In this document: in pieces, positions 1 through 64,000 of the stretch | How the letters are laid out: every line of letters starts with the position of its first letter | Numbering within the stretch: position 1 is the first letter of the stretch | Assembly (NCBI RefSeq): GCF_025997995.1 | Contig: NZ_AP026683.1 | Coordinates: forward strand, 1,984,501 to 2,048,500 | DNA from: Sediminibacterium sp. TEGAF015 | Lineage (GTDB): Bacteria > Bacteroidota > Bacteroidia > Chitinophagales > Chitinophagaceae | Direction: 5' to 3' | DNA: 64,000 bases | Position numbers and translations under genes: made by a program | Notes under the pieces: generated by a model | The model's input: the letters and a program-made list of their open reading frames with translations, nothing else | The model's database searches: none | Told to the model about the DNA's origin: nothing

Positions 1-321
1 AGTGTTGAAACCGGTTTTACTCAGGTGATCAATTTACAAAGAGGGAAAATTAGCACCACGCCTATGTACGCAGAATCTGCAGCTTACTTCAATGAATTTA
101 AAATGCAGATTCAACAGATTGAAGCTGATGAAAAACAACTGAAAAAAGAAATTAGTAAAAAAGGACTTACTGCCAATCAGCTTGATCAACTGATTGACTT
201 GTATCAATATAAATTAACTGTTCTGAAACAGCTGCAGCTGGAAATGAACAAAACCAACAATCGTTTCAAACAAAACCGCGGACCGGTAGACTCTACCCGC
301 GCCTACTTTATCAATATTTAA
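1..321 (+). CDS. C-terminal part of an unknown protein (5' end outside window)
   Basis: The reading frame is open from base 1, so this is the 3' end of a longer gene; a GTG at 25 is only an internal codon. The visible 106 residues are hydrophilic, with a Lys/Glu/Gln-rich helical stretch (about residues 40-90) that looks like a coiled coil, and no catalytic motif. It ends 23 bases before the DUF4097-like gene and is probably co-transcribed with it. In related genomes such genes often follow a sigma/anti-sigma pair, so an anti-sigma C-terminus is possible, but nothing here proves it. Confidence 0.6.
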   Translation, partial: SVETGFTQVINLQRGKISTTPMYAESAAYFNEFKMQIQQIEADEKQLKKEISKKGLTANQLDQLIDLYQYKLTVLKQLQLEMNKTNNRFKQNRGPVDSTRAYFINI

Positions 322-344
322 AATTTTGATCTAAAAACAGTGTT

Positions 345-1820
345 ATGAAAAATAGAATTCAACAATTGCTTTTGGTAACAGCCTGTATGCTGAGCTTTTT
401 TGCAGTCTCTGCTCAACAAACTACTACAGAAAAAGAAGCAGAAAAGGAAAGGCAGAAAGCCGAAAAAGAAATGCAAAAGGCAGATAAGGAAATGAAAAAT
501 GCCACCAAAGAAATAAAAGCTGCGAATATCGAAGTACGCAAAGCAGTAAAAGAAAGCATGGCAAAAGCCTTAGAACCCATTGTAGTAGAGGGTTTTCCAA
601 TGAGAGCACCAGGTGCTATTACTGTTACCGGATTCCCTATGGAACGATTTTTCCATGAAGAATATAGTTTCAAGGATTTAAAGGACGTGAAATCCAAAGA
701 GATAAGCCAGGAAATCAACACCACTAAATCTCCCGAAATTTTTGTAGACAATACTTCCAGAAATCTACAAATAAAAACCTGGGACCAGCCAAAAGTAAAA
801 GTAGTTACTACTGTTTACTTTGAGGGTGAAGGCAAATTAAGCGATGACGAATGGTTTGAAAAAATGAATCTTTCATTGAAGTCGGTTGGCAATATCGTTC
901 GAATTAAATCGGGAACTATTTCTGGTGGAAGCTATACCATTAATGGCAGCACATTTGGATGGAGCGGCAACCCTGCTGTTGCTGTATTCAATGACAAAGG
1001 AGAAAATATTGGCAGCAAGTCAAATGTAAAAAGAGTGGTCACCATTTATTTACCCTCAACAGCCAAACTGGATGTAGATACCAAATATGCAGACATGCAG
1101 ATAACAGGCAATGTAGGAACAGCCACCATCAGTATTACCAACGGCAATATAGAAGCAGAAAGCTTCACCAAGTTATTCCTTCGTTCTAAATATTCCAATG
1201 TGAATATTGAAAACGCAGCCGTAGCTGAAGTTGAATTCATGAATGGCCGCTTCAATGCCAGAACCATCACAGATGCAGACTTGGATACCAAATATGCAAC
1301 GGTAGAAATTGGCAGTACCAAAAAAACAGTGTTCAGAAGTACCAATGATGAGTATGAAATTGATGAAGCCGAAGAACTGCGAGGCAGAAAGAATTACGGA
1401 AACTTAAGGGTAACGCAGTTGAATGGTTCACTAGAAATGGATGGCACCAACGCAGACGTAAAAATCAGAAATGTAGGAGCCAATTTGAATATGATTAAAG
1501 TTGACAACAAATACGCTGATATACGCATCCCCTTAAGAAACGTAAAGAACTATACGGTAAACTTCAATGGCGCCTACAGCACTGTTTATGGAAACTTTGA
1601 AAAACAGCCGGTAGTGGTTGAAGAAGCCAAAAAACCTGTATTAAAAGACAAGGAAAAAGAAACAGATGCACTGGCCAGACAGTTGATCGAAATCAATCGG
1701 TCAATAACCAGGTATTCAGAAGCAACCGGCAACGATTCCCGATTCATGGCAAAAGTTGGGGAAGGCAAGGGGCTTAAAATTGACATGAGTTGTCAGAATT
1801 GCACTGTAGACTTTAAATAA
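345..1820 (+). CDS. secreted DUF4097-like beta-repeat protein
   Basis: A 491-residue exported protein of unknown function. Residues 1-24 form a signal peptide ending at an Ala-Gln-Gln site. Residues 25-70 are almost all Lys, Glu, Ala and Met in heptad-like order, a likely coiled coil. From about 120 to 420 the chain consists of short beta strands with a recurring Lys-Tyr-(Ala/Ser) motif (KYADMQI, KYSNVNI, KYATVEI, KYADIRI), as in DUF4097-type putative adhesins that fold as a right-handed beta helix. The C-terminus has a Cys pair (CQNC). It lies directly behind the partial gene and ahead of a terminator. Location in periplasm or on the surface is inferred. Confidence 0.7.
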   Translation: MKNRIQQLLLVTACMLSFFAVSAQQTTTEKEAEKERQKAEKEMQKADKEMKNATKEIKAANIEVRKAVKESMAKALEPIVVEGFPMRAPGAITVTGFPMERFFHEEYSFKDLKDVKSKEISQEINTTKSPEIFVDNTSRNLQIKTWDQPKVKVVTTVYFEGEGKLSDDEWFEKMNLSLKSVGNIVRIKSGTISGGSYTINGSTFGWSGNPAVAVFNDKGENIGSKSNVKRVVTIYLPSTAKLDVDTKYADMQITGNVGTATISITNGNIEAESFTKLFLRSKYSNVNIENAAVAEVEFMNGRFNARTITDADLDTKYATVEIGSTKKTVFRSTNDEYEIDEAEELRGRKNYGNLRVTQLNGSLEMDGTNADVKIRNVGANLNMIKVDNKYADIRIPLRNVKNYTVNFNGAYSTVYGNFEKQPVVVEEAKKPVLKDKEKETDALARQLIEINRSITRYSEATGNDSRFMAKVGEGKGLKIDMSCQNCTVDFK

Positions 1821-1869
1821 AAAACCTATATAAACTTTACAGCACCGATTCTCATGTGTTAAATCGGTC

Positions 1870-1902
1870 ACGTACCCCGTTTCTACGGGGTACTTTGTTT
1901 GG
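1870..1902 (+). terminator. rho-independent terminator after the DUF4097-like gene
   Basis: Perfect 9-bp stem (1872-1880 with 1885-1893) around a TTCT loop, followed by a T-rich tract. It separates the first transcription unit from the 1928-6080 operon. Confidence 0.7.
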
Positions 1903-1912
1903 GTATATCCCT

Positions 1913-1920
1913 TAACTTTG
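1913..1920 (+). promoter_or_regulatory. Bacteroidota -7 box TAACTTTG
   Basis: An exact match to the Bacteroidota primary-sigma -7 consensus TAnnTTTG ends 7 bases before the ATG at 1928. The leader would be only a few nucleotides long. No convincing -33 TTTG at the preferred distance was seen. Confidence 0.5.
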
Positions 1921-1927
1921 GCTTATT

Positions 1928-3187
1928 ATGGCGCATATCTATACCATTCTTAGTATAGTGGGTACTTTATTGTTCATTGGCTTTTTTGCCGGATACGAAA
2001 TTGCGTTCGTAACAGCCAATAGACTTAGCATTGAACTCAAAAAAAAGCAAGGCAAAAGAAGCGGTATTATTCTAGCCCAATTCATAGAATCTCCTGCAAG
2101 ATTCATTGGCACCTGCTTGATTGGGGTCAATTTATTCCTGGTAATTTATGGTCTGCTTTTCGACGAATTACTAAAAGCAGGTATTTGGCTTCCTTTGAAT
2201 ATAGAGAATGATCTTTTAAAACTGGCTTTTGATACCTTGGTCTCTACGTTGGTAGTTTTGGTAATCGGAAAATTTTTACCCAAAGCCATTTTCAGAGCAA
2301 AGAGTGACAGCCTACTTTTTGTTTTTGCACCTGTTGCCAATTTTTTTCATAATCTGTTTTTACCCCTAACCAATCTATTTGTAAATATCTCTCAGTGGAT
2401 TCTGAAATATTTATTCAATGTTCGTGTAAAAGACAAAAATGAAGCTTTTACCAAAATAGATCTGGAACATTTTTTTCAGCAAACCAAAGATCAGGATGAC
2501 GAAAATCAAGAGTTAAATACAGAGCTTTTTGAAAATGCATTGAGTTTGCCAACGGTTAAAATTAGACAGTGTCTTGTTCCTAGAACAGAAATCGTGGCCT
2601 TAGAGCTAAGCGATAGCATAGAAGAAGCAAGGGCTTTATTCATACAGACCAAACTCAGCAAGTTACTAGTATACGAAAACAGCATTGACAATATCGTAGG
2701 ATATATTCATCAGTTAGACTTATTTAACCGACCTGAAAACATCAAAGCCATGTTGCATCCGATTGTAGCAGTTCCGGAAAGCATGAGTGCCACTGATCTG
2801 ATTAATAAGTTCACCAAAGAGAGAAAAAGCATTGCCTGGGTTGTGGATGAATTTGGCGGGACATCTGGTATTGTTACCATGGAAGACTTGCTGGAAGAGA
2901 TTTTCGGAGAAATTCAGGATGAATACGATACAGAAGAATTTGTAGAAAAGCAATTAGCAGAAGATGAATTTATTTTCAGTGGCAGACTAGAACTGGATTA
3001 CTTGAATGAGAAATACAATCTGGACTTCCCAACCAGTGATTCAGAAACACTTAGCGGATATATTATCAGCGAACACGAAACCATTCCCAAACAAAAAGAA
3101 ACCATTATCATCAATAATTTCAAGTTTGATATTTTATCTGTATCTGAAAGAAGAATTGAAATGGTTAAGATGAAAGTACTTCAATAA
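1928..3187 (+). CDS. CNNM/CBS-domain hemolysin-family membrane protein
   Basis: A 419-residue inner-membrane protein of the HlyC/CorC (DUF21) family. Residues 1-190 hold the hydrophobic CNNM domain with about four membrane segments. Residues 200-330 hold a CBS pair, with the typical PRTE stretch at its start and VDEFGG near its end. Residues 340-419 match the CorC_HlyC C-terminal domain. The family is linked to divalent cation (Mg, Co) transport; the name hemolysin is historical. Its stop codon is one base from the tatC start, so the two are co-transcribed. Confidence 0.88.
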   Translation: MAHIYTILSIVGTLLFIGFFAGYEIAFVTANRLSIELKKKQGKRSGIILAQFIESPARFIGTCLIGVNLFLVIYGLLFDELLKAGIWLPLNIENDLLKLAFDTLVSTLVVLVIGKFLPKAIFRAKSDSLLFVFAPVANFFHNLFLPLTNLFVNISQWILKYLFNVRVKDKNEAFTKIDLEHFFQQTKDQDDENQELNTELFENALSLPTVKIRQCLVPRTEIVALELSDSIEEARALFIQTKLSKLLVYENSIDNIVGYIHQLDLFNRPENIKAMLHPIVAVPESMSATDLINKFTKERKSIAWVVDEFGGTSGIVTMEDLLEEIFGEIQDEYDTEEFVEKQLAEDEFIFSGRLELDYLNEKYNLDFPTSDSETLSGYIISEHETIPKQKETIIINNFKFDILSVSERRIEMVKMKVLQ

Positions 3188-3188
3188 C

Positions 3189-4043
3189 ATGGCACTATTT
3201 AATAGAAAAGCTGCGGCAGATCAGGAAGAAATGTCTTTTATAGACCATCTGGAAGAATTAAGAGGGCATATCATTCGCTCAATAATTTCCATACTCGTAA
3301 TGGCGGTGGTTATTTTTATTTATCGAAACTGGATTTTCGACAATATTATTGTTGGACCTATCAATAAAAACTTTGTCAGTTATAAAGCGCTTTGCGATTT
3401 TAGTCATTGGCTGGGTATTGGAGACGCCCTATGTATGCCCCCTGTTGAGGTAACTATGCAGAGTACTACTTTTGGAGGCCAGTTTCTGAGCACCATCAGC
3501 ATGGCCATAGTTGGTGGAATTATCATGGCATTCCCTTATATATTTTGGGAGTTCTGGCGTTTTGTAAAACCTGCGCTAAAAGACAAAGAAATTAAAAATA
3601 CCCGTTTCATTATTTTCTGGGTTTCCTTCTTCTTCTTTTGTGGAGCAGCATTTGGATATTTTTTACTGGGTCCTTTTACCTTCAACTTCCTTGCAGGTTT
3701 TCAATTGGGTACCGAAAACATGATAGTTACCCGCCCAACTTTTTCAGATTATTTAGACAACCTTACCAATATTATTTTAGGATGCGGATTGGCTTTTGAA
3801 TTACCTGTTTTAGCCCATGTGTTAACACAGATTGGGATTGTAACGCCCGCATTTTTAAGAGGGGCCAGAAAATATGCAGTTGTTATCATTTTAATTGTAG
3901 CAGCATTCATTACACCCAGCCCGGATTGGATGAGCCAGCTTATTGTGTTTATTCCCTTATTCCTTTTATACGAATTGAGCATTTTAGTTTCTGCCAAAGT
4001 GTACAGAAAGCTTGAAAAAGAAGAAGACAAGGAGTGGGATTAA
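3189..4043 (+). CDS. tatC: Sec-independent protein translocase subunit TatC
   Basis: Core membrane subunit of the twin-arginine translocase that recognises RR signal peptides. The N-terminus carries the signature FIDHLEELR, followed by six hydrophobic segments across 284 residues. The insert between the first two segments (about residues 50-95) is typical of Bacteroidota TatC. No tatA/B lies beside it; it sits between the CNNM protein and rpiB. It matters for this window because several sugar enzymes at 37302-42958 carry Tat-type signals. Confidence 0.95.
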   Translation: MALFNRKAAADQEEMSFIDHLEELRGHIIRSIISILVMAVVIFIYRNWIFDNIIVGPINKNFVSYKALCDFSHWLGIGDALCMPPVEVTMQSTTFGGQFLSTISMAIVGGIIMAFPYIFWEFWRFVKPALKDKEIKNTRFIIFWVSFFFFCGAAFGYFLLGPFTFNFLAGFQLGTENMIVTRPTFSDYLDNLTNIILGCGLAFELPVLAHVLTQIGIVTPAFLRGARKYAVVIILIVAAFITPSPDWMSQLIVFIPLFLLYELSILVSAKVYRKLEKEEDKEWD

Positions 4044-4065
4044 TTAGCCTAGTAAAACCCTTAGT

Positions 4066-4521
4066 ATGCCATATGTATTTGACGCTTCCAAACCTATATC
4101 CATTGGAAGTGACCATGCAGGATTTAGCTATAAATCTGCCTTGATTTCCTGGTTAACCGAAAAAGGTTACAATGTTACCGACCATGGAACTTTTTCACTG
4201 GATTCAGTGGATTATCCCGACTTTGCACATCCCACAGCAAGTGCGGTAGAAAACGGAGAATCGGGTTTTGGTATATTAATCTGTGGCAGTGCTAATGGCG
4301 TAGCTATCACTGCAAACAAACATCAGGGTATCAGAGCCGCATTATGTTGGCAGAATGATGTTGCTGAGTTGTCCAGATTACACAACAATGCCAATATCAT
4401 TTGTATTCCCGCCAGATTCGTAGCACTCCCTTTGGCTGAACAAATGATTGAACTATTTATGAACACTCCGTTTGAAGGTGGAAGACACGCGAATCGAGTA
4501 AATAAAATAAGCTGTAACTAA
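4066..4521 (+). CDS. rpiB: ribose 5-phosphate isomerase B
   Basis: Interconverts ribose 5-phosphate and ribulose 5-phosphate in the cytosolic pentose phosphate pathway. The 151 residues match the usual RpiB length. GSDHAGF near the N-terminus, the catalytic-Cys segment ICGSANGV and the following NKHQGIRAA are family signatures; a related allose-phosphate isomerase activity cannot be excluded. It follows tatC after 22 bases and precedes the peptidase gene by 11, suggesting one operon. Confidence 0.93.
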   Translation: MPYVFDASKPISIGSDHAGFSYKSALISWLTEKGYNVTDHGTFSLDSVDYPDFAHPTASAVENGESGFGILICGSANGVAITANKHQGIRAALCWQNDVAELSRLHNNANIICIPARFVALPLAEQMIELFMNTPFEGGRHANRVNKISCN

Positions 4522-4532
4522 AATAAAAAGCC

Positions 4533-6080
4533 ATGATGAAAAAAATCCTGTTGGGTGCAATGTTCCTTTCGAGTGGAATTGCATACGGACAAAAAGAAGA
4601 TGCATCAGCCAAATTTGCTGCATTGATTACCCCTGCTTCTATGAAGCAAAAATTAACCATTCTTGCCGGTCCTGAAATGGAAGGAAGGGAAACGGCTATG
4701 CCAGGCGAAAGAAAAGCGGCAGCCTATATTGAATCAGAATTCAGAAGAATGGGGCTGAAGCCGGGCAATGGCAACAGTTACCAGCAGTATTACAATGTTT
4801 ACCAAGACGAATTGGCAAGCATAGAATTAAGAGTAAATGGAAAACTATTTAACTGGGACAAAGACTTTATGATGTCTTTGCAAACCATCGCCAACGGAAA
4901 AAGCAGCTCTAAAGAACTGGTATTTGTTGGATATGGTATTGTAGACAAAGCAGCAGGAATAGACGATTATGCCGGCCTTGATGTAAAGGGCAAAATTGTC
5001 ATGATGCTGGATGGAGCTCCTGCTGGATATAAAGCACCCACACCTGCACCCGGAACCAGAACACCAAGTCCTATTTCGGGTCCAGCCAAAGCAACTGCAG
5101 CAAGAACAGCGGGTGCAACAGGTGTAATATTAGTGTCAAAGGATTTTCCTCGCAAAACAGCAACTGCTACAAAAGGCAATATGTATTTGAACAAGCCAGC
5201 AGGTGCACCTTTCATGATGGTTACTGTTTCTGAAGAAATTGCATCTGCCTTAGCTGGTAGAACAACAAAACTGAGCAGTGAAGCATTGGCTGGTTTAAAC
5301 AAAGGAAAATATACTGCTGAACTCAGCATCAATGCCGACAAAAAATCAATTGCATTAGAAACAAGTAACGTTATCGGAATCATAGAAGGAACCGATAAAA
5401 AAGACGAGTTTGTTTTCATGACCGGACACCATGATCACCTTGGCAAAAGAGGCGATGTAATTTATTACGGAGCTGATGATGATGGATCTGGTACAGTAGG
5501 TGTAATGCAAATGGCAGAAGCTTTTGCAGCCGCTGCTAAAAAGGGCAACAAGCCACGCAGAACTTTGGTGTTCATGACTGTAAGTGGTGAAGAAAAAGGC
5601 CTTTGGGGCTCTCAGTACTACTCAGACAATCCTATTTTCCCAATGGAAAAAACTTCTGTTGATTTAAATACAGATATGATTGGTCGTGTAGATACAGAAA
5701 GAAAAACAGGAGATACTTTAAACTATATCTATGTAATTGGTCACGATAAATTAAGTTCTGATTTAGCAAAGATTAACGAAGGCGTTAACTCCAAATACCT
5801 AAATATGACTTTGGATTATAAATACGATGATCCAAAAGACGTGAACAGAATCTATTACAGAAGCGACCACTACAATTTTGCACGCAAAGGCGTTCCTATC
5901 TTATTCTTCTATGATGGTATGTTGAAAGCAGAGTACCACCAACCCGGTGATACCGTTGATAAAATCAATTTTGAATTAATGGAGAAAAGAGCGAAGCTGG
6001 TTTTCCATACTGCATGGGAAATGGCCAACAGGGATGAAATGTTGAAGCGCGACATCCCACTTACTATGCCAGCGAGATAA
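4533..6080 (+). CDS. secreted M28-family zinc aminopeptidase with PA domain
   Basis: A 515-residue exported peptidase. Residues 1-20 form a signal peptide (cleavage after AYG). Residues about 130-260 fit a protease-associated insert, and 285-500 the M28 catalytic domain. Zinc ligands and catalytic residues are visible in order: His in TGHHDH, Asp in ADDDGSG, the Glu pair in SGEEKG, Asp in NTDMIGR and His in RSDHYNF. It is the last gene of the 1928-6080 unit, ending before a strong terminator. Substrate is unknown; the family usually removes N-terminal residues from peptides. Confidence 0.92.
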   Translation: MMKKILLGAMFLSSGIAYGQKEDASAKFAALITPASMKQKLTILAGPEMEGRETAMPGERKAAAYIESEFRRMGLKPGNGNSYQQYYNVYQDELASIELRVNGKLFNWDKDFMMSLQTIANGKSSSKELVFVGYGIVDKAAGIDDYAGLDVKGKIVMMLDGAPAGYKAPTPAPGTRTPSPISGPAKATAARTAGATGVILVSKDFPRKTATATKGNMYLNKPAGAPFMMVTVSEEIASALAGRTTKLSSEALAGLNKGKYTAELSINADKKSIALETSNVIGIIEGTDKKDEFVFMTGHHDHLGKRGDVIYYGADDDGSGTVGVMQMAEAFAAAAKKGNKPRRTLVFMTVSGEEKGLWGSQYYSDNPIFPMEKTSVDLNTDMIGRVDTERKTGDTLNYIYVIGHDKLSSDLAKINEGVNSKYLNMTLDYKYDDPKDVNRIYYRSDHYNFARKGVPILFFYDGMLKAEYHQPGDTVDKINFELMEKRAKLVFHTAWEMANRDEMLKRDIPLTMPAR

Positions 6081-6097
6081 TTTTAGGAATTAAATAA

Positions 6098-6132
6098 TAA
6101 AGCCCCGGTCTCAATTGAGCCGGGGCTTTTTG
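6098..6132. terminator. bidirectional terminator between M28 peptidase and susD
   Basis: An 8-bp GC-rich stem (6101-6108 with 6120-6127) is followed by TTTTT on the + strand and by a T-rich tract on the - strand, so it can serve both convergent units. Confidence 0.85.
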
Positions 6133-6166
6133 TAGCAGCAATCCTTAAACTTAAACTAAAGAGAAC

Positions 6167-7591
6167 TTATTTAACCAACCACATTAAACCATAATTCTCA
6201 TCTTTACCTCCCAATGCAGTTACTGCGGCTGCATAGTTTACAGGATTTAAAGATGCTTCGGTTGGAGAATAACCTAAACGTAAAGGGATTCCTCTTGAAT
6301 CCACTGCATCCACAGCTGGAGTCAAAACAGGGAAACCAGTTCTGCGCCAATCTTTCCAAGCTTCATATCCAGCCAAATAATTGTGCACCCATTTTTCTGT
6401 CATGATTTTCTTATGCCCGTCTACTGAAGTATAGGCAACCTCTGGTAAAGCGATATAGGTGTCATACTTAGTCTGATTAAATACACCATACATTTCCCAA
6501 GATGCCTTAATTGCATCTTTATATTTTGCTTCAGCTTCTACATCTCCTCCGGCAACATAACCCAACTTAGCCGCTTCAGCCTGCATAAATAGTACTTGAG
6601 CATAGTTGAATAAGGTAAGTGGTGAATCTTGGTTTCTGAATGCAGTTCCAATTCTGCTATATGCAGCAGGAATATTTACTGCGATATTTCTACCGTAAGG
6701 CAATCCCTTAATAACACCCCCTGCTAAAGTTTCTGCAAAAACAGGCAACCTTGGATCTGCTTTAGGATCCATATAATCTGTCATTGTTTTACTGATAGCA
6801 TAGTCATTTCTATTACTAATAGTATAGTTATTATACCATGGATTGTAGTTATTAGGGTCGCCCGCAATGTATTTATAATTGATGTTTTGCGCATTGCTTG
6901 TTATTACACCAGCAGAAACTGCAGCCGCGTATTCTGTTTTACCTTTCGCAAGATCAGCTTTCGAAATACGAAGTGCCATCACCATTCTGGTAGTATTCGC
7001 AAACCGCTTCCATGCTGCCATATTACCGTTTAACAAAATATCACCTACCACAGCTGTTTCAGATTCATTTATTTGTGCTACGGCTTCTGTAAGTTCTTTA
7101 AATAAAGCAGTGTAAATATCTTGCTGCTTATCGTATTTAGGAGAATAATTCTTATCCCCTTGCAATGCTTCAGAATATGGAATATCACCCCATATATCAG
7201 TCATTTGCAAAAAGTAATAGGCTTTTAAAATTCTTGCAACTGCAATCTGATTATTTTTAGACCCATTGCCATTAGCAGAGGAAGAACCTGCATTATTATA
7301 GTTAATAATTGTTTGTAAATCATATAATGGACCTGTATACCAACCAGCGAAACTAGAGTTTCGATCACTATACAATGAGGATCCAGGATAAGGTCCTTCA
7401 GAAATATGTTGAATATACATTGAACCTAGTCGTGCGCTGGTCACGTAGGTACTAAGAGCTTGTTCTGCATTTGTCAACAAAGCTTTTGTTGAAGCAGTTG
7501 TTAACTGAGCAGGAGAAATATTGGTATCGCCAAACTTGTTACAGCTTTGTAACGTAGCCAGCAAACCAAAAACGATTAATATCTTTTTCAT
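6167..7591 (-). CDS. SusD/RagB-like outer-membrane lipoprotein (SusD-like_2 type)
   Basis: Surface nutrient-binding lipoprotein that caps its TonB-dependent transporter partner. The 474 residues start with a lipoprotein signal whose lipobox ends at Cys17 (LQSC). The alpha-helical TPR-like body contains the segments KAYYFLQMTDIWGDIPYSEA and NYAQVLFMQAEAA, characteristic of the SusD_2 subfamily, which is often found with transporters of non-starch substrates. It lies 33 bases behind the SusC gene in the same operon. No glycosidase, peptidase or regulator flanks the pair, so the substrate cannot be inferred. Confidence 0.92.
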   Translation of the reverse strand: MKKILIVFGLLATLQSCNKFGDTNISPAQLTTASTKALLTNAEQALSTYVTSARLGSMYIQHISEGPYPGSSLYSDRNSSFAGWYTGPLYDLQTIINYNNAGSSSANGNGSKNNQIAVARILKAYYFLQMTDIWGDIPYSEALQGDKNYSPKYDKQQDIYTALFKELTEAVAQINESETAVVGDILLNGNMAAWKRFANTTRMVMALRISKADLAKGKTEYAAAVSAGVITSNAQNINYKYIAGDPNNYNPWYNNYTISNRNDYAISKTMTDYMDPKADPRLPVFAETLAGGVIKGLPYGRNIAVNIPAAYSRIGTAFRNQDSPLTLFNYAQVLFMQAEAAKLGYVAGGDVEAEAKYKDAIKASWEMYGVFNQTKYDTYIALPEVAYTSVDGHKKIMTEKWVHNYLAGYEAWKDWRRTGFPVLTPAVDAVDSRGIPLRLGYSPTEASLNPVNYAAAVTALGGKDENYGLMWLVK

Positions 7592-7624
7592 AAAATGTCT
7601 TTTTGTTTTTACTGAATTCGTTTA

Positions 7625-10600
7625 CTAAAATGAAGCCCTTAAGTTGATACCAAATTGTCTGGTTGAAGAAAGCTGACCACCTTCGCGATAGAATGTTTCT
7701 AACTCGGAAGGATCAACACCCCACTTTTTGGTTGTAGCCCAAATTAACCAGGCATTTTGAACCATGAAACCAATGTTGGCAGACTTTACAAAAGGAACCG
7801 ATTTTAATGCAGATGCAGGAATTGAATATCCGAATCTGATTTCACGAAGCTTTACATACGAACCATCTAACAATACGTTACTAGCATCACGCTGACGGGC
7901 TGTATACCAATAAGCTCTTGCAGAAATATAACGATTGTTTTCTTTACCTGCTAAAGCTCCATTGGCAAAAATACCTGGGATACGAATACCGCCATTGCCC
8001 GTATTTCCACCAGCAGTTGTATAAGAACCAGGATAATCTCTCCAATCATATCCTTTATCGTTTTTACCCACTGTTTCTTGAGATAAGCCAGTACCTGAAT
8101 TAAAGTTTCTGGTTTCAGAATAAAATAAACCACCACTCTGAAAGTCAATACTAAAAGTCAAATCAAATGATTTGTACTTCAATGAATTGAACATACCACC
8201 TGTAAACTTGGGCAACACAGTTCCGATTTTTTGATTGATATCATATAATGGCTGACCTGTTGCATCAATTAACGTTTGTCCTGTTGTTGGATCAGTTCTC
8301 CATTTTCTACCATAATAGGTCCCCCACTCACCACCAACTCTATGCTCTAATCGAGTATCATAGCGATTGGTAGCGTATAAATAGGTGTTGATTCCTGGAG
8401 CCAATTCTTTTACGCTATTTTGATTTTTTGCCCAGTTTAAACTAACATCCCAGCTAAAGTTTCTGGTTTCAATAGGCTTACCACTAAGCGTAATTTCAAT
8501 ACCCTTGCTTTGGATATTGCCTGCATTGATTTGTGCTGTTGAGAATCCACTTGCAGGTGTTACATCAATTCCTAAAATCTGGTCAGTATTGTTGTTCTGG
8601 TAATAAGTAACATCTAAGCCAATCTTCTTGAACAAACGCAATTCAACACCAAACTCATAGGCTTTGGTTAAAGCAGGACGAATACCGCCTCCTTTAAATT
8701 GGTTGCCTATGGTTGCAGAAGGATTGGTTCCATAGAAGGATCCATTTCCAATAGCCAAGTTCAATGCATGAGCACCTAAGTCTGATCCAACACTGGCATA
8801 TGAAGCCCTCAATTTACCATAAGTTAACCAGCTAGATTTGAGCAATTCAGTGAAGATGAAGCTGGTGCTTAAGGAAGGATATAAGTAAGAGTTACTTTGT
8901 GAAGGCAACGCAGATGACCAATCATTACGCAAAGTACCTTCCACAAATAACATATCTTTCCAACCAACAGACGCTTTTCCTAAAACAGAATTCACCGTTT
9001 TCTTTTCATAGGAGCGGCTTACACTTGGTCTTGAAATAGAAGCGGCAATATCAAAATAATTTGGAGAACTTAATCCTCCTTCAGTAGCCATTGACAATGC
9101 ACTATAACTGTTTTTACGAACGTTGCCGCCCACCATAGCATCTACAGAAAAATCACCAAATTTATTCTTGTACATGATATTGGTTTCGTAGTTCATTTCA
9201 GAATATCGATCCTGTGAAATACTAAAATAATCCAAGGTTAGTGCACCTGTTGGCATTCTGCCAGTATTCTCATTATTGTAGGTATTCGCTCTTACATAAG
9301 AAACAATATTTAGGTGTTTATTGATCTTGATATTCATACCAACATTCCCTACCAACCTGTTTTGTGCTTGTGTAGAGAAAGCCTCATAAGCCATGAAGTA
9401 AGGATTATCCCAGTATTGAGGTCTGCCATATACTTTTATGTCTGCACTTGCATTGGGATCACCTATATTCCATGAATTTAAACTACCATCTGGCTCTCTG
9501 TAATTCTGCATGCGTTTCATGTCTAACTGACGCTGAAACCATTGGTTAAAATTCTGTGTAATATTTAATCCATCTAAACGATATCCTTCAGCAGGTTTAC
9601 CTTTTGTACTATTGGTAGTATAGGTGAGATCAGTAGAAATAGTGATGTATTTACCAATATCGAATGAACCGTTCAACGCCAATTGATGTTGATCTCTATT
9701 GGCATTTGGTATCATCAAACTCCTGTTTTGATTGGCATACGTCATTCTGAAATTGTAGCCTTCTCCCCCAGATGAGAATGAAACAGAGTTGTTTTTGTTG
9801 ACACCTGTTCTAAAGAAATCGCGTACGTTATTGGGCTGAGCAACCAATGGAGTCAACTGACCAAACTCAGCTCCAGGATACCAGCTCCAATATGCGCGAT
9901 AATTGTCTCCATTCATTTTAGGACCCCAGCTTTCATCGGCACCATACTCTAACATACGCTGTCCATTAAAAGCAGCCCATGAGGCAGGATGGATAGCAGG
10001 ATTGTATTTAAACAAATAAAAACCTTGGGCATCAAATGCAGTACCAGCAGAAGTTAATGCGGAAGAATATCCACCAGCATATTCATTTTGGTATGGCGGT
10101 AATAAAGCCAGCTTTTCAAAAGTTAATCCAAGATTCACATCAACACTGGTAAATTTCTTGCGAGAACCTTTTTTAGTAGTAATTACAACCGCACCATTGG
10201 CAGCACGTTGACCATATAAAGCTGTTGATGCAGGTCCTTTTAATACAGAAACACTTTCAATATTATCTAAGATGACCGCAGACTGGTTAGTGATGGTTCC
10301 GTCTACTACAAAAATCGGTGCTTGAGGCCCCAATCCTGTAACACCACGAATCAATATATCGGCATTATCAAAAGTAGAACTAGGAGACCCTACTAACTGA
10401 ATACCTGCTACTTTACCGGCTAAAGAAGTACTAATATCTAAAGATTTCGCAACAGTTAGGTTTTCGCCTTTTACTTCTTGAACTGCATAACCAAGCGCTT
10501 TTTTCTCTCTTTTTACCCCTAAAGCCGTAACAACCACTTCACTTAAGTTATCTACAGCTTCTTTCATTTTAACGGAAGCCGCTTTTTCTGCTGGCAATTC

Positions 10601-10837
10601 TACCATCCCAAAACCAGTGGCAGTAAACTGCAGCACGGCATTTGGAGATACAGAAATCATAAAATTGCCCTCCCCATCAGCACTTACAGCATTTTTAGTG
10701 CCTTTCTCTTTAACAGTAGCTGAAGGTACACCTACTCCATTGGTGTCGGTAACCTTACCTCTAACTGTTGTTTTTTGCGCATAGGTAGTATTCATAATAA
10801 GAATAAAACCCAGCATCAACAACAAAATTTTTCTCAT
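7625..10837 (-). CDS. SusC/RagA-type TonB-linked outer membrane transporter
   Basis: A 1070-residue TonB-dependent importer. Residues 1-20 are the signal peptide; 22-95 a carboxypeptidase-regulatory-like (CarboxypepD_reg) domain opening with VRGKVTD; 110-220 the plug, with the SusC-type segment NIESVSVLKGPASTALYGQR; the rest is the beta-barrel, ending in a terminal Phe. It is first in a two-gene operon with the SusD partner. The 253-base upstream gap is AT-rich; I found no exact -7 consensus in it. Missing sigma/anti-sigma neighbours and the short plain N-terminus argue against ECF-type transenvelope signalling. Confidence 0.95.
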   Translation of the reverse strand: MRKILLLMLGFILIMNTTYAQKTTVRGKVTDTNGVGVPSATVKEKGTKNAVSADGEGNFMISVSPNAVLQFTATGFGMVELPAEKAASVKMKEAVDNLSEVVVTALGVKREKKALGYAVQEVKGENLTVAKSLDISTSLAGKVAGIQLVGSPSSTFDNADILIRGVTGLGPQAPIFVVDGTITNQSAVILDNIESVSVLKGPASTALYGQRAANGAVVITTKKGSRKKFTSVDVNLGLTFEKLALLPPYQNEYAGGYSSALTSAGTAFDAQGFYLFKYNPAIHPASWAAFNGQRMLEYGADESWGPKMNGDNYRAYWSWYPGAEFGQLTPLVAQPNNVRDFFRTGVNKNNSVSFSSGGEGYNFRMTYANQNRSLMIPNANRDQHQLALNGSFDIGKYITISTDLTYTTNSTKGKPAEGYRLDGLNITQNFNQWFQRQLDMKRMQNYREPDGSLNSWNIGDPNASADIKVYGRPQYWDNPYFMAYEAFSTQAQNRLVGNVGMNIKINKHLNIVSYVRANTYNNENTGRMPTGALTLDYFSISQDRYSEMNYETNIMYKNKFGDFSVDAMVGGNVRKNSYSALSMATEGGLSSPNYFDIAASISRPSVSRSYEKKTVNSVLGKASVGWKDMLFVEGTLRNDWSSALPSQSNSYLYPSLSTSFIFTELLKSSWLTYGKLRASYASVGSDLGAHALNLAIGNGSFYGTNPSATIGNQFKGGGIRPALTKAYEFGVELRLFKKIGLDVTYYQNNNTDQILGIDVTPASGFSTAQINAGNIQSKGIEITLSGKPIETRNFSWDVSLNWAKNQNSVKELAPGINTYLYATNRYDTRLEHRVGGEWGTYYGRKWRTDPTTGQTLIDATGQPLYDINQKIGTVLPKFTGGMFNSLKYKSFDLTFSIDFQSGGLFYSETRNFNSGTGLSQETVGKNDKGYDWRDYPGSYTTAGGNTGNGGIRIPGIFANGALAGKENNRYISARAYWYTARQRDASNVLLDGSYVKLREIRFGYSIPASALKSVPFVKSANIGFMVQNAWLIWATTKKWGVDPSELETFYREGGQLSSTRQFGINLRASF

Positions 10838-11010
10838 TTGTTTAGGTTTTGGTTTAGAATATTAAGATTTCAATATACATTTAATTGCATAAATGTTAAA
10901 TAAATCTTAAAGAAATGATATTAAAATAGGCTTAAAACGAACATTTCCTCCCTAATTCAAGGGATATTTGACAATCATATAACTATTAGCTATAAAATAT
11001 ACCTAAATAA

Positions 11011-11044
11011 TATAAAAAAGCCCCGACTCTTTTGAATCGGGGCT
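11011..11044 (-). terminator. terminator after the deoxyhypusine synthase-like gene
   Basis: An 8-bp stem (11019-11026 with 11037-11044) is followed on the - strand by a run of six T, 47 bases beyond the stop codon of the 11091-12074 gene. Confidence 0.8.
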
Positions 11045-11090
11045 AAATCATAAAGTAATTAAAGAAGTTTGGAAAACTCGCTTGGTAAGC

Positions 11091-12074
11091 TTACCAACCA
11101 AGTAAATACGCAAATATCAATGGAGCAACAATGGTTGCGTCACTTTCAACAATGTATTTAGGGGTATGAATATCCAGTTTACCCCAGGTGATTTTTTCAT
11201 TGGGTACAGCACCAGAATAAGAACCATATGAAGTAGTAGAGTCACTTATCTGACAGAAGTAGCTCCAGAAAGGAACATCATGCCACTCCAAATCCTGGTA
11301 CATCATAGGTACTACGCAAATAGGAAAATCACCTGCAATACCACCACCAATCTGGAAGAAACCAACACCCTTACCACCACTGTTGGCGCGGTACCATTCT
11401 GTTAACCATACCATGTATTCAATACCGCTCTTCATGGTAGAAGCTTTCAACTCCTGCTTAATTACATAAGAAGCGAAAATATTACCCATGGTACTGTCTT
11501 CCCATCCCGGTACTACAATTGGCAAATTCTTTTCAGCTGCAGCTAACATCCAGCTGTTCTTTGGATCAATCTCATAATACTGTTGTAAATCGCCACTCAA
11601 CAACATTTTATACATGAATTCATGCGGAAAATATCTTTCTCCTGCATTGTCTGCGTCTTTCCAAACCTTGTAAATATGTTTTTGCAAACGACGGAAAGCT
11701 TCTTCTTCCGGAATGCAGGTATCGGTTACACGATTGTAGTGGTTTTCTAGTAAATCCCACTCCTCCTGTGGACTTAAATCGCGGTAGTTAGGTACACGCT
11801 TATAATGGCTATGTGCCACCAGATTCATGATGTCTTCTTCCAGATTAGCGCCTGTACAACTGATGATAGCCACTTTATCCTGACGGATCATTTCCGCTAA
11901 GCTAATGCCCAATTCTGCAGTACTCATAGCGCCAGCCAAGCTAACTAGCATTTTACCCCCCTCCAATAAATGGGTTTCATATCCTTTGGCCGCATCCACC
12001 AATGCAGCAGCATTAAAATGTCTGTAATGGTGCTCAATAAACTGAGAAACAGGTCCTTTACTCATATTATTCAT
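11091..12074 (-). CDS. deoxyhypusine synthase-like protein
   Basis: Belongs to the deoxyhypusine synthase family, NAD-dependent enzymes that use spermidine as aminobutyl donor. In 327 residues the key features are present: an NAD-binding-like segment with TGANLEED, the Gly-rich GFFQIGGGIAGD, and near the C-terminus ITWGKL, aligning with the region holding the active-site Lys of eukaryotic enzymes (here Lys299). Bacteria lack eIF5A, so the true product is not hypusine on eIF5A; polyamine synthesis such as homospermidine is a reasonable alternative. It is monocistronic with a TACTTTTG box at 12086-12093. A second ATG at 12065 is a possible start. Confidence 0.85.
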   Translation of the reverse strand: MNNMSKGPVSQFIEHHYRHFNAAALVDAAKGYETHLLEGGKMLVSLAGAMSTAELGISLAEMIRQDKVAIISCTGANLEEDIMNLVAHSHYKRVPNYRDLSPQEEWDLLENHYNRVTDTCIPEEEAFRRLQKHIYKVWKDADNAGERYFPHEFMYKMLLSGDLQQYYEIDPKNSWMLAAAEKNLPIVVPGWEDSTMGNIFASYVIKQELKASTMKSGIEYMVWLTEWYRANSGGKGVGFFQIGGGIAGDFPICVVPMMYQDLEWHDVPFWSYFCQISDSTTSYGSYSGAVPNEKITWGKLDIHTPKYIVESDATIVAPLIFAYLLGW

Positions 12075-12085
12075 TTTTAAGAGGG

Positions 12086-12093
12086 CAAAAGTA
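12086..12093 (-). promoter_or_regulatory. -7 box TACTTTTG for the deoxyhypusine synthase-like gene
   Basis: Exact TAnnTTTG match on the - strand, ending 11 bases before the start codon at 12074. Confidence 0.5.
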
Positions 12094-12166
12094 AATTTTT
12101 TAACTGGTATGCCTTCTCTAAATTGTTCTCAATTTTTCGTTACTTGCAGCTCCCCCTTATAATATC

Positions 12167-12928
12167 ATGGATCAACAATACTTTAAAGAATATTATCATC
12201 TGGAAAGGGTAAACTGGTGGTTTACGGTAAGAAAAAGAATATTGAGGGAGCGCATCTGTCGCTTTTTGGGAAATCCCCGGGGGATTCATTCACTTAATAT
12301 AGGCGCAGCCACAGGCACTACTTCAGAAATGCTGGAGGAATTTGGACCGGTAATGTCGGTTGAATACGATGAAACCTGCTGCAATTTTGCTAAAACACTG
12401 CTGAAAAGCCCGATTATACAAGGATCTATTACAGAACTTCCATTCGAAGACAACAGGTATGATTTGGTTTGTGCCTTTGATGTAATAGAACACGTGGAGG
12501 ACCATCAAAAAGCCGTGGAAGAAATGTGGAGGGTGTGTAAACCAGGAGGTCACCTTTTTATTACAGTGCCTGCTTATATGTTTTTATGGGGCGATCACGA
12601 TGTAATAAACCAGCATATCAGAAGATATACCCGCCCCGAATTATTGAAACTGATACAATCTCAAAAGGGGAAACTGATTTACGACAGTTATTTTAACTCA
12701 ATACTTTTTGCACCAATTGCAGCATTCAGACTGCTGGCAAATGCTGTTCAAAAAATAAAAGGAAAGAAAAAAGACAAGGTAGAATCAGATCATGCCATAT
12801 TTGGAACAGAAGGCTTTTTCAATAATTTATTAGGGGGTATTTTCTCCATTGATTATTACTTGCTTAAATTAGGATTTCGATTTCCGGCAGGCGTATCTAT
12901 TATGGTTATCTTTAAAAAAGAGGCATAA
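12167..12928 (+). CDS. class I SAM-dependent methyltransferase
   Basis: Rossmann-fold methyltransferase of 253 residues. The SAM-binding loop reads NIGAATGTTSE near residue 45, the acidic strand end follows in VEYDE, and FDVIEHVEDH with WRVCKPGG forms the UbiE/Methyltransf_11-type core. The N-terminus EYYHLERVNWWF resembles methyltransferases embedded in polysaccharide clusters. It is the first gene of a tight four-gene operon with two glycosyltransferase-type genes and a deacetylase, so a sugar or lipid-linked glycan acceptor is more likely than ubiquinone; this is inference. Confidence 0.8.
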   Translation: MDQQYFKEYYHLERVNWWFTVRKRILRERICRFLGNPRGIHSLNIGAATGTTSEMLEEFGPVMSVEYDETCCNFAKTLLKSPIIQGSITELPFEDNRYDLVCAFDVIEHVEDHQKAVEEMWRVCKPGGHLFITVPAYMFLWGDHDVINQHIRRYTRPELLKLIQSQKGKLIYDSYFNSILFAPIAAFRLLANAVQKIKGKKKDKVESDHAIFGTEGFFNNLLGGIFSIDYYLLKLGFRFPAGVSIMVIFKKEA

Positions 12929-14134
12929 ATGAATCAGGTACAAAATTTACTATACAAAAAATGGGAAACCAAGTGGGCAGGAAATGTCTATTTGATTCAT
13001 GTAATCTGGTTTTTACTGGCAGCCATTGCCGTAGGCGCAGAAATGAGCCGGGGCTTAACCGGCATTGACAACTACTTAATTTTTGAAGGAGTTTTCAGGC
13101 ATGTTGTGCAGGAAAAATATCTCTTCAGTTATTATCCCGACGAATATGTATCCTTTAATAATTATGGTCCTGCCTTTTCACTGGTTATAGCTCCATTTGC
13201 ATTGCTGCCAACCTATGTAGGATGCTTTTTATGGGCTATGGCCAATGCTGCTGCGCTTTTTTATGCCTTGAAACTACTGCCGATTGAAGAGAAACAAAGA
13301 ATTATTGTGTACTGGATTGTGGTGATTGAAATGATGACATCCATTCATAGTGTACAGTTTAATCCCATGTTTACTGCTTTCTTTATTTTTTCCTATGTAT
13401 TTACCATAAGGGGAAAAGACTGGCTGGCTACTTTATTTATTGCATTAGGATTCCTAACTAAAATCTATGGAATTGCCGGACTTGCTTTTTTCTTCTTTTC
13501 CAGAAACAAGTTGCAGTTTGCTCTATCATTTATAGCATGGATAGCCATTATTGTTATTGCTCCAATCATTTATTCAAGTGCTGACTATATCATGCAGACT
13601 TATGAAGACTGGTACTATCAGATTATTCGACGCAATCAACAAAATATTGATAATTCAAGAACTGCTGGCATGCAGGATATTTCTGTACCAGGTATGATCA
13701 GGAGAATCTTTCATTACTATGGTCCAATTGATCTTCCGATTATCGCAATAGCTGGAACCCTATTCGGACTTCCTTTATTGAAAAAACAAAATCAGCTACA
13801 GCCAAAATTTGGATTATACTACTTGGCACTGGTATTAATTTCAGTAGTCATATTTAGTTCGGCAGCAGAAAGCCCAACATTTGTAATTGCAGTAACTGGT
13901 GCGGCTTTGTGGTTTATTTCGCGGGAGAAACCCGTTAGCATCTTAGCCAAATCCTTATTGGGATTGCTATTTGTTTTAACCATACTATCTCCCACTGACC
14001 TGATTCCACCCTATATAAGAATTAATATTATTCTTGCGTATTCTTTGAAAGCTTTACCTTGTTTCATCATCTGGTGCTGGTTAATCATCAGTTGCTGGAA
14101 AATTCATTTACCCAAATTCCCTTCCGGACAATGA
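12929..14134 (+). CDS. GT87-like (DUF2029) polytopic membrane glycosyltransferase
   Basis: A 401-residue integral membrane protein with about ten hydrophobic segments. The first periplasmic loop and the segments SIHSVQFNPMF, GFLTKIYG and YEDWYYQI fit the DUF2029/GT87 GT-C fold, whose characterised members transfer sugars from polyprenyl-phosphate donors on the outer face of the inner membrane. Its ATG directly follows the stop of the methyltransferase gene, and its stop overlaps the next start (ATGA at 14131), indicating translational coupling. Acceptor and sugar are unknown. Confidence 0.75.
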   Translation: MNQVQNLLYKKWETKWAGNVYLIHVIWFLLAAIAVGAEMSRGLTGIDNYLIFEGVFRHVVQEKYLFSYYPDEYVSFNNYGPAFSLVIAPFALLPTYVGCFLWAMANAAALFYALKLLPIEEKQRIIVYWIVVIEMMTSIHSVQFNPMFTAFFIFSYVFTIRGKDWLATLFIALGFLTKIYGIAGLAFFFFSRNKLQFALSFIAWIAIIVIAPIIYSSADYIMQTYEDWYYQIIRRNQQNIDNSRTAGMQDISVPGMIRRIFHYYGPIDLPIIAIAGTLFGLPLLKKQNQLQPKFGLYYLALVLISVVIFSSAAESPTFVIAVTGAALWFISREKPVSILAKSLLGLLFVLTILSPTDLIPPYIRINIILAYSLKALPCFIIWCWLIISCWKIHLPKFPSGQ

Positions 14135-15063
14135 GTAGATTAGTCAGTTTTGTTATTCCAGCTTGCAACGAAGAAAAGAATATTCCTGTAATTGTTAAGG
14201 AAATTGCCGCTATAATGGATAGCCTTCCTTATGCATATCGCTTTTTGTTTGTTGATGATGGTAGCAGCGACCATACACTTTCTGTTTTACAGCAGCTCTC
14301 AAAAGAAAATCAACATGTTCAATACCTGAGTCTATCCAGAAATTTTGGACACCAGAATGCCCTGAAGGCAGGTCTGGACCATGCTGAAGGAGACGCGGTG
14401 ATTATGATGGATGCGGACCTGCAACATCCGCCGGCTTTAATCCCACTGCTATTGGAAAAATGGGAAGAAGGAACCGACATGGTATATACCATTAGAAAAG
14501 AACAGGAAGATTTGTCTTTACTAAAAAGGAAAACCTCAGCACTTTTCTATGATGTAATTAACAATATGTCTGACATTGAACTGGAACAAGGCACTGCCGA
14601 TTTCAGGTTAATGGATAAAAAAGTAGTAGATGCATTCAGGCAATTAAGAGAGCACGAACTATTTATCAGAGGACTGGTAAAATGGATGGGGTTCAGTCAG
14701 GCAGGCATTGCTTATATTCCTTCTGCTCGTTTATCAGGCACTTCTAAATACACCATTAAAAAAATGGTAAGATTTGCCTTACAGGGAATTACATCTTTTA
14801 GTACAAAGCCCTTGTACATGGCGGCTTATCTTGGATTTAGCTTCGCATTTTTATCTGTACTTTATATTCCGTACATCATTTACAGTTTTTATCAGGGACA
14901 TACCGTTTCAGGTTGGGCATCCATCATTGCTGCCATAGCTTTTTTCGGGGGATTACAACTGATGATTCTCGGAATCATCGGACTCTATCTGGGCAAACTG
15001 TTTATGCAAAGTAAAAACAGACCGCACTACTTTATCAAAGAAAGAAGTTGGGATCATGCATAA
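14131..15063 (+). CDS. polyprenyl-phosphate glycosyltransferase, GT2 (GtrB/DPM1-like)
   Basis: A 310-residue GT2 enzyme that should load a sugar onto polyprenyl phosphate. Nucleotide-sugar motifs VDDGSSD and MDADLQHP lie in the N-terminal half; ADFRLMDKKVVDAF and SGTSKYTIKKM are typical of the DPM1/GtrB/ArnC group; two C-terminal hydrophobic segments anchor it. The ATG at 14131 is preferred over an upstream one at 14059 because it begins directly at the GT2 fold and gives the usual ATGA overlap with the preceding stop. It overlaps the deacetylase gene by 8 bases. Confidence 0.88.
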   Translation: MSRLVSFVIPACNEEKNIPVIVKEIAAIMDSLPYAYRFLFVDDGSSDHTLSVLQQLSKENQHVQYLSLSRNFGHQNALKAGLDHAEGDAVIMMDADLQHPPALIPLLLEKWEEGTDMVYTIRKEQEDLSLLKRKTSALFYDVINNMSDIELEQGTADFRLMDKKVVDAFRQLREHELFIRGLVKWMGFSQAGIAYIPSARLSGTSKYTIKKMVRFALQGITSFSTKPLYMAAYLGFSFAFLSVLYIPYIIYSFYQGHTVSGWASIIAAIAFFGGLQLMILGIIGLYLGKLFMQSKNRPHYFIKERSWDHA

Positions 15064-15826
15064 AAAGGTGTTTCTAAGTTTTGATGTAGAAGAGTTTGAT
15101 ATGCCGCTGGAATACCAACACAATATTTCTGTGGAAGATCAGATGCGTATAGGTATAGAAGGGCTTGATGCTATTCAGCCTTTATTAGATATGGTTCCAG
15201 CTACTTTGTTTACTACAGCTAATTTTGCCAATCATTTTCCTGAGCGCATTCGTTCGCTTTCTGAAAAACATGAAATTGCTTCCCATACTTTTTATCATAC
15301 AGATTATGAAACTGCAGACTTATTAAAGTCAAAACTGAGATTGGAAGAAATAACCGAAAAAAAAATAACTGGCCTGCGTATGCCACGCATGCGTCCAGTG
15401 TTAATGAAAGATGTATTGGAAGCAGGGTACCAATACGACTCCTCTATTAATCCAACATGGTTACCAGGTAGGTACAACAATTTTCATTTACCCAGAACCG
15501 CATACAAAGAAGGAGGCGTTATCAGAATTCCCGCTTCAGTTAGCCCAGGCATCCGTATACCCTTATTTTGGCTGAGTTTCAAGAATATACCCTATGTCAT
15601 TTATAAGCAACTATGCTTACAGACATTGGCAAAAGATGGCTATCTCTGTTTGTATTTTCATCCCTGGGAATTTACTCCGATTGAACCTTATGGTCTGCCA
15701 GCATATACTCGCCGTTGGTGTGGTCCCAATCTGGTTGAGCAACTGATGCAGTTGGTAAAAGATTTAACTAAGGAAGCCGATTTTGAAACAATGAATCAGT
15801 TTGGATTTCCCGTATTGAACAGTTAG
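15056..15826 (+). CDS. polysaccharide deacetylase family protein (NodB-like)
   Basis: A 256-residue CE4-type hydrolase without signal peptide, so probably cytosolic or membrane-associated. Motif 1 is SFDVEEFD, motif 2 is the metal-binding HTFYH, followed by GLRMPRMRP and YFHPWEF near the C-terminus; the order fits the DUF3473/PuuE-like subgroup. Sitting last in an operon with a polyprenyl-phosphate GT2 and a GT-C enzyme, it likely deacetylates or deformylates a lipid-linked amino sugar, by analogy with ArnD or NaxD. That role is inferred. Confidence 0.82.
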   Translation: MHKKVFLSFDVEEFDMPLEYQHNISVEDQMRIGIEGLDAIQPLLDMVPATLFTTANFANHFPERIRSLSEKHEIASHTFYHTDYETADLLKSKLRLEEITEKKITGLRMPRMRPVLMKDVLEAGYQYDSSINPTWLPGRYNNFHLPRTAYKEGGVIRIPASVSPGIRIPLFWLSFKNIPYVIYKQLCLQTLAKDGYLCLYFHPWEFTPIEPYGLPAYTRRWCGPNLVEQLMQLVKDLTKEADFETMNQFGFPVLNS

Positions 15827-15915
15827 TGCTATTGTAAAATAAAACTTAAAATTCTATTTTGCTAACTTCCTAAGATTATGCTTGCCCTTTGAAAAATTTG
15901 CATTTGTAAAATTTT

Positions 15916-15935
15916 ATTTAGACATTTGTCTAAAT
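15916..15935. promoter_or_regulatory. operator-like palindrome upstream of sdpR-like gene
   Basis: Perfect 9-bp inverted repeat ATTTAGACA-TT-TGTCTAAAT, ending 9 bases before the GTG start of the ArsR-type repressor gene. Symmetry and position fit an autoregulated ArsR-family operator. Confidence 0.65.
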
Positions 15936-15944
15936 ATCTAAAAG

Positions 15945-16205
15945 GTGAACATCATTTTTAAGGCACTGAATGATACAACCAGGAGAGAAATTCTGGAACT
16001 ATTGAAAGACAGGGACATGACTGCAGGAGAAATTGCCGATCAATTCAATATTTCCAAACCCAGTATTTCGCACCATCTAGACCTGCTAAAACAGGCAGGA
16101 CTGGTTATTGCCAACAAAGACGGACAGTTTATTCATTATTCCATCAATACAACAGTAATGGATGAAATGCTGAAATGGATGCTACAGTTTAAACGAAAAA
16201 AATAA
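15945..16205 (+). CDS. SdpR-like ArsR-family transcriptional repressor
   Basis: An 86-residue winged-helix regulator. The start KALNDTTRREILELL and the recognition region TAGEIADQFNISKPSISHH are those of ArsR/SdpR autorepressors; the metal-binding Cys motif of metal-sensing ArsR proteins is absent. The start is GTG; no suitable ATG exists upstream and the fold begins at once. The gene is followed after 5 bases by an SdpI-family gene, the same pairing as Bacillus sdpRI, where SdpI senses a toxin and sequesters SdpR at the membrane. Confidence 0.88.
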   Translation: MNIIFKALNDTTRREILELLKDRDMTAGEIADQFNISKPSISHHLDLLKQAGLVIANKDGQFIHYSINTTVMDEMLKWMLQFKRKK

Positions 16206-16210
16206 ATCGA

Positions 16211-16873
16211 ATGAAGACATTGAACTGGAAAGAATGGCTCATCATAGTAATCTGCATTGGCTTACCCATTGCTTACCTGGCTAGTGTTTATACAAGATTA
16301 CCTGAGATTGTACCAACACACTTCAATCACAAGGGCGAAGTAGATGGTAAGGGTGAAAAATCTACCTTACTTGTAATGATATTATTCATGAACCTGATTT
16401 CTTTGGGTACTTATTTTCTGGTGAAATACGCTAATAAGATTGACCCGAAGAAGTCTCGTCAATCACCCGAATTACTGCAAAAAATTGCCTACATGTTATT
16501 GGTATTCATGGCAGCCATTCAAATAATCATCATTCATGCTACCACAACAGGTTACCTTGAGGCAAACAAATATTTAATGCCATTGATTGGCTTGTTATTT
16601 GCTGGTTTAGGCAATTTCATGCATAGTATAAAACCCAATTACTTTATAGGGATGCGCTTACCTTGGACTTTGGAAGACCCGGGGAATTGGAGAAAAACGC
16701 ATCAGATTGGTAGCAAAATCTGGATGATTGGGGGAATAGCAATTGCAGTAATTACTCCTTTTTTTAATGGCGCTAGTGGATTCACCATAGCAATGGTTAT
16801 ACTAGCAATCATTGTTTTTTATCCTATGATTTATTCTTATCAATTCTATAAAAAAAGCCAACATGACCAATAA
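16211..16873 (+). CDS. SdpI-family membrane protein
   Basis: A 220-residue polytopic membrane protein. A DUF1648 domain at the N-terminus shows PTHFNHKGEVDG, and the SdpI part shows NYFIGMRLPWTLEDPGNW with TH two residues later. About six hydrophobic segments are visible. Bacillus SdpI gives immunity to the SDP cannibalism toxin and acts with SdpR as receptor/signal transducer. No SdpC-like toxin gene lies nearby, so the ligand here is unknown. It overlaps the next gene by 11 bases. Confidence 0.88.
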   Translation: MKTLNWKEWLIIVICIGLPIAYLASVYTRLPEIVPTHFNHKGEVDGKGEKSTLLVMILFMNLISLGTYFLVKYANKIDPKKSRQSPELLQKIAYMLLVFMAAIQIIIIHATTTGYLEANKYLMPLIGLLFAGLGNFMHSIKPNYFIGMRLPWTLEDPGNWRKTHQIGSKIWMIGGIAIAVITPFFNGASGFTIAMVILAIIVFYPMIYSYQFYKKSQHDQ

Positions 16874-18293
16874 GGGTATTATACTTTTAGCCGCTTCATT
16901 ATTGTTTAGCAAAATCAATACAGCTCAAGACCTTACAGGATCATGGAAGGGCTCATTAAGCATCAATGGAAATTCATTACCACTAATTTTTAATCTGTCC
17001 AGAACCGGCACTGAGTGGACTTCAACTTTTGATAGTCCGGCACAAAATGCATTTGGCATAAGCACCAGCTCTACAACACTGATGAACGACAGTTTAGTGA
17101 TTCAAATACCACTGATCAACGGGAGTTATCGCGGAAAATGGAATGGTACCGATAGTATCAATGGGATTTTTCAACAGGGTAATTTTAAAGCCGCAATGGC
17201 ATTGGGAAAAACAATTCAGGTTAAAGACCCAAAGGCAAATCTTCTAAGACCACAAACACCTCAACCTCCATTTGATTATATTATTGAAAATGTAACCTAT
17301 AATAATAAAGAAGGTTCTGTACAGTTCGGAGGTACCCTAACCCTTCCAAAAAATAAAAAAGATTTTCCTACCGTGATTTTAATTTCAGGAAGCGGTTCAC
17401 AGGACAGAGACGGAACTATATTTGATCATAAAATATATTGGGTAATAGCCGATTATTTAACCAAAGCTGGTATTGGGGTATTGAGAGTAGATGACAGAGG
17501 AATAGGTAAAACAAGTTTAGGCCTTTCGGCCAACAAACTAACCAGCGAAGATTTTGCAAATGATGTAGAGGCTGGTCTTAGCTATTTGAAAAGCAGAAAT
17601 GATATTAATCCTGCAAAACTGGGATTGATTGGGCACAGTGAAGGAGGTATGATTGCCCCGATGGTTGCAGCCCGAAATAAAAATGTAGCATTCATTACTT
17701 TATTAGCAGGGCCAGGCGTTCCGGGATATGAAATCTGGAATGGACAAATGCGTAGAAATTTTATTAAACCTAATCTGAATGCAGAAGACTATACAATTGC
17801 TTCCGATTTGGTAAACAAAATGAATGCACAGTTCCGTTTCAGTACTTCTGCTGATACCATAAAGAAAAAAATGGAAGCCGTATATGCAGATTGGAAATTG
17901 AGTCATTCAACAATTGATGAAAACAAATTGTTTCTGGCTGCCGGAATCCATCCATACAAAACCCTGGTCAATCAATTTGCTTCAGGTCTTGCTTGGTTAC
18001 AATATTTTTTAAACTACGAACCTTTTGAGAATCTCTCCAAAGTAAAAGTTCCTGTACTGGCCATTAATGGATCCTATGATATACAAGTGTTGGCAGATGA
18101 AAATATCAGTGGGATAGAAAAAGCCTTAAAAAAGGCTGGCAACAAAAAATACGAAGTAAAAATAATACCCTCATTAAACCATTTGTTTCAAACGGCCCAA
18201 AACCCTGAGCAGTCCTACGGAAGCATAGAAGAAAGCTTTGCACCGATGGCTTTAGAAAAAATAAGCAACTGGATATTATCACTGTATAAATGA
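16863..18293 (+). CDS. secreted alpha/beta hydrolase (peptidase S9-like) with N-terminal beta domain
   Basis: A 476-residue exported hydrolase. Residues 1-20 form a signal peptide ending before QDLTGSW. Residues 22-125 look like a lipocalin-like or beta-sandwich domain. From about 160 the alpha/beta hydrolase fold starts (LISGSGSQDRDG); the nucleophile lies in GHSEGG, the acid in NGSYDIQ and the His in SLNHLF. The same architecture is common in Bacteroidota and annotated as alpha/beta fold hydrolase; the substrate is unknown. Overlaps at both ends put it in the sdpRI operon. Confidence 0.85.
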   Translation: MTNKGIILLAASLLFSKINTAQDLTGSWKGSLSINGNSLPLIFNLSRTGTEWTSTFDSPAQNAFGISTSSTTLMNDSLVIQIPLINGSYRGKWNGTDSINGIFQQGNFKAAMALGKTIQVKDPKANLLRPQTPQPPFDYIIENVTYNNKEGSVQFGGTLTLPKNKKDFPTVILISGSGSQDRDGTIFDHKIYWVIADYLTKAGIGVLRVDDRGIGKTSLGLSANKLTSEDFANDVEAGLSYLKSRNDINPAKLGLIGHSEGGMIAPMVAARNKNVAFITLLAGPGVPGYEIWNGQMRRNFIKPNLNAEDYTIASDLVNKMNAQFRFSTSADTIKKKMEAVYADWKLSHSTIDENKLFLAAGIHPYKTLVNQFASGLAWLQYFLNYEPFENLSKVKVPVLAINGSYDIQVLADENISGIEKALKKAGNKKYEVKIIPSLNHLFQTAQNPEQSYGSIEESFAPMALEKISNWILSLYK

Positions 18294-18883
18294 ATTATTT
18301 AGCTCACGCATATTATTCCTTTAATCATCCCGAAATACTGGCGGGAAATATGATCAGTGATTATATTAAAGGGAAAAAGCAGTTTGATTACCCAGAGGGT
18401 ATTCAAAAAGGGATTCGATTGCACAGGGCTATTGATACGTATACCGATGATCATTCAATCACCAAAGAAATTAAGAAGATATTCTCCCCTGCAGTAAGAC
18501 TATATGCAGGGGCATTCACGGATATTGTATATGATCATTTTTTGGCAACCCATCCAGATGAATTAAATGCGGAGAGCTGGATGAACTTTACAAAAAAAAC
18601 CTATGGTTTACTGAACCAGCAAAAAGAATGGTTCCCAGAACCATTTTCCCGCATGTTTCCATTTATGGAACAACAAAACTGGTTATTCAATTACCGCTAT
18701 GAGTGGGGTATTGAAAACAGCTTTAAAGGACTGGTAAGACGTGCCGCTTACCTCGAACACTCCGAAGAAGCATTTAAACTCTTCCTGAACAATTACAAAC
18801 AAATGCAAGAGTACTCAGCTCTATTTTTGACAGATGTTAAAAATTTTGCCATTGGTCAATTTGAAGAACTGATAGCGAAATAG
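18290..18883 (+). CDS. acyl carrier protein phosphodiesterase family protein (AcpH/DUF479)
   Basis: A 197-residue all-helical protein. The N-terminus NYLAHAYYSF, GNMISDYIKG, RLHRAIDTYTD and TDIVYDHFLA are the conserved blocks of the DUF479 family to which E. coli AcpH belongs. AcpH removes phosphopantetheine from ACP, but the family is divergent and this activity is not assured in Bacteroidota. The conserved His and Asp residues resemble HD-type metal sites. Its ATG overlaps the hydrolase stop codon (ATGA). Confidence 0.82.
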   Translation: MNYLAHAYYSFNHPEILAGNMISDYIKGKKQFDYPEGIQKGIRLHRAIDTYTDDHSITKEIKKIFSPAVRLYAGAFTDIVYDHFLATHPDELNAESWMNFTKKTYGLLNQQKEWFPEPFSRMFPFMEQQNWLFNYRYEWGIENSFKGLVRRAAYLEHSEEAFKLFLNNYKQMQEYSALFLTDVKNFAIGQFEELIAK

Positions 18884-18888
18884 CCAAG

Positions 18889-18896
18889 TATATTTG
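18889..18896 (+). promoter_or_regulatory. -7 box TATATTTG for the DUF2911 gene
   Basis: Exact TAnnTTTG match ending 6 bases before the ATG at 18903. A TTTG at 18860-18863 is somewhat too far to be a good -33 box. Confidence 0.45.
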
Positions 18897-18902
18897 TAAA
18901 AA

Positions 18903-19487
18903 ATGTATACCTATATGCGAATCGGACTCCTATTGGCATTTGTATTTGCCTCTTTTGCAGGTTTTGCCCAGCAAAAACCAACAGAATTAGACAAGTCCCC
19001 CATGGATATGAGTTATTGGCCCGACAACTATCCCTTACTTAAAATGAGTGGGAAGGCCAAGGATCAGCCTATTGCTAGAGTGATTTATGGTCGTCCCATG
19101 AAAAATGGAAGAACCATTTTCGGAGGTATTATTAAATACGATGAGCTATGGAGATTGGGAGCAAATGAAGCTACAGAACTGGAAATATTCAGCCCAATTA
19201 AAATTGCGAATAAGGTATTGGCTAAAGGGAGATATACCCTATACTGTATTCCTACTGAAAATAAATGGACCATCATTGTTAGTAAGGATAATTTCTGCTG
19301 GGGAAGTTTTACCTACGATACCAAAAAGGACGTAGCCAGAACCGAAATAAAACCTGAGACCACAGTTGATATGGTGGAAACTTTTACCATTTACTTTAAA
19401 GAATCTACCGGCAAAGCCAATCTGGTTTTTCTATGGGATGATAAAAAAGCAGAATTACCCCTTACTTTAGTAACTACAAAAAAATAA
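18903..19487 (+). CDS. secreted DUF2911 protein
   Basis: A 194-residue exported protein with a signal peptide (residues 1-22, cleavage after GFA) and one DUF2911 domain. The diagnostic pattern VIYGRPMKNGRTIFG, ELWRLGANEATE and GRYTLYCIP is clear. The family is abundant in Bacteroidota and has no established function. A second Met at codon 5 could be the real start. It lies 4 bases before the transsulfuration gene. Confidence 0.85.
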   Translation: MYTYMRIGLLLAFVFASFAGFAQQKPTELDKSPMDMSYWPDNYPLLKMSGKAKDQPIARVIYGRPMKNGRTIFGGIIKYDELWRLGANEATELEIFSPIKIANKVLAKGRYTLYCIPTENKWTIIVSKDNFCWGSFTYDTKKDVARTEIKPETTVDMVETFTIYFKESTGKANLVFLWDDKKAELPLTLVTTKK

Positions 19488-19491
19488 TGAT

Positions 19492-20631
19492 ATGAAGATT
19501 GCTACCAAATACATTCATGCAGGTGCAGAACCTGATCCGTCTACAGGAGCCATTATGACTCCTATCTATCAAACTTCTACTTACGTTCAGGAAGCGCCGG
19601 GGGTAAACCAGGGATTTGAATATGCAAGAAGCCAGAATCCAACACGAAAAGCATTGGAAGAAGCCTATGCACAAATTGAAAATGGAAAATTCGGATTGGC
19701 ATTCGGAAGCGGTGTAGCTGCTACCGATGCTGTAATGAAATTATTATCGCCCGGCGATGAAGTGATTGCAGCCAATGATATGTATGGCGGAACCTACCGT
19801 TTGTTTTCAAAAATATATGAGCGATTTGGTATTGTATTTACATATGTTGACACTACCGACATTAATAATATAAAGAACGCAGTTAGCCCCAAAACAAAAC
19901 TGATTTGGATTGAAACACCCACCAATCCATTAATGAATATAACAGATATAGAAGGCACTGCAGCCATTGCAAAAGCCAACAATGTATTGTTATGTGTAGA
20001 CAATACTTTTGCCTCGCCTTATCTGCAGAACCCACTAGACATGGGTGCAGACATTGTTATGCACTCTGCCACTAAGTATCTGGGGGGTCATAGCGATGTG
20101 ATTCAGGGAGCATTAATGATGAACAGCGCTGATCTAAGAGAGCAATTGTATTTTATTCAAAAAAGCTGTGGAGCAGTTCCTGGCCCCATGGATTGCTTCT
20201 TGGTATTAAGAGGTATCAAGACCTTGCACTTACGCATGCAAAGACATTGTGAAAACGGACGAACCATAGCTCATTGGTTAAGAAAACATCCCAAAGTAGG
20301 CAAAGTATACTGGTGCGGTTTTGAAGATCATCCTAATTATGCCATTGCCAGAAAACAGATGCGCGATTTTGGTGGCATGCTGTCTTTTGAATTAAAAGAC
20401 GATAGCATAGAAGCTGCTAAAAAGGTTTTGTCTTCTACTAAATTATTTTCGCTAGCTGAAAGTTTGGGAGGCGTAGAAAGTTTGATTAATCATCCTGCAT
20501 CAATGACTCATGCTTCCATTCCTAGAGAAAAAAGAATTGCGAATGGATTAAGCGACACTTTAATCAGATTGAGTATTGGCGTGGAAGATGTGGATGATTT
20601 AATTGCTGATTTAGATAAAGCATTGGGATAA
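19492..20631 (+). CDS. cystathionine gamma-synthase/lyase family PLP enzyme
   Basis: Trans-sulfuration enzyme of 379 residues (Cys/Met metabolism PLP family). Visible are YQTSTYVQ, the PLP phosphate region FGSGVAATDA, the Asp-containing VDNTFASPYLQNP, and SATKYLGGHSDV with the Schiff-base Lys at residue 195. The C-terminus has the substrate-carboxylate segment SLGGVESLINHPASMTH. Sequence alone does not separate gamma-synthase from gamma-lyase. It is cytosolic and co-transcribed with the DUF2911 gene; no methionine or cysteine pathway genes flank it. Confidence 0.88.
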   Translation: MKIATKYIHAGAEPDPSTGAIMTPIYQTSTYVQEAPGVNQGFEYARSQNPTRKALEEAYAQIENGKFGLAFGSGVAATDAVMKLLSPGDEVIAANDMYGGTYRLFSKIYERFGIVFTYVDTTDINNIKNAVSPKTKLIWIETPTNPLMNITDIEGTAAIAKANNVLLCVDNTFASPYLQNPLDMGADIVMHSATKYLGGHSDVIQGALMMNSADLREQLYFIQKSCGAVPGPMDCFLVLRGIKTLHLRMQRHCENGRTIAHWLRKHPKVGKVYWCGFEDHPNYAIARKQMRDFGGMLSFELKDDSIEAAKKVLSSTKLFSLAESLGGVESLINHPASMTHASIPREKRIANGLSDTLIRLSIGVEDVDDLIADLDKALG

Positions 20632-20682
20632 TAATAAAGTTGCCTAAGACTAAAAACAAGCAATTAAATGATGCATTAAGAA

Positions 20683-21456
20683 ATGGGAAAGACAGAAAAA
20701 TTGCAGGCCTTTTTCAATAGAAAAGTAAAAGAGTACAATCAACCTGCTTTTATTGCTGCTGACCCTGTTTGCATTCCACATTTATTCGTCAAAAAACAAG
20801 ATATAGAAATAGCCGGATTTTTCGCGGCTATTTTTGCCTGGGGGAACAGAACCACCATAATTAAAAAAGCGAAAGAGCTGATGCAGCTGATGGAAATGCA
20901 GCCGCATCAGTTTTGTTTGGAAGCCGGACCTGTTGAATTAAAAAAGCTGGAACAATTTAAGCACCGCACTTTTAACGCAACCGACTTATTATACTGTGTT
21001 GAATTTTTCCGGAAACACTATCAGCAGTATGATTCTCTTGAATATGCATTCATGCCCGGAAACAAAGCACCCAATTCTGTAAAAGAGGCACTCAGTTATT
21101 TTCATCACTACTTTTTCTCCTTAGAAGACGCTCCGTTAAGAACCCGTAAACATATATCAACTCCTGAAAAGGGGTCTAGCTGTAAAAGGCTGAATATGTT
21201 TTTGAGATGGATGGTGAGAAAAGACAAGCAGGGTGTAGACTTGGGCATCTGGACACAGATAAATCCCTCTCAACTTATTTGCCCGATTGATGTTCATGTA
21301 GCCAGAGTGGCAAAAAGATTTCAGCTATTGGATTGCAAACAAACAGACTGGCAAGCTGCAGAAGAATTGACCAACTATTTAAAAAAGCTGGACCCCAAAG
21401 ACCCTGCTAAATATGACTTTGCACTATTTGGTCTGGGAGTCATTGAGAAATATTAA
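20683..21456 (+). CDS. TIGR02757 (DUF2400) family protein
   Basis: A 257-residue cytosolic protein of the TIGR02757 family, conserved in Bacteroidota and scattered in other bacteria. Family blocks include IFAWGNRTTIIKKA, KRLNMFLRWMVRKD and the C-terminal PIDVHVARVAKR with KYDFALFGLG. The helical C-terminal half has a helix-hairpin-helix look reminiscent of DNA glycosylases, but no function is proven. It precedes a small unknown gene by 8 bases. Confidence 0.85.
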   Translation: MGKTEKLQAFFNRKVKEYNQPAFIAADPVCIPHLFVKKQDIEIAGFFAAIFAWGNRTTIIKKAKELMQLMEMQPHQFCLEAGPVELKKLEQFKHRTFNATDLLYCVEFFRKHYQQYDSLEYAFMPGNKAPNSVKEALSYFHHYFFSLEDAPLRTRKHISTPEKGSSCKRLNMFLRWMVRKDKQGVDLGIWTQINPSQLICPIDVHVARVAKRFQLLDCKQTDWQAAEELTNYLKKLDPKDPAKYDFALFGLGVIEKY

Positions 21457-21464
21457 ATTTAAAC

Positions 21465-21749
21465 ATGGCTGAATCCATTTTAGATATTACTACCATTGAA
21501 CAGCTAAACAAAGCAGAATTAATCAAATCAATTGACTGGCTAATTACCCATGATTTCGAAAAATTGGTTTTTATTCTGTATCGCATTGATGTAAGTGAAG
21601 CAAAAATAAAATCCCTGTTAGATCAGGCCAACACAACGGATGCAGCACCCGTTATTGCAGAAGCCATTATTCAAAGACTTGCAGAGAAAAAAGCTTCCCG
21701 TGAAAAATACAAACAAGACCCTTCCGCTTCCGACGAAGAAAAATGGTAG
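21465..21749 (+). CDS. small conserved hypothetical protein
   Basis: A 94-residue soluble, mostly helical protein, acidic in the middle and charged at the C-terminus. It contains LNKAELIKSIDWLITHDFEK and a Lys/Glu-rich tail. I do not recognise a characterised family. Tight spacing behind the TIGR02757 gene suggests co-transcription, and its stop faces the convergent GH9 gene 22 bases away. Confidence 0.7.
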   Translation: MAESILDITTIEQLNKAELIKSIDWLITHDFEKLVFILYRIDVSEAKIKSLLDQANTTDAAPVIAEAIIQRLAEKKASREKYKQDPSASDEEKW

Positions 21750-21771
21750 TAAGTAAAAAGAAATAATGTAC

Positions 21772-24267
21772 CTAATTGATCAACTCATCAATTCGCTTAA
21801 TTGCATACCCTTTATTACGCAATAGCCGAATAATTGCGGGCAGTTCATTGTAGAGTTTTTCTTTCCGTCTGGGGTCAGAACCCACGTGTAACAATAAAAT
21901 ATTGCCATTCAATTTTCCAGGGGTTGCTGCCAAATCTTTTAGCTTATTCATCAACGCTGCATTGGATTGGTAACTATTTCCCATTTCGGGCCATGTATAG
22001 TCTGCATTTGTATAGGTTCCCGGGGTAAAACTAAACAAACGGAGTCCGCTCCAATCACACCAGCTGGCCACACTGTCATTCCACCATTCATAAGGTGGAA
22101 CAAATAACTTACTGCTACGTGTATCAATTCCCAGGTCTTCCATGGCCTGAAAATTTTTCTTCAAATCTGTATTAAAAGAATCATAGCTTACCAATAACTG
22201 ATTCCGATTTGTCCAATCATTGTAGAGCATATGATTGTTACTATGTGCTCCCAGATAATGATTGTTTTTTTGCAAAGCTTTTATACCTTTTGTAAATGCA
22301 GGATTACGATAAAATCTTCCGGTGAAAAAGAAACCAGCTTTTACTTTTTCGCGGGCCAGTATCTGTTCAACCGTTGTTAATCCCTCTGCATATTCATCTC
22401 CTGTAAAAACCAATGCCACAGAAGGTTCTGTTGGATTCAGCGATTTAACAACAGCTCCCATTTGATAAACAGGAATGGAAACGGGGGTTGCTCTCGCTTC
22501 CTGCTCCTTGGCTGCAAGCAGATATACTAAGCTGGCAGTTCCATCCATGGTAGGTTCATTGGTACTGTAATCGCCATAGTCATCATGATACACAGCCAGA
22601 TTACTTTGGAATTCAGCATATTCATCGGGATCATTCAATTGAATACCAATGAGGTTTTTATAAATGCTGGTATAAACAGGTCCATCCACCAGTCCTCCGT
22701 TGATTGGATAATTCTTAATATGCGTAAAAGCAGAATGTGGATCTACGGGAGTATCGCCCCATTCGGGCAATCCATATACCATACTGGTACCCCAAGGATT
22801 GCAACCAAACAACCAATCAATATTCGCCTGCTCCAATTCATCAAATTCTTTACTTCCGGTTAAATTGCTGTACCACAAACATTGAATGGCAAAAGACACT
22901 GTCAGATTATTGCTACACCAGATAAAAGGAACCCCTCTGTAAAAAACATTTTGTTTTGCTTTATTCCAAACTGCATCAATCCCATTTCTATAAAACTGTA
23001 TAACTGTATCCCGTCTCTTGTCTTTTAATTGTTTGGCCAGCTCATAATGTCCCAGGTTAATAAATGGATACCATTGATAATGACTGGCAGTATCTTTACC
23101 TAACCAGGGAGTAAGCGGTTCCTGCAAAGCATATTGAAAAGCTTTATCAGCTGCAGTCTGATCTTTTGGAATCAGCATAGCAGAAGCGAGCTCCATATCA
23201 TCTACCCAATTGTCTTCGGCATAGATATACGGTGAACGAACAGAAGCCGTTTGAGTTACGCCAGGTTTAATTAGCGCATAATGAAAGGCAGACAAAGATT
23301 TGGAAGCATATAAATCTGCCTGTGGTGTGCCTTTAAAAAGAACAGAGGCTAATGAAAAGGCTGCACTGAACTTGGCTGCAGTAGAACTGGTTCCTTTTGT
23401 GTTATTTAAAAATTTACCTCGTTGCTGCGGTAAACCATTAATGAAATATACGGGTCTTTCAAATCCTCTTCCGTAATAAGCATCTTCTTTGGGAATCCGC
23501 ATACTCATATGATCTCTGTCATCTGCTAGTTGGTTAAACATCCAGTCTTTTCGGGGATGCATTTTTACCAGCCAATCCAAACCCCATTTGGCTTCATCCA
23601 GAATATCTGCCCGATTATTTTTCCCTTTCAATCCATTCGAATCAAACTGATCAATGAATACATTTTTGAAATCTCTGTAAGCAGCCAACAGATGAAAAGT
23701 TGCATTGGCAGTGGTGGTACTGTACTGCAAATAGTCACTGGCGTCATGCCATCCACCACTGGCATCAATAATTGTACTATCCGGCAACCCTGCATCAGCT
23801 CCGTACAAAGTATATCCATCCTTTGTATGACAACTGTCTTTCAGAAACGGATTGTACCCACTGCGCTGCTGACGCATATATTGTAAACAAAAGTCGGCCG
23901 TACCCTTATACACCTGATCGTCAATCCTGAATGCGGGAGACTTTACTCCACCTGCCTTAATATAAAATTTACCCTTCCCCTTGTACGCACTGAAATTAAG
24001 GCGGTAACCCATTGCAAAAGGGCCATATGCACCAAAACGCTGGCCAACAGTAGTCTTAAACACCACTTGATTTGACGCTGCATTAATTAATTCAAAATAG
24101 GTAATGGAAGCTTGTTCCTTACTAACGTACACGGCCACTTTTGAACCCATTGGTTGATACCCTAGCTGGTTAATCCTAATCCAACTATTTTCTTTTGCAA
24201 AAAGTTTACCTGCAAAAAAAATCATAAGTGCAGTAAAAAGCACCCGATTAAAATTCAATTTATTCAT
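21772..24267 (-). CDS. secreted GH9 glycoside hydrolase fused to a C-terminal NodB-like deacetylase domain
   Basis: An 831-residue exported enzyme. Residues 1-24 form a signal peptide; 27-115 a CelD_N immunoglobulin-like domain (RINQLGYQP); 120-585 a GH9 (alpha/alpha)6 domain. The catalytic-base motif is GWHDASDY, with Asp175 and Asp178 and a Ser for the usual Gly; the acid is Glu571 in TNEPTMDG. Residues 616-831 match a polysaccharide deacetylase fold: FTGDEY at motif 1, metal-binding HSNNH (675-679), VPPYEWWN and LLLHVG. GH9 enzymes cleave beta-1,4-glucans or related polymers. Pairing with a deacetylase points to an N-acetylated or O-acetylated substrate, which is inference. It is monocistronic. 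Confidence 0.88.
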   Translation of the reverse strand: MNKLNFNRVLFTALMIFFAGKLFAKENSWIRINQLGYQPMGSKVAVYVSKEQASITYFELINAASNQVVFKTTVGQRFGAYGPFAMGYRLNFSAYKGKGKFYIKAGGVKSPAFRIDDQVYKGTADFCLQYMRQQRSGYNPFLKDSCHTKDGYTLYGADAGLPDSTIIDASGGWHDASDYLQYSTTTANATFHLLAAYRDFKNVFIDQFDSNGLKGKNNRADILDEAKWGLDWLVKMHPRKDWMFNQLADDRDHMSMRIPKEDAYYGRGFERPVYFINGLPQQRGKFLNNTKGTSSTAAKFSAAFSLASVLFKGTPQADLYASKSLSAFHYALIKPGVTQTASVRSPYIYAEDNWVDDMELASAMLIPKDQTAADKAFQYALQEPLTPWLGKDTASHYQWYPFINLGHYELAKQLKDKRRDTVIQFYRNGIDAVWNKAKQNVFYRGVPFIWCSNNLTVSFAIQCLWYSNLTGSKEFDELEQANIDWLFGCNPWGTSMVYGLPEWGDTPVDPHSAFTHIKNYPINGGLVDGPVYTSIYKNLIGIQLNDPDEYAEFQSNLAVYHDDYGDYSTNEPTMDGTASLVYLLAAKEQEARATPVSIPVYQMGAVVKSLNPTEPSVALVFTGDEYAEGLTTVEQILAREKVKAGFFFTGRFYRNPAFTKGIKALQKNNHYLGAHSNNHMLYNDWTNRNQLLVSYDSFNTDLKKNFQAMEDLGIDTRSSKLFVPPYEWWNDSVASWCDWSGLRLFSFTPGTYTNADYTWPEMGNSYQSNAALMNKLKDLAATPGKLNGNILLLHVGSDPRRKEKLYNELPAIIRLLRNKGYAIKRIDELIN

Positions 24268-24315
24268 GGCAGCAATTATGCTTTAAAGATAAGCGCTTAG
24301 GGAGGCTTTTTAGCC

Positions 24316-24323
24316 TATTTTTG
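24316..24323 (+). promoter_or_regulatory. -7 box TATTTTTG for the FAH-family gene
   Basis: Exact TAnnTTTG match 18 bases upstream of the ATG at 24342, in the intergenic region shared with the divergent GH9 gene. Confidence 0.45.
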
Positions 24324-24341
24324 TGACCAAAATAAAAGTGC

Positions 24342-25349
24342 ATGAAGCTTGTTTCTTATTTATCCAACGGACATGATCAGCTGGCTTTTTTAGTAGATGG
24401 TTTATTATTCGACTGCGATGCCATGCATCCGGAATTACCGAATAGCATGAACATGTTTCTGCATTACTGGGACGATATGTTTCCGATTGCACAGCAAACT
24501 GAAGCTGCCATTAAATCGGGTCGTTTAAGCAAAGACAGAGGTTTGCCGATTGAAGAAGCAATGCTGCTGGCGCCTGTACCTTTTCCAACTTCATGTAGAG
24601 ATGGCTATGCTTTCAGACAGCATGTGGCTGCAGCCAGAAGAAACAGGAAAGTAGACATGATTCCTGAATTTGACCAATACCCTATTTTTTATTTTACCAA
24701 TCACCATAGCATCCAAGGACCCGGAGATATTGTATGCATGCCGGATCATTTTGAAAAATTGGATTTTGAACTGGAAGCAGCAATTGTTATTTGCAGAAAT
24801 GGAAGAAATATAAGAGCAGAACACGCAGACCAATATATAGGTGGCTTAATGATCATGAACGATATGAGTGCCAGAAGACTGCAGATGGAAGAAATGTTAT
24901 TGAATCTTGGCCCCGCAAAAGGAAAAGATTTTTCAACCGTGATTGGGCCTTGTCTTGTTACACTGGATGAACTGGAGCAATTTGAAATTCCTGCAAAAGA
25001 AGGACATGTTGGTAAAAGCTGGAATCTTTCTATGAAATGCTGGGTTAATGGTGTTCAGGTAAGTGAGGGTAATGTAGGTGATATGGACTGGACTTTTGCA
25101 GAAATTATTGAGCGTTGTTCTTATGGAGTAAATATACAGGCAGGTGATGTAATTGGTAGCGGCACGGTAGGTACAGGTTGCTTTCTGGAATTAAATGGAA
25201 CGAGAAAATTAAGTGATCCTAATTATGTTGAACAATGGTTGCAACCAGGAGATAAAGTAGAAATGGAAATTGCCGGCCTGGGAAGACTAAGTAATACCAT
25301 TGTGCAAGAGGAAGATGCTTTTTCCATTTTAGCAAAGAAGAAAATATAA
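24342..25349 (+). CDS. fumarylacetoacetate hydrolase family protein
   Basis: A 335-residue cytosolic enzyme of the FAH superfamily, which cleaves or isomerises beta-diketo acids in aromatic catabolism. The C-terminal beta-roll is visible: FELEAAIVI with the metal-binding Glu residues, MIMNDMSARRLQ, GPAKGKDFSTVIGPCLVT and IGSGTVGTGC. The N-terminal part (1-100) resembles the FAH_N domain found in Bacteroidota homologues. It is 9 bases from the flavin reductase gene. Substrate could be fumarylacetoacetate or another dicarboxylate; other tyrosine pathway genes are not in the window. Confidence 0.87.
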   Translation: MKLVSYLSNGHDQLAFLVDGLLFDCDAMHPELPNSMNMFLHYWDDMFPIAQQTEAAIKSGRLSKDRGLPIEEAMLLAPVPFPTSCRDGYAFRQHVAAARRNRKVDMIPEFDQYPIFYFTNHHSIQGPGDIVCMPDHFEKLDFELEAAIVICRNGRNIRAEHADQYIGGLMIMNDMSARRLQMEEMLLNLGPAKGKDFSTVIGPCLVTLDELEQFEIPAKEGHVGKSWNLSMKCWVNGVQVSEGNVGDMDWTFAEIIERCSYGVNIQAGDVIGSGTVGTGCFLELNGTRKLSDPNYVEQWLQPGDKVEMEIAGLGRLSNTIVQEEDAFSILAKKKI

Positions 25350-25358
25350 ATAAGGATT

Positions 25359-26249
25359 ATGAAAATTGTATTGTCTGAATTACCCATTATGCAAAAACAA
25401 GCCTGGCTGCAACATGCAATTGCACCAAGACCTATTTGTTTTGCCAGCACTGTTGACAAACAGGGAAATGTTAATCTCAGCCCATTCAGTTTTTTCAATC
25501 TCTTTTCATCCAACCCTCCAATTGTTGTTTTTTCTCCTGCAAGAAGAGGTAGAGACAATACCACCAAGCATACGCTCGAAAATGTGCTGGAAGTACCTGA
25601 ATGTGTAATAAACATTGTTGACTATAGTATGGTACAGCAGATGAGTTTGTCTAGCTGTGAATTCCCCAAGGGGGTAGATGAGTTTGTAAAGGCAGGATTT
25701 ACCAAAGAAGCTGCCAGCATGGTAACACCTCCGATGGTAAAGGAGGCTAAAATAAAACTTGAGTGCAAAATAAACGAAGTAAAAAGTTTAGGAGAAGAAG
25801 GTGGGGCTGGACAGCTGGTGATTGCAGAAGTACTGTGCATGCATATTGATGATAGCATTTTAAACGAAGCAGGCAATATGATTGACCAGACCAAACTGGA
25901 ACTGGTTGCCCGTTTAGGTGGAGACTGGTATTGCAAAGTAAGCACTGACAACCTTTTCAAAGTAGCCAAACCCAACACTGCATTAGGTATTGGAATAGAT
26001 GCTTTACCCGGTAGCATAAAAAGCAGCAGCTTCTTAACCGGAAATCATTTAGGACAATTAGCCAATGTTCATGAATTGCCTACGATAGATCCCGGATTTT
26101 CTGATGACAGGCTGAAAAATATTATTCAGTATTATGGCCTTACTCCTAATGAAATGGAACAGGAGCTTCATAAATATGCGGCTGAGTTACTGAACCAGGA
26201 AAAAGTGCAGGAAGCCTGGCAGATATTGCTTTCGGGCAGCATAGATTAA
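25359..26249 (+). CDS. flavin reductase family protein with C-terminal extension
   Basis: A 296-residue protein. Residues 10-200 form an FMN-binding split barrel with the phrases APRPICFASTVD, NLSPFSFFNLFSSNPP and CVINIVDY. Residues about 205-296 are an extra helical tail not needed for the fold. Such enzymes supply reduced flavin to monooxygenases or reduce small substrates. Co-transcription with the FAH gene hints at aromatic or amino acid ring degradation, but no oxygenase partner lies in the window. Confidence 0.85.
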   Translation: MKIVLSELPIMQKQAWLQHAIAPRPICFASTVDKQGNVNLSPFSFFNLFSSNPPIVVFSPARRGRDNTTKHTLENVLEVPECVINIVDYSMVQQMSLSSCEFPKGVDEFVKAGFTKEAASMVTPPMVKEAKIKLECKINEVKSLGEEGGAGQLVIAEVLCMHIDDSILNEAGNMIDQTKLELVARLGGDWYCKVSTDNLFKVAKPNTALGIGIDALPGSIKSSSFLTGNHLGQLANVHELPTIDPGFSDDRLKNIIQYYGLTPNEMEQELHKYAAELLNQEKVQEAWQILLSGSID

Positions 26250-26270
26250 AGTATAAGCAATAGAACTACC

Positions 26271-27116
26271 TTATTCGCCTTTATAAAATCCTTCATTCAA
26301 ACCAAATTTTCGCTCTGGCGCCTGTTCTTCTATCAGGTGAAATTGTGTGGGTGATAAGCCTGTAAAATCTTTGTAATCCTTTACCAGATGCTGGTAGTCA
26401 TGATAGTTGCATTCCATTGCAATACGAAGCCATTCCATTTCAGGAAAAGAATTTTTTTGTCGGAACGCATGGTCAAAACGAATCACTCGCATGAATAACT
26501 TAGGACTCAATCCTGTTCTTTCTTTAAATTTCCTTTCCAATTGGCGGGTACTATAACAAGCTTGTTTGGCAATCCAATCAATGGTATAGGGATTGTCCTT
26601 TTGCAAAAGTGGTAACCAGATTGCATCTATTGGTTGAATCAGTTTTTTTGATTTCGCTATTAAGGTTCTAATAAATTGATTTCCGATAGCAATCATTGCT
26701 GCATAATCAACTGCTTCAAATAACTGTTCATTAATGTCGTGAACTTGATTTCCAAAAACCAAAGAAGCATCTAGGTATTCATTTACCAATTCACAAGAAG
26801 ACATGCCAGTCAATTGTTGTATGGCACCCGGCAAAAATACAATTTGAAAAACCAGAAAACGATGCCCAATCATCCGATTGGTAACTTCAGTAAACTGTCC
26901 ATACAAAACAACAGGCAGGTTGCTTACTGTCTTATTGGATGAAGCATAGTGAACCGTTTCCCGATCATAGGGATAAAATGCCAAACATTGCTCTGGTCTT
27001 GGTGGATATGCCTTACTGGGAATTGTCTCTTCCGAGGAGAATTCCAAATGAACAATCCTAAAAAGTTGTACAAATGATTGTACATCAGGTGCCGGCAGAA
27101 AATCCTTTAAAATCAT
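26271..27116 (-). CDS. AraC-family transcriptional regulator
   Basis: A 281-residue regulator. Residues 1-150 form a DUF6597/cupin-like sensor region; residues 165-265 hold the two-helix-turn-helix AraC domain, seen in IDWIAKQACYSTRQLERKFK and GLSPKLFMRVIRFDHAF, then CNYHDYQHLVKDYKDFTGLS. It lies 41 bases downstream of the cupin gene on the same strand and may be co-transcribed with it. Target genes are unknown. Confidence 0.88.
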   Translation of the reverse strand: MILKDFLPAPDVQSFVQLFRIVHLEFSSEETIPSKAYPPRPEQCLAFYPYDRETVHYASSNKTVSNLPVVLYGQFTEVTNRMIGHRFLVFQIVFLPGAIQQLTGMSSCELVNEYLDASLVFGNQVHDINEQLFEAVDYAAMIAIGNQFIRTLIAKSKKLIQPIDAIWLPLLQKDNPYTIDWIAKQACYSTRQLERKFKERTGLSPKLFMRVIRFDHAFRQKNSFPEMEWLRIAMECNYHDYQHLVKDYKDFTGLSPTQFHLIEEQAPERKFGLNEGFYKGE

Positions 27117-27157
27117 GCTGTATCAATTTACAACTTAATTATAAATTCAATGGGGTG

Positions 27158-27715
27158 CTATAAACTCAGAGGGGGACCTACCACTTTCATACCATGTGCT
27201 TTATGAATAGCGTCCATTTCAGCTGCACTTGGCTTTGTTTTCATAGTATTCATCAAACTAAAAAACTCCTCCATTTTCCCAGCAGGTTGTAACATATAAA
27301 TCATCCTACCTAAGTCGGTTAACTGAATCCATGTATGTGGTATATTCCTGGGCAAAAAAATGGTTTGTCCAGCTGTTAATACATGGGTCTCATCTCCAAC
27401 AACAAAACGATAACTTCCGTCTATCACAGTAAAAATTTCATCCTGTTCCAGATGTACATGTAACATAGGGCCCACTTTGGCAGTTCCAACATAATCAAAT
27501 ACAGACAACTGTCCATTGGTGTCTTTAGAAGAGATTTTTAAGTCATTGGGATGGACACCCAGAAACTTCACCACTTCACCGAACCTTGACTTTCCGGCAT
27601 CAACAATAAATGGTTTGGGTTGTTTGCCTGAGGATTTCTGCGCTACAAGGTTTCCCATGATGGCAATAGAAGGAATCAATAAGGCAGACTTGGTAAAAAA
27701 TTCATTGCGTTTCAT
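27158..27715 (-). CDS. exported cupin-domain protein
   Basis: A 185-residue protein with a hydrophobic N-terminal signal (residues 1-25; MKRNEFFTKSALLIPSIA has a Tat/Sec-like look but no twin arginine). The cupin barrel spans about 65-150: HVHLEQDEIFTVIDG supplies the His/His/Glu metal site and PRNIPHTWIQL the last His. Function cannot be assigned; quercetin dioxygenase-like is the usual label. It lies between an SDR gene and an AraC regulator. Confidence 0.8.
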   Translation of the reverse strand: MKRNEFFTKSALLIPSIAIMGNLVAQKSSGKQPKPFIVDAGKSRFGEVVKFLGVHPNDLKISSKDTNGQLSVFDYVGTAKVGPMLHVHLEQDEIFTVIDGSYRFVVGDETHVLTAGQTIFLPRNIPHTWIQLTDLGRMIYMLQPAGKMEEFFSLMNTMKTKPSAAEMDAIHKAHGMKVVGPPLSL

Positions 27716-27780
27716 ACTTCAGATTTTTATCCAAAGCTGCAACCCAACCCGTAAGTATTAGTGGTAAAAAAACGACATTC

Positions 27781-28479
27781 TTATAAATCCCCTAACTGAG
27801 GGCGCATCACAATATCTTCTATAACCGCCATTGGAGACAAATGCGCTGCCGCAAAAATCATTTCCGCAACATCATTCGCTTCCATAATTCTTTTGGGATC
27901 AATATCAAATCCATCCCAGCTAGCACTTAGTGTGGCTCCCGGCATAACGGCAGTAACTTTGATTCCTTTTGGTTTCAGCTCTTCCCGAAGATTTTTACTA
28001 AATCCCAGTAAGGCAAATTTTGAAATACTATAGCTGCCACCGTTGGCATAAGCATTTAAAGAAGCGATAGAACAGATATTAAAAACATGCCCTGAAGCAT
28101 TTTGGATCATTGCAGGCAAAATGGCTCTTGTTAAATGGTAGGCACTATACAAATTAGTTTCAATCATTTGTTCCAACATTCCCTCATCTTCATCATGAAT
28201 ACTGCCTGGCAAAAACTGTCCTGCATTGTTTACCAAGATATCGGGTGCTCCCTGTTCAAGACACCAGGCAGCAAATTCCTGTACCGATTTTTTATTGGCC
28301 ATATCACAGGATTTTCCCTTTATGATACAATTTGGGAATCTTGTTTGTATTTCATTCACGGTATCATACAAAGACTTCTCACCTCTACTACAAACAAGTA
28401 TTGTATTACCCTCTGCTGCAAATTTTTCCGCTATGGCTTTGCCAATTCCTTTGGAAGCCCCTGTTACAATGATATTCAT
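27781..28479 (-). CDS. SDR family NAD(P)-dependent oxidoreductase
   Basis: A 232-residue short-chain dehydrogenase. The cofactor motif TGASKGIGKA is at residues 7-16, NNAG follows near 87, and the catalytic Ser and Tyr-x3-Lys are in CSIASLNAYANGGSYSISK. The length fits the classical 3-ketoacyl reductase-like group. The substrate is unknown. It is transcribed divergently from the YjjG gene, sharing a palindromic 25-base gap. Confidence 0.9.
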   Translation of the reverse strand: MNIIVTGASKGIGKAIAEKFAAEGNTILVCSRGEKSLYDTVNEIQTRFPNCIIKGKSCDMANKKSVQEFAAWCLEQGAPDILVNNAGQFLPGSIHDEDEGMLEQMIETNLYSAYHLTRAILPAMIQNASGHVFNICSIASLNAYANGGSYSISKFALLGFSKNLREELKPKGIKVTAVMPGATLSASWDGFDIDPKRIMEANDVAEMIFAAAHLSPMAVIEDIVMRPQLGDL

Positions 28480-28483
28480 ATGC

Positions 28484-28500
28484 TAAAGTTACTAACTTTA
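28484..28500. promoter_or_regulatory. 17-bp palindrome between divergent SDR and yjjG genes
   Basis: TAAAGTTA-C-TAACTTTA is a perfect palindrome centred between the two start codons (28479 and 28505). Each arm is one base off the TAnnTTTG -7 box, so it may be two overlapping divergent promoters giving near-leaderless transcripts, or an operator. Confidence 0.45.
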
Positions 28501-28504
28501 CCCT

Positions 28505-29200
28505 ATGCAATACCAGCACTTGTTTTTCGATTTAGATCATACACTTTGGGACTTTGACACCAATTCAAAAGAGGCATTACAAGATTTGTATCAGATTCAT
28601 CAATTGAATGAAAAGGGCATCGCCAACTTTGATGTTTTTTTTGAACGATATAGTTATCACAACCATTTGCTATGGGAACGATATGCCAAAGGACAAATAA
28701 AACAAGATGAACTAAGATGGAAAAGAATGTACCTGGCTATGCTGGATTTTAAACTGGCAAATGAAAAGCTGGCGCGTTCAATGGGTATTGACTTCCTCGA
28801 CATTCTACCCAATAAAAACAAAGTGTTTCCATACACATATGAAATACTGGAATACCTAACTGGCAAAGGTTATGTACTGCATTTAATTACCAACGGATTC
28901 GAAAAAGTGCAGCAGCATAAATTGATACAAAGTAATATATCACATTACTTCAATGAAATGATTACTTCTGAAGTAAGTAATAGCCTGAAACCCAACAAGG
29001 AAATCTTTGATTTTGCACTCAATAAAACAGGAGCTTTGGCAGAACAAAGCATAATGATTGGCGACAATTTAGAGGCGGATATTCAAGGGGGGATTAATGC
29101 TGGCTTAGATACGATTTTTGTAAATCATCTCAATACCACGCCGCATATAAAGGCTACTTATACCGTATACCATTTACAAGAGCTGGAACAAATTTTTTAA
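28505..29200 (+). CDS. yjjG: YjjG-family noncanonical pyrimidine nucleotidase (HAD)
   Basis: A 231-residue HAD-superfamily phosphatase that dephosphorylates noncanonical pyrimidine nucleotides. Motif I is FFDLDHTLWDF (Asp nucleophile and +2 Asp), motif II LITNGFEKVQ, motif III the Lys of SLKPNKEIF, and motif IV MIGDNLEADI. The TLWDF start and GFEKVQ are typical of the TIGR02254 YjjG group. It has a start only 4 bases from the palindromic promoter element. Confidence 0.9.
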   Translation: MQYQHLFFDLDHTLWDFDTNSKEALQDLYQIHQLNEKGIANFDVFFERYSYHNHLLWERYAKGQIKQDELRWKRMYLAMLDFKLANEKLARSMGIDFLDILPNKNKVFPYTYEILEYLTGKGYVLHLITNGFEKVQQHKLIQSNISHYFNEMITSEVSNSLKPNKEIFDFALNKTGALAEQSIMIGDNLEADIQGGINAGLDTIFVNHLNTTPHIKATYTVYHLQELEQIF

Positions 29201-29270
29201 TTCTAGTTAAATGGTTGAATCTCTAATAATAATATCATCTACTTTGTAAGCGAAACACAAGAATGGATAA

Positions 29271-29306
29271 ATAAAAAACCCGTACTGATTTACATCAGGA
29301 CGGGTA
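29271..29306 (-). terminator. terminator of the small Lys/Cys-rich protein gene
   Basis: A hairpin with outer arms 29278-29283/29300-29305 and inner arms 29285-29289/29294-29298 is followed on the - strand by a T-run, 22 bases past the stop codon at 29328. Confidence 0.8.
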
Positions 29307-29327
29307 CGTAACAATTGGGGGGATTGA

Positions 29328-29534
29328 TTAAGCTTTCTTAGTTGTTGCAGGTGCTTTCTTCTCAGCTTCTTTCTTGCAACAATCTTTCATGTCTTTTCCT
29401 TTCATATCGCATTTCATTTCTTTGCCATCTTTAGCACACTCTTTCCCTTTTGCACATTTTTTTCCATCTCCATGAGCCAATGCAACACCAGTGAAAAGGG
29501 TAGCAGAAATTGCGAATAAGAATAATTTTTTCAT
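29328..29534 (-). CDS. small exported Lys/Cys-rich protein
   Basis: Only 68 residues: a signal peptide (1-20, cleavage after ALA) and a mature part of about 48 residues made largely of Lys, with five Cys, several Met and Asp, and a His at the new N-terminus. The Cys occur as KKCAKGKECA, KCDMKG and DCCKK. The composition suggests metal binding or a disulfide-stabilised peptide, but no family is recognised. It has its own terminator and no partner gene. The signal peptide and clean gene boundaries argue that it is real. Confidence 0.75.
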   Translation of the reverse strand: MKKLFLFAISATLFTGVALAHGDGKKCAKGKECAKDGKEMKCDMKGKDMKDCCKKEAEKKAPATTKKA

Positions 29535-29619
29535 ATGACTTGTTTTTAATTGATATATTAAAATTACTGCTTTTGTTTAATTTTTTTGCAGAAAATTTGT
29601 TAACTTCTTAACGTATTGA

Positions 29620-30276
29620 TTACCAGCTGGCAAGCACAGTAACTCCTCCTTTTACCACCTGATTCAATGCAACTTCCACTTTGGTACCCACCGGTAAAAG
29701 CACGTCTACTCTACTTCCAAACTTGATAAAACCATATTCGTCGCATTGCTTCGCTGTTTGACCTACTGCAGCATAATTACAAATTCTTTTAGCCAAGGCA
29801 CCAGCAATTTGTTTAAACAAAATTTCACCGTATTGGTTCTTAACCGCCACACTCCATCTTTCATTCTCTGTAGAAGATTTAGGATGCCAGGCTACCAAAT
29901 ACTTACCCTTATGGTATTGATTATAGGTTACTTCACCACTCATAGGAAAGCGATTCACATGCACATTGGCTGGACTCATAAAAATACTTACCTGAATACG
30001 CTTGTCTTTAAAATATTCAACATCTGTGATTTCTTCTATCACTACTACTTTGCCATCGGCAGGACATATGATTTTTGTATCGTCAATGGTATGAACCCTG
30101 TTAGGGATTCTGAAAAAAGAAATAATGAATAGAAACAAAGCCAATGTTATTATAAAGATAATAGTTGCAAAAGTGGGCAATGTTGCACTAAGGAAACCAA
30201 AGGACAATAAGTTGATACCTCCAAAAAGTAAAGCTGTAATGGCAATGGTTTTATATCCTTCCCGATGTATGGTCAT
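29620..30276 (-). CDS. psd: phosphatidylserine decarboxylase proenzyme (short type)
   Basis: Makes phosphatidylethanolamine from phosphatidylserine at the inner membrane. The 218 residues match the short Psd-related proenzyme (TIGR00164 type). Two hydrophobic segments lie in residues 10-55. PADGKVV and SPANVHVNRFP are conserved; self-cleavage should occur between Gly187 and Ser188 of KFGSRVD, giving the pyruvoyl group. It is next to cdsA, a logical phospholipid synthesis pairing, and has its own -7 box at 30297-30304. Confidence 0.92.
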   Translation of the reverse strand: MTIHREGYKTIAITALLFGGINLLSFGFLSATLPTFATIIFIITLALFLFIISFFRIPNRVHTIDDTKIICPADGKVVVIEEITDVEYFKDKRIQVSIFMSPANVHVNRFPMSGEVTYNQYHKGKYLVAWHPKSSTENERWSVAVKNQYGEILFKQIAGALAKRICNYAAVGQTAKQCDEYGFIKFGSRVDVLLPVGTKVEVALNQVVKGGVTVLASW

Positions 30277-30296
30277 ATTATTGATGAATTAATGTG

Positions 30297-30304
30297 CAAA
30301 TGTA
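30297..30304 (-). promoter_or_regulatory. -7 box TACATTTG upstream of psd
   Basis: Exact TAnnTTTG on the - strand in the 47-base gap between cdsA and psd, 20 bases before the psd start codon; psd may be transcribed both from here and from cdsA. Confidence 0.45.
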
Positions 30305-30323
30305 GGGTGCAGAGAACTTACTC

Positions 30324-31184
30324 TTAGAAAAAAAGAAATAAAACCAGCCAAACAGCTGGTATGGCAATCAATAAAGAGTCAAAACGATCCAGAAATCCAC
30401 CATGACCCGGCATAAAGCTTCCACTATCTTTTACTCCTGCGGTTCTTTTTATTTTACTTTCCAGCAAATCGCCCAAAGTCCCTGCTATAGCGGAGGTTAG
30501 GGACACAGCCACCAGGGTTTTCAGCGGTAAGCCCCAGATATAATGACCAGCCAGTGTTACTGCAATAACTGCCAGCACGGCTCCCCCATATGTCCCTTCT
30601 TTGGTTTTCTTAGGACTAATTGGACTTAGCGGTGTCTTTCCGATTAATGAGCCCACCAGATAGGCCATGGTATCATTGATCCAGATGGAAGAAATAATGG
30701 TCATGGGTAAAACCCAGTGCGGGCCTTCAAAAAACTGAATGCTATGATCGTACAAATCAATCATCATGGCACAGGGTATGGTAATATATAGAACACCCAA
30801 AGCAGCATATAAATTCACTGGATAACCCAATTTGGTGCGAAAGAAAAAGACAGTAATCAGCAGTACAATGATTAAAATATAAATTAAGATGGAAGCCCAA
30901 TACCAAAGCGGTAAAGCTTGATACAATGTCCCTTTCCCTGCTATGATCAACAACACCCAAAAACTTCCGATAATATTTTGGGATTTGTATATCAGCGGAG
31001 CGCCCGCATACGTGGCGTTTATAATCCCCATTAACCTATGAAATTCTACCAAGCAACCTACCATGATCACACCAAACAAGACTAAAAAACTCCACTGATT
31101 ATAAAAAAGTCCTCCGCACATCACTAGTACAAAAATGACTGCAGTGATTGCCCTGGTTCGTAAAGTTTGTAGGTTCAATGCCAT
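30324..31184 (-). CDS. cdsA: phosphatidate cytidylyltransferase
   Basis: Makes CDP-diacylglycerol, the precursor of all membrane phospholipids. A 286-residue inner-membrane protein with about eight hydrophobic segments; the signature SKIKRTAGVKDSGSF followed by PGHGGFLDRFDSLL near the C-terminus is diagnostic. It lies between a DUF2007 gene and psd on the - strand. Confidence 0.95.
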   Translation of the reverse strand: MALNLQTLRTRAITAVIFVLVMCGGLFYNQWSFLVLFGVIMVGCLVEFHRLMGIINATYAGAPLIYKSQNIIGSFWVLLIIAGKGTLYQALPLWYWASILIYILIIVLLITVFFFRTKLGYPVNLYAALGVLYITIPCAMMIDLYDHSIQFFEGPHWVLPMTIISSIWINDTMAYLVGSLIGKTPLSPISPKKTKEGTYGGAVLAVIAVTLAGHYIWGLPLKTLVAVSLTSAIAGTLGDLLESKIKRTAGVKDSGSFMPGHGGFLDRFDSLLIAIPAVWLVLFLFF

Positions 31185-31211
31185 AATAAAGCGAAGATAA
31201 GAATAGCTTAG

Positions 31212-31418
31212 CTATTGGCTAAAAGTCTGCTGAATTAGCTGAAGGGAGGTTTCTTTCAAATGAACAGGAACATAAATTTCAATTTCTCCAAAAACCGGAT
31301 AACTGCTGTCTTGTTTATTTAACTGTTGCACAGGTATCTGATTTTCAGATAACATGCCATATAAGATACTCGCTTCCGCCAAGCTTTTGGTAGAAAAAAT
31401 TTTAGTCCACTGATTCAT
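31212..31418 (-). CDS. DUF2007 family protein
   Basis: A 68-residue soluble protein matching the DUF2007 (putative signal-transducing) fold: KIFSTKSLAEASILYGML followed by VQQLNKQD. The ATG at 31418 is preferred to a TTG two codons upstream. Its start overlaps the CPBP gene by 17 bases, so both are probably translated from one message with cdsA. Function unknown. Confidence 0.8.
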   Translation of the reverse strand: MNQWTKIFSTKSLAEASILYGMLSENQIPVQQLNKQDSSYPVFGEIEIYVPVHLKETSLQLIQQTFSQ

Positions 31419-32331
31419 TCGCAACCATATTGGTTTGTTTGGATAAAAAAAAGTTGGCTTCTTTTTTCAATAACAGAATGGCAGGAACCACAACAAATAA
31501 GCCAATCAATCCATACCAAATGGGCATGGATTCTTCAATGGCTTCTTTAATAGGTTTGCCTGCCTTGGTATACATGAATATTTGTATCACAACCACCGCA
31601 TTGTTTAAGAAATGCATCAGGATTGCTAGCCAGATATTTTTGCTGTAATGATAAATCAGCCCTAATACTACTCCCAATGCAATCCTGGGTAAAAAACCAA
31701 AATAAGACCCATGAATTGCACTAAATAAAATAGAGGCGATCAAAATACCAAGAAAGGCATTTTTGGTTAGTCCCACCAGAATGCGCTGTAAACCTGAACG
31801 AAACAAGACTTCTTCAAAAATGGCCGGGGCAATAGCTATAACCAATAATCCCAGTAGTAAATCAAAAACATCTTTCATATTGGCCAGCGACAACATGGTC
31901 TTAAGGTAATCATCTTCCATTTTTCTGGCTTTTGCTAAAAAAGAGGCAGGCATGGGAATCATTTCATTGATTTCTGCCAACGCACCACTAATAAAGAGGG
32001 CACCAAATGCTATTGCACCAACTGCCGCCACTTGCTTAATAGATAAATTACTATTAAATCCCAGTTCCTGCATAGGGTTGCTGGATACAATTCTAGCAAC
32101 AGCCCAGGAGGGGACGAAAAAGGCAAGAAAAGTGGCAAAAGCATTGGCAAATCGTGAAAATTGAACGTTTTCAGGCTTTAATAAGGCATCTCCTGCCTGC
32201 ATCAGGGGAACATTAAGTACTATTGAACTTAACCAGCTCAGGAGTAATCCACTAATAATTAAACTCACTCCTAAAAAGCCCAACAACATGCCTAACTGGC
32301 TGGAATATGCAACAACTGGTCTCTGATTCAT
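31402..32331 (-). CDS. CPBP family intramembrane glutamic endopeptidase
   Basis: A multi-pass membrane protein of the CAAX protease/bacteriocin-processing (Abi) family. Motifs EEVLFRSGLQRIL, FSAIHGSYFGFLPR and the late HFLNNAVVV provide the Glu-Glu, His and His/Asn residues. The ATG at 32331 gives 309 residues starting MNQRPVVAY; longer versions would begin at GTG 32379 or TTG 32382 but run into the dusB promoter box. Substrate unknown; it heads the DUF2007-cdsA-psd series. Confidence 0.82.
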   Translation of the reverse strand: MNQRPVVAYSSQLGMLLGFLGVSLIISGLLLSWLSSIVLNVPLMQAGDALLKPENVQFSRFANAFATFLAFFVPSWAVARIVSSNPMQELGFNSNLSIKQVAAVGAIAFGALFISGALAEINEMIPMPASFLAKARKMEDDYLKTMLSLANMKDVFDLLLGLLVIAIAPAIFEEVLFRSGLQRILVGLTKNAFLGILIASILFSAIHGSYFGFLPRIALGVVLGLIYHYSKNIWLAILMHFLNNAVVVIQIFMYTKAGKPIKEAIEESMPIWYGLIGLFVVVPAILLLKKEANFFLSKQTNMVANESVD

Positions 32332-32351
32332 TAAAATGCGTAATAAGGTTG

Positions 32352-32359
32352 TAAATTTG
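32352..32359 (+). promoter_or_regulatory. -7 box TAAATTTG upstream of dusB
   Basis: Exact TAnnTTTG match 30 bases before the first possible ATG (32390) and 54 before the second (32414). Confidence 0.45.
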
Positions 32360-32389
32360 CTATTCCTTTTTTCATTCACCAACTAAATA

Positions 32390-33454
32390 ATGATAAAAGG
32401 ATCAATCTGCAATATGGTAAAAATAGATCAAATAGAACTTCCCGACTTCCCTTTGTTACTGGCGCCTATGGAAGATGTAAGCGATCCTCCGTTCAGGGCG
32501 GTATGCAAAGACAATGGGGCCGACCTGATGTATACCGAATTCATCAGTAGTGAGGGATTGATTCGTGATGCCATTAAAAGCAGACAGAAGCTCGACATAT
32601 TTGAATACGAACGTCCAGTGGGCATTCAGATTTTTGGAGGAGACGAAGAAGCACTTTCCCTGAGTGCAAAAATTGTAGAAACGGTAAATCCAGATTTACT
32701 CGATATTAACTTTGGTTGCCCTGTAAAGAAAGTGGCATTAAGAGGTGCCGGTGCAGGTGTTTTGAAAGATATTGACCTGATGGTTCGCTTAACGGAAGCA
32801 ACGGTAAAAAGTACCAAGCTACCCGTTACCGTAAAAACTAGACTGGGCTGGGACGATCAGAGTAAGAACATAGAAGAAGTAGCGGAAAGATTACAGGATG
32901 TTGGTATAAAAGCACTGGCCATTCATGGAAGAACAAGAGCGCAGATGTATAAAGGTGAGGCAGACTGGACCTTGATTGGAAAAGTAAAGAACAACCCCAG
33001 AATCAAGATACCCATTTTTGGAAATGGAGATATAGACAGCCCTCAAAAAGCAAAACTTTATAAGGAGCGTTACGGTGTAGATGGCATCATGATTGGAAGA
33101 GCAGCCATTGGATATCCATGGATTTTCAGAGAAATCAAACATTACCTGGCCACTGGTGAAGTGTTACCCGCACCTACCCTAGCAGAAAGAATTGAAGTGT
33201 GTAAAAAACATTTACGCAAATCAGTTGAATGGAAGGGACCCAAAGTAGGCATCTTCGAAATGCGCAGACATTATACAAACTATTTGAAAGGTTTGCCCGG
33301 CATTAAAGACTACAGAGCCAGATTGGTAACCTTAATGGAGCCAGCTGAAATTGAAGGGGTACTAGACGAAGTAACTGCAAATTATACAGGCTATGAATTC
33401 GAAAGAACGCCTATTGAATTAATTGACTATCACCAAAAATGTCCCATTGACTAG
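32390..33454 (+). CDS. dusB: tRNA dihydrouridine synthase (DusB type)
   Basis: FMN enzyme that reduces uridine to dihydrouridine in tRNA. Residues: LLAPMEDVSDPPFR at the barrel start, the catalytic Cys in FGCPVKKV, AIHGRTRAQMYKGEADW, and the FMN-binding GNGDIDSPQKA and GIMIGRAAIG. The second ATG at 32414 (MVKIDQIELP) is an equally good start. The 3' end overlaps the convergent peroxidase gene by 36 bases. Cytosolic. Confidence 0.92.
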   Translation: MIKGSICNMVKIDQIELPDFPLLLAPMEDVSDPPFRAVCKDNGADLMYTEFISSEGLIRDAIKSRQKLDIFEYERPVGIQIFGGDEEALSLSAKIVETVNPDLLDINFGCPVKKVALRGAGAGVLKDIDLMVRLTEATVKSTKLPVTVKTRLGWDDQSKNIEEVAERLQDVGIKALAIHGRTRAQMYKGEADWTLIGKVKNNPRIKIPIFGNGDIDSPQKAKLYKERYGVDGIMIGRAAIGYPWIFREIKHYLATGEVLPAPTLAERIEVCKKHLRKSVEWKGPKVGIFEMRRHYTNYLKGLPGIKDYRARLVTLMEPAEIEGVLDEVTANYTGYEFERTPIELIDYHQKCPID

Positions 33455-34090
33455 TGACATATTTTTTGGGGAAACCCATTGTGAATAATAGGCCATTAGC
33501 ATGCCTGTTTCGTCAATCAGGTATTTAGAGAAATTCCAATCGGGTTCTTTTTCGCACCAACCATTTTTAGTGGGGTTGGTTAACCATTGGTACACCGGCT
33601 GTTGATTGGCGCCTTTAATAACCTGACCTTTTTTCATTAACTGGAATGTTACTCCATAATTCACTTTACAGAAAGTGGCAATATCTTCATCTGATTTTTT
33701 TTCCTGCTCTTTAAAATCATTGGCAGGGAATCCAAGAATAACCAAACGGTCTCCGTACTTTTTGTGCAATGCTTCTAGTTCTTCATATTGACCAGTATAA
33801 CCACAATCACTTGCTGTATTTACCAGCAAAACTTTTTTCCCTCTTAGTTCACTGAATGGAAGGGTATCCCCATTGTTTTTGATGGCAGATAATTCGTAAA
33901 AATTTTCAATCGGGCGAATAGCTTTGTCGTTGTTCAGCATGGTTTTGCTGGACTGCCCCGTTAGCTTACCTAAGAACATAATGATGGGGTACGCTTTTTG
34001 TAATAAGGATTGTCTCCAGGTCATATTGGGTTCTTTTATCAGAAAAGCTGCAACACCGAATATAGCAGCCAGTAGCATTAGTTTCCTCAT
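33419..34090 (-). CDS. glutathione peroxidase-family thiol peroxidase
   Basis: A 223-residue GPx-like protein with an N-terminal hydrophobic segment (signal or anchor, residues 3-18). The peroxidatic Cys lies in NTASDCGYTGQY and the Trp/Asn pair in DWNFSKYL. The usual FPCNQF segment reads FPANDF, so the resolving-type Cys and the Gln of the catalytic tetrad are changed. Such proteins usually use thioredoxin rather than glutathione. The C-terminus overlaps dusB in the convergent orientation. It is downstream of the aldehyde dehydrogenase gene. Confidence 0.87.
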   Translation of the reverse strand: MRKLMLLAAIFGVAAFLIKEPNMTWRQSLLQKAYPIIMFLGKLTGQSSKTMLNNDKAIRPIENFYELSAIKNNGDTLPFSELRGKKVLLVNTASDCGYTGQYEELEALHKKYGDRLVILGFPANDFKEQEKKSDEDIATFCKVNYGVTFQLMKKGQVIKGANQQPVYQWLTNPTKNGWCEKEPDWNFSKYLIDETGMLMAYYSQWVSPKNMSLVNGTFLVIVN

Positions 34091-34142
34091 ATACGTTTTT
34101 GAAATAAAAAAAGTTCAATATTTATTCAAACAACAAGAGAGA

Positions 34143-35519
34143 TTATCCAACCAACCACTTTAATAATTTCAGTTTGCCGGTAAATGGAGGATATTTTAAA
34201 GCAGGGTCAAACCAAGTAGGTGTTTTCATTACCGACTTTTTATGACTGAAAGTATCAAAGCTTTGTTTTCCGTGATATGCCCCAGTACCGCTGAACCCTC
34301 TTCCGCCAAAAGGAAGATTAGGATTGGTTAAATGCAAACTCGCCGTATTTACACATGCACCTCCGGATGGAATAGCATCCAGCCAGGCCTTTTCTTTTGC
34401 AGCGCTACTGGTAAAAACATAAAATGCCAGCGGATTAGGATTTCTATTGATAATGGCTTTGGCTTCTTCCAGCTTAGAAAAAGTAAGGATGGGCAAAACA
34501 GGACCGAATATTTCATCCCGCATAATATTAGAATCTACAGAAACACCATCAAGCAAAGTGGGTTCTATATACAAATTCGCTTCATCATATTTCCCTCCGT
34601 ACACTACAGTACCATCCGATAAATAGGAAACAATTCGATTAAATTGTTTCTGGTTAATGATTCTTCCATAGGCATCGGAATCGATGGCATTGGCGCCATA
34701 AAATTGAGGGATGTACTTCTTAAGTGCTTCAATCAATTCAACCCTTCTAGACTCATGCACCAAAACATAATCAGGGGCTACACACATTTGACCAGCATTG
34801 GAAAACTTAGGCATGGCAATGCGCTTGGCTGCAACAGCAATATTGGCATCGTCTTCTACAACGCAGGGACTTTTACCACCTAATTCCAGGGTAACAGGCA
34901 CCAGATTTTCAGCAGCCATTTTGTAAATAATTTTTCCAACAGATGTGCTGCCCGTATAAAAAACATGATCAAATACAAATTGATTCATCATGGCAGGTAT
35001 AACTGTTGCGCCATCTCCTTTCACATAAAGCACCTGTTCCGGAGGAAAAACAGCTTGGACAATTTTTTCCATAATGGCTTCAGTTGCGGGAGCGAATTCG
35101 CTGGGTTTCAATACCACAGTGTTTCCGGCAGCAATGGCCCCCATCAACGGAGTAAACAATAACTGAAAAGGATAATTCCAGGGACCAATTACCAATACAA
35201 CACCCAGTGGTTCCCTAAAGATAGAGGAGCTAGAAGGGAGGTTCAGCAAATTAGTAGTAACTGGTTCTGCATCCATCCAGGAAGATAAATGCTTAATTGT
35301 TTCCTTTAGCTGAGTCAAAAAAAAGCCATTCTCGGTAACCCAGGTTTCTTCCCTGCTTTTGTGCAAATCTATATATAGGGCATCATAAATTTCTTCTTCG
35401 TGATCTTCCACTGCTTTTTTCAAAGACATTAACTGCTGCTTTCGAAAAGCGTAAGGCCTGGTGGCACCTGATTCAAAAAACCTTCTTTGTTGCTGCAGTT
35501 GTTCAATAAGGGCTTGCAT
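34143..35519 (-). CDS. aldehyde dehydrogenase family protein
   Basis: A 458-residue NAD(P)-dependent aldehyde dehydrogenase of the ALDH3-like group. PWNYPFQL and the cofactor segment FYTGSTSVGK are present; the catalytic Glu is in LELGGKSPC and the Cys in SNAGQMCVAPD. The C-terminus has two hydrophobic residues clusters typical of fatty aldehyde dehydrogenases. It follows the M20 gene by 32 bases and may be co-transcribed. Substrate is not determinable. Confidence 0.9.
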   Translation of the reverse strand: MQALIEQLQQQRRFFESGATRPYAFRKQQLMSLKKAVEDHEEEIYDALYIDLHKSREETWVTENGFFLTQLKETIKHLSSWMDAEPVTTNLLNLPSSSSIFREPLGVVLVIGPWNYPFQLLFTPLMGAIAAGNTVVLKPSEFAPATEAIMEKIVQAVFPPEQVLYVKGDGATVIPAMMNQFVFDHVFYTGSTSVGKIIYKMAAENLVPVTLELGGKSPCVVEDDANIAVAAKRIAMPKFSNAGQMCVAPDYVLVHESRRVELIEALKKYIPQFYGANAIDSDAYGRIINQKQFNRIVSYLSDGTVVYGGKYDEANLYIEPTLLDGVSVDSNIMRDEIFGPVLPILTFSKLEEAKAIINRNPNPLAFYVFTSSAAKEKAWLDAIPSGGACVNTASLHLTNPNLPFGGRGFSGTGAYHGKQSFDTFSHKKSVMKTPTWFDPALKYPPFTGKLKLLKWLVG

Positions 35520-35551
35520 TCGTCCAAAATTTAGAAGAACAAGTTAAGCAA

Positions 35552-37171
35552 TTAATTAGCCTTCTTTTCTATTTGTGGATACTGAATTCCTAATTGCTCC
35601 AGATAGGTTTCATATTTTGATGGGTCGTAATAATACTTCTTCAATTGCGGCCTGAACTGGTCCATTATTTTTTTATTCAGGTGAATGGCTGGCGGATTTG
35701 TTGGTTCCACAAATGACTTGTACTTTATATCTTTTGTTTGTACATTTTTATGATAGTCCCAGGCATTTGAAATAATGCTTGCATCTGTAAACATATCTAG
35801 CAAAGTTGCGGCAACTACTTTACTTCCGCTAACCACTCCCTTGTGTGCAATAGGTGTTGCCATTGCAATACCATCTGCCCAGTTATGTCCCGGGGTGCCT
35901 GGAATATTGGAGGGATATCGAAGAACAACAGTTGGCAAGTTCCATGCAATATCCGCGATATCATCGCTACCTCCACCCATTGAAAATTCAACGGGGCCAT
36001 TAAGCGTATCAAGTTTAGTGGCTAATCCATCAATGATTTCTCCCCGTTGATTTTTCTTTGGCGCATTTACTAATTTCTGAACGGCTCTTGCTAATTGCTG
36101 ATCCGCAGCGTCCCAGGAGGGTAACCCAACTGTTTTAATATTCGCATATACTGCTTCTGCTATTGATCTATTAAAATGACCAGGCCATGCTGTACCAAGG
36201 AGTTGATGTGAAACTTTTGTGCCAGTCATGGTTGCAACTGAATTGGCATACAATACTGCATCATCGTACATATTCTTAATATCCTCATAGGTTCTCTCTC
36301 TTAAATAATACCATACAGAAGCTTTTGAGGGAACTACATTGGGTTGATCTCCGCCATCAGTAATTACGTAGTGAGATCGTTGTGTGGGCTTTAGATGTTC
36401 CCTTTTAAAATTCCAGGCAATATCCATCAGTTCTACAGCATCCAAGGCACTTTTACCGCGCCAGGGGGCACCTGCCGAATGCGCCGAACTACCTTCAAAC
36501 TTAAACTCTACAGAAACAAGTCCGTTATTGCCCGCATCGCCCCATGACACACCTAAATTACTTCCAACATGAGTAAATATGCAAGCATCTACATTTTTAA
36601 AATATGCATCTCTTATATACCATGCTTTTGACCCAACCAATTCTTCTGCAACGCCTGGCCAAATAACAAGGGTTCCTGTAATGCCTTCTCGCTCCATTAT
36701 TTTTTTTACTTCAATTGCAGAAAGAATAACCAAAGGCAATCCAGAATTGTGTCCTTCACCATGCCCGGGAGCATCCTCTACAATTGGCTCCTTGTATGCA
36801 ACACCTGGCTTTTGTGATGCTTTAGGAATACCATCTATATCACTACCTAATGCAATTACGGGTTTCCCATTGCCCCATTTAGCCATCCACGCAGTAGGTA
36901 TTCCCGAAATTCCTCTCTCGATGGAAAAGCCGTTCTTCTCTAAAATTTGAGTGAGATAGGCTGAGGTTTCAATTTCCTGAAAACCTAGTTCAGAAAAACT
37001 AAAAACCATATCAACCATTTCCTGTGCAGTTTTTTGTTTTTCATCCAAGGATTTAATAACCTCTTTCTTCCATTGACTTACATTAGAAGTGCTTTTGGTA
37101 GTGTTTTTTTGTGCAGTAACTGTAGTCACAAAAAAGATGAATGGAAGGCAAATGATTTTTCGGAGTAACAT
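35552..37171 (-). CDS. secreted M20-family amidohydrolase (AbgB-like)
   Basis: A 539-residue exported metallohydrolase. Residues 1-20 form the signal peptide. The M20 core shows ALGSDIDGIP, GHGEGHNSG, EELVGSKAW and FTHVGS, then a dimerisation domain (SSAHSAGAPWRGKSALDA), returning to the catalytic domain with SMGGGSDDIAD and GTPGHNWADG. The pattern resembles AbgB (p-aminobenzoyl-glutamate hydrolase) and related aminoacylases. It is divergent from the first sugar oxidoreductase gene; a link to that locus is not evident. Confidence 0.87.
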   Translation of the reverse strand: MLLRKIICLPFIFFVTTVTAQKNTTKSTSNVSQWKKEVIKSLDEKQKTAQEMVDMVFSFSELGFQEIETSAYLTQILEKNGFSIERGISGIPTAWMAKWGNGKPVIALGSDIDGIPKASQKPGVAYKEPIVEDAPGHGEGHNSGLPLVILSAIEVKKIMEREGITGTLVIWPGVAEELVGSKAWYIRDAYFKNVDACIFTHVGSNLGVSWGDAGNNGLVSVEFKFEGSSAHSAGAPWRGKSALDAVELMDIAWNFKREHLKPTQRSHYVITDGGDQPNVVPSKASVWYYLRERTYEDIKNMYDDAVLYANSVATMTGTKVSHQLLGTAWPGHFNRSIAEAVYANIKTVGLPSWDAADQQLARAVQKLVNAPKKNQRGEIIDGLATKLDTLNGPVEFSMGGGSDDIADIAWNLPTVVLRYPSNIPGTPGHNWADGIAMATPIAHKGVVSGSKVVAATLLDMFTDASIISNAWDYHKNVQTKDIKYKSFVEPTNPPAIHLNKKIMDQFRPQLKKYYYDPSKYETYLEQLGIQYPQIEKKAN

Positions 37172-37240
37172 GGTATACTTTTTAGGTGCATCCTAAGTTA
37201 ACCAAAAAGCCTGTTACCATTTCATTCCTATTACCATATA

Positions 37241-37248
37241 TAAATTTG
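37241..37248 (+). promoter_or_regulatory. -7 box TAAATTTG upstream of the Tat-type Gfo/Idh/MocA gene
   Basis: Exact TAnnTTTG match 53 bases before the ATG at 37302, in the divergent gap with the M20 gene. Confidence 0.45.
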
Positions 37249-37301
37249 GCAAGACAATATTTTACAAATTTCATTATATTCATACTTCACAATTGCTCCA
37301 T

Positions 37302-38762
37302 ATGAAAAAGAAAGAAAATCCAGAAAAACAATCAGCTCAAAACAATTCCAGGCGTTCCTTCCTAAGGAATGCAGGCCTTGCTGCAGCAGGGTTTTACATT
37401 GTACCACGTCATGTATTAGGACGAGGTTTTATTGCCCCAAGTGATAAACTCCAGATTGCAGGTATTGGTGCAGGAGGAAAAGGAGAAAGTGATTTATGGA
37501 GTTTCTATAATAGCGGCAAAGCAGATATTGCATTTTTGTGTGATGTAGACGACAGACAATCTAAAAAAAGTAGGGAACGTTATCCTAAAGCAAAATACTA
37601 CAAAGACTACAGAGAGATGCTCGACAAAGAGCACAAATACATTGATGCAGTTTCTGTATCAACACCCGATCATATGCACGCCATTCAAGGCCTGGCTGCT
37701 ATGCAACTGAAAAAGCATGTATACATTCAAAAGCCCTTGTCTCATAATATTTCTGAAGCAAGAGAACTTACAGAAGCAGCTCATAAATACCAAGTAGTAA
37801 CACAAATGGGCAACCAGGGTGCCAGTGGTGATGGCGTAAGAAAACTAATTGATTGGTACAATGCCGGATTAATTGGTGATGTACATACTATTTATTGTTA
37901 CACAGATCGTCCGGTATGGCCACAAGGAGTTGGTTGGCCTACTACCAAAGGAACTGTTCCGGAAGGTTTAGATTGGAATCTATGGCAAGGGGTTGCACCA
38001 GCCAAAGATTATGTTGATGGATTACTTCCTTTCAACTGGAGAGGTTGGTGGGATTACGGTACCGGTGCATTAGGTGATATGGCTTGTCATATCATGGCAC
38101 CTGCATTTGCTGTATTAGGATTAGGATATCCTGTATCTGCAGAATGTAGTGTTGCTACCCGATACCTCCAACCATGGACCCGTGCTTACTATCCTGAAAG
38201 TTGCCCAACAGCTTCGCATATCATTTTAACCTTCAAAGGAAAAGACGGCAAGCCCGATGTGAAACTACATTGGATGGATGGTGGTATTCAACCTGCTCGT
38301 CCTGAAGAGTTAGGACCTAATGAAATGATGGGTGATGGTGGCAACGGAGCCATCTTTGAAGGAACCAAGGGTAAAATGATTTGTGGAACATATGGTGCAT
38401 TACCTAACTTATTGCCTACTTCTAAGAGTAAGGAATACGACAATGTACCGCAAACCATTAAGCGTGTACCTAAAGGAGACAATGGTCACTATGCTGCATG
38501 GGTAGAAGCGGCTATTGCAGGATATGGATCTGCTCAGGCAAAAGAACTCAGCTCTAACTTTGATATCGCAGGTCCTTTAACAGAAAGTGTTTTGATGGGC
38601 AACCTTGCCATCAGAAGTTTTGATATTCAAAAGAAAGCTGCTTCAGGTAGAGTTTCTTATCCAGGTAGAAATATCAAATTACTTTGGGATGGGCCAAACA
38701 TGAAGATTACCAACTTCGACGAAGCCAATCAATTTGTAAGAAAGGAATACAGAACCTTCTAA
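37302..38762 (+). CDS. Tat-exported Gfo/Idh/MocA family oxidoreductase
   Basis: A 486-residue NAD(P)-dependent sugar oxidoreductase. The N-terminus carries a twin-arginine motif, SRRSFLRNAGLAAAG, pointing to Tat export with cofactor bound. GIGAGGKG is the dinucleotide loop, IQKPLSHN corresponds to the EKP motif, and the C-terminal half has the long Bacteroidota/Planctomycetes form with GDMACHIMAPAFAVLG. The ATG at 37302 is preferred to a TTG three codons earlier. It ends opposite the convergent Tat-type isomerase gene, sharing a terminator region. Role in keto-sugar handling is inferred from the neighbours. Confidence 0.88.
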   Translation: MKKKENPEKQSAQNNSRRSFLRNAGLAAAGFYIVPRHVLGRGFIAPSDKLQIAGIGAGGKGESDLWSFYNSGKADIAFLCDVDDRQSKKSRERYPKAKYYKDYREMLDKEHKYIDAVSVSTPDHMHAIQGLAAMQLKKHVYIQKPLSHNISEARELTEAAHKYQVVTQMGNQGASGDGVRKLIDWYNAGLIGDVHTIYCYTDRPVWPQGVGWPTTKGTVPEGLDWNLWQGVAPAKDYVDGLLPFNWRGWWDYGTGALGDMACHIMAPAFAVLGLGYPVSAECSVATRYLQPWTRAYYPESCPTASHIILTFKGKDGKPDVKLHWMDGGIQPARPEELGPNEMMGDGGNGAIFEGTKGKMICGTYGALPNLLPTSKSKEYDNVPQTIKRVPKGDNGHYAAWVEAAIAGYGSAQAKELSSNFDIAGPLTESVLMGNLAIRSFDIQKKAASGRVSYPGRNIKLLWDGPNMKITNFDEANQFVRKEYRTF

Positions 38763-38775
38763 TTTAAGGAGATTG

Positions 38776-38806
38776 TAAAAAAGGGCTAGCAGTATTTGCT
38801 AGCCCA
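38776..38806. terminator. terminator between convergent sugar genes
   Basis: A perfect 9-bp stem (38783-38791 with 38797-38805) and GTATT loop; the - strand side has a run of six T, so it mainly ends the 42958-38834 operon, and may also stop the + strand gene. Confidence 0.8.
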
Positions 38807-38833
38807 TATCAATTTGCTATGAAGCAGTAAAAA

Positions 38834-39703
38834 TTAAATTGAAAACACTTTCATATAAGCCGCATTCTTTTCTGCGCTCTCCATTGGGTTCGTACCAGTA
38901 AATGCTTCCTGTTCTACAATATGGTGTTTCATACCATATTTCTGCATTTGACCAAGGATCTTTTTGAAGTCGATATCGCCCTTTCCAATCTGGCAAGACT
39001 CAATACCTTTTGCGGTTTTGGTCTGGTCTTTAACATGACAGAGTCTAAAACGATTCGGATATTTTTTAGCCCAAGCAACAGGATCTTCATTAGCGGCAAC
39101 CACCCAATAAATATCCATTTCAAAGTCAACCAGTCCGGCATCCGTTCCTTCCATCATAACTGTTTGCGGCACTAATCCATCCAATACCTTAAAGGAATAA
39201 TCATGGTTATGATACGCAAAACGAATTCCGTTTTTCTTACAAATTTCACCGCTCTTATTGAACTCGTCATTGAAGCGTTTGAAATTGTCAATTGACTTCT
39301 GTGGCCCTTTGTAAGGACAAATCAGGTATTTAACGCCAACTTCTGCTGCTTCTGCCGCTTTTCTTTCAAAGTCAACAGTATTATTGCTATGTGCAGAGAT
39401 CAGTGACATACCCAGGTCGTCCATGTATTTTTTAAACTCTGTATTTTTCCAGCCCCAGAAAAATCCTTTGGGACCTTCAAAACTTTCAATTTGCTTGTAA
39501 CCATAAGACGAAAGTTTTGCCAAAGTACCTTTAGCATCTTTCATCATATCTTCTTTTACAGTCCATAACTGTAAACCAAAAGCAGAGAGCTTTTTGGTTT
39601 CTCCGAAACTGGATAAGAAATTGGATTTACCTGCAAATGGCAAACTCAAACCTGCAGCCGCAAGGCCTGCTGTTTTTAAAAAATCTCTTCTATTGTTGCT
39701 CAT
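38834..39703 (-). CDS. Tat-exported sugar phosphate isomerase/epimerase family protein
   Basis: A 289-residue TIM-barrel protein of the xylose-isomerase-like AP_endonuc_2 group. It begins with a Tat signal, NNRRDFLKTAGLAAAG. Metal-site regions visible are FAYHNHDYSF, VDFEMDIYWV, CHVKDQTK and HHIVEQEAF. Despite the family name, an exported member is unlikely to act on phosphorylated sugars; a free keto-sugar or 3-keto-glycoside is more plausible. It is last in the - strand operon with the GMC dehydrogenase. Confidence 0.86.
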   Translation of the reverse strand: MSNNRRDFLKTAGLAAAGLSLPFAGKSNFLSSFGETKKLSAFGLQLWTVKEDMMKDAKGTLAKLSSYGYKQIESFEGPKGFFWGWKNTEFKKYMDDLGMSLISAHSNNTVDFERKAAEAAEVGVKYLICPYKGPQKSIDNFKRFNDEFNKSGEICKKNGIRFAYHNHDYSFKVLDGLVPQTVMMEGTDAGLVDFEMDIYWVVAANEDPVAWAKKYPNRFRLCHVKDQTKTAKGIESCQIGKGDIDFKKILGQMQKYGMKHHIVEQEAFTGTNPMESAEKNAAYMKVFSI

Positions 39704-39790
39704 AATTAATTTATTGAAGCCGTGTACAAAATAAATTCAAAAGCCATGCCATTTTATTTTTTAGCCAAAGGCTTTGGTTTGATTGAGCTA

Positions 39791-40336
39791 CTAGGTAGCC
39801 CAGGCCTTATCGCCTTTTTTATACTCGGTACATCCTTCAAACTTACCTGGCACTGCTACATAACGCAATACTTTGGTGGCACCCACTTCTGAAGTAAAGA
39901 AGCCCCATAAAGTAAGCTCTTTCATCATTCTGAAATAATGCGGAAGCTCCTCGGGCTTTTTCTTTTCCTGAAAAGCTTTTGCTTCTGCATCAAGCTCAGT
40001 AAGCATTTTGGTGCGTTCTTCTGCTGAAGCTTTCATAAAGTTGGTTCCTTTTAATTTGGCCATTCCTTCCATAAAAACTTTTGCTTCTTCCGGTTTATAA
40101 CAATCTTTTACAATTACCGTCATAAACTCACCCACGTTGGCTTCTTTAGCACCTGGGGTATCTGTTTTAGGAAGAATGGTTTCGGCAACTTCATTTAAAA
40201 ATGCAATGTCTTCAGGTGTAAAAGCAACAGCATCTCCTGCAGTTGATTTACAACCAGACAAAAATGCCTGAGAGCCTAAAATGGTTCCGCCTAATAATAG
40301 CGCAACACTGGATAATGCTTCTCTTCTATTCATCAT
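39791..40336 (-). CDS. gluconate 2-dehydrogenase subunit 3 family protein
   Basis: A 181-residue small subunit of membrane-associated sugar/alcohol dehydrogenases. It starts MMNRREAL and continues into a hydrophobic stretch ending in LSGC, a Tat-like signal with a lipobox. The mature part shows AFTPEDIAFLNEVAETILPKTD, the hallmark of the family. In FAD glucose dehydrogenases the matching gamma subunit carries the Tat signal and exports the catalytic subunit with it. Here the GMC gene lies directly upstream (21 bases) and has no signal peptide, fitting the same arrangement. Confidence 0.9.
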   Translation of the reverse strand: MMNRREALSSVALLLGGTILGSQAFLSGCKSTAGDAVAFTPEDIAFLNEVAETILPKTDTPGAKEANVGEFMTVIVKDCYKPEEAKVFMEGMAKLKGTNFMKASAEERTKMLTELDAEAKAFQEKKKPEELPHYFRMMKELTLWGFFTSEVGATKVLRYVAVPGKFEGCTEYKKGDKAWAT

Positions 40337-40357
40337 GGTATAATGCGTTTAATAAGT

Positions 40358-42037
40358 TTATAAATTTCCTTTTTTCAATTCACTAACGGCAAAATCTACA
40401 GCTCTTGCAGTGAAAGCCATATAGGTTAAAGATGGGTTTACACATGCTGAAGATGTCATGAATGAACCATCGGTAACAAATACGTTTGGTGCATCCCATA
40501 TTTGATTGTGCTTATTTACTACAGATGTCTTAGGATCAGCACCCATTCTGGCAGAACCCATTTCATGGATACCTCTACCTAATACACCATTGGCGTCATA
40601 GCCTTTAACATCTTTAACACCAGCATTGGTAAGCATTTCAATGGCATCTGCCTGCATGTCTTTACGCATTTTGAGTTCGTTCTCTTTTAACTCTGCGTCA
40701 ATTTTCAGCACATTCAAGCCCCACTTGTCTTTCACTGTTTTGTCGAGGGTCACAAAGTTTTTGTGATCAGGTAAAACTTCTCCGAAGCCCATGATTCCCA
40801 TTGACCAGCCACCTGGTTCTGAAATTGCTTCCTTGAATGCAGCACCAATGGTAGCTTCCGCAACATTGCTACCCCATCCACCTCTGTTACCACTTCCTTG
40901 ATATCCAAAGCCTCTTAAATATTCACGTTTATCATTACCAACATTCTGGTAACGTGGAATATAAATACCATTCGCTCTTCTACCGAAAGTATATTTGTCT
41001 TCATAGCCTTCAACACGTCCACCAGCGCCAACGCCTAAGTGGTGGTCCATAATATTATGACCCAATTCACCACTGCTACTTCCCAATCCACCTTCCCATA
41101 CATCCGTTGCAGAATTCATCAGAATCCATGCAGAATTTAAAGTAGATGCATTCAAGAAAACAATCTTTGACTTATAAACATAGGTCTTGTTGGTTTCTGC
41201 ATCTAGTACTTCAACACCAGTTGCACGCTTGGTGTCTTTATCGTATAAAATCTTGGTTACAATGCTCCAGGGTCTTAGTGTTAGATTGCCGGTTTTCATC
41301 GCCGCAGGCAAAGTAGAACTCTGCGTGCTGAAATAAGCACCGAAAGGACACCCTAGCCAGCATTTATTACGGAACTGACAAGCAGATCTTCCTTCAATTT
41401 CTTTAGTAAGGTTAGCAGTACGTCCAATAATCATGGCACGCTGTCCCTTATAATATTCCTGCAAACGCTTAGCAACATCTTTTTCAACACAGGTCATTTC
41501 CATCGGAGGCAAAAACTGTCCATCTGGTAAAACAGACAAACCATCTCTGTTTCCACTGATCCCTGCAAAACGCTCAACATAATCGTACCATGGCTCAATC
41601 TCTTTGTAACGAACAGGCCAATCAACGGCAATACCATCTTTAGCATTGGCTTCAAAATCTAAATCGCTCCAGCGATAGCTCTGGCGCCCCCACAACAAAG
41701 AACGACCACCTACATGGTATCCTCTGAACCAGTCGTATCTTTTAACTTCTACATATGGGCTTTCCTGATCGTTTACCCACATGCCATACGTTTGTTCGTT
41801 CAAAGGATAGTCGCGGTTCAGTACTGGATTTTGCGCAATCATTTCCTGGGTTTTTCTTCCGTGGTGCGGATAATCCCAGGCCTCCTTATTGGCATTCACA
41901 TAATCCTTTACGTGTTCAATGTTACGACCTCTTTCGAGCATCAATACTTTTAAGCCTTTCTCGGTTAGCTCTTTTGCCGCCCAGCCGCCGCTGATGCCAG
42001 AGCCAATCACAATCGCGTCAAAATTTTGTTCAGCCAT
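40358..42037 (-). CDS. GMC family FAD-dependent sugar dehydrogenase (putative glycoside 3-dehydrogenase)
   Basis: A 559-residue flavoprotein. The FAD loop is VIGSGISGGWAA (residues 10-21); the catalytic His491 is in GIHEMGS and Asn534 in NPSLTY. Residues 220-230 hold a CX5CX3C cluster (C220, C226, C230), as in FAD-GDH and LacA-type enzymes that bind a 3Fe-4S cluster. No signal peptide is present, so export probably depends on the subunit 3 partner. Family knowledge: GMC plus subunit 3 oxidises sugars or glycosides, in some at C3, passing electrons to a cytochrome c; one is encoded at 45430. Confidence 0.88.
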   Translation of the reverse strand: MAEQNFDAIVIGSGISGGWAAKELTEKGLKVLMLERGRNIEHVKDYVNANKEAWDYPHHGRKTQEMIAQNPVLNRDYPLNEQTYGMWVNDQESPYVEVKRYDWFRGYHVGGRSLLWGRQSYRWSDLDFEANAKDGIAVDWPVRYKEIEPWYDYVERFAGISGNRDGLSVLPDGQFLPPMEMTCVEKDVAKRLQEYYKGQRAMIIGRTANLTKEIEGRSACQFRNKCWLGCPFGAYFSTQSSTLPAAMKTGNLTLRPWSIVTKILYDKDTKRATGVEVLDAETNKTYVYKSKIVFLNASTLNSAWILMNSATDVWEGGLGSSSGELGHNIMDHHLGVGAGGRVEGYEDKYTFGRRANGIYIPRYQNVGNDKREYLRGFGYQGSGNRGGWGSNVAEATIGAAFKEAISEPGGWSMGIMGFGEVLPDHKNFVTLDKTVKDKWGLNVLKIDAELKENELKMRKDMQADAIEMLTNAGVKDVKGYDANGVLGRGIHEMGSARMGADPKTSVVNKHNQIWDAPNVFVTDGSFMTSSACVNPSLTYMAFTARAVDFAVSELKKGNL

Positions 42038-42076
42038 GTTAGATGTTTATGCTTTGATGGTTTAAAAAAATAGATA

Positions 42077-42958
42077 TTAAATATTACAGATGTCAATTGC
42101 TTTTTTTAATGAGCCCAGTTTGTCTTTTGCCACTGGAATGAATTCCTGTGCCACATATCCTTTGAAGCCCGTATCTACTATCGCTTTCATAATGGCAGGG
42201 TAATACAATTCCTGTGACTCATCAATCTCATGTCTACCGGGCACACCAGCAGTATGATAGTGACCTATATAGGCTGCATTGTTTCGGATGGTTCTGATAA
42301 CATCGCCCTCATCAATTTGCATATGATAGATATCATAGAGCAGTTTAAAATTCTCCGAACCAATTTCTTTGCAAAGAGCAACGCCCCAGGCAGTCTTATC
42401 GCACATATAATCTTTGTGGTCAACTTTACTATTCAGCAGCTCCATGATGATAGTAACGCCTCTTTTTTCTGCAAGCGGCATAATTTTTTTTAAACCCTCC
42501 GCTGCATTTTTTAATCCAACAGCATCGTCCATCCCATTTCTGTTTCCACTGAAGCAAATCAGGTTTTTATAGCCGGCATCTGCTACCAGATTAATATGTT
42601 CTGTATAGTTTTTAATTAATGTAGCATGGTACTGAGGATCGTTCCATCCCTTAACCAGACTGATTTCTGCGCCATTACACATGGTAGAAACCATGCCATG
42701 CTTTTTTAAAGTTGGCCAATCTTTAGGACCCACTAAATCAATTCCGGTAATACCTATTTTTTTTGCTTCAATACACAATTCATCTAAAGTCAATCCATCA
42801 AAGCACCAACGGCAAACTGCGTGATTTATATTCCCTTTCATAGTTGTTGAGGCCGTAGCGCAGGACGCTAAGGACGGAATCAGGGGTGTTGCAGCAACTG
42901 CAACAGATCCTGTAATAATGTTTTTAATGGCAGACCGCCTATTGGATGATTTTTTCAT
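42077..42958 (-). CDS. exported hydroxypyruvate isomerase-like TIM-barrel protein
   Basis: A 293-residue sugar isomerase/epimerase with an export signal: NRRSAIKNIITGSVAVAATP followed by SLASC, which reads as a Tat motif plus lipobox. The barrel resembles Hyi/hydroxypyruvate isomerase-like proteins: LLYDIYHMQIDEGDV, GHYHTAGVPGRHEID and VAQEFIP line the metal site. It is the first gene of the operon 42958-38834 and is 39 bases from the GMC gene. An exported isomerase implies a periplasmic substrate such as a keto-sugar. Confidence 0.87.
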   Translation of the reverse strand: MKKSSNRRSAIKNIITGSVAVAATPLIPSLASCATASTTMKGNINHAVCRWCFDGLTLDELCIEAKKIGITGIDLVGPKDWPTLKKHGMVSTMCNGAEISLVKGWNDPQYHATLIKNYTEHINLVADAGYKNLICFSGNRNGMDDAVGLKNAAEGLKKIMPLAEKRGVTIIMELLNSKVDHKDYMCDKTAWGVALCKEIGSENFKLLYDIYHMQIDEGDVIRTIRNNAAYIGHYHTAGVPGRHEIDESQELYYPAIMKAIVDTGFKGYVAQEFIPVAKDKLGSLKKAIDICNI

Positions 42959-43070
42959 ACAGCATTCAGAACCCTAATATAAATATTTGTTTGCAGTAAA
43001 CTTCTATGAATTATATAAAATGTTCAAGAAGGCATTCGATTCGGTAAACAAATAACAAGAATGAATCCAG

Positions 43071-43099
43071 TTCATTAAATGAATATAATCGCCGATTAT
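43071..43099. promoter_or_regulatory. two adjacent perfect palindromes between divergent sugar operons
   Basis: TTCATT-A-AATGAA (43071-43083) and ATAATCG-C-CGATTAT (43085-43099) lie side by side in the 189-base gap between the two operons. They look like operator sites for a dimeric regulator that could control both directions; no regulator gene is encoded in the locus. Confidence 0.5.
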
Positions 43100-43147
43100 G
43101 ATTAAATTAGAGGCGCATAACCAAACAATAAATTAAAAAATATACTT

Positions 43148-44314
43148 ATGGCTAGAAAATTAAGAATGGGAATGATTGGCGGAGGAAAGGATGCGTTTAT
43201 TGGCGCAATCCACCGTCTTGCCGCCAATATGGACGGTCAGATTGAATTGGTTTGTGGTGCATTAAGCATCAATCCAACCATCGCCCAGGAATCGGGAGAA
43301 ATGTTATTTCTGCCACAGGATCGTATTTATATGACCTATGACGAAATGATTAGCAAGGAAGCAGCATTGTCTGCAGACAAAAGAATGGATTTTGTAACGA
43401 TTGTTACGCCCAACTTCGCCCATTTTACACCGGCCATGATGGCGTTGGAGCACGGTTTCCATGTTGTAATTGAAAAACCAATCACATTTACACTGGAAGA
43501 AGCCAAGCAATTAAAAGCCAAAGTGGAAGAAACTGGTTTAACACTATGCTTAACGCATACTTATTCAGGCTATCCAATGGTAAAACAAGCAAGGGCAATG
43601 GTAGCCGAAGGTGCATTGGGTAAAATCAGAAAAGTATGGGTGGAGTATCCGCAAGGCTGGTTGAGCAAGCTAAGTGAAAGAGAAGGCAATGCGCAGGCAG
43701 CCTGGAGAACCGATCCTAAAAAATCTGGAAAGAGCGGAAGCATGGGAGATATTGGTACCCATGCAGCACATTTGGCTGAATATGTAACCGGGGCTCAAAT
43801 CAGTAAAATTTGTGCCGACTTAAATACCAAAGTAGAAGGTAGAATGCTGGATGATGATGGATCTGTATTGTTACATTTTAACAATGGCGCATCGGGTGTA
43901 TTGATGGCATCTCAGGTTGCTGCGGGAGAAGAAAACGCGCTAAAAATAAGAGTATACGGAGAAAAGGGAGGTTTAGAATGGGCGCAGATGGAACCCAATA
44001 CCTTAATTGTAAAATGGCTGGAAGCCCCGATGCAGATTTTACGTGCAGGAGCCAATTACACCGATCGTTTATCCAGCTTTGCTACTAGCAATTGCAGAAC
44101 GCCCGGCGGACATCCGGAAGGTTACCTGGAAGCTTTTGCCAATATTTATAAAAATTTCGCTGCAACGGTACAGGCTAAAATTGAAGGCCGCACCCCTACC
44201 AAAGAACAACTGGATTTTCCAGGTGTTGAAGATGGAATCAGAGGTATGGCATTTATTGATAATGTAGTGGCATCTGCCAACTCAGATGTTAAATGGACAG
44301 AACATAAAATATAA
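43148..44314 (+). CDS. cytosolic Gfo/Idh/MocA family oxidoreductase
   Basis: A 388-residue oxidoreductase without signal peptide. GMIGGGKDAF is the nucleotide loop, VIEKPITFT the EKP motif with its conserved Lys, and GDIGTHAAHLAEY contains the conserved His. It fits enzymes that reduce keto-sugars or oxidise sugar hydroxyls with NAD(P). It heads the + strand operon 43148-47065 and is followed after 3 bases by a TIM-barrel isomerase. Reduction of imported 3-keto-sugar in the cytosol is the proposed role (inference). Confidence 0.9.
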   Translation: MARKLRMGMIGGGKDAFIGAIHRLAANMDGQIELVCGALSINPTIAQESGEMLFLPQDRIYMTYDEMISKEAALSADKRMDFVTIVTPNFAHFTPAMMALEHGFHVVIEKPITFTLEEAKQLKAKVEETGLTLCLTHTYSGYPMVKQARAMVAEGALGKIRKVWVEYPQGWLSKLSEREGNAQAAWRTDPKKSGKSGSMGDIGTHAAHLAEYVTGAQISKICADLNTKVEGRMLDDDGSVLLHFNNGASGVLMASQVAAGEENALKIRVYGEKGGLEWAQMEPNTLIVKWLEAPMQILRAGANYTDRLSSFATSNCRTPGGHPEGYLEAFANIYKNFAATVQAKIEGRTPTKEQLDFPGVEDGIRGMAFIDNVVASANSDVKWTEHKI

Positions 44315-44317
44315 TTC

Positions 44318-45373
44318 ATGACCAATATTAAAGGACCAGGCATTTTCCTGGCGCAGTTTATGGGCGATACAGCCCCGTTTAATTCATTGTCATCTATTTG
44401 CCAATGGGCAGCTTCTTTGGGTTTCAAAGGAGTACAAATCCCCTCTTGGGATGCACGTTGTATCGATTTACAAAAAGCAGCAGAAAGCAAAACCTATGCA
44501 GATGAAATCAGAGGGATTGTTGCTGCCGCTGGATTAGAAATCACTGAACTTTCCACGCACTTGCAAGGACAATTGGTAGCGGTAAACCCTGCGTATGATG
44601 CTCTATTCGATGGCTTTGCACCAGATGCTGTAAGAGGAAATCCAAAGGCAAGAACTGAGTGGGCAGTTCAACAGTTAAAATATGCAGCCAAAGCTTCCCA
44701 AAACCTGGGACTCAATGCACATGCTACTTTCAGCGGTGCTTTGTTGTGGCAAACGGTTTATCCATGGCCACAAAGACCAGCTGGTTTAGTAGAAACAGGA
44801 TTTACAGAATTAGCTAAAAGATGGATGCCCATCCTACATGAGTTTGATGCAAATGGCGTTGACCTTTGTTATGAAATTCATCCGGGCGAAGATTTACATG
44901 ATGGCGTTACTTATGAAATGTTTTTAGATAAAGTAAACCATCATCCACGTGCTTGTTTATTATACGACCCCTCCCACTTTGTGTTACAGTGTCTCGATTA
45001 TAAAGCCTATATAGATCACTATCATGAACGCATTAAAATGTTTCATGTAAAAGATGCCGAGTTCAATCCTACAGGAAAGCAAGGAGTATATGGTGGCTAT
45101 CAGGGTTGGGTAGAAAGAGCTGGAAGATTCAGATCATTGGGAGACGGACAGGTAGATTTCAAAACCATTTTCAGTAAACTGGCACAGTATAACTATACTG
45201 GCTGGGCAGTAATGGAATGGGAATGTGCATTAAAGCATCCGGAGACCGGTGCTGCAGAAGGGGCTCCTTTTATTCAGCAACATATTATTCGAGTAACAGA
45301 TAAAACATTTGATGATTTTGCTGGTACCGGATCGGATGAAAATTTTAATAAAAGAATATTGGGTATCAACTAA
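44318..45373 (+). CDS. cytosolic sugar phosphate isomerase/epimerase family protein
   Basis: A 351-residue TIM-barrel protein lacking a signal peptide. Metal-ligand strands are visible: CYEIHPGEDLHDG, LLYDPSHFVLQ, MFHVKDAEF and AVMEWECALKHPE. The longer form with this C-terminus is common in Bacteroidota beside Gfo/Idh/MocA genes. It follows the oxidoreductase by 3 bases and precedes the cytochrome gene by 56. Substrate unknown; sugar or keto-sugar epimerisation is likely. Confidence 0.88.
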   Translation: MTNIKGPGIFLAQFMGDTAPFNSLSSICQWAASLGFKGVQIPSWDARCIDLQKAAESKTYADEIRGIVAAAGLEITELSTHLQGQLVAVNPAYDALFDGFAPDAVRGNPKARTEWAVQQLKYAAKASQNLGLNAHATFSGALLWQTVYPWPQRPAGLVETGFTELAKRWMPILHEFDANGVDLCYEIHPGEDLHDGVTYEMFLDKVNHHPRACLLYDPSHFVLQCLDYKAYIDHYHERIKMFHVKDAEFNPTGKQGVYGGYQGWVERAGRFRSLGDGQVDFKTIFSKLAQYNYTGWAVMEWECALKHPETGAAEGAPFIQQHIIRVTDKTFDDFAGTGSDENFNKRILGIN

Positions 45374-45429
45374 CTTTAACCACGCTATTTTGAATAACAG
45401 CTAGCGTATCACCATTTAAACGAACGATT

Positions 45430-45825
45430 ATGAAAAAGTACTTAGTACTATTTGCCATCACTGGATTAGTTGCTGCAGCTTGCGGTGGCAGTGAAGAAAA
45501 GAAAGATGAAAAAGCAGCAGAACCTGCTGCAACAGCGGCTCCTGTAGCAGATCTTAGTAGCAACCCTGATTACACAAAGGGATTAGAACTGGTTGGTAAA
45601 TCAGACTGCTTAACCTGTCACAAAGTGAACGATAAACTAATTGGACCATCTTATAAGGATGTTGCAAACAAATACGAAGCTACAGAAGAAAATATCAGTA
45701 TGCTGGCCAGCAAAATCATTAAAGGTGGTAAAGGTGTCTGGGGAGAAATACCAATGACTCCGCACCCACAAATTAGTGAAGAAGATGCGAAGGCAATGGT
45801 AAAATATGTTTTACTCCTTAAGTAA
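45430..45825 (+). CDS. c-type cytochrome lipoprotein
   Basis: A 131-residue class I cytochrome c. The signal ends in a lipobox with Cys18 (VAAAC), then an acidic Lys/Ala-rich linker to about residue 42, and the haem site C60-LT-C63-H64. Met109 in IPMTPHP is the likely sixth ligand. As a membrane-tethered periplasmic carrier it could take electrons from the GMC dehydrogenase encoded by the divergent operon; this is inferred from clustering. Confidence 0.92.
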   Translation: MKKYLVLFAITGLVAAACGGSEEKKDEKAAEPAATAAPVADLSSNPDYTKGLELVGKSDCLTCHKVNDKLIGPSYKDVANKYEATEENISMLASKIIKGGKGVWGEIPMTPHPQISEEDAKAMVKYVLLLK

Positions 45826-45830
45826 GCTAC

Positions 45831-46619
45831 ATGAATCAATTAATATGGGTTACTGTAATGGGGGCTGGACTTTTATCCGTTTCTATTAATAACATCAACA
45901 ATTTCACCTCCTCAAATCCCGCAAAAAATTCAGCCGCCGCTGCCTCAACTGGAAAGCTGTCTGCAATTTCCACCAATCCTAATCGCGCAAAAGCGAAATG
46001 GATTAAATTGTTTGATGGCAAAACCACCAATGGCTGGAGAACCTATGCAAAAGACAGCATTGGAAGTGCATGGAAAGTAGAAGACGGTGTTTTGTTTCTA
46101 GACTCGAAAGCCAAGAAGGAACAGAAACTGGGTGGAGGTGATATCATTCACGAAAAATCATTCGAGAATTTTCATCTACGTTTGGAATGGAAGGTTTCCA
46201 AAAATGGCAACAGTGGCATTATTTTCTGGGCACAAAACGACCCGGCAAAATACAAAGCGGTATGGCATACCGGACCAGAAATGCAAGTGCTGGACAATGG
46301 CGGACATCCGGATGCAAAAATCAGAAAACACCGCGCAGGTGATTTATACGATTTAATTGAAGGACCAGACACCGCTGTAAAGCCAGTTGGCGAATGGAAC
46401 AAAGCAGAAATTATTTCAAAAAACGGTACACTGGAGTTAAAACTCAATGGCGTTACTACGGTAAAAACCACTTACGGAGACGATGCATGGTTTAACTTAA
46501 TTGCTAACAGCAAATTCAAAACCATGTCTGGTTTCGGCAGAACTTTTAGTGGACATATTGCCCTGCAGGACCATGGAGACGATGTGTGGTTTCGCAATAT
46601 TGAAATCAAGGAATTATAA
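45831..46619 (+). CDS. exported DUF1080 (3-keto-disaccharide hydrolase family) protein
   Basis: A 262-residue protein with a hydrophobic N-terminal segment (3-20) and a low-complexity linker to about 55. The DUF1080 (PF06439) beta-sandwich starts at WIKLFDGKTTNGWR and includes WKVEDGVL, SKNGNSGIIFWA and GHIALQDHGDDVWFRNIEIK. Members of this family cleave 3-keto-glycosides made by glycoside 3-dehydrogenases. It lies 5 bases behind the cytochrome c gene, which strongly supports the 3-keto-glycoside reading of the locus. Its stop overlaps the tadA start by one base. Confidence 0.88.
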   Translation: MNQLIWVTVMGAGLLSVSINNINNFTSSNPAKNSAAAASTGKLSAISTNPNRAKAKWIKLFDGKTTNGWRTYAKDSIGSAWKVEDGVLFLDSKAKKEQKLGGGDIIHEKSFENFHLRLEWKVSKNGNSGIIFWAQNDPAKYKAVWHTGPEMQVLDNGGHPDAKIRKHRAGDLYDLIEGPDTAVKPVGEWNKAEIISKNGTLELKLNGVTTVKTTYGDDAWFNLIANSKFKTMSGFGRTFSGHIALQDHGDDVWFRNIEIKEL

Positions 46620-47065
46620 TGCAAACCCTGAACCACGAGTACTTCATGAAACAGGCATTAAAAGAAGCCCAGTTGGCTTTTGATGCGGATGAAGTACCCG
46701 TGGGTGCAGTGGTGGTTATGAATAACCAAATTATTGCTAGAGCGCACAACCAAGTAGAGTTGCTAAACGATTCAACTGCACATGCAGAAATACTGGCCCT
46801 CACTTCTGCCTATAGCGCATTAGGCGCCAAATACTTGCCCGAAGCCACCCTTTACGTAACCGTAGAACCCTGTCTCATGTGCTGCGGTGCTATCTATTGG
46901 GGTAAATTGGGACGCATCGTGTACGGTGCATCCGACGAAAAGAATGGATACAAGCACCTCACCAAAGAGCAGTGGCCATTTCATCCCAAGACAGAATTAA
47001 TCTCTGGCGTTTTAGAAGCCGACTGCGCATTTCTCATGCGTTCTTTTTTCAGGGCCAAGCGATAG
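46619..47065 (+). CDS. tadA: nucleoside/tRNA adenosine deaminase (TadA-like)
   Basis: A 148-residue zinc deaminase. Zinc ligands and proton shuttle are H55-A-E57 and P84-C85-x2-C88. The N-terminus FMKQALKEAQLAFDADEVPVG and KNGYK region match the TadA-like nucleoside deaminase family, which converts adenosine 34 to inosine in tRNA-Arg; guanine deaminase-like roles are possible. Translational coupling (TAATG) to the DUF1080 gene places it at the end of the sugar operon, probably by chance. Confidence 0.87.
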   Translation: MQTLNHEYFMKQALKEAQLAFDADEVPVGAVVVMNNQIIARAHNQVELLNDSTAHAEILALTSAYSALGAKYLPEATLYVTVEPCLMCCGAIYWGKLGRIVYGASDEKNGYKHLTKEQWPFHPKTELISGVLEADCAFLMRSFFRAKR

Positions 47066-47187
47066 CTATTTGATATAAGCGCTTGTGTTCAATCATAATC
47101 GAAATTTGGGCTCATTCAAAAGGAATATTACTTTGTTTAAAATTTAATTAACCAATTCGTCTATCATTCTTAAACCATAGATGAGTC

Positions 47188-47661
47188 ATGTATAAGAAGG
47201 TAGTTTTTTTCGCCCTATTCGCATTTATAGCTAAGCTGTCGGCGGGACAGGTTGATAAACCTAAAGAATTAAATCCTCAAATTGAGTTTTCAAGAGACAC
47301 TTCATATATAGAAAAGGCTTTTTCGCTACGAATGAAAAAAGATTATACCACAGTTGGTATGAATAAAGCTATAGAAGAGATGACTTCCTCTTATGACCAA
47401 TTGCTCAATAAATATTATAATAGGCTCTTAAAACTATTACAGCCTCAAGATAAAATAACACTTGTGACTGCACAAAAAGCTTGGCTAAAATTTAGGGATG
47501 CAGAATCTAAATTAATCAGAACCCTCTCTAAAGAAGCTTACTCAGGCGGTGGCACTATACAGTCAAATTTAGTATCGAGCGGATATGCAGACCTTGTTGT
47601 GAAACGATGCATAGATATTTTTAAATACTATGATAGCCTTGAAAAAAGTGAAAAGTATTAA
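47188..47661 (+). CDS. exported LprI-like (DUF1311) protein
   Basis: A 157-residue protein with a signal peptide (1-20, before GQVDK). The mature part matches the lysozyme inhibitor LprI N-terminal/DUF1311 domain: NKYYNRLLKLL, AQKAWLKFRDAE and a terminal helix, but the paired Cys of many family members are absent. It stands alone in AT-rich DNA, different from the upstream operon, so it may be a recent acquisition. Lysozyme binding is not proven for this subgroup. Confidence 0.72.
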   Translation: MYKKVVFFALFAFIAKLSAGQVDKPKELNPQIEFSRDTSYIEKAFSLRMKKDYTTVGMNKAIEEMTSSYDQLLNKYYNRLLKLLQPQDKITLVTAQKAWLKFRDAESKLIRTLSKEAYSGGGTIQSNLVSSGYADLVVKRCIDIFKYYDSLEKSEKY

Positions 47662-47729
47662 CAAGGCATCGCTTGCAGGCTATAATTTCTATTGCATATT
47701 AATATGTAGGATAACTTTAGATTAATAAC

Positions 47730-48371
47730 TTAGAAGTGATATGTTAGGGTTGGTGTTAACGTGATAGTTTCTAATGTATTGGTTGATACTAGATAGTAGA
47801 TTCTAGATCTTATACCTATATCGAATTTTGTATCTATTTTTTTTGAATATTGCAAACCAGCTGATAGCCCTCCTTCCTCCAATTTGCTATTAGCAAAATT
47901 TCTTTGAGAGATGTCTATAATATTTCCAATAGTTATTTCTTGTTGTTGAGAACGGAGATAAAAAATGCCAAACTCATACTTAAAGTTGGGAGTCTTCTTC
48001 GAAAAGTTTCTTTGATAAAATAATTGATAAAAACGATTTTCATGTTTAATGTCAAAATCATTAATCGAAAGCCCCAATCCATTAATTATAGTACTGTAAC
48101 CAATCCGTTTTGTATTAGAACTTTGTGCAAATCCAAAATTCCAAGAGGCCATTTTAGTTGCTTGAAATTTTAATTCGACTCCACTAATACTTCCAATGAA
48201 ATTTTTATTTAAAAAAGCAGTACCATCTGGTCTTCCATTTTCGTTATAGCTTCGGACAAAAAAATTACCTTGTAAGCCATAGCTCACTTCTAATGAAATT
48301 TTACTTTTAGTTTGCGCAAAAATTTGTGCGGACAGAATCAAAAGTAAAAACGAAAGGTTTGTTTTCAACAT
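47730..48371 (-). CDS. small outer-membrane beta-barrel protein, unknown
   Basis: A 213-residue protein with a signal peptide (1-19, AQIFAQ) and alternating aromatic/polar strands throughout, ending in LTPTLTYHF with the terminal Phe of outer-membrane barrels. It resembles the generic outer-membrane beta-barrel group of about eight strands, but no named family is recognised. The DNA is much richer in A+T than its neighbours (for example 12 G/C in bases 48001-48060), a sign of transfer. It is convergent with the LprI-like gene. Confidence 0.65.
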   Translation of the reverse strand: MLKTNLSFLLLILSAQIFAQTKSKISLEVSYGLQGNFFVRSYNENGRPDGTAFLNKNFIGSISGVELKFQATKMASWNFGFAQSSNTKRIGYSTIINGLGLSINDFDIKHENRFYQLFYQRNFSKKTPNFKYEFGIFYLRSQQQEITIGNIIDISQRNFANSKLEEGGLSAGLQYSKKIDTKFDIGIRSRIYYLVSTNTLETITLTPTLTYHF

Positions 48372-48435
48372 ATTGGAATTATTGGATTTTTCTTATTAAA
48401 CGAGGAAGATAGATATTCAAGTGCAAATATGAAAA

Positions 48436-48583
48436 TGAGTATTCGAGAAATACCACTTCACGCAATTATTAATGATGGATTTACTCAAACAAACACGAGA
48501 ATGAGCATTCGATTATTACTGAATAACGAAATTATATGAGATGTATTAGCTGAGTAAAATACCAAAGTGAGCATTCGATTATT
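48436..48583 (+). repeat. three TGAGCATTCGA copies at a 66-base period
   Basis: TGAGTATTCGA at 48436, and TGAGCATTCGATTATT at 48502 and 48568; the start-to-start distance is 66 bases both times. The DNA between the copies is not conserved, so this is not a simple tandem duplication. Confidence 0.65.
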
Positions 48584-48654
48584 GCATGCGAATGAGAGGC
48601 TCATGAGTTAAATACATGCAATAATCGGCAGCGAACGTGGAATTTTACTCAGCT
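48548..48654. repeat. long imperfect inverted repeat (107 bases)
   Basis: Outer arms of 13 bases (48548-48560 with 48642-48654) and inner arms of 13 bases (48576-48588 with 48615-48627) are perfectly complementary, separated by unpaired internal stretches and a 26-base loop. A folded RNA or DNA cruciform or a small mobile repeat are possible. Confidence 0.7.
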
Positions 48655-48723
48655 AGTACTTAGATAATGTCAAATTCCGAAACAAATCGGCTCTTTAACA
48701 CATAATTAAACCAATGCCGTGTA

Positions 48724-48731
48724 AATTTGTA
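48724..48731 (+). promoter_or_regulatory. -7 box TAAATTTG upstream of superoxide dismutase
   Basis: Exact TAnnTTTG match 32 bases before the ATG at 48764; the -33 element is weak. Confidence 0.5.
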
Positions 48732-48763
48732 ATTCATTTTTATACCTTTTAAATATAAACACT

Positions 48764-49369
48764 ATGTCATTTACTTTAGCACCTTTACCCTACGCGCATG
48801 ACGCGCTTGAGCCACATATTGACACTACAACCATGCAAATTCACCATGGCAAGCACCACCAGGCTTATGTTGACAATTTAAACAAAGCCATCGCTGGTAC
48901 CCCTAATGAAGGAAAGTCTTTGGAAGAATTAGTGAAAGCTGCAGGCAGCATTAGCCCGGCTGTTCGTAACAATGGTGGAGGTCACTGGAACCATACCTTC
49001 TTCTGGGAAAGCCTTGCAGCTAATGCAGGTGGAACACCTTCAGGTGAATTAGCAGATGCTATTAATACTGCATTCGGTTCATTCGATGCATTCAAAGAGA
49101 AATTCGCGAATGCGGGGATGACTCGTTTTGGTAGTGGCTGGGCTTGGTTAATTGTAAAAGACGGCAAACTAGAAGTAAGCTCTACCCCTAACCAGGACAA
49201 TCCTTTGATGGATGTTGCTGAAGTAAAGGGTACGCCAATCTTAGGTGCTGATGTGTGGGAACATGCTTACTACCTTAAATACCAAAACCGCAGAGCAGAT
49301 TATTTAGCTGCTTTCTGGAATGTAGTAAACTGGAGCAAAGTAGCTGAGCGTTTTGCTGCAGCCAAGTAA
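48764..49369 (+). CDS. superoxide dismutase, Fe/Mn family (Mn-type features)
   Basis: A 201-residue cytosolic dismutase. Metal ligands are His in MQIHHGKHH, His in [10 protein letters not shown], and Asp/His in DVWEHAYYL. The Gly-Gly-Gly before HWNHTFF and Gln in STPNQDNPL are the arrangement usual for Mn enzymes rather than Fe, though cambialistic use is possible. It has its own promoter box and a strong terminator (49391-49424). Confidence 0.95.
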
Positions 49370-49390
49370 ATAAAATCTTGTATTTTCACG

Positions 49391-49424
49391 TCACGCTGTA
49401 GATTTCTGCAGCGTGATTTTTTTT
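49391..49424 (+). terminator. terminator of the superoxide dismutase gene
   Basis: A 12-bp stem with one G-U pair (49391-49402 with 49405-49416) is followed by eight T. Confidence 0.88.
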
Positions 49425-49436
49425 AAATATAGTCGT

Positions 49437-50033
49437 ATGAAAAACCTATTTGCCTTTTTTGTTTTGAGCAGTTTATTAATCGCCTGTGCTGGCAATGACA
49501 AAACCATCATCATTATGAGCAAGGGGGAAGCTGCTGTAGATTTAAATGCTGGAACCATTCAGGCGAAAGACGGGGCAGGTCATGAAGAAAAATTAGTGGC
49601 AGTAAATAAGGCCAATATTAGCTTTAAACTCAATACGCCTGCTGGTGAGGCAACCGTTGAGTTAAAGGAAAATGGTTTATACATAATCAATGTTAAGAAC
49701 GATACTATTATCGGAAGCTATCAACAATATACCAGTGCATCTCAGGCACAAAAAGTAATTAGCCAGGAAAGCTTGGCTCAAAAAATTGATTCCTTGCAAT
49801 TGCTGAGCGAAGGCAAGAATGTAACGGCTGCGAATCGAAACTTTTTCATCCTACCCAATCAGGCTGCATTCATAACCAGTAACGCACAGGCACAAGTAGT
49901 AGGGCCATATCACCAGATGCGTTCTGCAGAAAAAGTAGATGGAAAAGATCCGGAGATTTATCGCTTCTATAGCATCAAAGAAATCAGGGAAATGATTAGC
50001 AAACTCAAAGCGCTTACGGTAGCTTCGGAATAA
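49437..50033 (+). CDS. lipoprotein of unknown function
   Basis: A 198-residue lipoprotein with a signal ending in the lipobox LIAC. The ATG at 49437 is chosen because an upstream GTG (49413) lies inside the dismutase terminator. The mature part has beta-rich sequence with TIIIMSKGEAAVD and, at the C-terminus, a helix IKEIREMISKLKAL. No known domain is recognised. It stands alone between sod and the convergent yidD. Confidence 0.72.
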   Translation: MKNLFAFFVLSSLLIACAGNDKTIIIMSKGEAAVDLNAGTIQAKDGAGHEEKLVAVNKANISFKLNTPAGEATVELKENGLYIINVKNDTIIGSYQQYTSASQAQKVISQESLAQKIDSLQLLSEGKNVTAANRNFFILPNQAAFITSNAQAQVVGPYHQMRSAEKVDGKDPEIYRFYSIKEIREMISKLKALTVASE

Positions 50034-50077
50034 TTTGGCCAATCAGATTTACGAAATATATGTTGTAAGCAAAATAG

Positions 50078-50359
50078 CTAAGGAACAGGGTCCCAGCCAG
50101 AACCACCGCCAGGCCTACATTTGCTAAGACGCTTCGCCAACAGCCATCCCCCTTTGAATAGCCCATATTTTTTTAGGGCTTCTTCGCCATATTGCGAACA
50201 GGTTGGAATGAACCGGCATTTAGGACCCATCACGGGTGAAAGAATGTATTGGTAAATTTTAATAAACGGAATCAGTATATATCCAAGCAATTGCGCTATG
50301 GAAAAATAGCTTTGCTTATTCAATCTGATGGGACGGGTGGGATTACAACTGCTGCACAT
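50078..50359 (-). CDS. yidD: membrane protein insertion efficiency factor YidD
   Basis: A 93-residue protein that supports YidC-dependent membrane insertion. The family core is complete: IKIYQYILSP, CRFIPTCSQYGEEAL, and KCRPGGGSGWDPVP at the end. An N-terminal CSSC adds two Cys. It overlaps the rnpA 3' end by 17 bases, the conserved rpmH-rnpA-yidD order. Confidence 0.95.
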   Translation of the reverse strand: MCSSCNPTRPIRLNKQSYFSIAQLLGYILIPFIKIYQYILSPVMGPKCRFIPTCSQYGEEALKKYGLFKGGWLLAKRLSKCRPGGGSGWDPVP

Positions 50360-50804
50360 GGTTTTCCGTTTCGGTAATTTTTCGCAACAATTTTTCCAGC
50401 ACTTTTTCCATAGTTTCTTTTAGCGGGGCAAATGCGGGAAGCTCTTTACCTACGTACAAAAAGAATACATCTAAAGATTGAGTCTTTTGCTCCATTGCAG
50501 CATAGAGGGGCTGCTTCTGTGTTCTATATACTTCGCGCAACAAACGTTTAACCCTATTTCGGTCATTGGCTTTCTTAAAAATTCTTGAACTCACGCCAAC
50601 CCCCGCATGGACATTACCCCTTTTTAAAAGCATTTTTTCCTTTTCAGATGATTCAGAATCATTGCCTGAATTAACATCTTCCGACAAGGTATAAAACATT
50701 TTAATCGGGAAAATACTAAACGACTTACCCCTAGCAAATAGCCCTTCCAAAGCTTTTCTGCTTTTTAATTTTTCGTTTTTGGAATAAGTGTTTTTGGTTT
50801 CCAT
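50343..50804 (-). CDS. rnpA: ribonuclease P protein component
   Basis: Basic 153-residue protein subunit that binds RNase P RNA for 5' processing of pre-tRNA. The hallmark RNR motif appears as NDRNRVKRLLREVYR, and KSRKALEGLFARGKSF is the usual N-terminal stretch. An acidic insert (EDVNSGNDSESSEKEK, about 45-60) lengthens it. The gene lies between rpmH and yidD; two hairpins separate it from rpmH. Confidence 0.95.
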   Translation of the reverse strand: METKNTYSKNEKLKSRKALEGLFARGKSFSIFPIKMFYTLSEDVNSGNDSESSEKEKMLLKRGNVHAGVGVSSRIFKKANDRNRVKRLLREVYRTQKQPLYAAMEQKTQSLDVFFLYVGKELPAFAPLKETMEKVLEKLLRKITETENHVQQL

Positions 50805-50814
50805 TCTTTACAAA

Positions 50815-50845
50815 ACTAAAAAAGCTCCGTCACAAAGACGGAGCT
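50815..50845 (-). terminator. terminator/attenuator between rpmH and rnpA
   Basis: A perfect 9-bp stem (50823-50831 with 50837-50845, loop ACAAA) followed on the - strand by a T-rich run, 60 bases past rpmH and just before rnpA. It probably lowers rnpA expression relative to rpmH. Confidence 0.8.
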
Positions 50846-50860
50846 CAATATGATTTGCCC

Positions 50861-50883
50861 AACAAGATTCTGCGAATCTTGTT
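50861..50883 (-). promoter_or_regulatory. second hairpin downstream of rpmH
   Basis: Perfect 10-bp arms (50861-50870 with 50874-50883) and a 3-base loop, without a T-run; it may protect the rpmH mRNA 3' end or help a processing step. Confidence 0.5.
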
Positions 50884-50905
50884 TCCTCAGAGAGGATGGA
50901 GGGGA

Positions 50906-51061
50906 TTACTTTAATCCTTTTTCGCTAGAAACAGTCAGTTTCTTACGACCTTTCGCTCTGCGGCTTGCCAATACTTTACGGCCATTAGCAGTCTCCATAC
51001 GCTTACGGAAACCGTGAACGGTTTTACGACGACGCTTGTGTGGTTGGAATGTACGTTTCAT
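50906..51061 (-). CDS. rpmH: 50S ribosomal protein L34
   Basis: Very basic 51-residue ribosomal protein. It begins [18 protein letters not shown] and contains [19 protein letters not shown], the invariant L34 core; the C-terminus is a little longer than the 44-46 residues common elsewhere. It is the first gene of the rpmH-rnpA-yidD group, with a -7 box at 51142-51149 and a leader of about 80 bases. Confidence 0.97.
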
Positions 51062-51141
51062 TGATGTCTTTTTTTACTAACCCTAAAATATGGTTTCATT
51101 TCATTGCTGCAGTCACCATACCGCCGCTTGTGAAAGGACGG

Positions 51142-51149
51142 CAAAATTA
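51142..51149 (-). promoter_or_regulatory. -7 box TAATTTTG upstream of rpmH
   Basis: Exact TAnnTTTG on the - strand, 80 bases before the rpmH start codon and just beyond the murI stop. Confidence 0.45.
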
Positions 51150-51160
51150 AGTAAAAAAGA

Positions 51161-51991
51161 TTAATGACCCAATAGTATATGCGTTGATTTCAAGGATTTT
51201 CCAAAGAAAATAGCCCCTTTCTCATCAAAATCGGCAGTAGAATCGGTGGTACAGAACCTTATTTGGCCATTTTTAGAGCATTTTTCGGCCATAGCGGGAT
51301 GTCTTTCCAGGTAATGAACCAGGCTTTGGGCTACAATTTCACCTTGCGCTATCAACTGGATATGACTCGGAAGAAAGGCAGAAATCTTAGGAATCAACAA
51401 TGGATAATGCGTGCAAGCCAGTAAAATAGTATCAATAGCAGGAGATTGCTGCAATAGCTGTTCAAGATTATTCTTCACAAAATAGTCAGCACCTGCCCCT
51501 ACATGCTCCCCATTCTCAATCAGCGGAACCCACATAGGACAAGCCTGCTGATACACCGACATTTCAGGAAAAAAATGGGCAATTTCCAATATATAACTTT
51601 CACTGATGACTGTCCCTTTGGTCGCGAGCACGCCCAGCTGGCCCGATTCGGAGAAACGACCAATGACTTCAGCGGTGGGTCTGATCACCCCAAGCACTCT
51701 TTTAGAAGGTCCATAGGCAGCCAGATTCTTTTGTTGTATAGTACGTAGCGCTTTTGCAGAAGCAGTATTACATGCTAAAATAACCAGCTCGCATCCTTGT
51801 GTAAAAAACCAATCTACCGCTTCCAGTGTGTATTGATATACTGTTTCAAAAGAACGGGTTCCATAAGGAGCCCTTGCATTATCTCCTAAATACAGATAAT
51901 CATATTGGGGAAGCGCTTTTTTCAGTTCTTTCAAAATGGTTAAGCCTCCATATCCACTGTCGAATACGCCAATTGGTGCTGTTGCGTGCAT
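51161..51991 (-). CDS. murI: glutamate racemase
   Basis: Converts L- to D-glutamate for peptidoglycan in the cytosol. The two catalytic Cys motifs are present, ACNTASAKAL and LACTHYPLL, and the N-terminal GVFDSGYGGLTIL is characteristic. At 276 residues it has the usual length. A strong hairpin terminator separates it from the preceding OmpH gene, although the two are adjacent in most Bacteroidota. Confidence 0.95.
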   Translation of the reverse strand: MHATAPIGVFDSGYGGLTILKELKKALPQYDYLYLGDNARAPYGTRSFETVYQYTLEAVDWFFTQGCELVILACNTASAKALRTIQQKNLAAYGPSKRVLGVIRPTAEVIGRFSESGQLGVLATKGTVISESYILEIAHFFPEMSVYQQACPMWVPLIENGEHVGAGADYFVKNNLEQLLQQSPAIDTILLACTHYPLLIPKISAFLPSHIQLIAQGEIVAQSLVHYLERHPAMAEKCSKNGQIRFCTTDSTADFDEKGAIFFGKSLKSTHILLGH

Positions 51992-51999
51992 GGGCTAAA

Positions 52000-52039
52000 G
52001 ATAAAAATAAAAGCCTCTCTGAACTCAATCAGAGAGGCT
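52000..52039 (-). terminator. terminator after the OmpH/BamA operon
   Basis: A perfect 11-bp stem (52012-52022 with 52029-52039) followed on the - strand by a T-rich tract; it lies between the OmpH stop (52075) and the murI start (51991). Confidence 0.88.
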
Positions 52040-52074
52040 ATATCATAAATCAATTCTTCTATTTGTATTCAGAA

Positions 52075-52686
52075 CTATCCTTTTCCTGCAGGTTTCGCAG
52101 CTGGCTTAGCTGGAGTAGTTGTACTGCTACCTGAAGCGGCTTTCCATGCATCTTCAATTTCCTTAGGTAAAGGAAGCTTTAATTTCTGGGCAGCACGAAT
52201 AGTAATATTGTCCAATAAGTTTGGTCTTACATAAGGAGAAATAGTTTCAGCTTTTAAAACCAAAGTATACTTCTGCTCAGCAACTACTTCCTGAACGGCA
52301 GCATACAATTTTTGTCTGTATGGATCTACTAATTCTTCGTATTTCGCTTGCTCCATTTGCTGAGAATATTCAGTCCAGTTAACCAATTTGTAACGGGCTT
52401 GTAACAATTCTCTGGTTGCTAATTCTCTTGCTTTGGCAGGCATGGTAGCAGAATCTTTCTTGAAGATGCTGTCTCTGCGCTGAAAATCAGCCAAAGTGTA
52501 TTTGTATTCTTCTTGTAAAGAATCTAATCTATAGCTATTTAAAAGCGTGTCAATTTTAGCAATACCAGGAAATAGGGAAAGAGCAGCTTGCTCATCAAAG
52601 TATCCAATTTTAACCTGAGCGCTGGCGCTGTTAGAGAAAAGTGTAATCGCAGCGATAGCCACACACACAAAGAGAAATTTTTTCAT
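52075..52686 (-). CDS. OmpH/Skp family periplasmic chaperone (second copy)
   Basis: A 203-residue exported chaperone for outer-membrane proteins. Residues 1-23 form the signal peptide (cleavage before QVKIGYFDEQ). The middle is a long charged helical region, with the core VEEQ-type end seen in YRQKLYAAVQEVVAEQKYTLVL, and a Pro/Ala/Lys-rich tail (TTPAKPAAKPAGKG). It is 32 bases behind the first ompH-like gene in the bamA operon. Skp-like holdase function is family knowledge. Confidence 0.9.
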   Translation of the reverse strand: MKKFLFVCVAIAAITLFSNSASAQVKIGYFDEQAALSLFPGIAKIDTLLNSYRLDSLQEEYKYTLADFQRRDSIFKKDSATMPAKARELATRELLQARYKLVNWTEYSQQMEQAKYEELVDPYRQKLYAAVQEVVAEQKYTLVLKAETISPYVRPNLLDNITIRAAQKLKLPLPKEIEDAWKAASGSSTTTPAKPAAKPAGKG

Positions 52687-52718
52687 TGTAATGAAATTTA
52701 TTGTTTGTTTTTGATTAA

Positions 52719-53237
52719 CTAGTTTTTAATGCCCAACTCTCGTAAAACCTCATCGGATTTATCCAGTTTGGGGTCGGCAAATATAACGGTAATTCCTTCA
52801 CTTTTATCCAAGATAAAATCATAAACCCTTGCTACCGCTATTTTTTGGATGGCATTGTATACTTTATCCTGTATAGGTTTAACTAATTTTTGACGTTCCT
52901 TGAACAAATCACCTTCGTATCCAAAGCGCTTTTTCTGCAGGTCACGAATCTCTTTCTCTTTAACAAAAAGCTCATCTTCCCGCTTTTTCTTTAATTCATC
53001 CGTTAACATCACCTGTTCAGCCTCGTAGTTTTTATACATTTTGTCGAGGATGGCTTGTTTTTCATCAATTTCTTTTTGCCATTGCTCTCCTACTAGTTGA
53101 AGCTTTTTATCTGCATCTCTGTATTCTGGTATTTTGCTCAGAATATACTTGGTGTCAATAATGGCATAGCGTTGCTGAGCGCTAACCGCAGTGGTAAGCA
53201 ATACAAGGGTTGTGAAAGCGACTAGAATTTTTTTCAT
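52719..53237 (-). CDS. OmpH/Skp family periplasmic chaperone (first copy)
   Basis: A 172-residue exported protein. The start at 53237 gives a signal peptide (MKKILVAFTTLVLLTTAVSA); a longer in-frame version from 53297 would run into the bamA gene and places charged residues before the signal. The coiled-coil region LQLVGEQWQKEIDEKQAI and the end KIAVARVYDFILDKSEG match OmpH. It follows bamA by 16 bases. Confidence 0.92.
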   Translation of the reverse strand: MKKILVAFTTLVLLTTAVSAQQRYAIIDTKYILSKIPEYRDADKKLQLVGEQWQKEIDEKQAILDKMYKNYEAEQVMLTDELKKKREDELFVKEKEIRDLQKKRFGYEGDLFKERQKLVKPIQDKVYNAIQKIAVARVYDFILDKSEGITVIFADPKLDKSDEVLRELGIKN

Positions 53238-53253
53238 ACCGATAATTTTATGG

Positions 53254-55989
53254 TTATTCAGGTTCGAATCCAAGCATAAAGGTAAAGCGTGCAGCATCCC
53301 TTAACTGATTGGTTCCATTAAACCTATCCAATCCTATGCCATAATCAAATCCAAGCAATCCAAACATAGGTAAGAAGAAACGCATACCCACGCCCACAGA
53401 TCTTCTAAGCTGGAATGGATTGTAGTCTTTAAATGAATACCAGCCATTAGCTGCTTCAAAGAAAGCCAATCCAAAAATGGTACTGCTTGGGTTTAAGCTT
53501 AAAGGATACCTCATTTCCATCGTGTATTTATTAAAGATGGTAAAGTATTGGTTTGCTCTTTGCTGATCTGGGTTTACGCGGGGATTAGAATTGTCGTAAA
53601 CAGGGTATCCTCTGTGGGCCACAATATCAAACCCTAATAAGGCAAACTGGTTTGTTAAACCTGCGTCCCCTACCTGGAAACGCTCAAATGGTGAAACTTG
53701 TAGTTTTTCATTGAATCTTCCTACAAAGCCAAACTTCGCTGCAAAACGCATAACGAACTGCTTGTTACGGTCTTCCCCATGCGGCTTACCCAATGGAACA
53801 AACCATTCTCCGTTAAAACGCCATTTGTGGTATTCGATCCACTTATAAGGATTATCAGCCGGATTAAAATTGCTGTTGATTAAAGAATAAGGGGGAGTAA
53901 TTTGTAGACTAGCCATAAAGTTTGATCCTGTTTTAGGGAACATAGGCTGGTCAATAGAAGAACGCTGTAAAGCAATTCTAAAGTTTAGGTTGTTTACAAT
54001 ACCATTGTCAAAACCGGGTAAATTGGTTGGGTCAATGGCATAGTTGCTTAACTTATATCGGGTATAGTTTAACCCCATCGACAAAGAGAAATAGTCATCA
54101 GGCCACTTCAATTGCTTAGCAATGCTTGCTGTAGCACCTGTGGTAGAAATATATCGCTGACTAGCAATGGCAGGATCAAAGCGCCCTGTTAGCGGGTCAA
54201 ATGTTTGACCAAACTTGGTATTGAATACGCTGACAGTTAATGCATTTCTTTTTTTACCACCTAACCAAGGCTCAGTAAAGGAGAAATTGTAAGATCGGAA
54301 AGCACGTCCATTACTTTGAATACGCAAACTCAACTTCTGACCATCTCCCATTGGCAATGGATCCCAGGCTGTTTTCTTAAATAAATTTTTTGCAGAGAAG
54401 TTATTGAATGATACACCCAGTGTGCCCGTCAATCCAATTAAACCACCCCATCCTGCACTCAATTCCAACTGATCACTTGATTTTTCTTCTACACTATAGT
54501 TGATGTCTACTGTACCGTCTACCTGGTTAGGTACGGGATTCGGTGTAATCTTTTCCTGGTTAAAATAGTTCAACTGCGCCAATTCTCTAACAGAACGAAT
54601 CAACAACTGACGGCTGAATTTTTCACCGGGTATGGTTCTGATTTCTCTTCTAATCACATACTCTTTGGTACGATCATTTCCTGCAATACGAACATTTTTA
54701 ATGGTTGCTTGCGGACCTTCAATAATACGAATTTCAAAGTCGATGGTGTCGTTGTAAACAGCTGTCTCAATGGGTTCTGTTCTAAAGAATAAGTACCCAT
54801 CATCTTGATAAAGACCGCTAATATCCATTCCATCTGGCGTAGAAGATTTACCCAGTTTTTTATTCAGTACATCTAGGTTATAAATATCTCCTTTCTTAAT
54901 ACCTAGGATAGTAGTCAAAATAGAATCGGAGTATTTGGTATTTCCTCTCCAGGTAATATTACCGAAGTAATACTTTCTACCTTCATTCATTTTAAGATCA
55001 ATGTTCAGATTACCATTCCCAACACTGTACACTGTGTCTTTATCAATAACCGCATCTCTGTACCCCAATGAATTGTAATATTCCAGTAAAGACTCTTTAT
55101 CTTCTAAATATTTCTTTTCGTCAAACTTGGCAGAACTAAATTTAATTCGAACATATGGATCCAATACTCTTTTCGTTTTACCGAAAGTTAAAAAGCCTTT
55201 TTCTTGTAAGTATTGTTCAAACGTGTAATGTTTAGGAACCACAATTCTACCACTGTCCATAACAGGATACAAGGTAAGCCTGGATCTTTCTTTTGATCCC
55301 TTCAGTTGTTTTTTAAGCTTAACATCATCGATGGTAATATCTCCAAAATTGATATTGTTGATCTTTACTTTGGGACCCTTATCAATGAAGAAATCCAAGG
55401 CAAGCGTGTTCGCAAAAGTGGTGTCTTTTCTCTCCGCAATTTTTACTTTGGTATCTCTGTAACCCTTTTCAGCATAGAATTTTTTAATAACTTCCGATGC
55501 GGTGATCTTCATGTTTTCGGTAACCACACGATTCGGAACCAATCCTGTTTTCCCTCTTAATTCATCGCCTTGTCCTTTGGGTATGCCTTTAAAAAAGAAG
55601 TTGGATAATCTCGGACGTTCCGTAACTGCAATCTCAATATCAATTTCTTTCCCTTCTAACTTGGTAATATAAATTTCAACATCACTGAAATAATTCTGGC
55701 TCCAGAGCTTGGTAATTGCCTTTGAAAAATTATCGCCCCCAGGAATAGTCACTTCATCCCCAATATTCAAATTCGCTATAGAGATCAGCAAATTCTCATC
55801 AAAAAAACTATTGCCCACCACCTTAACCGCTGCAATTCTGTATTTTTTGGGCGTTTTTTGATTGAAAAGATTAATCAAATCTGCATCAATAGAGCGGATG
55901 GTTGTATCAGAAGTTTGTTGTGCAAATGCTGGTTTAGTAAAAAATAAAACAACTAAAGCGAACAACGATAATTTAAACACTTTATGCAT
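53254..55989 (-). CDS. bamA: outer membrane protein assembly factor BamA
   Basis: The 911-residue core of the machine that inserts beta-barrels into the outer membrane. Residues 1-23 form the signal peptide; about 45-470 hold five POTRA domains (for example RPRLSNFFFKGIPKGQGDELR and the last with YVIRREIRTIPGEKFSR); 510-911 is the 16-strand barrel, including the lid region. It heads the operon with two OmpH chaperones, the logical substrate-delivery partners. The C-terminus ends in Glu rather than Phe. Confidence 0.94.
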   Translation of the reverse strand: MHKVFKLSLFALVVLFFTKPAFAQQTSDTTIRSIDADLINLFNQKTPKKYRIAAVKVVGNSFFDENLLISIANLNIGDEVTIPGGDNFSKAITKLWSQNYFSDVEIYITKLEGKEIDIEIAVTERPRLSNFFFKGIPKGQGDELRGKTGLVPNRVVTENMKITASEVIKKFYAEKGYRDTKVKIAERKDTTFANTLALDFFIDKGPKVKINNINFGDITIDDVKLKKQLKGSKERSRLTLYPVMDSGRIVVPKHYTFEQYLQEKGFLTFGKTKRVLDPYVRIKFSSAKFDEKKYLEDKESLLEYYNSLGYRDAVIDKDTVYSVGNGNLNIDLKMNEGRKYYFGNITWRGNTKYSDSILTTILGIKKGDIYNLDVLNKKLGKSSTPDGMDISGLYQDDGYLFFRTEPIETAVYNDTIDFEIRIIEGPQATIKNVRIAGNDRTKEYVIRREIRTIPGEKFSRQLLIRSVRELAQLNYFNQEKITPNPVPNQVDGTVDINYSVEEKSSDQLELSAGWGGLIGLTGTLGVSFNNFSAKNLFKKTAWDPLPMGDGQKLSLRIQSNGRAFRSYNFSFTEPWLGGKKRNALTVSVFNTKFGQTFDPLTGRFDPAIASQRYISTTGATASIAKQLKWPDDYFSLSMGLNYTRYKLSNYAIDPTNLPGFDNGIVNNLNFRIALQRSSIDQPMFPKTGSNFMASLQITPPYSLINSNFNPADNPYKWIEYHKWRFNGEWFVPLGKPHGEDRNKQFVMRFAAKFGFVGRFNEKLQVSPFERFQVGDAGLTNQFALLGFDIVAHRGYPVYDNSNPRVNPDQQRANQYFTIFNKYTMEMRYPLSLNPSSTIFGLAFFEAANGWYSFKDYNPFQLRRSVGVGMRFFLPMFGLLGFDYGIGLDRFNGTNQLRDAARFTFMLGFEPE

Positions 55990-56102
55990 CCCGTTTCTGT
56001 TTGTTCTGTTGGCGGTTGGTTATTTCCGCACACTCAGCAATTAATTTGGTTCTTTAAGCTGGGCAAATTACCCCGAATAATGAAAACTGTTTGTTAAATA
56101 AA

Positions 56103-56873
56103 CTAGGCAATACTGGTCTCGGCTTGCACCTGATGGCCAGTTTTACCAAATCTCCTCTCCCTAGATTGAAAATCAAGAATGGCTTCGTATAGATTCTCTT
56201 TTCTGAAATCTGGCCAGCGTGTATTGGTAAAATACAGTTCGGCGTATGCCAGCTGATACAATAAAAAGTTACTAATTCTATATTCACCACTGGTTCTGAT
56301 CATCAGTTCAGGGTCTGGAAAGTTACTGGTTGCCAGGTAATGCTGCAAAGTTTCGGCGGTAATTTCTTTTGGATCAATAATTCCCTTTGCAACATCCAGC
56401 CCAATATTTTTTACGGCATTCACCAGTTCCCAGCGACTGCTGTAACTCAATGCCATAATCAAATTCAGGCCAGTATTGTTTTCTGTCATTTGCAATGCTT
56501 CCTGCAAGGCAGTTTTGGCAAATTCAGGCAGTAAGTCTGTATTGCCAATCACATGCAAACGAATATTGTTTTTGTTGAGGACCGGAACTTCTTTACGAAT
56601 GGTGTCTACCAATAATGCCATTAATCCATCCACTTCCGGCTGAGGTCTGTCCCAGTTTTCTGTACTGAATGCATAAAGGGTAAGATAGCCTACACCTAAC
56701 TCTGCAGCTCCTTCCACTATATCTCTAACGCTCTCTACCCCATGAAAATGACCATATAATCGGTCCTGTCCTTTTTCTTCCGCCCAACGACCATTCCCAT
56801 CCATAATGATGGCAATATGCTTAGGTAAACGGTCTTTGTTTATTTGCGGCAAAAGGTCTTCCTTTTTAACCAT
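56103..56873 (-). CDS. uppS: isoprenyl transferase (undecaprenyl diphosphate synthase)
   Basis: Makes C55 undecaprenyl diphosphate, the lipid carrier for cell-wall and surface glycans. The 256 residues contain the catalytic MDGNGRWAEEKG, the polar ALSYSSRWELVNAV, and the diphosphate-binding MIRTSGEYRISNFLLYQ with AYAELYFTNTRWPDF. A -7 box TAATTTTG lies at 56891-56898. It is next to bamA in the order usual for Bacteroidota. Confidence 0.96.
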   Translation of the reverse strand: MVKKEDLLPQINKDRLPKHIAIIMDGNGRWAEEKGQDRLYGHFHGVESVRDIVEGAAELGVGYLTLYAFSTENWDRPQPEVDGLMALLVDTIRKEVPVLNKNNIRLHVIGNTDLLPEFAKTALQEALQMTENNTGLNLIMALSYSSRWELVNAVKNIGLDVAKGIIDPKEITAETLQHYLATSNFPDPELMIRTSGEYRISNFLLYQLAYAELYFTNTRWPDFRKENLYEAILDFQSRERRFGKTGHQVQAETSIA

Positions 56874-56890
56874 GGGATTAATTTAGTGTG

Positions 56891-56898
56891 CAAAATTA
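56891..56898 (-). promoter_or_regulatory. -7 box TAATTTTG upstream of uppS
   Basis: Exact TAnnTTTG on the - strand, 17 bases before the uppS start codon. Confidence 0.45.
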
Positions 56899-56949
56899 AC
56901 AAAATCAATGGTTTTTAAGGATTTAAATACGGTAAAACTGGCTTATTTG

Positions 56950-57798
56950 CTAATAAGTAGGGCAGCGGTAGTTATGAAGATTGAAGGAAATACCCACTTT
57001 GATGGTCGCAAAAGCGTCTGATTTCAGGCTATTACCCCTTTGTCTGCCCTTTGTTCCAATGGATGCACCAGTTTCATAGCTTCTGTCTTGCAATAGAAAA
57101 GCAGGGCTTGGAGAACCGTCGGGAAGAGGTGAAAATGCGTCAGGAGCATAGGTTTGACCACTTACATCGTCTAAAAAGTCGGTATTGGTGAAGCGGTAAA
57201 TTAATTCGGCAAATACATTGGTCCGGGCGTTTAAGGCATATTTAGCTCCAAAAGTGAAAGGAATACTTATTGCCACCGGATTATAATATTGGCGGTCTAA
57301 GTAAAGGGAAGAACCCTGACCTTCTGTTCCCAATAATCGTAAAAAAAACTTTTGTCCCCCAAGATAGGCATAGGGATCATAGGAAAATGCACCAATTCCC
57401 AATCCAATATAAGGGGTAAAATTATACCCTTCGAAACCAGGTTGAAAACGGAAAAAATTAAAATCTCCGGATATACCCACTTCCCACACATTGGAATTAA
57501 AGCTCAGATTCCTTGCTCTTTGAATATCGTTATTACTATATCTGTCAGAATATCCCAACAAAGCGTATTCGCCTGATAAACGAACACTGATATAATTATT
57601 TAATTGCTTTCTGTAGAAAAGCCCAAAAGCTGTTTTGGGACGATTGAAGCGTATTTCAGGATTCAAATCACCAAAGTAATGCCCCATACCAACGCCAATA
57701 CCAATTTCACCCGAATGCAAAAAGCTTTCCATCAACTGGGCCTTCGCCGAAAAACTGGCCGAAAAAAAACTGAGAATTATTAAAAGCTTTTTGAACAT
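56950..57798 (-). CDS. DUF6089 outer-membrane beta-barrel protein
   Basis: A 282-residue exported barrel protein with a signal peptide (1-20, SAKAQ). GEIGIGVGMGHYFGDLNP near the N-terminus and FKVG-type strands at the end fit DUF6089, a Bacteroidota family located between uppS and nadK, as here. Function is unknown; the neighbourhood with BamA and OmpH suggests a role in envelope biogenesis. Confidence 0.88.
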   Translation of the reverse strand: MFKKLLIILSFFSASFSAKAQLMESFLHSGEIGIGVGMGHYFGDLNPEIRFNRPKTAFGLFYRKQLNNYISVRLSGEYALLGYSDRYSNNDIQRARNLSFNSNVWEVGISGDFNFFRFQPGFEGYNFTPYIGLGIGAFSYDPYAYLGGQKFFLRLLGTEGQGSSLYLDRQYYNPVAISIPFTFGAKYALNARTNVFAELIYRFTNTDFLDDVSGQTYAPDAFSPLPDGSPSPAFLLQDRSYETGASIGTKGRQRGNSLKSDAFATIKVGISFNLHNYRCPTY

Positions 57799-57857
57799 AT
57801 AAACTTTGGGCTTCGATTGCTTTTGTAAAATAGCAACAAATTTCTTTATCTAATTTG

Positions 57858-58736
57858 TTAATTTCTTTTATCAAGACCCCAAGTAAGCTTAGTTCGCAGC
57901 GTGGAGAGAAAAGTATTTTCGTTTAATCGTATTAAACTAATGTTAAATGACTCTTTTCGAACTGCCAATTGAACTGTTTTAGGTACCAACTCTCTTCTTG
58001 CGTCCATAGCAACTATAAACTCATCGGCCCTTCCTTCTACTTCAAATGAAATGATATTATTATCCGGAATTACTATTGAGCGTACATTCAAATTATGCGG
58101 ACAAATTGGGGTGATCACCAAACTAGATGAGTCGGGAAATAAAATAGGTCCGTTGCAACTTAAATTATACCCAGTAGATCCTGTTGGAGTAGACACAATT
58201 AAACCATCTGCCCAATAGGTATTCAGAAACTCCCCATTCATATACGTATGAATTTTGATCATGGGAGAAGTATCCTTCTTGTGAATGGTAAATTCATTTA
58301 ATGCAAAAGGTGCATCCTGAAACAAGGGAACATTTGAATCCAAATGAACCATCGTTCTCTTATCAATCAAATAAGTGTGGTTTACCAATGCATCCACTGC
58401 AGTAGATAATTCTTCTCTGCTGATGCTTGCAAGAAAACCAAGCCTTCCGAAATTAATCCCTAAAACCGGAATATTTTTTTCTCTGATTAGCGTAATAGTA
58501 TCTAGCATGGTTCCATCTCCGCCCAAGCTGATTACACAATCAATAGACTCATCCAGGTCTTCGTATCCGGAAAACTGTTGAATTTTATTACAAAGCTGTT
58601 GAGGAATATTAAACTGCTCAAATAAAGTATTAAAAAGTAATATTTCGATATCGTGGCGACTCAATTCCTCCAATAAAATCAATAATGGATTTTCTTGTTC
58701 TATATCTAAGCCACGACTATAAATGGCAACTTTCAT
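57858..58736 (-). CDS. nadK: NAD kinase
   Basis: Phosphorylates NAD to NADP in the cytosol. The 292 residues show the GGDGTML loop, FALNEFTIHK, and DGLIVSTPTGSTGYNLSCNG, the full NadK signature. It lies between the DUF6089 gene and the CBS-domain gene, 17 bases from the latter, on one strand. Confidence 0.97.
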   Translation of the reverse strand: MKVAIYSRGLDIEQENPLLILLEELSRHDIEILLFNTLFEQFNIPQQLCNKIQQFSGYEDLDESIDCVISLGGDGTMLDTITLIREKNIPVLGINFGRLGFLASISREELSTAVDALVNHTYLIDKRTMVHLDSNVPLFQDAPFALNEFTIHKKDTSPMIKIHTYMNGEFLNTYWADGLIVSTPTGSTGYNLSCNGPILFPDSSSLVITPICPHNLNVRSIVIPDNNIISFEVEGRADEFIVAMDARRELVPKTVQLAVRKESFNISLIRLNENTFLSTLRTKLTWGLDKRN

Positions 58737-58753
58737 GAGAAGAATTTTAATAA

Positions 58754-59413
58754 CTACATATTCAGATACGACAGCAAGTGCTGGTAATTTTCTTTCAGCT
58801 CATTGGCATATTCTTCCTCACCATAAAAATGTCTGACCACATAATCGTAGCGTTGGAATGTAGCTACTATATCAGATACTTCAATCTTATTGATTTTAAT
58901 GGTAATGACTACCAACCCTGTTCCTGCTTCTGTATATGTATTTAATTGAGTAATATAGGCATCATTGGTTTCTACCAGTCGACTTAACTCACCAAAGGAA
59001 AAGTTTCGTTTTTCTGTTTCCAGCACAATGACTGCACCCTTTTCATCATTACCTAAAAAAGTGGACATCGACTTTAGAAAATCTTTGGTGGGTATAACAC
59101 CCAACAATTCCATCTGTGCGTTTACAACAGGTAAAATGGAAAGTTCATGATTAGCAATCTGATGCAAAGCCCCCAATAAATTTTCTTCGGGTTCTATCGA
59201 AATCTTTTTGAGAATTTCAGGATTAGACAGATGCATGTCAGCATCTATAGCATCTAACATGTCTTCTTTCGCTACTACACCAACAAATTTTTCTTCACTT
59301 AAAACGGGCAAATGAAGAACATCATAGTCATCCATTAGCTGCAAAGCAAAAGATGGCTTGTCCGAAATATTCAGCGAGGGGAAACTGGTATTTACTATTT
59401 GCGATACAACCAT
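58754..59413 (-). CDS. CBS-domain pair protein
   Basis: A 219-residue cytosolic protein. Two CBS domains occupy residues 1-130 (LPVLSEEKFVGVVAKEDML and LPVVNAQMELLGVIPTKDF); the remaining part has an ACT-like pattern (residues about 140-210). The ATG at 59413 is preferred to a TTG at 59431, because a -7 box TACATTTG (59421-59428) lies between them. Such proteins sit next to nadK across Bacteroidota; the ligand is probably an adenine nucleotide. Confidence 0.88.
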   Translation of the reverse strand: MVVSQIVNTSFPSLNISDKPSFALQLMDDYDVLHLPVLSEEKFVGVVAKEDMLDAIDADMHLSNPEILKKISIEPEENLLGALHQIANHELSILPVVNAQMELLGVIPTKDFLKSMSTFLGNDEKGAVIVLETEKRNFSFGELSRLVETNDAYITQLNTYTEAGTGLVVITIKINKIEVSDIVATFQRYDYVVRHFYGEEEYANELKENYQHLLSYLNM

Positions 59414-59420
59414 TGAAGTA

Positions 59421-59428
59421 CAAATGTA
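59421..59428 (-). promoter_or_regulatory. -7 box TACATTTG upstream of the CBS-domain gene
   Basis: Exact TAnnTTTG on the - strand, 7 bases before the ATG at 59413; it decides the start codon choice. Confidence 0.5.
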
Positions 59429-59454
59429 CAAAATGATTCAGGCACCACAGTGCA

Positions 59455-60216
59455 TTATCCTTTGTGTTTACCTAAAAAGCCTTCTAGGATTACGTTGAAT
59501 TCAGCAGGCACTTCCATCATTGGTGCGTGTCCACATTTATCAATAAAGTGTAATTCACTGTTGGGAATCAATTTGTTAAACTCTTTCCCTACGAATGGAG
59601 GGGTTATGGTATCATTATTACCCCAGATTAAGCAAGTGGGCTGTTTTATTTGGTTTAACTCTTCCCCTAAATTATTTCGTATGGCACTTTTTGCCAATGC
59701 AATAATTTTAATCACTTTAACCCTGCTATTGGTAATTTCAAACACTTCATCAACCAGTTCTTTGGTTGCCATTGTAGGATCATAAAAAGTCAGTTCAGTT
59801 TTCTTTCTGATGTATTCGTAGTCTCCTCTTTTAGGATAGCTATCCCCCATTCCGTTTTCGAAAAGTCCGCTGCTTCCTGTTAAAGTGAGTGTTTTAATTT
59901 TTTCAGGATGTTTTAATACGTGCACCAGCGCTACGTGTCCGCCTAAAGAATTTCCTAACAAATGAATATTGTCATAGCCCCGGGTTTCAATGAATTTGTG
60001 AACGAATTTTTCTAAGCCACCAACGCTGGTATGAAAAATATCTAAATCGAATAGAGGTAAAATAGGAACTACTACACGGTAGCTTTTTCTAAAATGTTCA
60101 ATTAAATCAGCAAAATTACTCATAGCACCAAACAGTCCGTGCAAGAGTAGCAGAGTCTCGCCTTCTCCTTCCTCTATAAACTTATACTTATCAATTTCTT
60201 TTAACTCGTAATTCAT
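59455..60216 (-). CDS. alpha/beta fold hydrolase
   Basis: A 253-residue cytosolic hydrolase. The oxyanion segment LLLHGLFGAMSNF, the nucleophile in GNSLGGHVAL, the acid near WGNNDTITPP and the His in DKCGHAPMMEVP make a complete triad. The start at 60216 (MNYELKEI) is chosen over a TTG at 60243. The substrate is unknown; similarity is to the general epoxide hydrolase/esterase group. Confidence 0.87.
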   Translation of the reverse strand: MNYELKEIDKYKFIEEGEGETLLLLHGLFGAMSNFADLIEHFRKSYRVVVPILPLFDLDIFHTSVGGLEKFVHKFIETRGYDNIHLLGNSLGGHVALVHVLKHPEKIKTLTLTGSSGLFENGMGDSYPKRGDYEYIRKKTELTFYDPTMATKELVDEVFEITNSRVKVIKIIALAKSAIRNNLGEELNQIKQPTCLIWGNNDTITPPFVGKEFNKLIPNSELHFIDKCGHAPMMEVPAEFNVILEGFLGKHKG

Positions 60217-60276
60217 TGGCTTGTTTTTCTTAAGGCCTAGCAATTCTTGCTAAAGTAATCAAAATAAAAGAGATTT

Positions 60277-60813
60277 TCATCCCTTATTCTTATTTATTGC
60301 TTCAAAAAAATCAGTCAAATCGGAGAATAAATCTTTGAAAAAAGGTATGGCCGAACCTATTCCATCTACAGCAAAGGGACCCCATAAATGTATATAAGGG
60401 TAGGTTTGAGACGACTGAATAGCCGTCTGGCTTAACAATTCCATCTTTTCGGCATAAAAAATCAATACACTAAATACGGTAATATAGAGCAGAGCGTAGA
60501 TGAATATACCCCCCATTTTATTAACCCAACCCAGCATAGACAGTTCGAGCACTTGCTCAATCATGGTACTCAAAATCCTCACCCCCAAAAATACCCCAGC
60601 CATAATCAGGATAAAAGCCAGAAAGGGCAACCAATAGGCACCCACATTAACCGTACTGCCTATCCATCCTGCAACCAGCGTACTGCATTTTAAAGCAGCC
60701 GCCAGGCCAATAAAAATGGCAATAAAAGAAAGTGCTGCCAAAACCAATCCTTGTTTAAATCCTTTTACGATTGCAAGAATCAGTAATGCCAGCACTACTA
60801 TATCTAAAAACAT
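60277..60813 (-). CDS. CvpA family membrane protein
   Basis: A 178-residue inner-membrane protein with four hydrophobic segments. The start DIVVLALLILAIVKGFKQGL is the CvpA signature. E. coli CvpA was linked to colicin V production and envelope homeostasis; the molecular role is unclear. It is 5 bases behind the YqeY gene and probably co-transcribed with it and gldC. Confidence 0.9.
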   Translation of the reverse strand: MFLDIVVLALLILAIVKGFKQGLVLAALSFIAIFIGLAAALKCSTLVAGWIGSTVNVGAYWLPFLAFILIMAGVFLGVRILSTMIEQVLELSMLGWVNKMGGIFIYALLYITVFSVLIFYAEKMELLSQTAIQSSQTYPYIHLWGPFAVDGIGSAIPFFKDLFSDLTDFFEAINKNKG

Positions 60814-60818
60814 AATGG

Positions 60819-61271
60819 TTATTTACTCAATAACGCTTTAACAGTAGCGGCAATTGTTTTACCCTCTGCTTTTCCTGCCAGTTGTTTGGAAGCCACACCC
60901 ATTACCTTACCTAAATCGGAAATAGCCGTAGCGCCAGTTTCAGTTATTATTGCAGCAATAGCTGCTTCCAACTCTTCCTGAGTTAACTGCTTGGGAAGGA
61001 ATTTTTCAATTACTGCAATTTCCTCCAGTTCTTTCTGGGCAAGGTCTGCACGGTTTTGCTGCTGATAAATTTCCAACGAATCCCTTCTTTGCTTTACCAG
61101 CTTCTGCAATAATTTTTGCTCCTGCTCTTCATTGATCTGGCCGTTGGCACCTGGTTCAGTCTTGGCTTTAATAATTTCGGCTTTGATAGCTCTCAGCCCT
61201 CTTAACAAAGCTTCATCTTTTGCTTTCATGGCGTCTTTCATAACGCTCATCACTTGTATTTCCAGACTCAT
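60819..61271 (-). CDS. GatB/YqeY domain protein
   Basis: A 150-residue cytosolic protein. The typical blocks DAMKAKDEALLRGLRAIKAEI, KLVKQRRDSLEIYQQ, IEKFLPKQLTQEEL and VMGVASKQLAGKAEG identify YqeY, related to the tail domain of the GatB amidotransferase subunit; a role in tRNA-dependent amidation is suspected but unproven. It lies 2 bases after gldC. Confidence 0.92.
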   Translation of the reverse strand: MSLEIQVMSVMKDAMKAKDEALLRGLRAIKAEIIKAKTEPGANGQINEEQEQKLLQKLVKQRRDSLEIYQQQNRADLAQKELEEIAVIEKFLPKQLTQEELEAAIAAIITETGATAISDLGKVMGVASKQLAGKAEGKTIAATVKALLSK

Positions 61272-61273
61272 AA

Positions 61274-61618
61274 TTATTTATTTTGATTGATTTGTGAATC
61301 ACGAAACTTCTTATAAAAAGTCTTCGCATGTGCTTTCATATCGTCCACTAGTTCCTGTTGATGTGTTGCTCGCATAAAAGCATCCGCCATTCCCATAAAT
61401 GTCTGATAGTAAAAATCGGCCATTTCATCCACCATCATGTCTTTGGTCCATAAATCAATGCGCATGGCAGATTTATCTGCTCCATCCCAGAAAGCCAGCA
61501 TCATTGCTTTAGCTTCCTGCTTTAGATCTGCGGTACTGTCCGAGGCAGACCAATCTATATGCTGAGGTACTTTATTTTCATCCAGACTCACATTAACGGT
61601 AATCGTTGATTGTTTCAT
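61274..61618 (-). CDS. gldC: gliding motility protein GldC
   Basis: A 114-residue soluble protein of the GldC family, an accessory of Bacteroidota gliding/type IX secretion. The start at 61618 (MKQSTITVNVSLDEN) is preferred over a TTG at 61627. HIDWSASDS, AMMLAFWDGADKSAMRIDLW and EMADFYYQTFMGMADAF are diagnostic. GldC is widespread also in non-gliding members, so it does not prove motility. Confidence 0.92.
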   Translation of the reverse strand: MKQSTITVNVSLDENKVPQHIDWSASDSTADLKQEAKAMMLAFWDGADKSAMRIDLWTKDMMVDEMADFYYQTFMGMADAFMRATHQQELVDDMKAHAKTFYKKFRDSQINQNK

Positions 61619-61648
61619 ATTGGTCAATTAATTTAAAATGCCGCAAAA

Positions 61649-62782
61649 CTAAGACGAAACTGCTTTGGTAGCTAGTATTTCCTTCCAAAACAAGTCCGCA
61701 GCTTTCTCCCAGCTATACTGCTGAGCCCTCTCCAATCCTTTCTGTACCATTTTTTCCCTAAGCTGTTCACTTTTATACAGGGTCTGCATATGTGCTGCAA
61801 TGGTATCAGGCTGATCTGCTTCTGCGTATAAAGCAGCTTCGCCGCCTACTTCGGGCATACTTGAGTTGTTGGCAGTAATAACAGGCACGCCAGATTGCAT
61901 GGCTTCCAAAATCGGCAGTCCAAATCCCTCAAAATGAGAAACATAAATAGCTGCATAGGACGAAGCAGTAAGTCTGGCCAGAATTTCATCGGTAACAAAG
62001 CCGGTTAACACTACATCGTTCCGGTATTTATAGGTTGTAAGTTTTTCCATAAAGTCTTCGTACTGCCAGGCCAATCTACCTGCAAATACAAGCTTCATAT
62101 TACTCTTATGCCATTTTTTAAACAAGGAAAAAGCTTTGAGAATATTCAGCATATTTTTTCGTGGACTAATGCCTCCAACACATAAAAAATACTCGTATCC
62201 ATCCGTATAAGCTTCTTTCACTTGCTCTTTTTCTTCCCAGCTTACCGGCTTAAAACTGTCTCTGGCAGCTCCACTCACTACTTCAAGCGACTTTGCTTTA
62301 TTGGGATAATGCTGTAAAATATCTTGCCTTGAAAATTCAGAAACAGTGATGACTCTATTGGCTTTTTTTAGAAAAAGTGGCGTAAAAGTCTGATAAAAAA
62401 ATCTTTGGTGCCAGGGAATGGACTTGGGAACATGCTTGAAAGCCAAATCATGAATCACTACTATTTGCGGCACTCCTGAAAGTAAACTGCAAAATCCATA
62501 AGGCTGAATCCATATATCTGCCTTGTATTTTCTTACTTCCCATGCAGCCCGGATATTGTACCAATAAAGAAATGCCGGCACATGTCTGGCTGCAGGGCCT
62601 ACCGTAACGGAACGAACATTTGGTCCGTTAATCCATTCTTTTTGATGAAGTCTATCGTAGATAAATACAAACTCATGTTCCGGATGATTTTGAACCAGTA
62701 TGTTGAAAATAGATACAGCATATTGTCCATACCCTTCTAAATAATCATCCTGAAAAAAAATAGCGTTAACTGCAATGATCAT
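61649..62782 (-). CDS. family 4 glycosyltransferase
   Basis: A 377-residue GT-B enzyme. The N-terminal acceptor domain is followed by the donor domain with CVGGISPRKNMLNILKAF and the GT4 signature EGFGLPILEAMQSGVPVI plus SSMPEVGGEAALY. No membrane segment. It would transfer a sugar from a nucleotide donor to a surface glycan; the acceptor is unknown. It is 2 bases behind the DUF502 gene. Confidence 0.9.
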   Translation of the reverse strand: MIIAVNAIFFQDDYLEGYGQYAVSIFNILVQNHPEHEFVFIYDRLHQKEWINGPNVRSVTVGPAARHVPAFLYWYNIRAAWEVRKYKADIWIQPYGFCSLLSGVPQIVVIHDLAFKHVPKSIPWHQRFFYQTFTPLFLKKANRVITVSEFSRQDILQHYPNKAKSLEVVSGAARDSFKPVSWEEKEQVKEAYTDGYEYFLCVGGISPRKNMLNILKAFSLFKKWHKSNMKLVFAGRLAWQYEDFMEKLTTYKYRNDVVLTGFVTDEILARLTASSYAAIYVSHFEGFGLPILEAMQSGVPVITANNSSMPEVGGEAALYAEADQPDTIAAHMQTLYKSEQLREKMVQKGLERAQQYSWEKAADLFWKEILATKAVSS

Positions 62783-62784
62783 AC

Positions 62785-63408
62785 CTAGTCATTTACATCT
62801 GTCACTCCGCCAGAAACAGTAAATTTCATGGCATCAGCAGCACCGATATTAGGAAGGGGTTTAATCTTATGTTTGGGCACAAAATAAGTTATACCGGAAA
62901 TAGCATAAGAATGAGGCACATAAACAGTTACATAATCTGCTAATCCGAAATCTGTACCGGTTTCCTGAGTGATAAATCCAATTCTCCAAACACCTTCTCC
63001 ATCTACATTTACCAGAACAGGCTGATTGAATTTTTTTTTATTACCCGCAAACGCCTCCAGAAAATCTTTCACTGAAGAATAAATGAATTTGATTCCTGGG
63101 GTTTTTTCCAAAACAGTATCTAGCAAAGCAACGATTCGATTAACAGCAAACAAAGAGGAAAGCCAACCTACTAGTAAAACCAGTCCAATTACTACCACAA
63201 AACCCAACCCAGGCATTCGGATACTATCACCATTGGCATCTTTTCTAACTAAATCCGGTGCCAGATTCTGCACAATACTGGGCAATAAGTTATCTACCAC
63301 ATTAAACAAACTGATTACAACCCAGATGGTTATACCAATAGGCGCAAGTACAATTAAACCCTGAAAAAAGTATTGTAATAATCGTTTTAAAATGGCTTTT
63401 GCAGTCAT
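62785..63408 (-). CDS. DUF502 family membrane protein
   Basis: A 207-residue protein with two N-terminal membrane segments (about 15-35 and 65-90) and a beta-rich C-terminus. GLIVLAPIGITIWV, TPGIKFIYSSVKDFLEAF and TVYVPHSYAISG are family blocks of DUF502, related to plant COV proteins. Function is unknown; a role in trafficking or the cell envelope is speculation. First gene of the GT4-gldC-YqeY-CvpA direction. Confidence 0.88.
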   Translation of the reverse strand: MTAKAILKRLLQYFFQGLIVLAPIGITIWVVISLFNVVDNLLPSIVQNLAPDLVRKDANGDSIRMPGLGFVVVIGLVLLVGWLSSLFAVNRIVALLDTVLEKTPGIKFIYSSVKDFLEAFAGNKKKFNQPVLVNVDGEGVWRIGFITQETGTDFGLADYVTVYVPHSYAISGITYFVPKHKIKPLPNIGAADAMKFTVSGGVTDVND

Positions 63409-63521
63409 ATATCCTGCAAGATAGGCTAAGTAAAGGAGTTCAGAGAATCAATTGGGAATGTCAGAATTTACCGCTCATCCTGCTCCAGCTTGTGTTTAAC
63501 AATAATTTAATAAAAAAAATA

Positions 63522-63560
63522 ATGGAAACTTTGGTTACAAAAATAGTTTCCATAGTTTTG
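63522..63560 (+). promoter_or_regulatory. operator and promoter of the TetR-type gene
   Basis: A 9-bp inverted repeat, ATGGAAACT (63522-63530) and AGTTTCCAT (63545-63553), flanks a 14-base spacer. A TTTG (63530-63533) and a -7 box TAGTTTTG (63553-63560) are 19 bases apart, the spacing preferred in Bacteroidota, so a repressor bound here would cover both promoter elements. Confidence 0.7.
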
Positions 63561-63577
63561 CGTCCGAATTTTTAACT

Positions 63578-64000
63578 ATGGAGCAAAGAATTGTTGAAAA
63601 AGCCCAGGAACTCTTTTTCCGCTATGGATTAAAGAGTATCACTATGGACGATATCGCATCCAACTTGGGCGCCAGTAAAAAGACGCTATACCAGTATTTC
63701 AAAGACAAGGACAGCCTGGTGGATGCTGTTGTTCAAAGGGAAATTGAGCAAGACATGCATGAGTGTGGCCATATAGCTACAAGCTGCGACAATGCAGTAC
63801 ATGAAGTCTTCAAAGCATTTGATATGCTGCAAGAAATGCTGACAACCATGAACCCAGCAATCATTTTTGAAATGCAGAAATATCATCCTGAAGCGTATAA
63901 AAAAATGAATGCCCACAAGAACAAATTTTTTGTGAACATCACTAAAGAAAATCTAATCAGGGGTATTGCAGAAGGGAATTACCGAGAAGATTTAAACATA
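63578..64000 (+). CDS. TetR/AcrR family regulator (3' end outside window)
   Basis: The first 141 residues of a TetR-type repressor; the frame runs open to the last base. The DNA-binding domain (residues 1-50) shows AQELFFRYGLKSITMDDIA then LGASKKTLYQYFKDKDSLV, with the ligand-binding region beginning after it. The ATG at 63578 follows the promoter/operator by 17 bases. In Bacteroidota such regulators commonly precede a TolC-RND efflux operon; what follows here cannot be seen. Confidence 0.88.
   Translation, partial: MEQRIVEKAQELFFRYGLKSITMDDIASNLGASKKTLYQYFKDKDSLVDAVVQREIEQDMHECGHIATSCDNAVHEVFKAFDMLQEMLTTMNPAIIFEMQKYHPEAYKKMNAHKNKFFVNITKENLIRGIAEGNYREDLNI

Follow-up and report, generated by a model that had tools for sequence, protein, structure and literature searches.

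A widespread GH9-NodB fusion protein in Bacteroidota and its possible role in amino-sugar glycan breakdown

As a matter of routine, a GH9 gene is scored as a cellulase gene. A gene in the stretch of DNA analysed here (64,000 nucleotides from Sediminibacterium sp. TEGAF015, hereafter the window) encodes a GH9 domain and a NodB-like domain on one exported chain. This raises two questions: whether such a protein acts on cellulose or on an amino-sugar glycan, and whether its NodB part may still act as a deacetylase. The host genome is a single 3.06-Mb contig, in which the 831-residue frame is intact and the GH9-NodB protein has a single match. The gene and its parts are as follows.

21772..24267, minus strand: whole gene for an exported GH9-NodB protein of 831 residues (open frame, Pfam, homologues)
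24196..24267, minus strand: predicted signal peptide, residues 1-24 (by eye, lipobox Cys absent; the model has a hydrophobic helix at 6-22)
23938..24192, minus strand: CelD_N Ig-like domain, residues 26-110 (Pfam PF02927, E 5.8e-20)
22516..23910, minus strand: GH9 (alpha/alpha)6 catalytic domain, residues 120-584 (Pfam PF00759, E 2.2e-62; structure match to 3x17)
21775..22455, minus strand: NodB-like domain, residues 605-831 (Pfam PF01522, E 1.4e-9; own model; 4m1b match)

The initial annotation had described one exported chain with these three domains, and the Pfam searches of both halves agree: CelD_N, Glyco_hydro_9 and Polysacc_deac_1 all exceed their gathering scores, Glyco_hydro_9 with 212.3 bits against a cut-off of 27.7 and Polysacc_deac_1 over residues 612-734. 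An AlphaFold2 model of the full chain, built from 45 sequences, has a mean pLDDT of 86 and a pTM of 0.72. The protein would be periplasmic or secreted; since its start is Sec-like, has no lipobox Cys, and no type IX (T9SS) sorting domain was matched in the Pfam scan of the 831 residues, a periplasmic location is likely.

Is the fusion peculiar to this genome? A search with the full protein finds matches at E 1e-10 in 142 of 294 family genomes, a count that includes other GH9 proteins, and in 83 of 296 genomes drawn from the phylum. Many genera have full-length relatives that are about 50-65% identical. The nearest named ones belong to Sediminibacterium, and in Sediminibacterium sp. C3 (L059) the GH9 domain is 94% identical and fused too, so that the fusion is not an assembly accident. 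We also rejected the idea of a rare or local event, the relatives being widespread and fusion not special to its own genome, and that of a phage origin, for which the one weak match in 'phages' reaches 24% over 29% of the query.

Among the best 80 of 549 NodB-profile loci, all confirmed, the two parts are fused in 60 and encoded by nearby genes in 13; the other 7 have NodB but no GH9 within the stretch. On a tree of 150 GH9 domains (99 fused, 18 adjacent to NodB and 33 alone), made with FastTree only and containing long branches, the fused or not-fused label changes at least 28 times, 18 of these changes being forced by well-supported branches; fusion and fission have thus both happened many times. 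Among the 80 loci, the label 'adjacent' comes from a tblastn match at L094, L101, L109 and L113, where ORF calling yielded nothing for NodB; at L136 other ORFs separate the GH9 and NodB genes. Seen across Bacteroidota, then, fused genes are common, and in many cases the two halves are separate genes instead, either adjacent or far apart.

In the window itself the gene stands alone, within a conserved neighbourhood that holds no sugar genes. A fumarylacetoacetase-like and a TIGR02757-like gene, so named from their sequences, each lie near GH9-NodB in 24 of the best 80 of the 549 loci. The same fumarylacetoacetase-like neighbour accompanies a GH9 gene without NodB in another genome of the genus (G216; L189, 9102-10940). 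The rest of that genome has no NodB match either, which means that this lineage either lost the domain or never acquired it. A fused GH9-NodB with DAGD occurs in a Pyrinomonadaceae MAG, named as an acidobacterium (L107; NodB match at 10001-10654). NodB also has a second kind of partner: in three genomes it is fused to a Beta-lactamase2-type serine hydrolase instead of GH9, giving proteins of 623-647 residues that were found by phmmer in all three cases and by Pfam in L234.

L234, 4574-6517, minus strand: NodB-Beta-lactamase2-type fusion
L235, 3120-5027: NodB-Beta-lactamase2-type fusion
L236, 3774-5645: NodB-Beta-lactamase2-type fusion

NodB and Beta-lactamase2-type genes are neighbours in L106, L173 and L175. 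In the open-licence literature we found no description of a fusion between GH9 and a polysaccharide deacetylase and no paper linking GH9 to peptidoglycan and MurNAc; a search for NamZ returned only unrelated papers.

In the predicted model, the GH9 part fits 3x17 best (VIA-align; Z 33.2, rmsd 3.2, 508 aligned, 25% identity), followed by CelD (Z 31.9), BoGH9A (Z 31.3) and the Vibrio glucosaminidases (Z 28.0-28.7). The closest solved GH9 structures are therefore endoglucanases rather than the glucosaminidases. Two features of the active site are as follows.

23734..23745, minus strand: DASD, residues 175-178, with both catalytic Asp retained and Gly replaced by Ser
22555..22557, minus strand: Glu571, candidate GH9 catalytic acid (in NEPTMDG)

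DASD had been read as a changed base motif; it is present, at residues 175-178, but both aspartates are kept (D175 in 147 and D178 in all of the 149 near rows of the alignment), and we rejected a lost catalytic base on these grounds. Position 177 is Ser in 139 and Thr in 10 near rows, and Gly in 10 and Ser in one of 11 more distant rows. Lying between two conserved aspartates in the near rows, this Ser or Thr makes DASD a mark of the clade. E571 is found in 148 of the 149 near rows (one gap) and in 11 of 11 far rows; residues 564-570, just before it, have a pLDDT below 50. All 160 rows (149 near and 11 far, with L056-L058 duplicating the distant rows L160-L162) share R251, D252, H253 and R271. 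Judged by its residues, the inverting machinery of GH9 is present, the Asp pair and the Glu being kept.

The chain reads H511-S512-A513 where GH9 signature 1 of the cellulase type (a PROSITE pattern) has H-x-R. Arg is found at position 513 in none of the 160 GH9 rows. This absence, together with the single match to the protein in its own genome and with the amino-sugar operon partners and the NagA and MurQ co-occurrence reported below, speaks against a beta-glucanase paired with an acetyl esterase, in which GH9 would cut cellulose, xyloglucan or an acetylated glucan and NodB would remove O-acetyl groups. We regard this alternative as unlikely, even though the closest solved relatives are endoglucanases and the xyloglucanase BoGH9A, CE4 domains are known joined to xylanases (excerpt of PMC4928363) and to a GH8 (excerpt of PMC6247017), and the NodB model has acetylxylan esterases in its list of structural matches.

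That model, built from 49 sequences for the NodB part by itself (pLDDT 95), aligns best with BA0150 (4m1b; Z 25.9, rmsd 1.6, 194 aligned), then with the PgdA Bc1960 (Z 24.1), BA3943 (Z 23.1-23.5) and PdaA (Z 22.2). Pfam and structure matches together thus identify the C-terminal half as a NodB domain by both sequence and structure. A C-terminal half unlike CE4 in structure would have refuted the initial reading, and this outcome did not occur with the predicted model. Four motifs are as follows.

22393..22410, minus strand: VFTGDE (residues 620-625), the motif 1 region, where CE4 has TFDDG
22231..22245, minus strand: motif 2 HSNNH, residues 675-679, with the two metal His
22090..22101, minus strand: motif 3 VPPY, residues 723-726, without the CE4 Arg and followed by invariant Glu727
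21886..21888, minus strand: His794, the motif 5 His (137 of 137 rows)

CE4 enzymes are expected to have a tandem Asp, two His, an Arg, an Asp and a His (excerpt of PMC10967932). Two of these are missing here, the tandem Asp of motif 1, where the family has FTGDE or FTGHE, and the Arg of motif 3, so the domain is NodB-fold and CE4-like and not a canonical CE4. The initial annotation had called the metal residues intact on the basis of HSNNH. The motif is there, at 675-679, and its two metal His are kept, but motif 1 has FTGDE for TFDDG and motif 3 has VPPY for RPPY. An intact deacetylase site was not found: the domain lacks both the catalytic Asp and the Arg that CE4 enzymes have. Of its two nearest solved relatives, BA0150 is described as catalytically inert (excerpt of PMC10967932) and the structure entries of BA3943 are titled as a CE4 pseudoenzyme.

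We may then ask whether NodB is a dead deacetylase, serving GH9 as a glycan-binding or docking module. The two missing residues and the two best structural matches just named are consistent with this, as are the 12 of 119 GH9 genomes without NodB, one of them of the same genus and at the same site. We nonetheless consider it doubtful, because a decayed site is not expected to keep such residues as these. H675, S676 and H679 are kept in 135 of 135 ungapped rows, and E727, D756, H794 and R801 each in 137 of 137 NodB rows; D756 is the candidate for the motif 4 Asp that in CE4 pairs with the motif 5 His. Position 624, one ligand candidate, is D in 96, H in 26, G in 4 and A in one of 127 ungapped rows, hence D or H in 122; position 625 is E in 117, D in 7 and other residues in 3. 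The Arg of RPPY is replaced at position 723 by L in 77, I in 54, V in 3 and M in 3 of 137 rows. The other invariant residues argue against simple decay, and a free NodB gene, overlapping nagA, exists at two loci (L241 and L242). For the domain as a de-N-acetylase we see an even chance.

Domain-only searches of the 294 family genomes found GH9 in 119 and NodB in 109, with both in 107, GH9 only in 12 and NodB only in 2. NodB thus hardly occurs without GH9, since 107 of its 109 genomes hold both. In raw counts, which ignore genome size and kinship, NagA is encoded in 112 of the 119 GH9 genomes vs 71 of the 175 others, and MurQ in 115 of 119 vs 88 of 175; genomes lacking both number 0 of 119 with GH9 vs 83 of 175 others (raw counts again). 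The genome under study encodes MurQ, AnmK, NagA and two NamZ. Its MurNAc salvage region does not lie near the GH9-NodB gene; there (L243, 7658-9325) MurQ comes immediately after a BadF-type kinase ORF, and NamZ_N is matched about 8 kb away.

Elsewhere in the family the neighbours are more telling. GH9, ROK, MFS, SIS and NagA form an operon in three loci (L172, L174 and L186), with GH18 also nearby in L174, and a fourth has the same order with no NagA (L191). A GH9-NagA operon occurs in L170, nagA adjoins GH9 in genome G049, and nagA overlaps the free NodB gene in L241, where NagA exceeds the TIGR00221 cut-off, and in L242; genome G134 has the same nagA and NodB neighbours by position. In L156, SusD-like, GHL10, phosphoesterase, GH9, NodB, MurQ (above the TIGR00274 cut-off) and SSF genes lie on one strand. 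The fused gene is accompanied by GH18, ROK, MFS and SIS in L140 and adjoined by Amidase_3 in L153; a PIG-L deacetylase-type protein and SSF are found in L152. At L169, GH9 lies with MFS, ROK and a GH2 bearing an exo-beta-D-glucosaminidase Ig domain (PF18368, E 1.7e-29). In Chitinophaga, SSF, MurQ, AnmK and a DeoR regulator are divergent from the fused gene, a set with the same kinds of parts as the Tannerella murTKQ operon (excerpt of PMC5790795). Pontibacter has GHL10 and Amidase_2, and MurQ too in two loci.

A simple neighbour count gave 51 of 840 genes vs 3 of 297 (Fisher P 1e-4), with families picked after seeing the loci and with loci partly related (Chitinophaga, Pontibacter); because of this we prefer an unselected Pfam tally. 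From 159 operon genes 145 were kept, and 110 after removal of near copies; L161, L162 and L164, high-GC loci at which the ORF caller took antisense frames, were left out, as were proteins of more than 1100 residues and rows with N stretches. The 110 operon partners include ROK 4, MFS 4, Amidohydro_1 3, GHL10 2, SIS_2 2, Beta-lactamase2 2 and NagA_N 2, none of which is among the 25 families listed for 110 control genes; ROK, MFS, amidohydrolase/NagA, GHL10 and SIS are at or near the top among the partner families listed. On the other side, most of the 149 loci have no amino-sugar gene within three genes; the 27 that do come from a restricted number of genera. There are also neighbours that point away from amino sugars: SGLT-type symporters at L190 and L192 and an FGGY-like kinase at L185 (names by eye), a rhamnosidase-like protein beside NodB at L171, and a GH92 at L141.

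Several of these partners would also suit a housekeeping role, in which the protein would work at division on denuded strands of the peptidoglycan of its own cell, in the manner of E. coli DigH and SddA, which act on such strands (excerpts of PMC12288456 and PMC12440217). GHL10, Amidase_2, Amidase_3 and Beta-lactamase2 are neighbours, and NodB resembles PdaA, PdaB and PgdA. We find this improbable, more so than the two alternatives above: operons with importers, kinases and NagA indicate catabolism, as do the TonB/SusD-like genes, GH18 and GH2 glucosaminidase nearby, and the GH9 gene is missing from 175 of the 294 family genomes.

Other observations concern the surroundings. A gene for a MurC-like Mur ligase (L197, 11629-13005) comes straight after GH9 and NodB genes; its score of 321 bits is slightly below the murC cut-off of 335. 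A second polysaccharide-deacetylase-like ORF of the window (15056-15826, plus strand), with the start SFDVEEFD by eye, ends a glycosyltransferase/methyltransferase-like group. At 37293-46619 of the window, GMC-type oxidoreductase, sugar isomerase/epimerase-like, Gfo/Idh-type and DUF1080-like ORFs (by eye) perhaps serve keto-sugar or cyclitol breakdown.

Gene context and genome co-occurrence agree with each other and support the substrate first suggested for this protein, an amino-sugar glycan rather than cellulose, and on balance we lean towards such a role for the family. For the GH9 domain in particular, an amino-sugar substrate is slightly the better bet. It is also precedented, since Vibrio GH9 enzymes prefer (GlcN)2 to cellobiose as the substrate that they cleave, their pocket showing no structural reason for this (excerpt of PMC6096475). 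In the scheme that we infer, as to the activity of either domain, the exact substrate, the order of steps and the exo or endo mode alike, a periplasmic or secreted two-domain enzyme of Bacteroidota would dismantle beta-1,4-linked amino-sugar oligosaccharides, which may be chitin fragments, peptidoglycan glycan fragments or both. GH9 would cut the glycosidic bond by inversion, using Asp175/Asp178 and Glu571. NodB would be a metal enzyme, its ligands being His675, His679 and Asp (or His) 624, and would remove an N-acetyl group, so letting the GH9 pocket take or release the sugar, as in the GlcN-preferring Vibrio glucosaminidases; such a GH9 would be provided with substrate by a deacetylase that converts terminal GlcNAc to GlcN. 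MFS or sodium symporters would bring the products into the cell, where they would pass to ROK/AnmK kinases, MurQ and NagA. The presence of NagA and MurQ genes suggests that some sugars enter still acetylated, so that deacetylation may concern one chain residue only. We put the whole scheme, from GH9 cleavage and NodB deacetylation to import and the action of kinases, MurQ and NagA, forward tentatively, at less than even chance.

A bolder hypothesis, which we find somewhat less probable than that scheme, is that a Bacteroidota-wide GH9 clade left cellulose for a dedicated salvage of MurNAc/GlcNAc glycans, with a paired or fused NodB domain that deacetylates through a rearranged site. D/H624 and the two His would hold the metal, and Glu625 or Glu727 would replace the Asp-Arg pair of CE4; one chain would then deacetylate and next cleave peptidoglycan or chitin fragments. 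If the clade, present in 119 of the 294 family genomes, acts on amino-sugar glycans, the cellulolytic potential of many Bacteroidota is overestimated and a candidate is at hand for a step of chitin or cell-wall recycling. The NodB part is a natural case in which to ask if deacetylation by a CE4-like fold is possible when the tandem Asp and the Arg are lacking.

Compared with known systems, GH9-NodB is a widespread variant of known enzyme kinds. GH9 exo-glucosaminidases exist in Vibrionaceae (VC0615, PBPRA0520 and VP2484); they share the GH9 fold with an N-terminal beta domain and an amino-sugar pathway, at about 17-18% identity to the GH9-NodB protein, and the excerpt of PMC6096475 describes a two-domain fold with no NodB. 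In VC0615 a helix 9-10 loop of 39 residues (404-442) blocks the pocket behind subsite -1 (PMC6096475, same excerpt), whereas the predicted loop here has about 14 (438-451 in the model), so that an exo mode is not indicated. The CelD_N-type endoglucanases and BoGH9A share the CelD_N-GH9 order, and 3x17 is the best fold match; unlike them, our protein family has no Arg two residues after His511 (160 rows), another operon context and an extra NodB domain. With PdaA, PdaB (BA0150) and PgdA (Bc1960), the NodB part shares its fold (Z 22-26), HSxxH and the motif 5 His, and differs from them in having no motif 1 tandem Asp and no motif 3 Arg and in its additional invariant E727 and R801. The Vibrio chitin oligosaccharide deacetylase (COD/DA1; 4nz1, 3wx7), whose substrate is chitobiose and whose CE4 motifs are canonical, also has the NodB fold, but it has a longer chain and is a much weaker match (Z about 16) than PdaA, PdaB or PgdA. 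DigH is of the GHL10 kind, genes for which adjoin some members of the GH9-NodB family. The excerpted accounts of DigH and SddA describe a glycosidase and a deacetylase that act on denuded peptidoglycan in E. coli, as separate proteins of other families.
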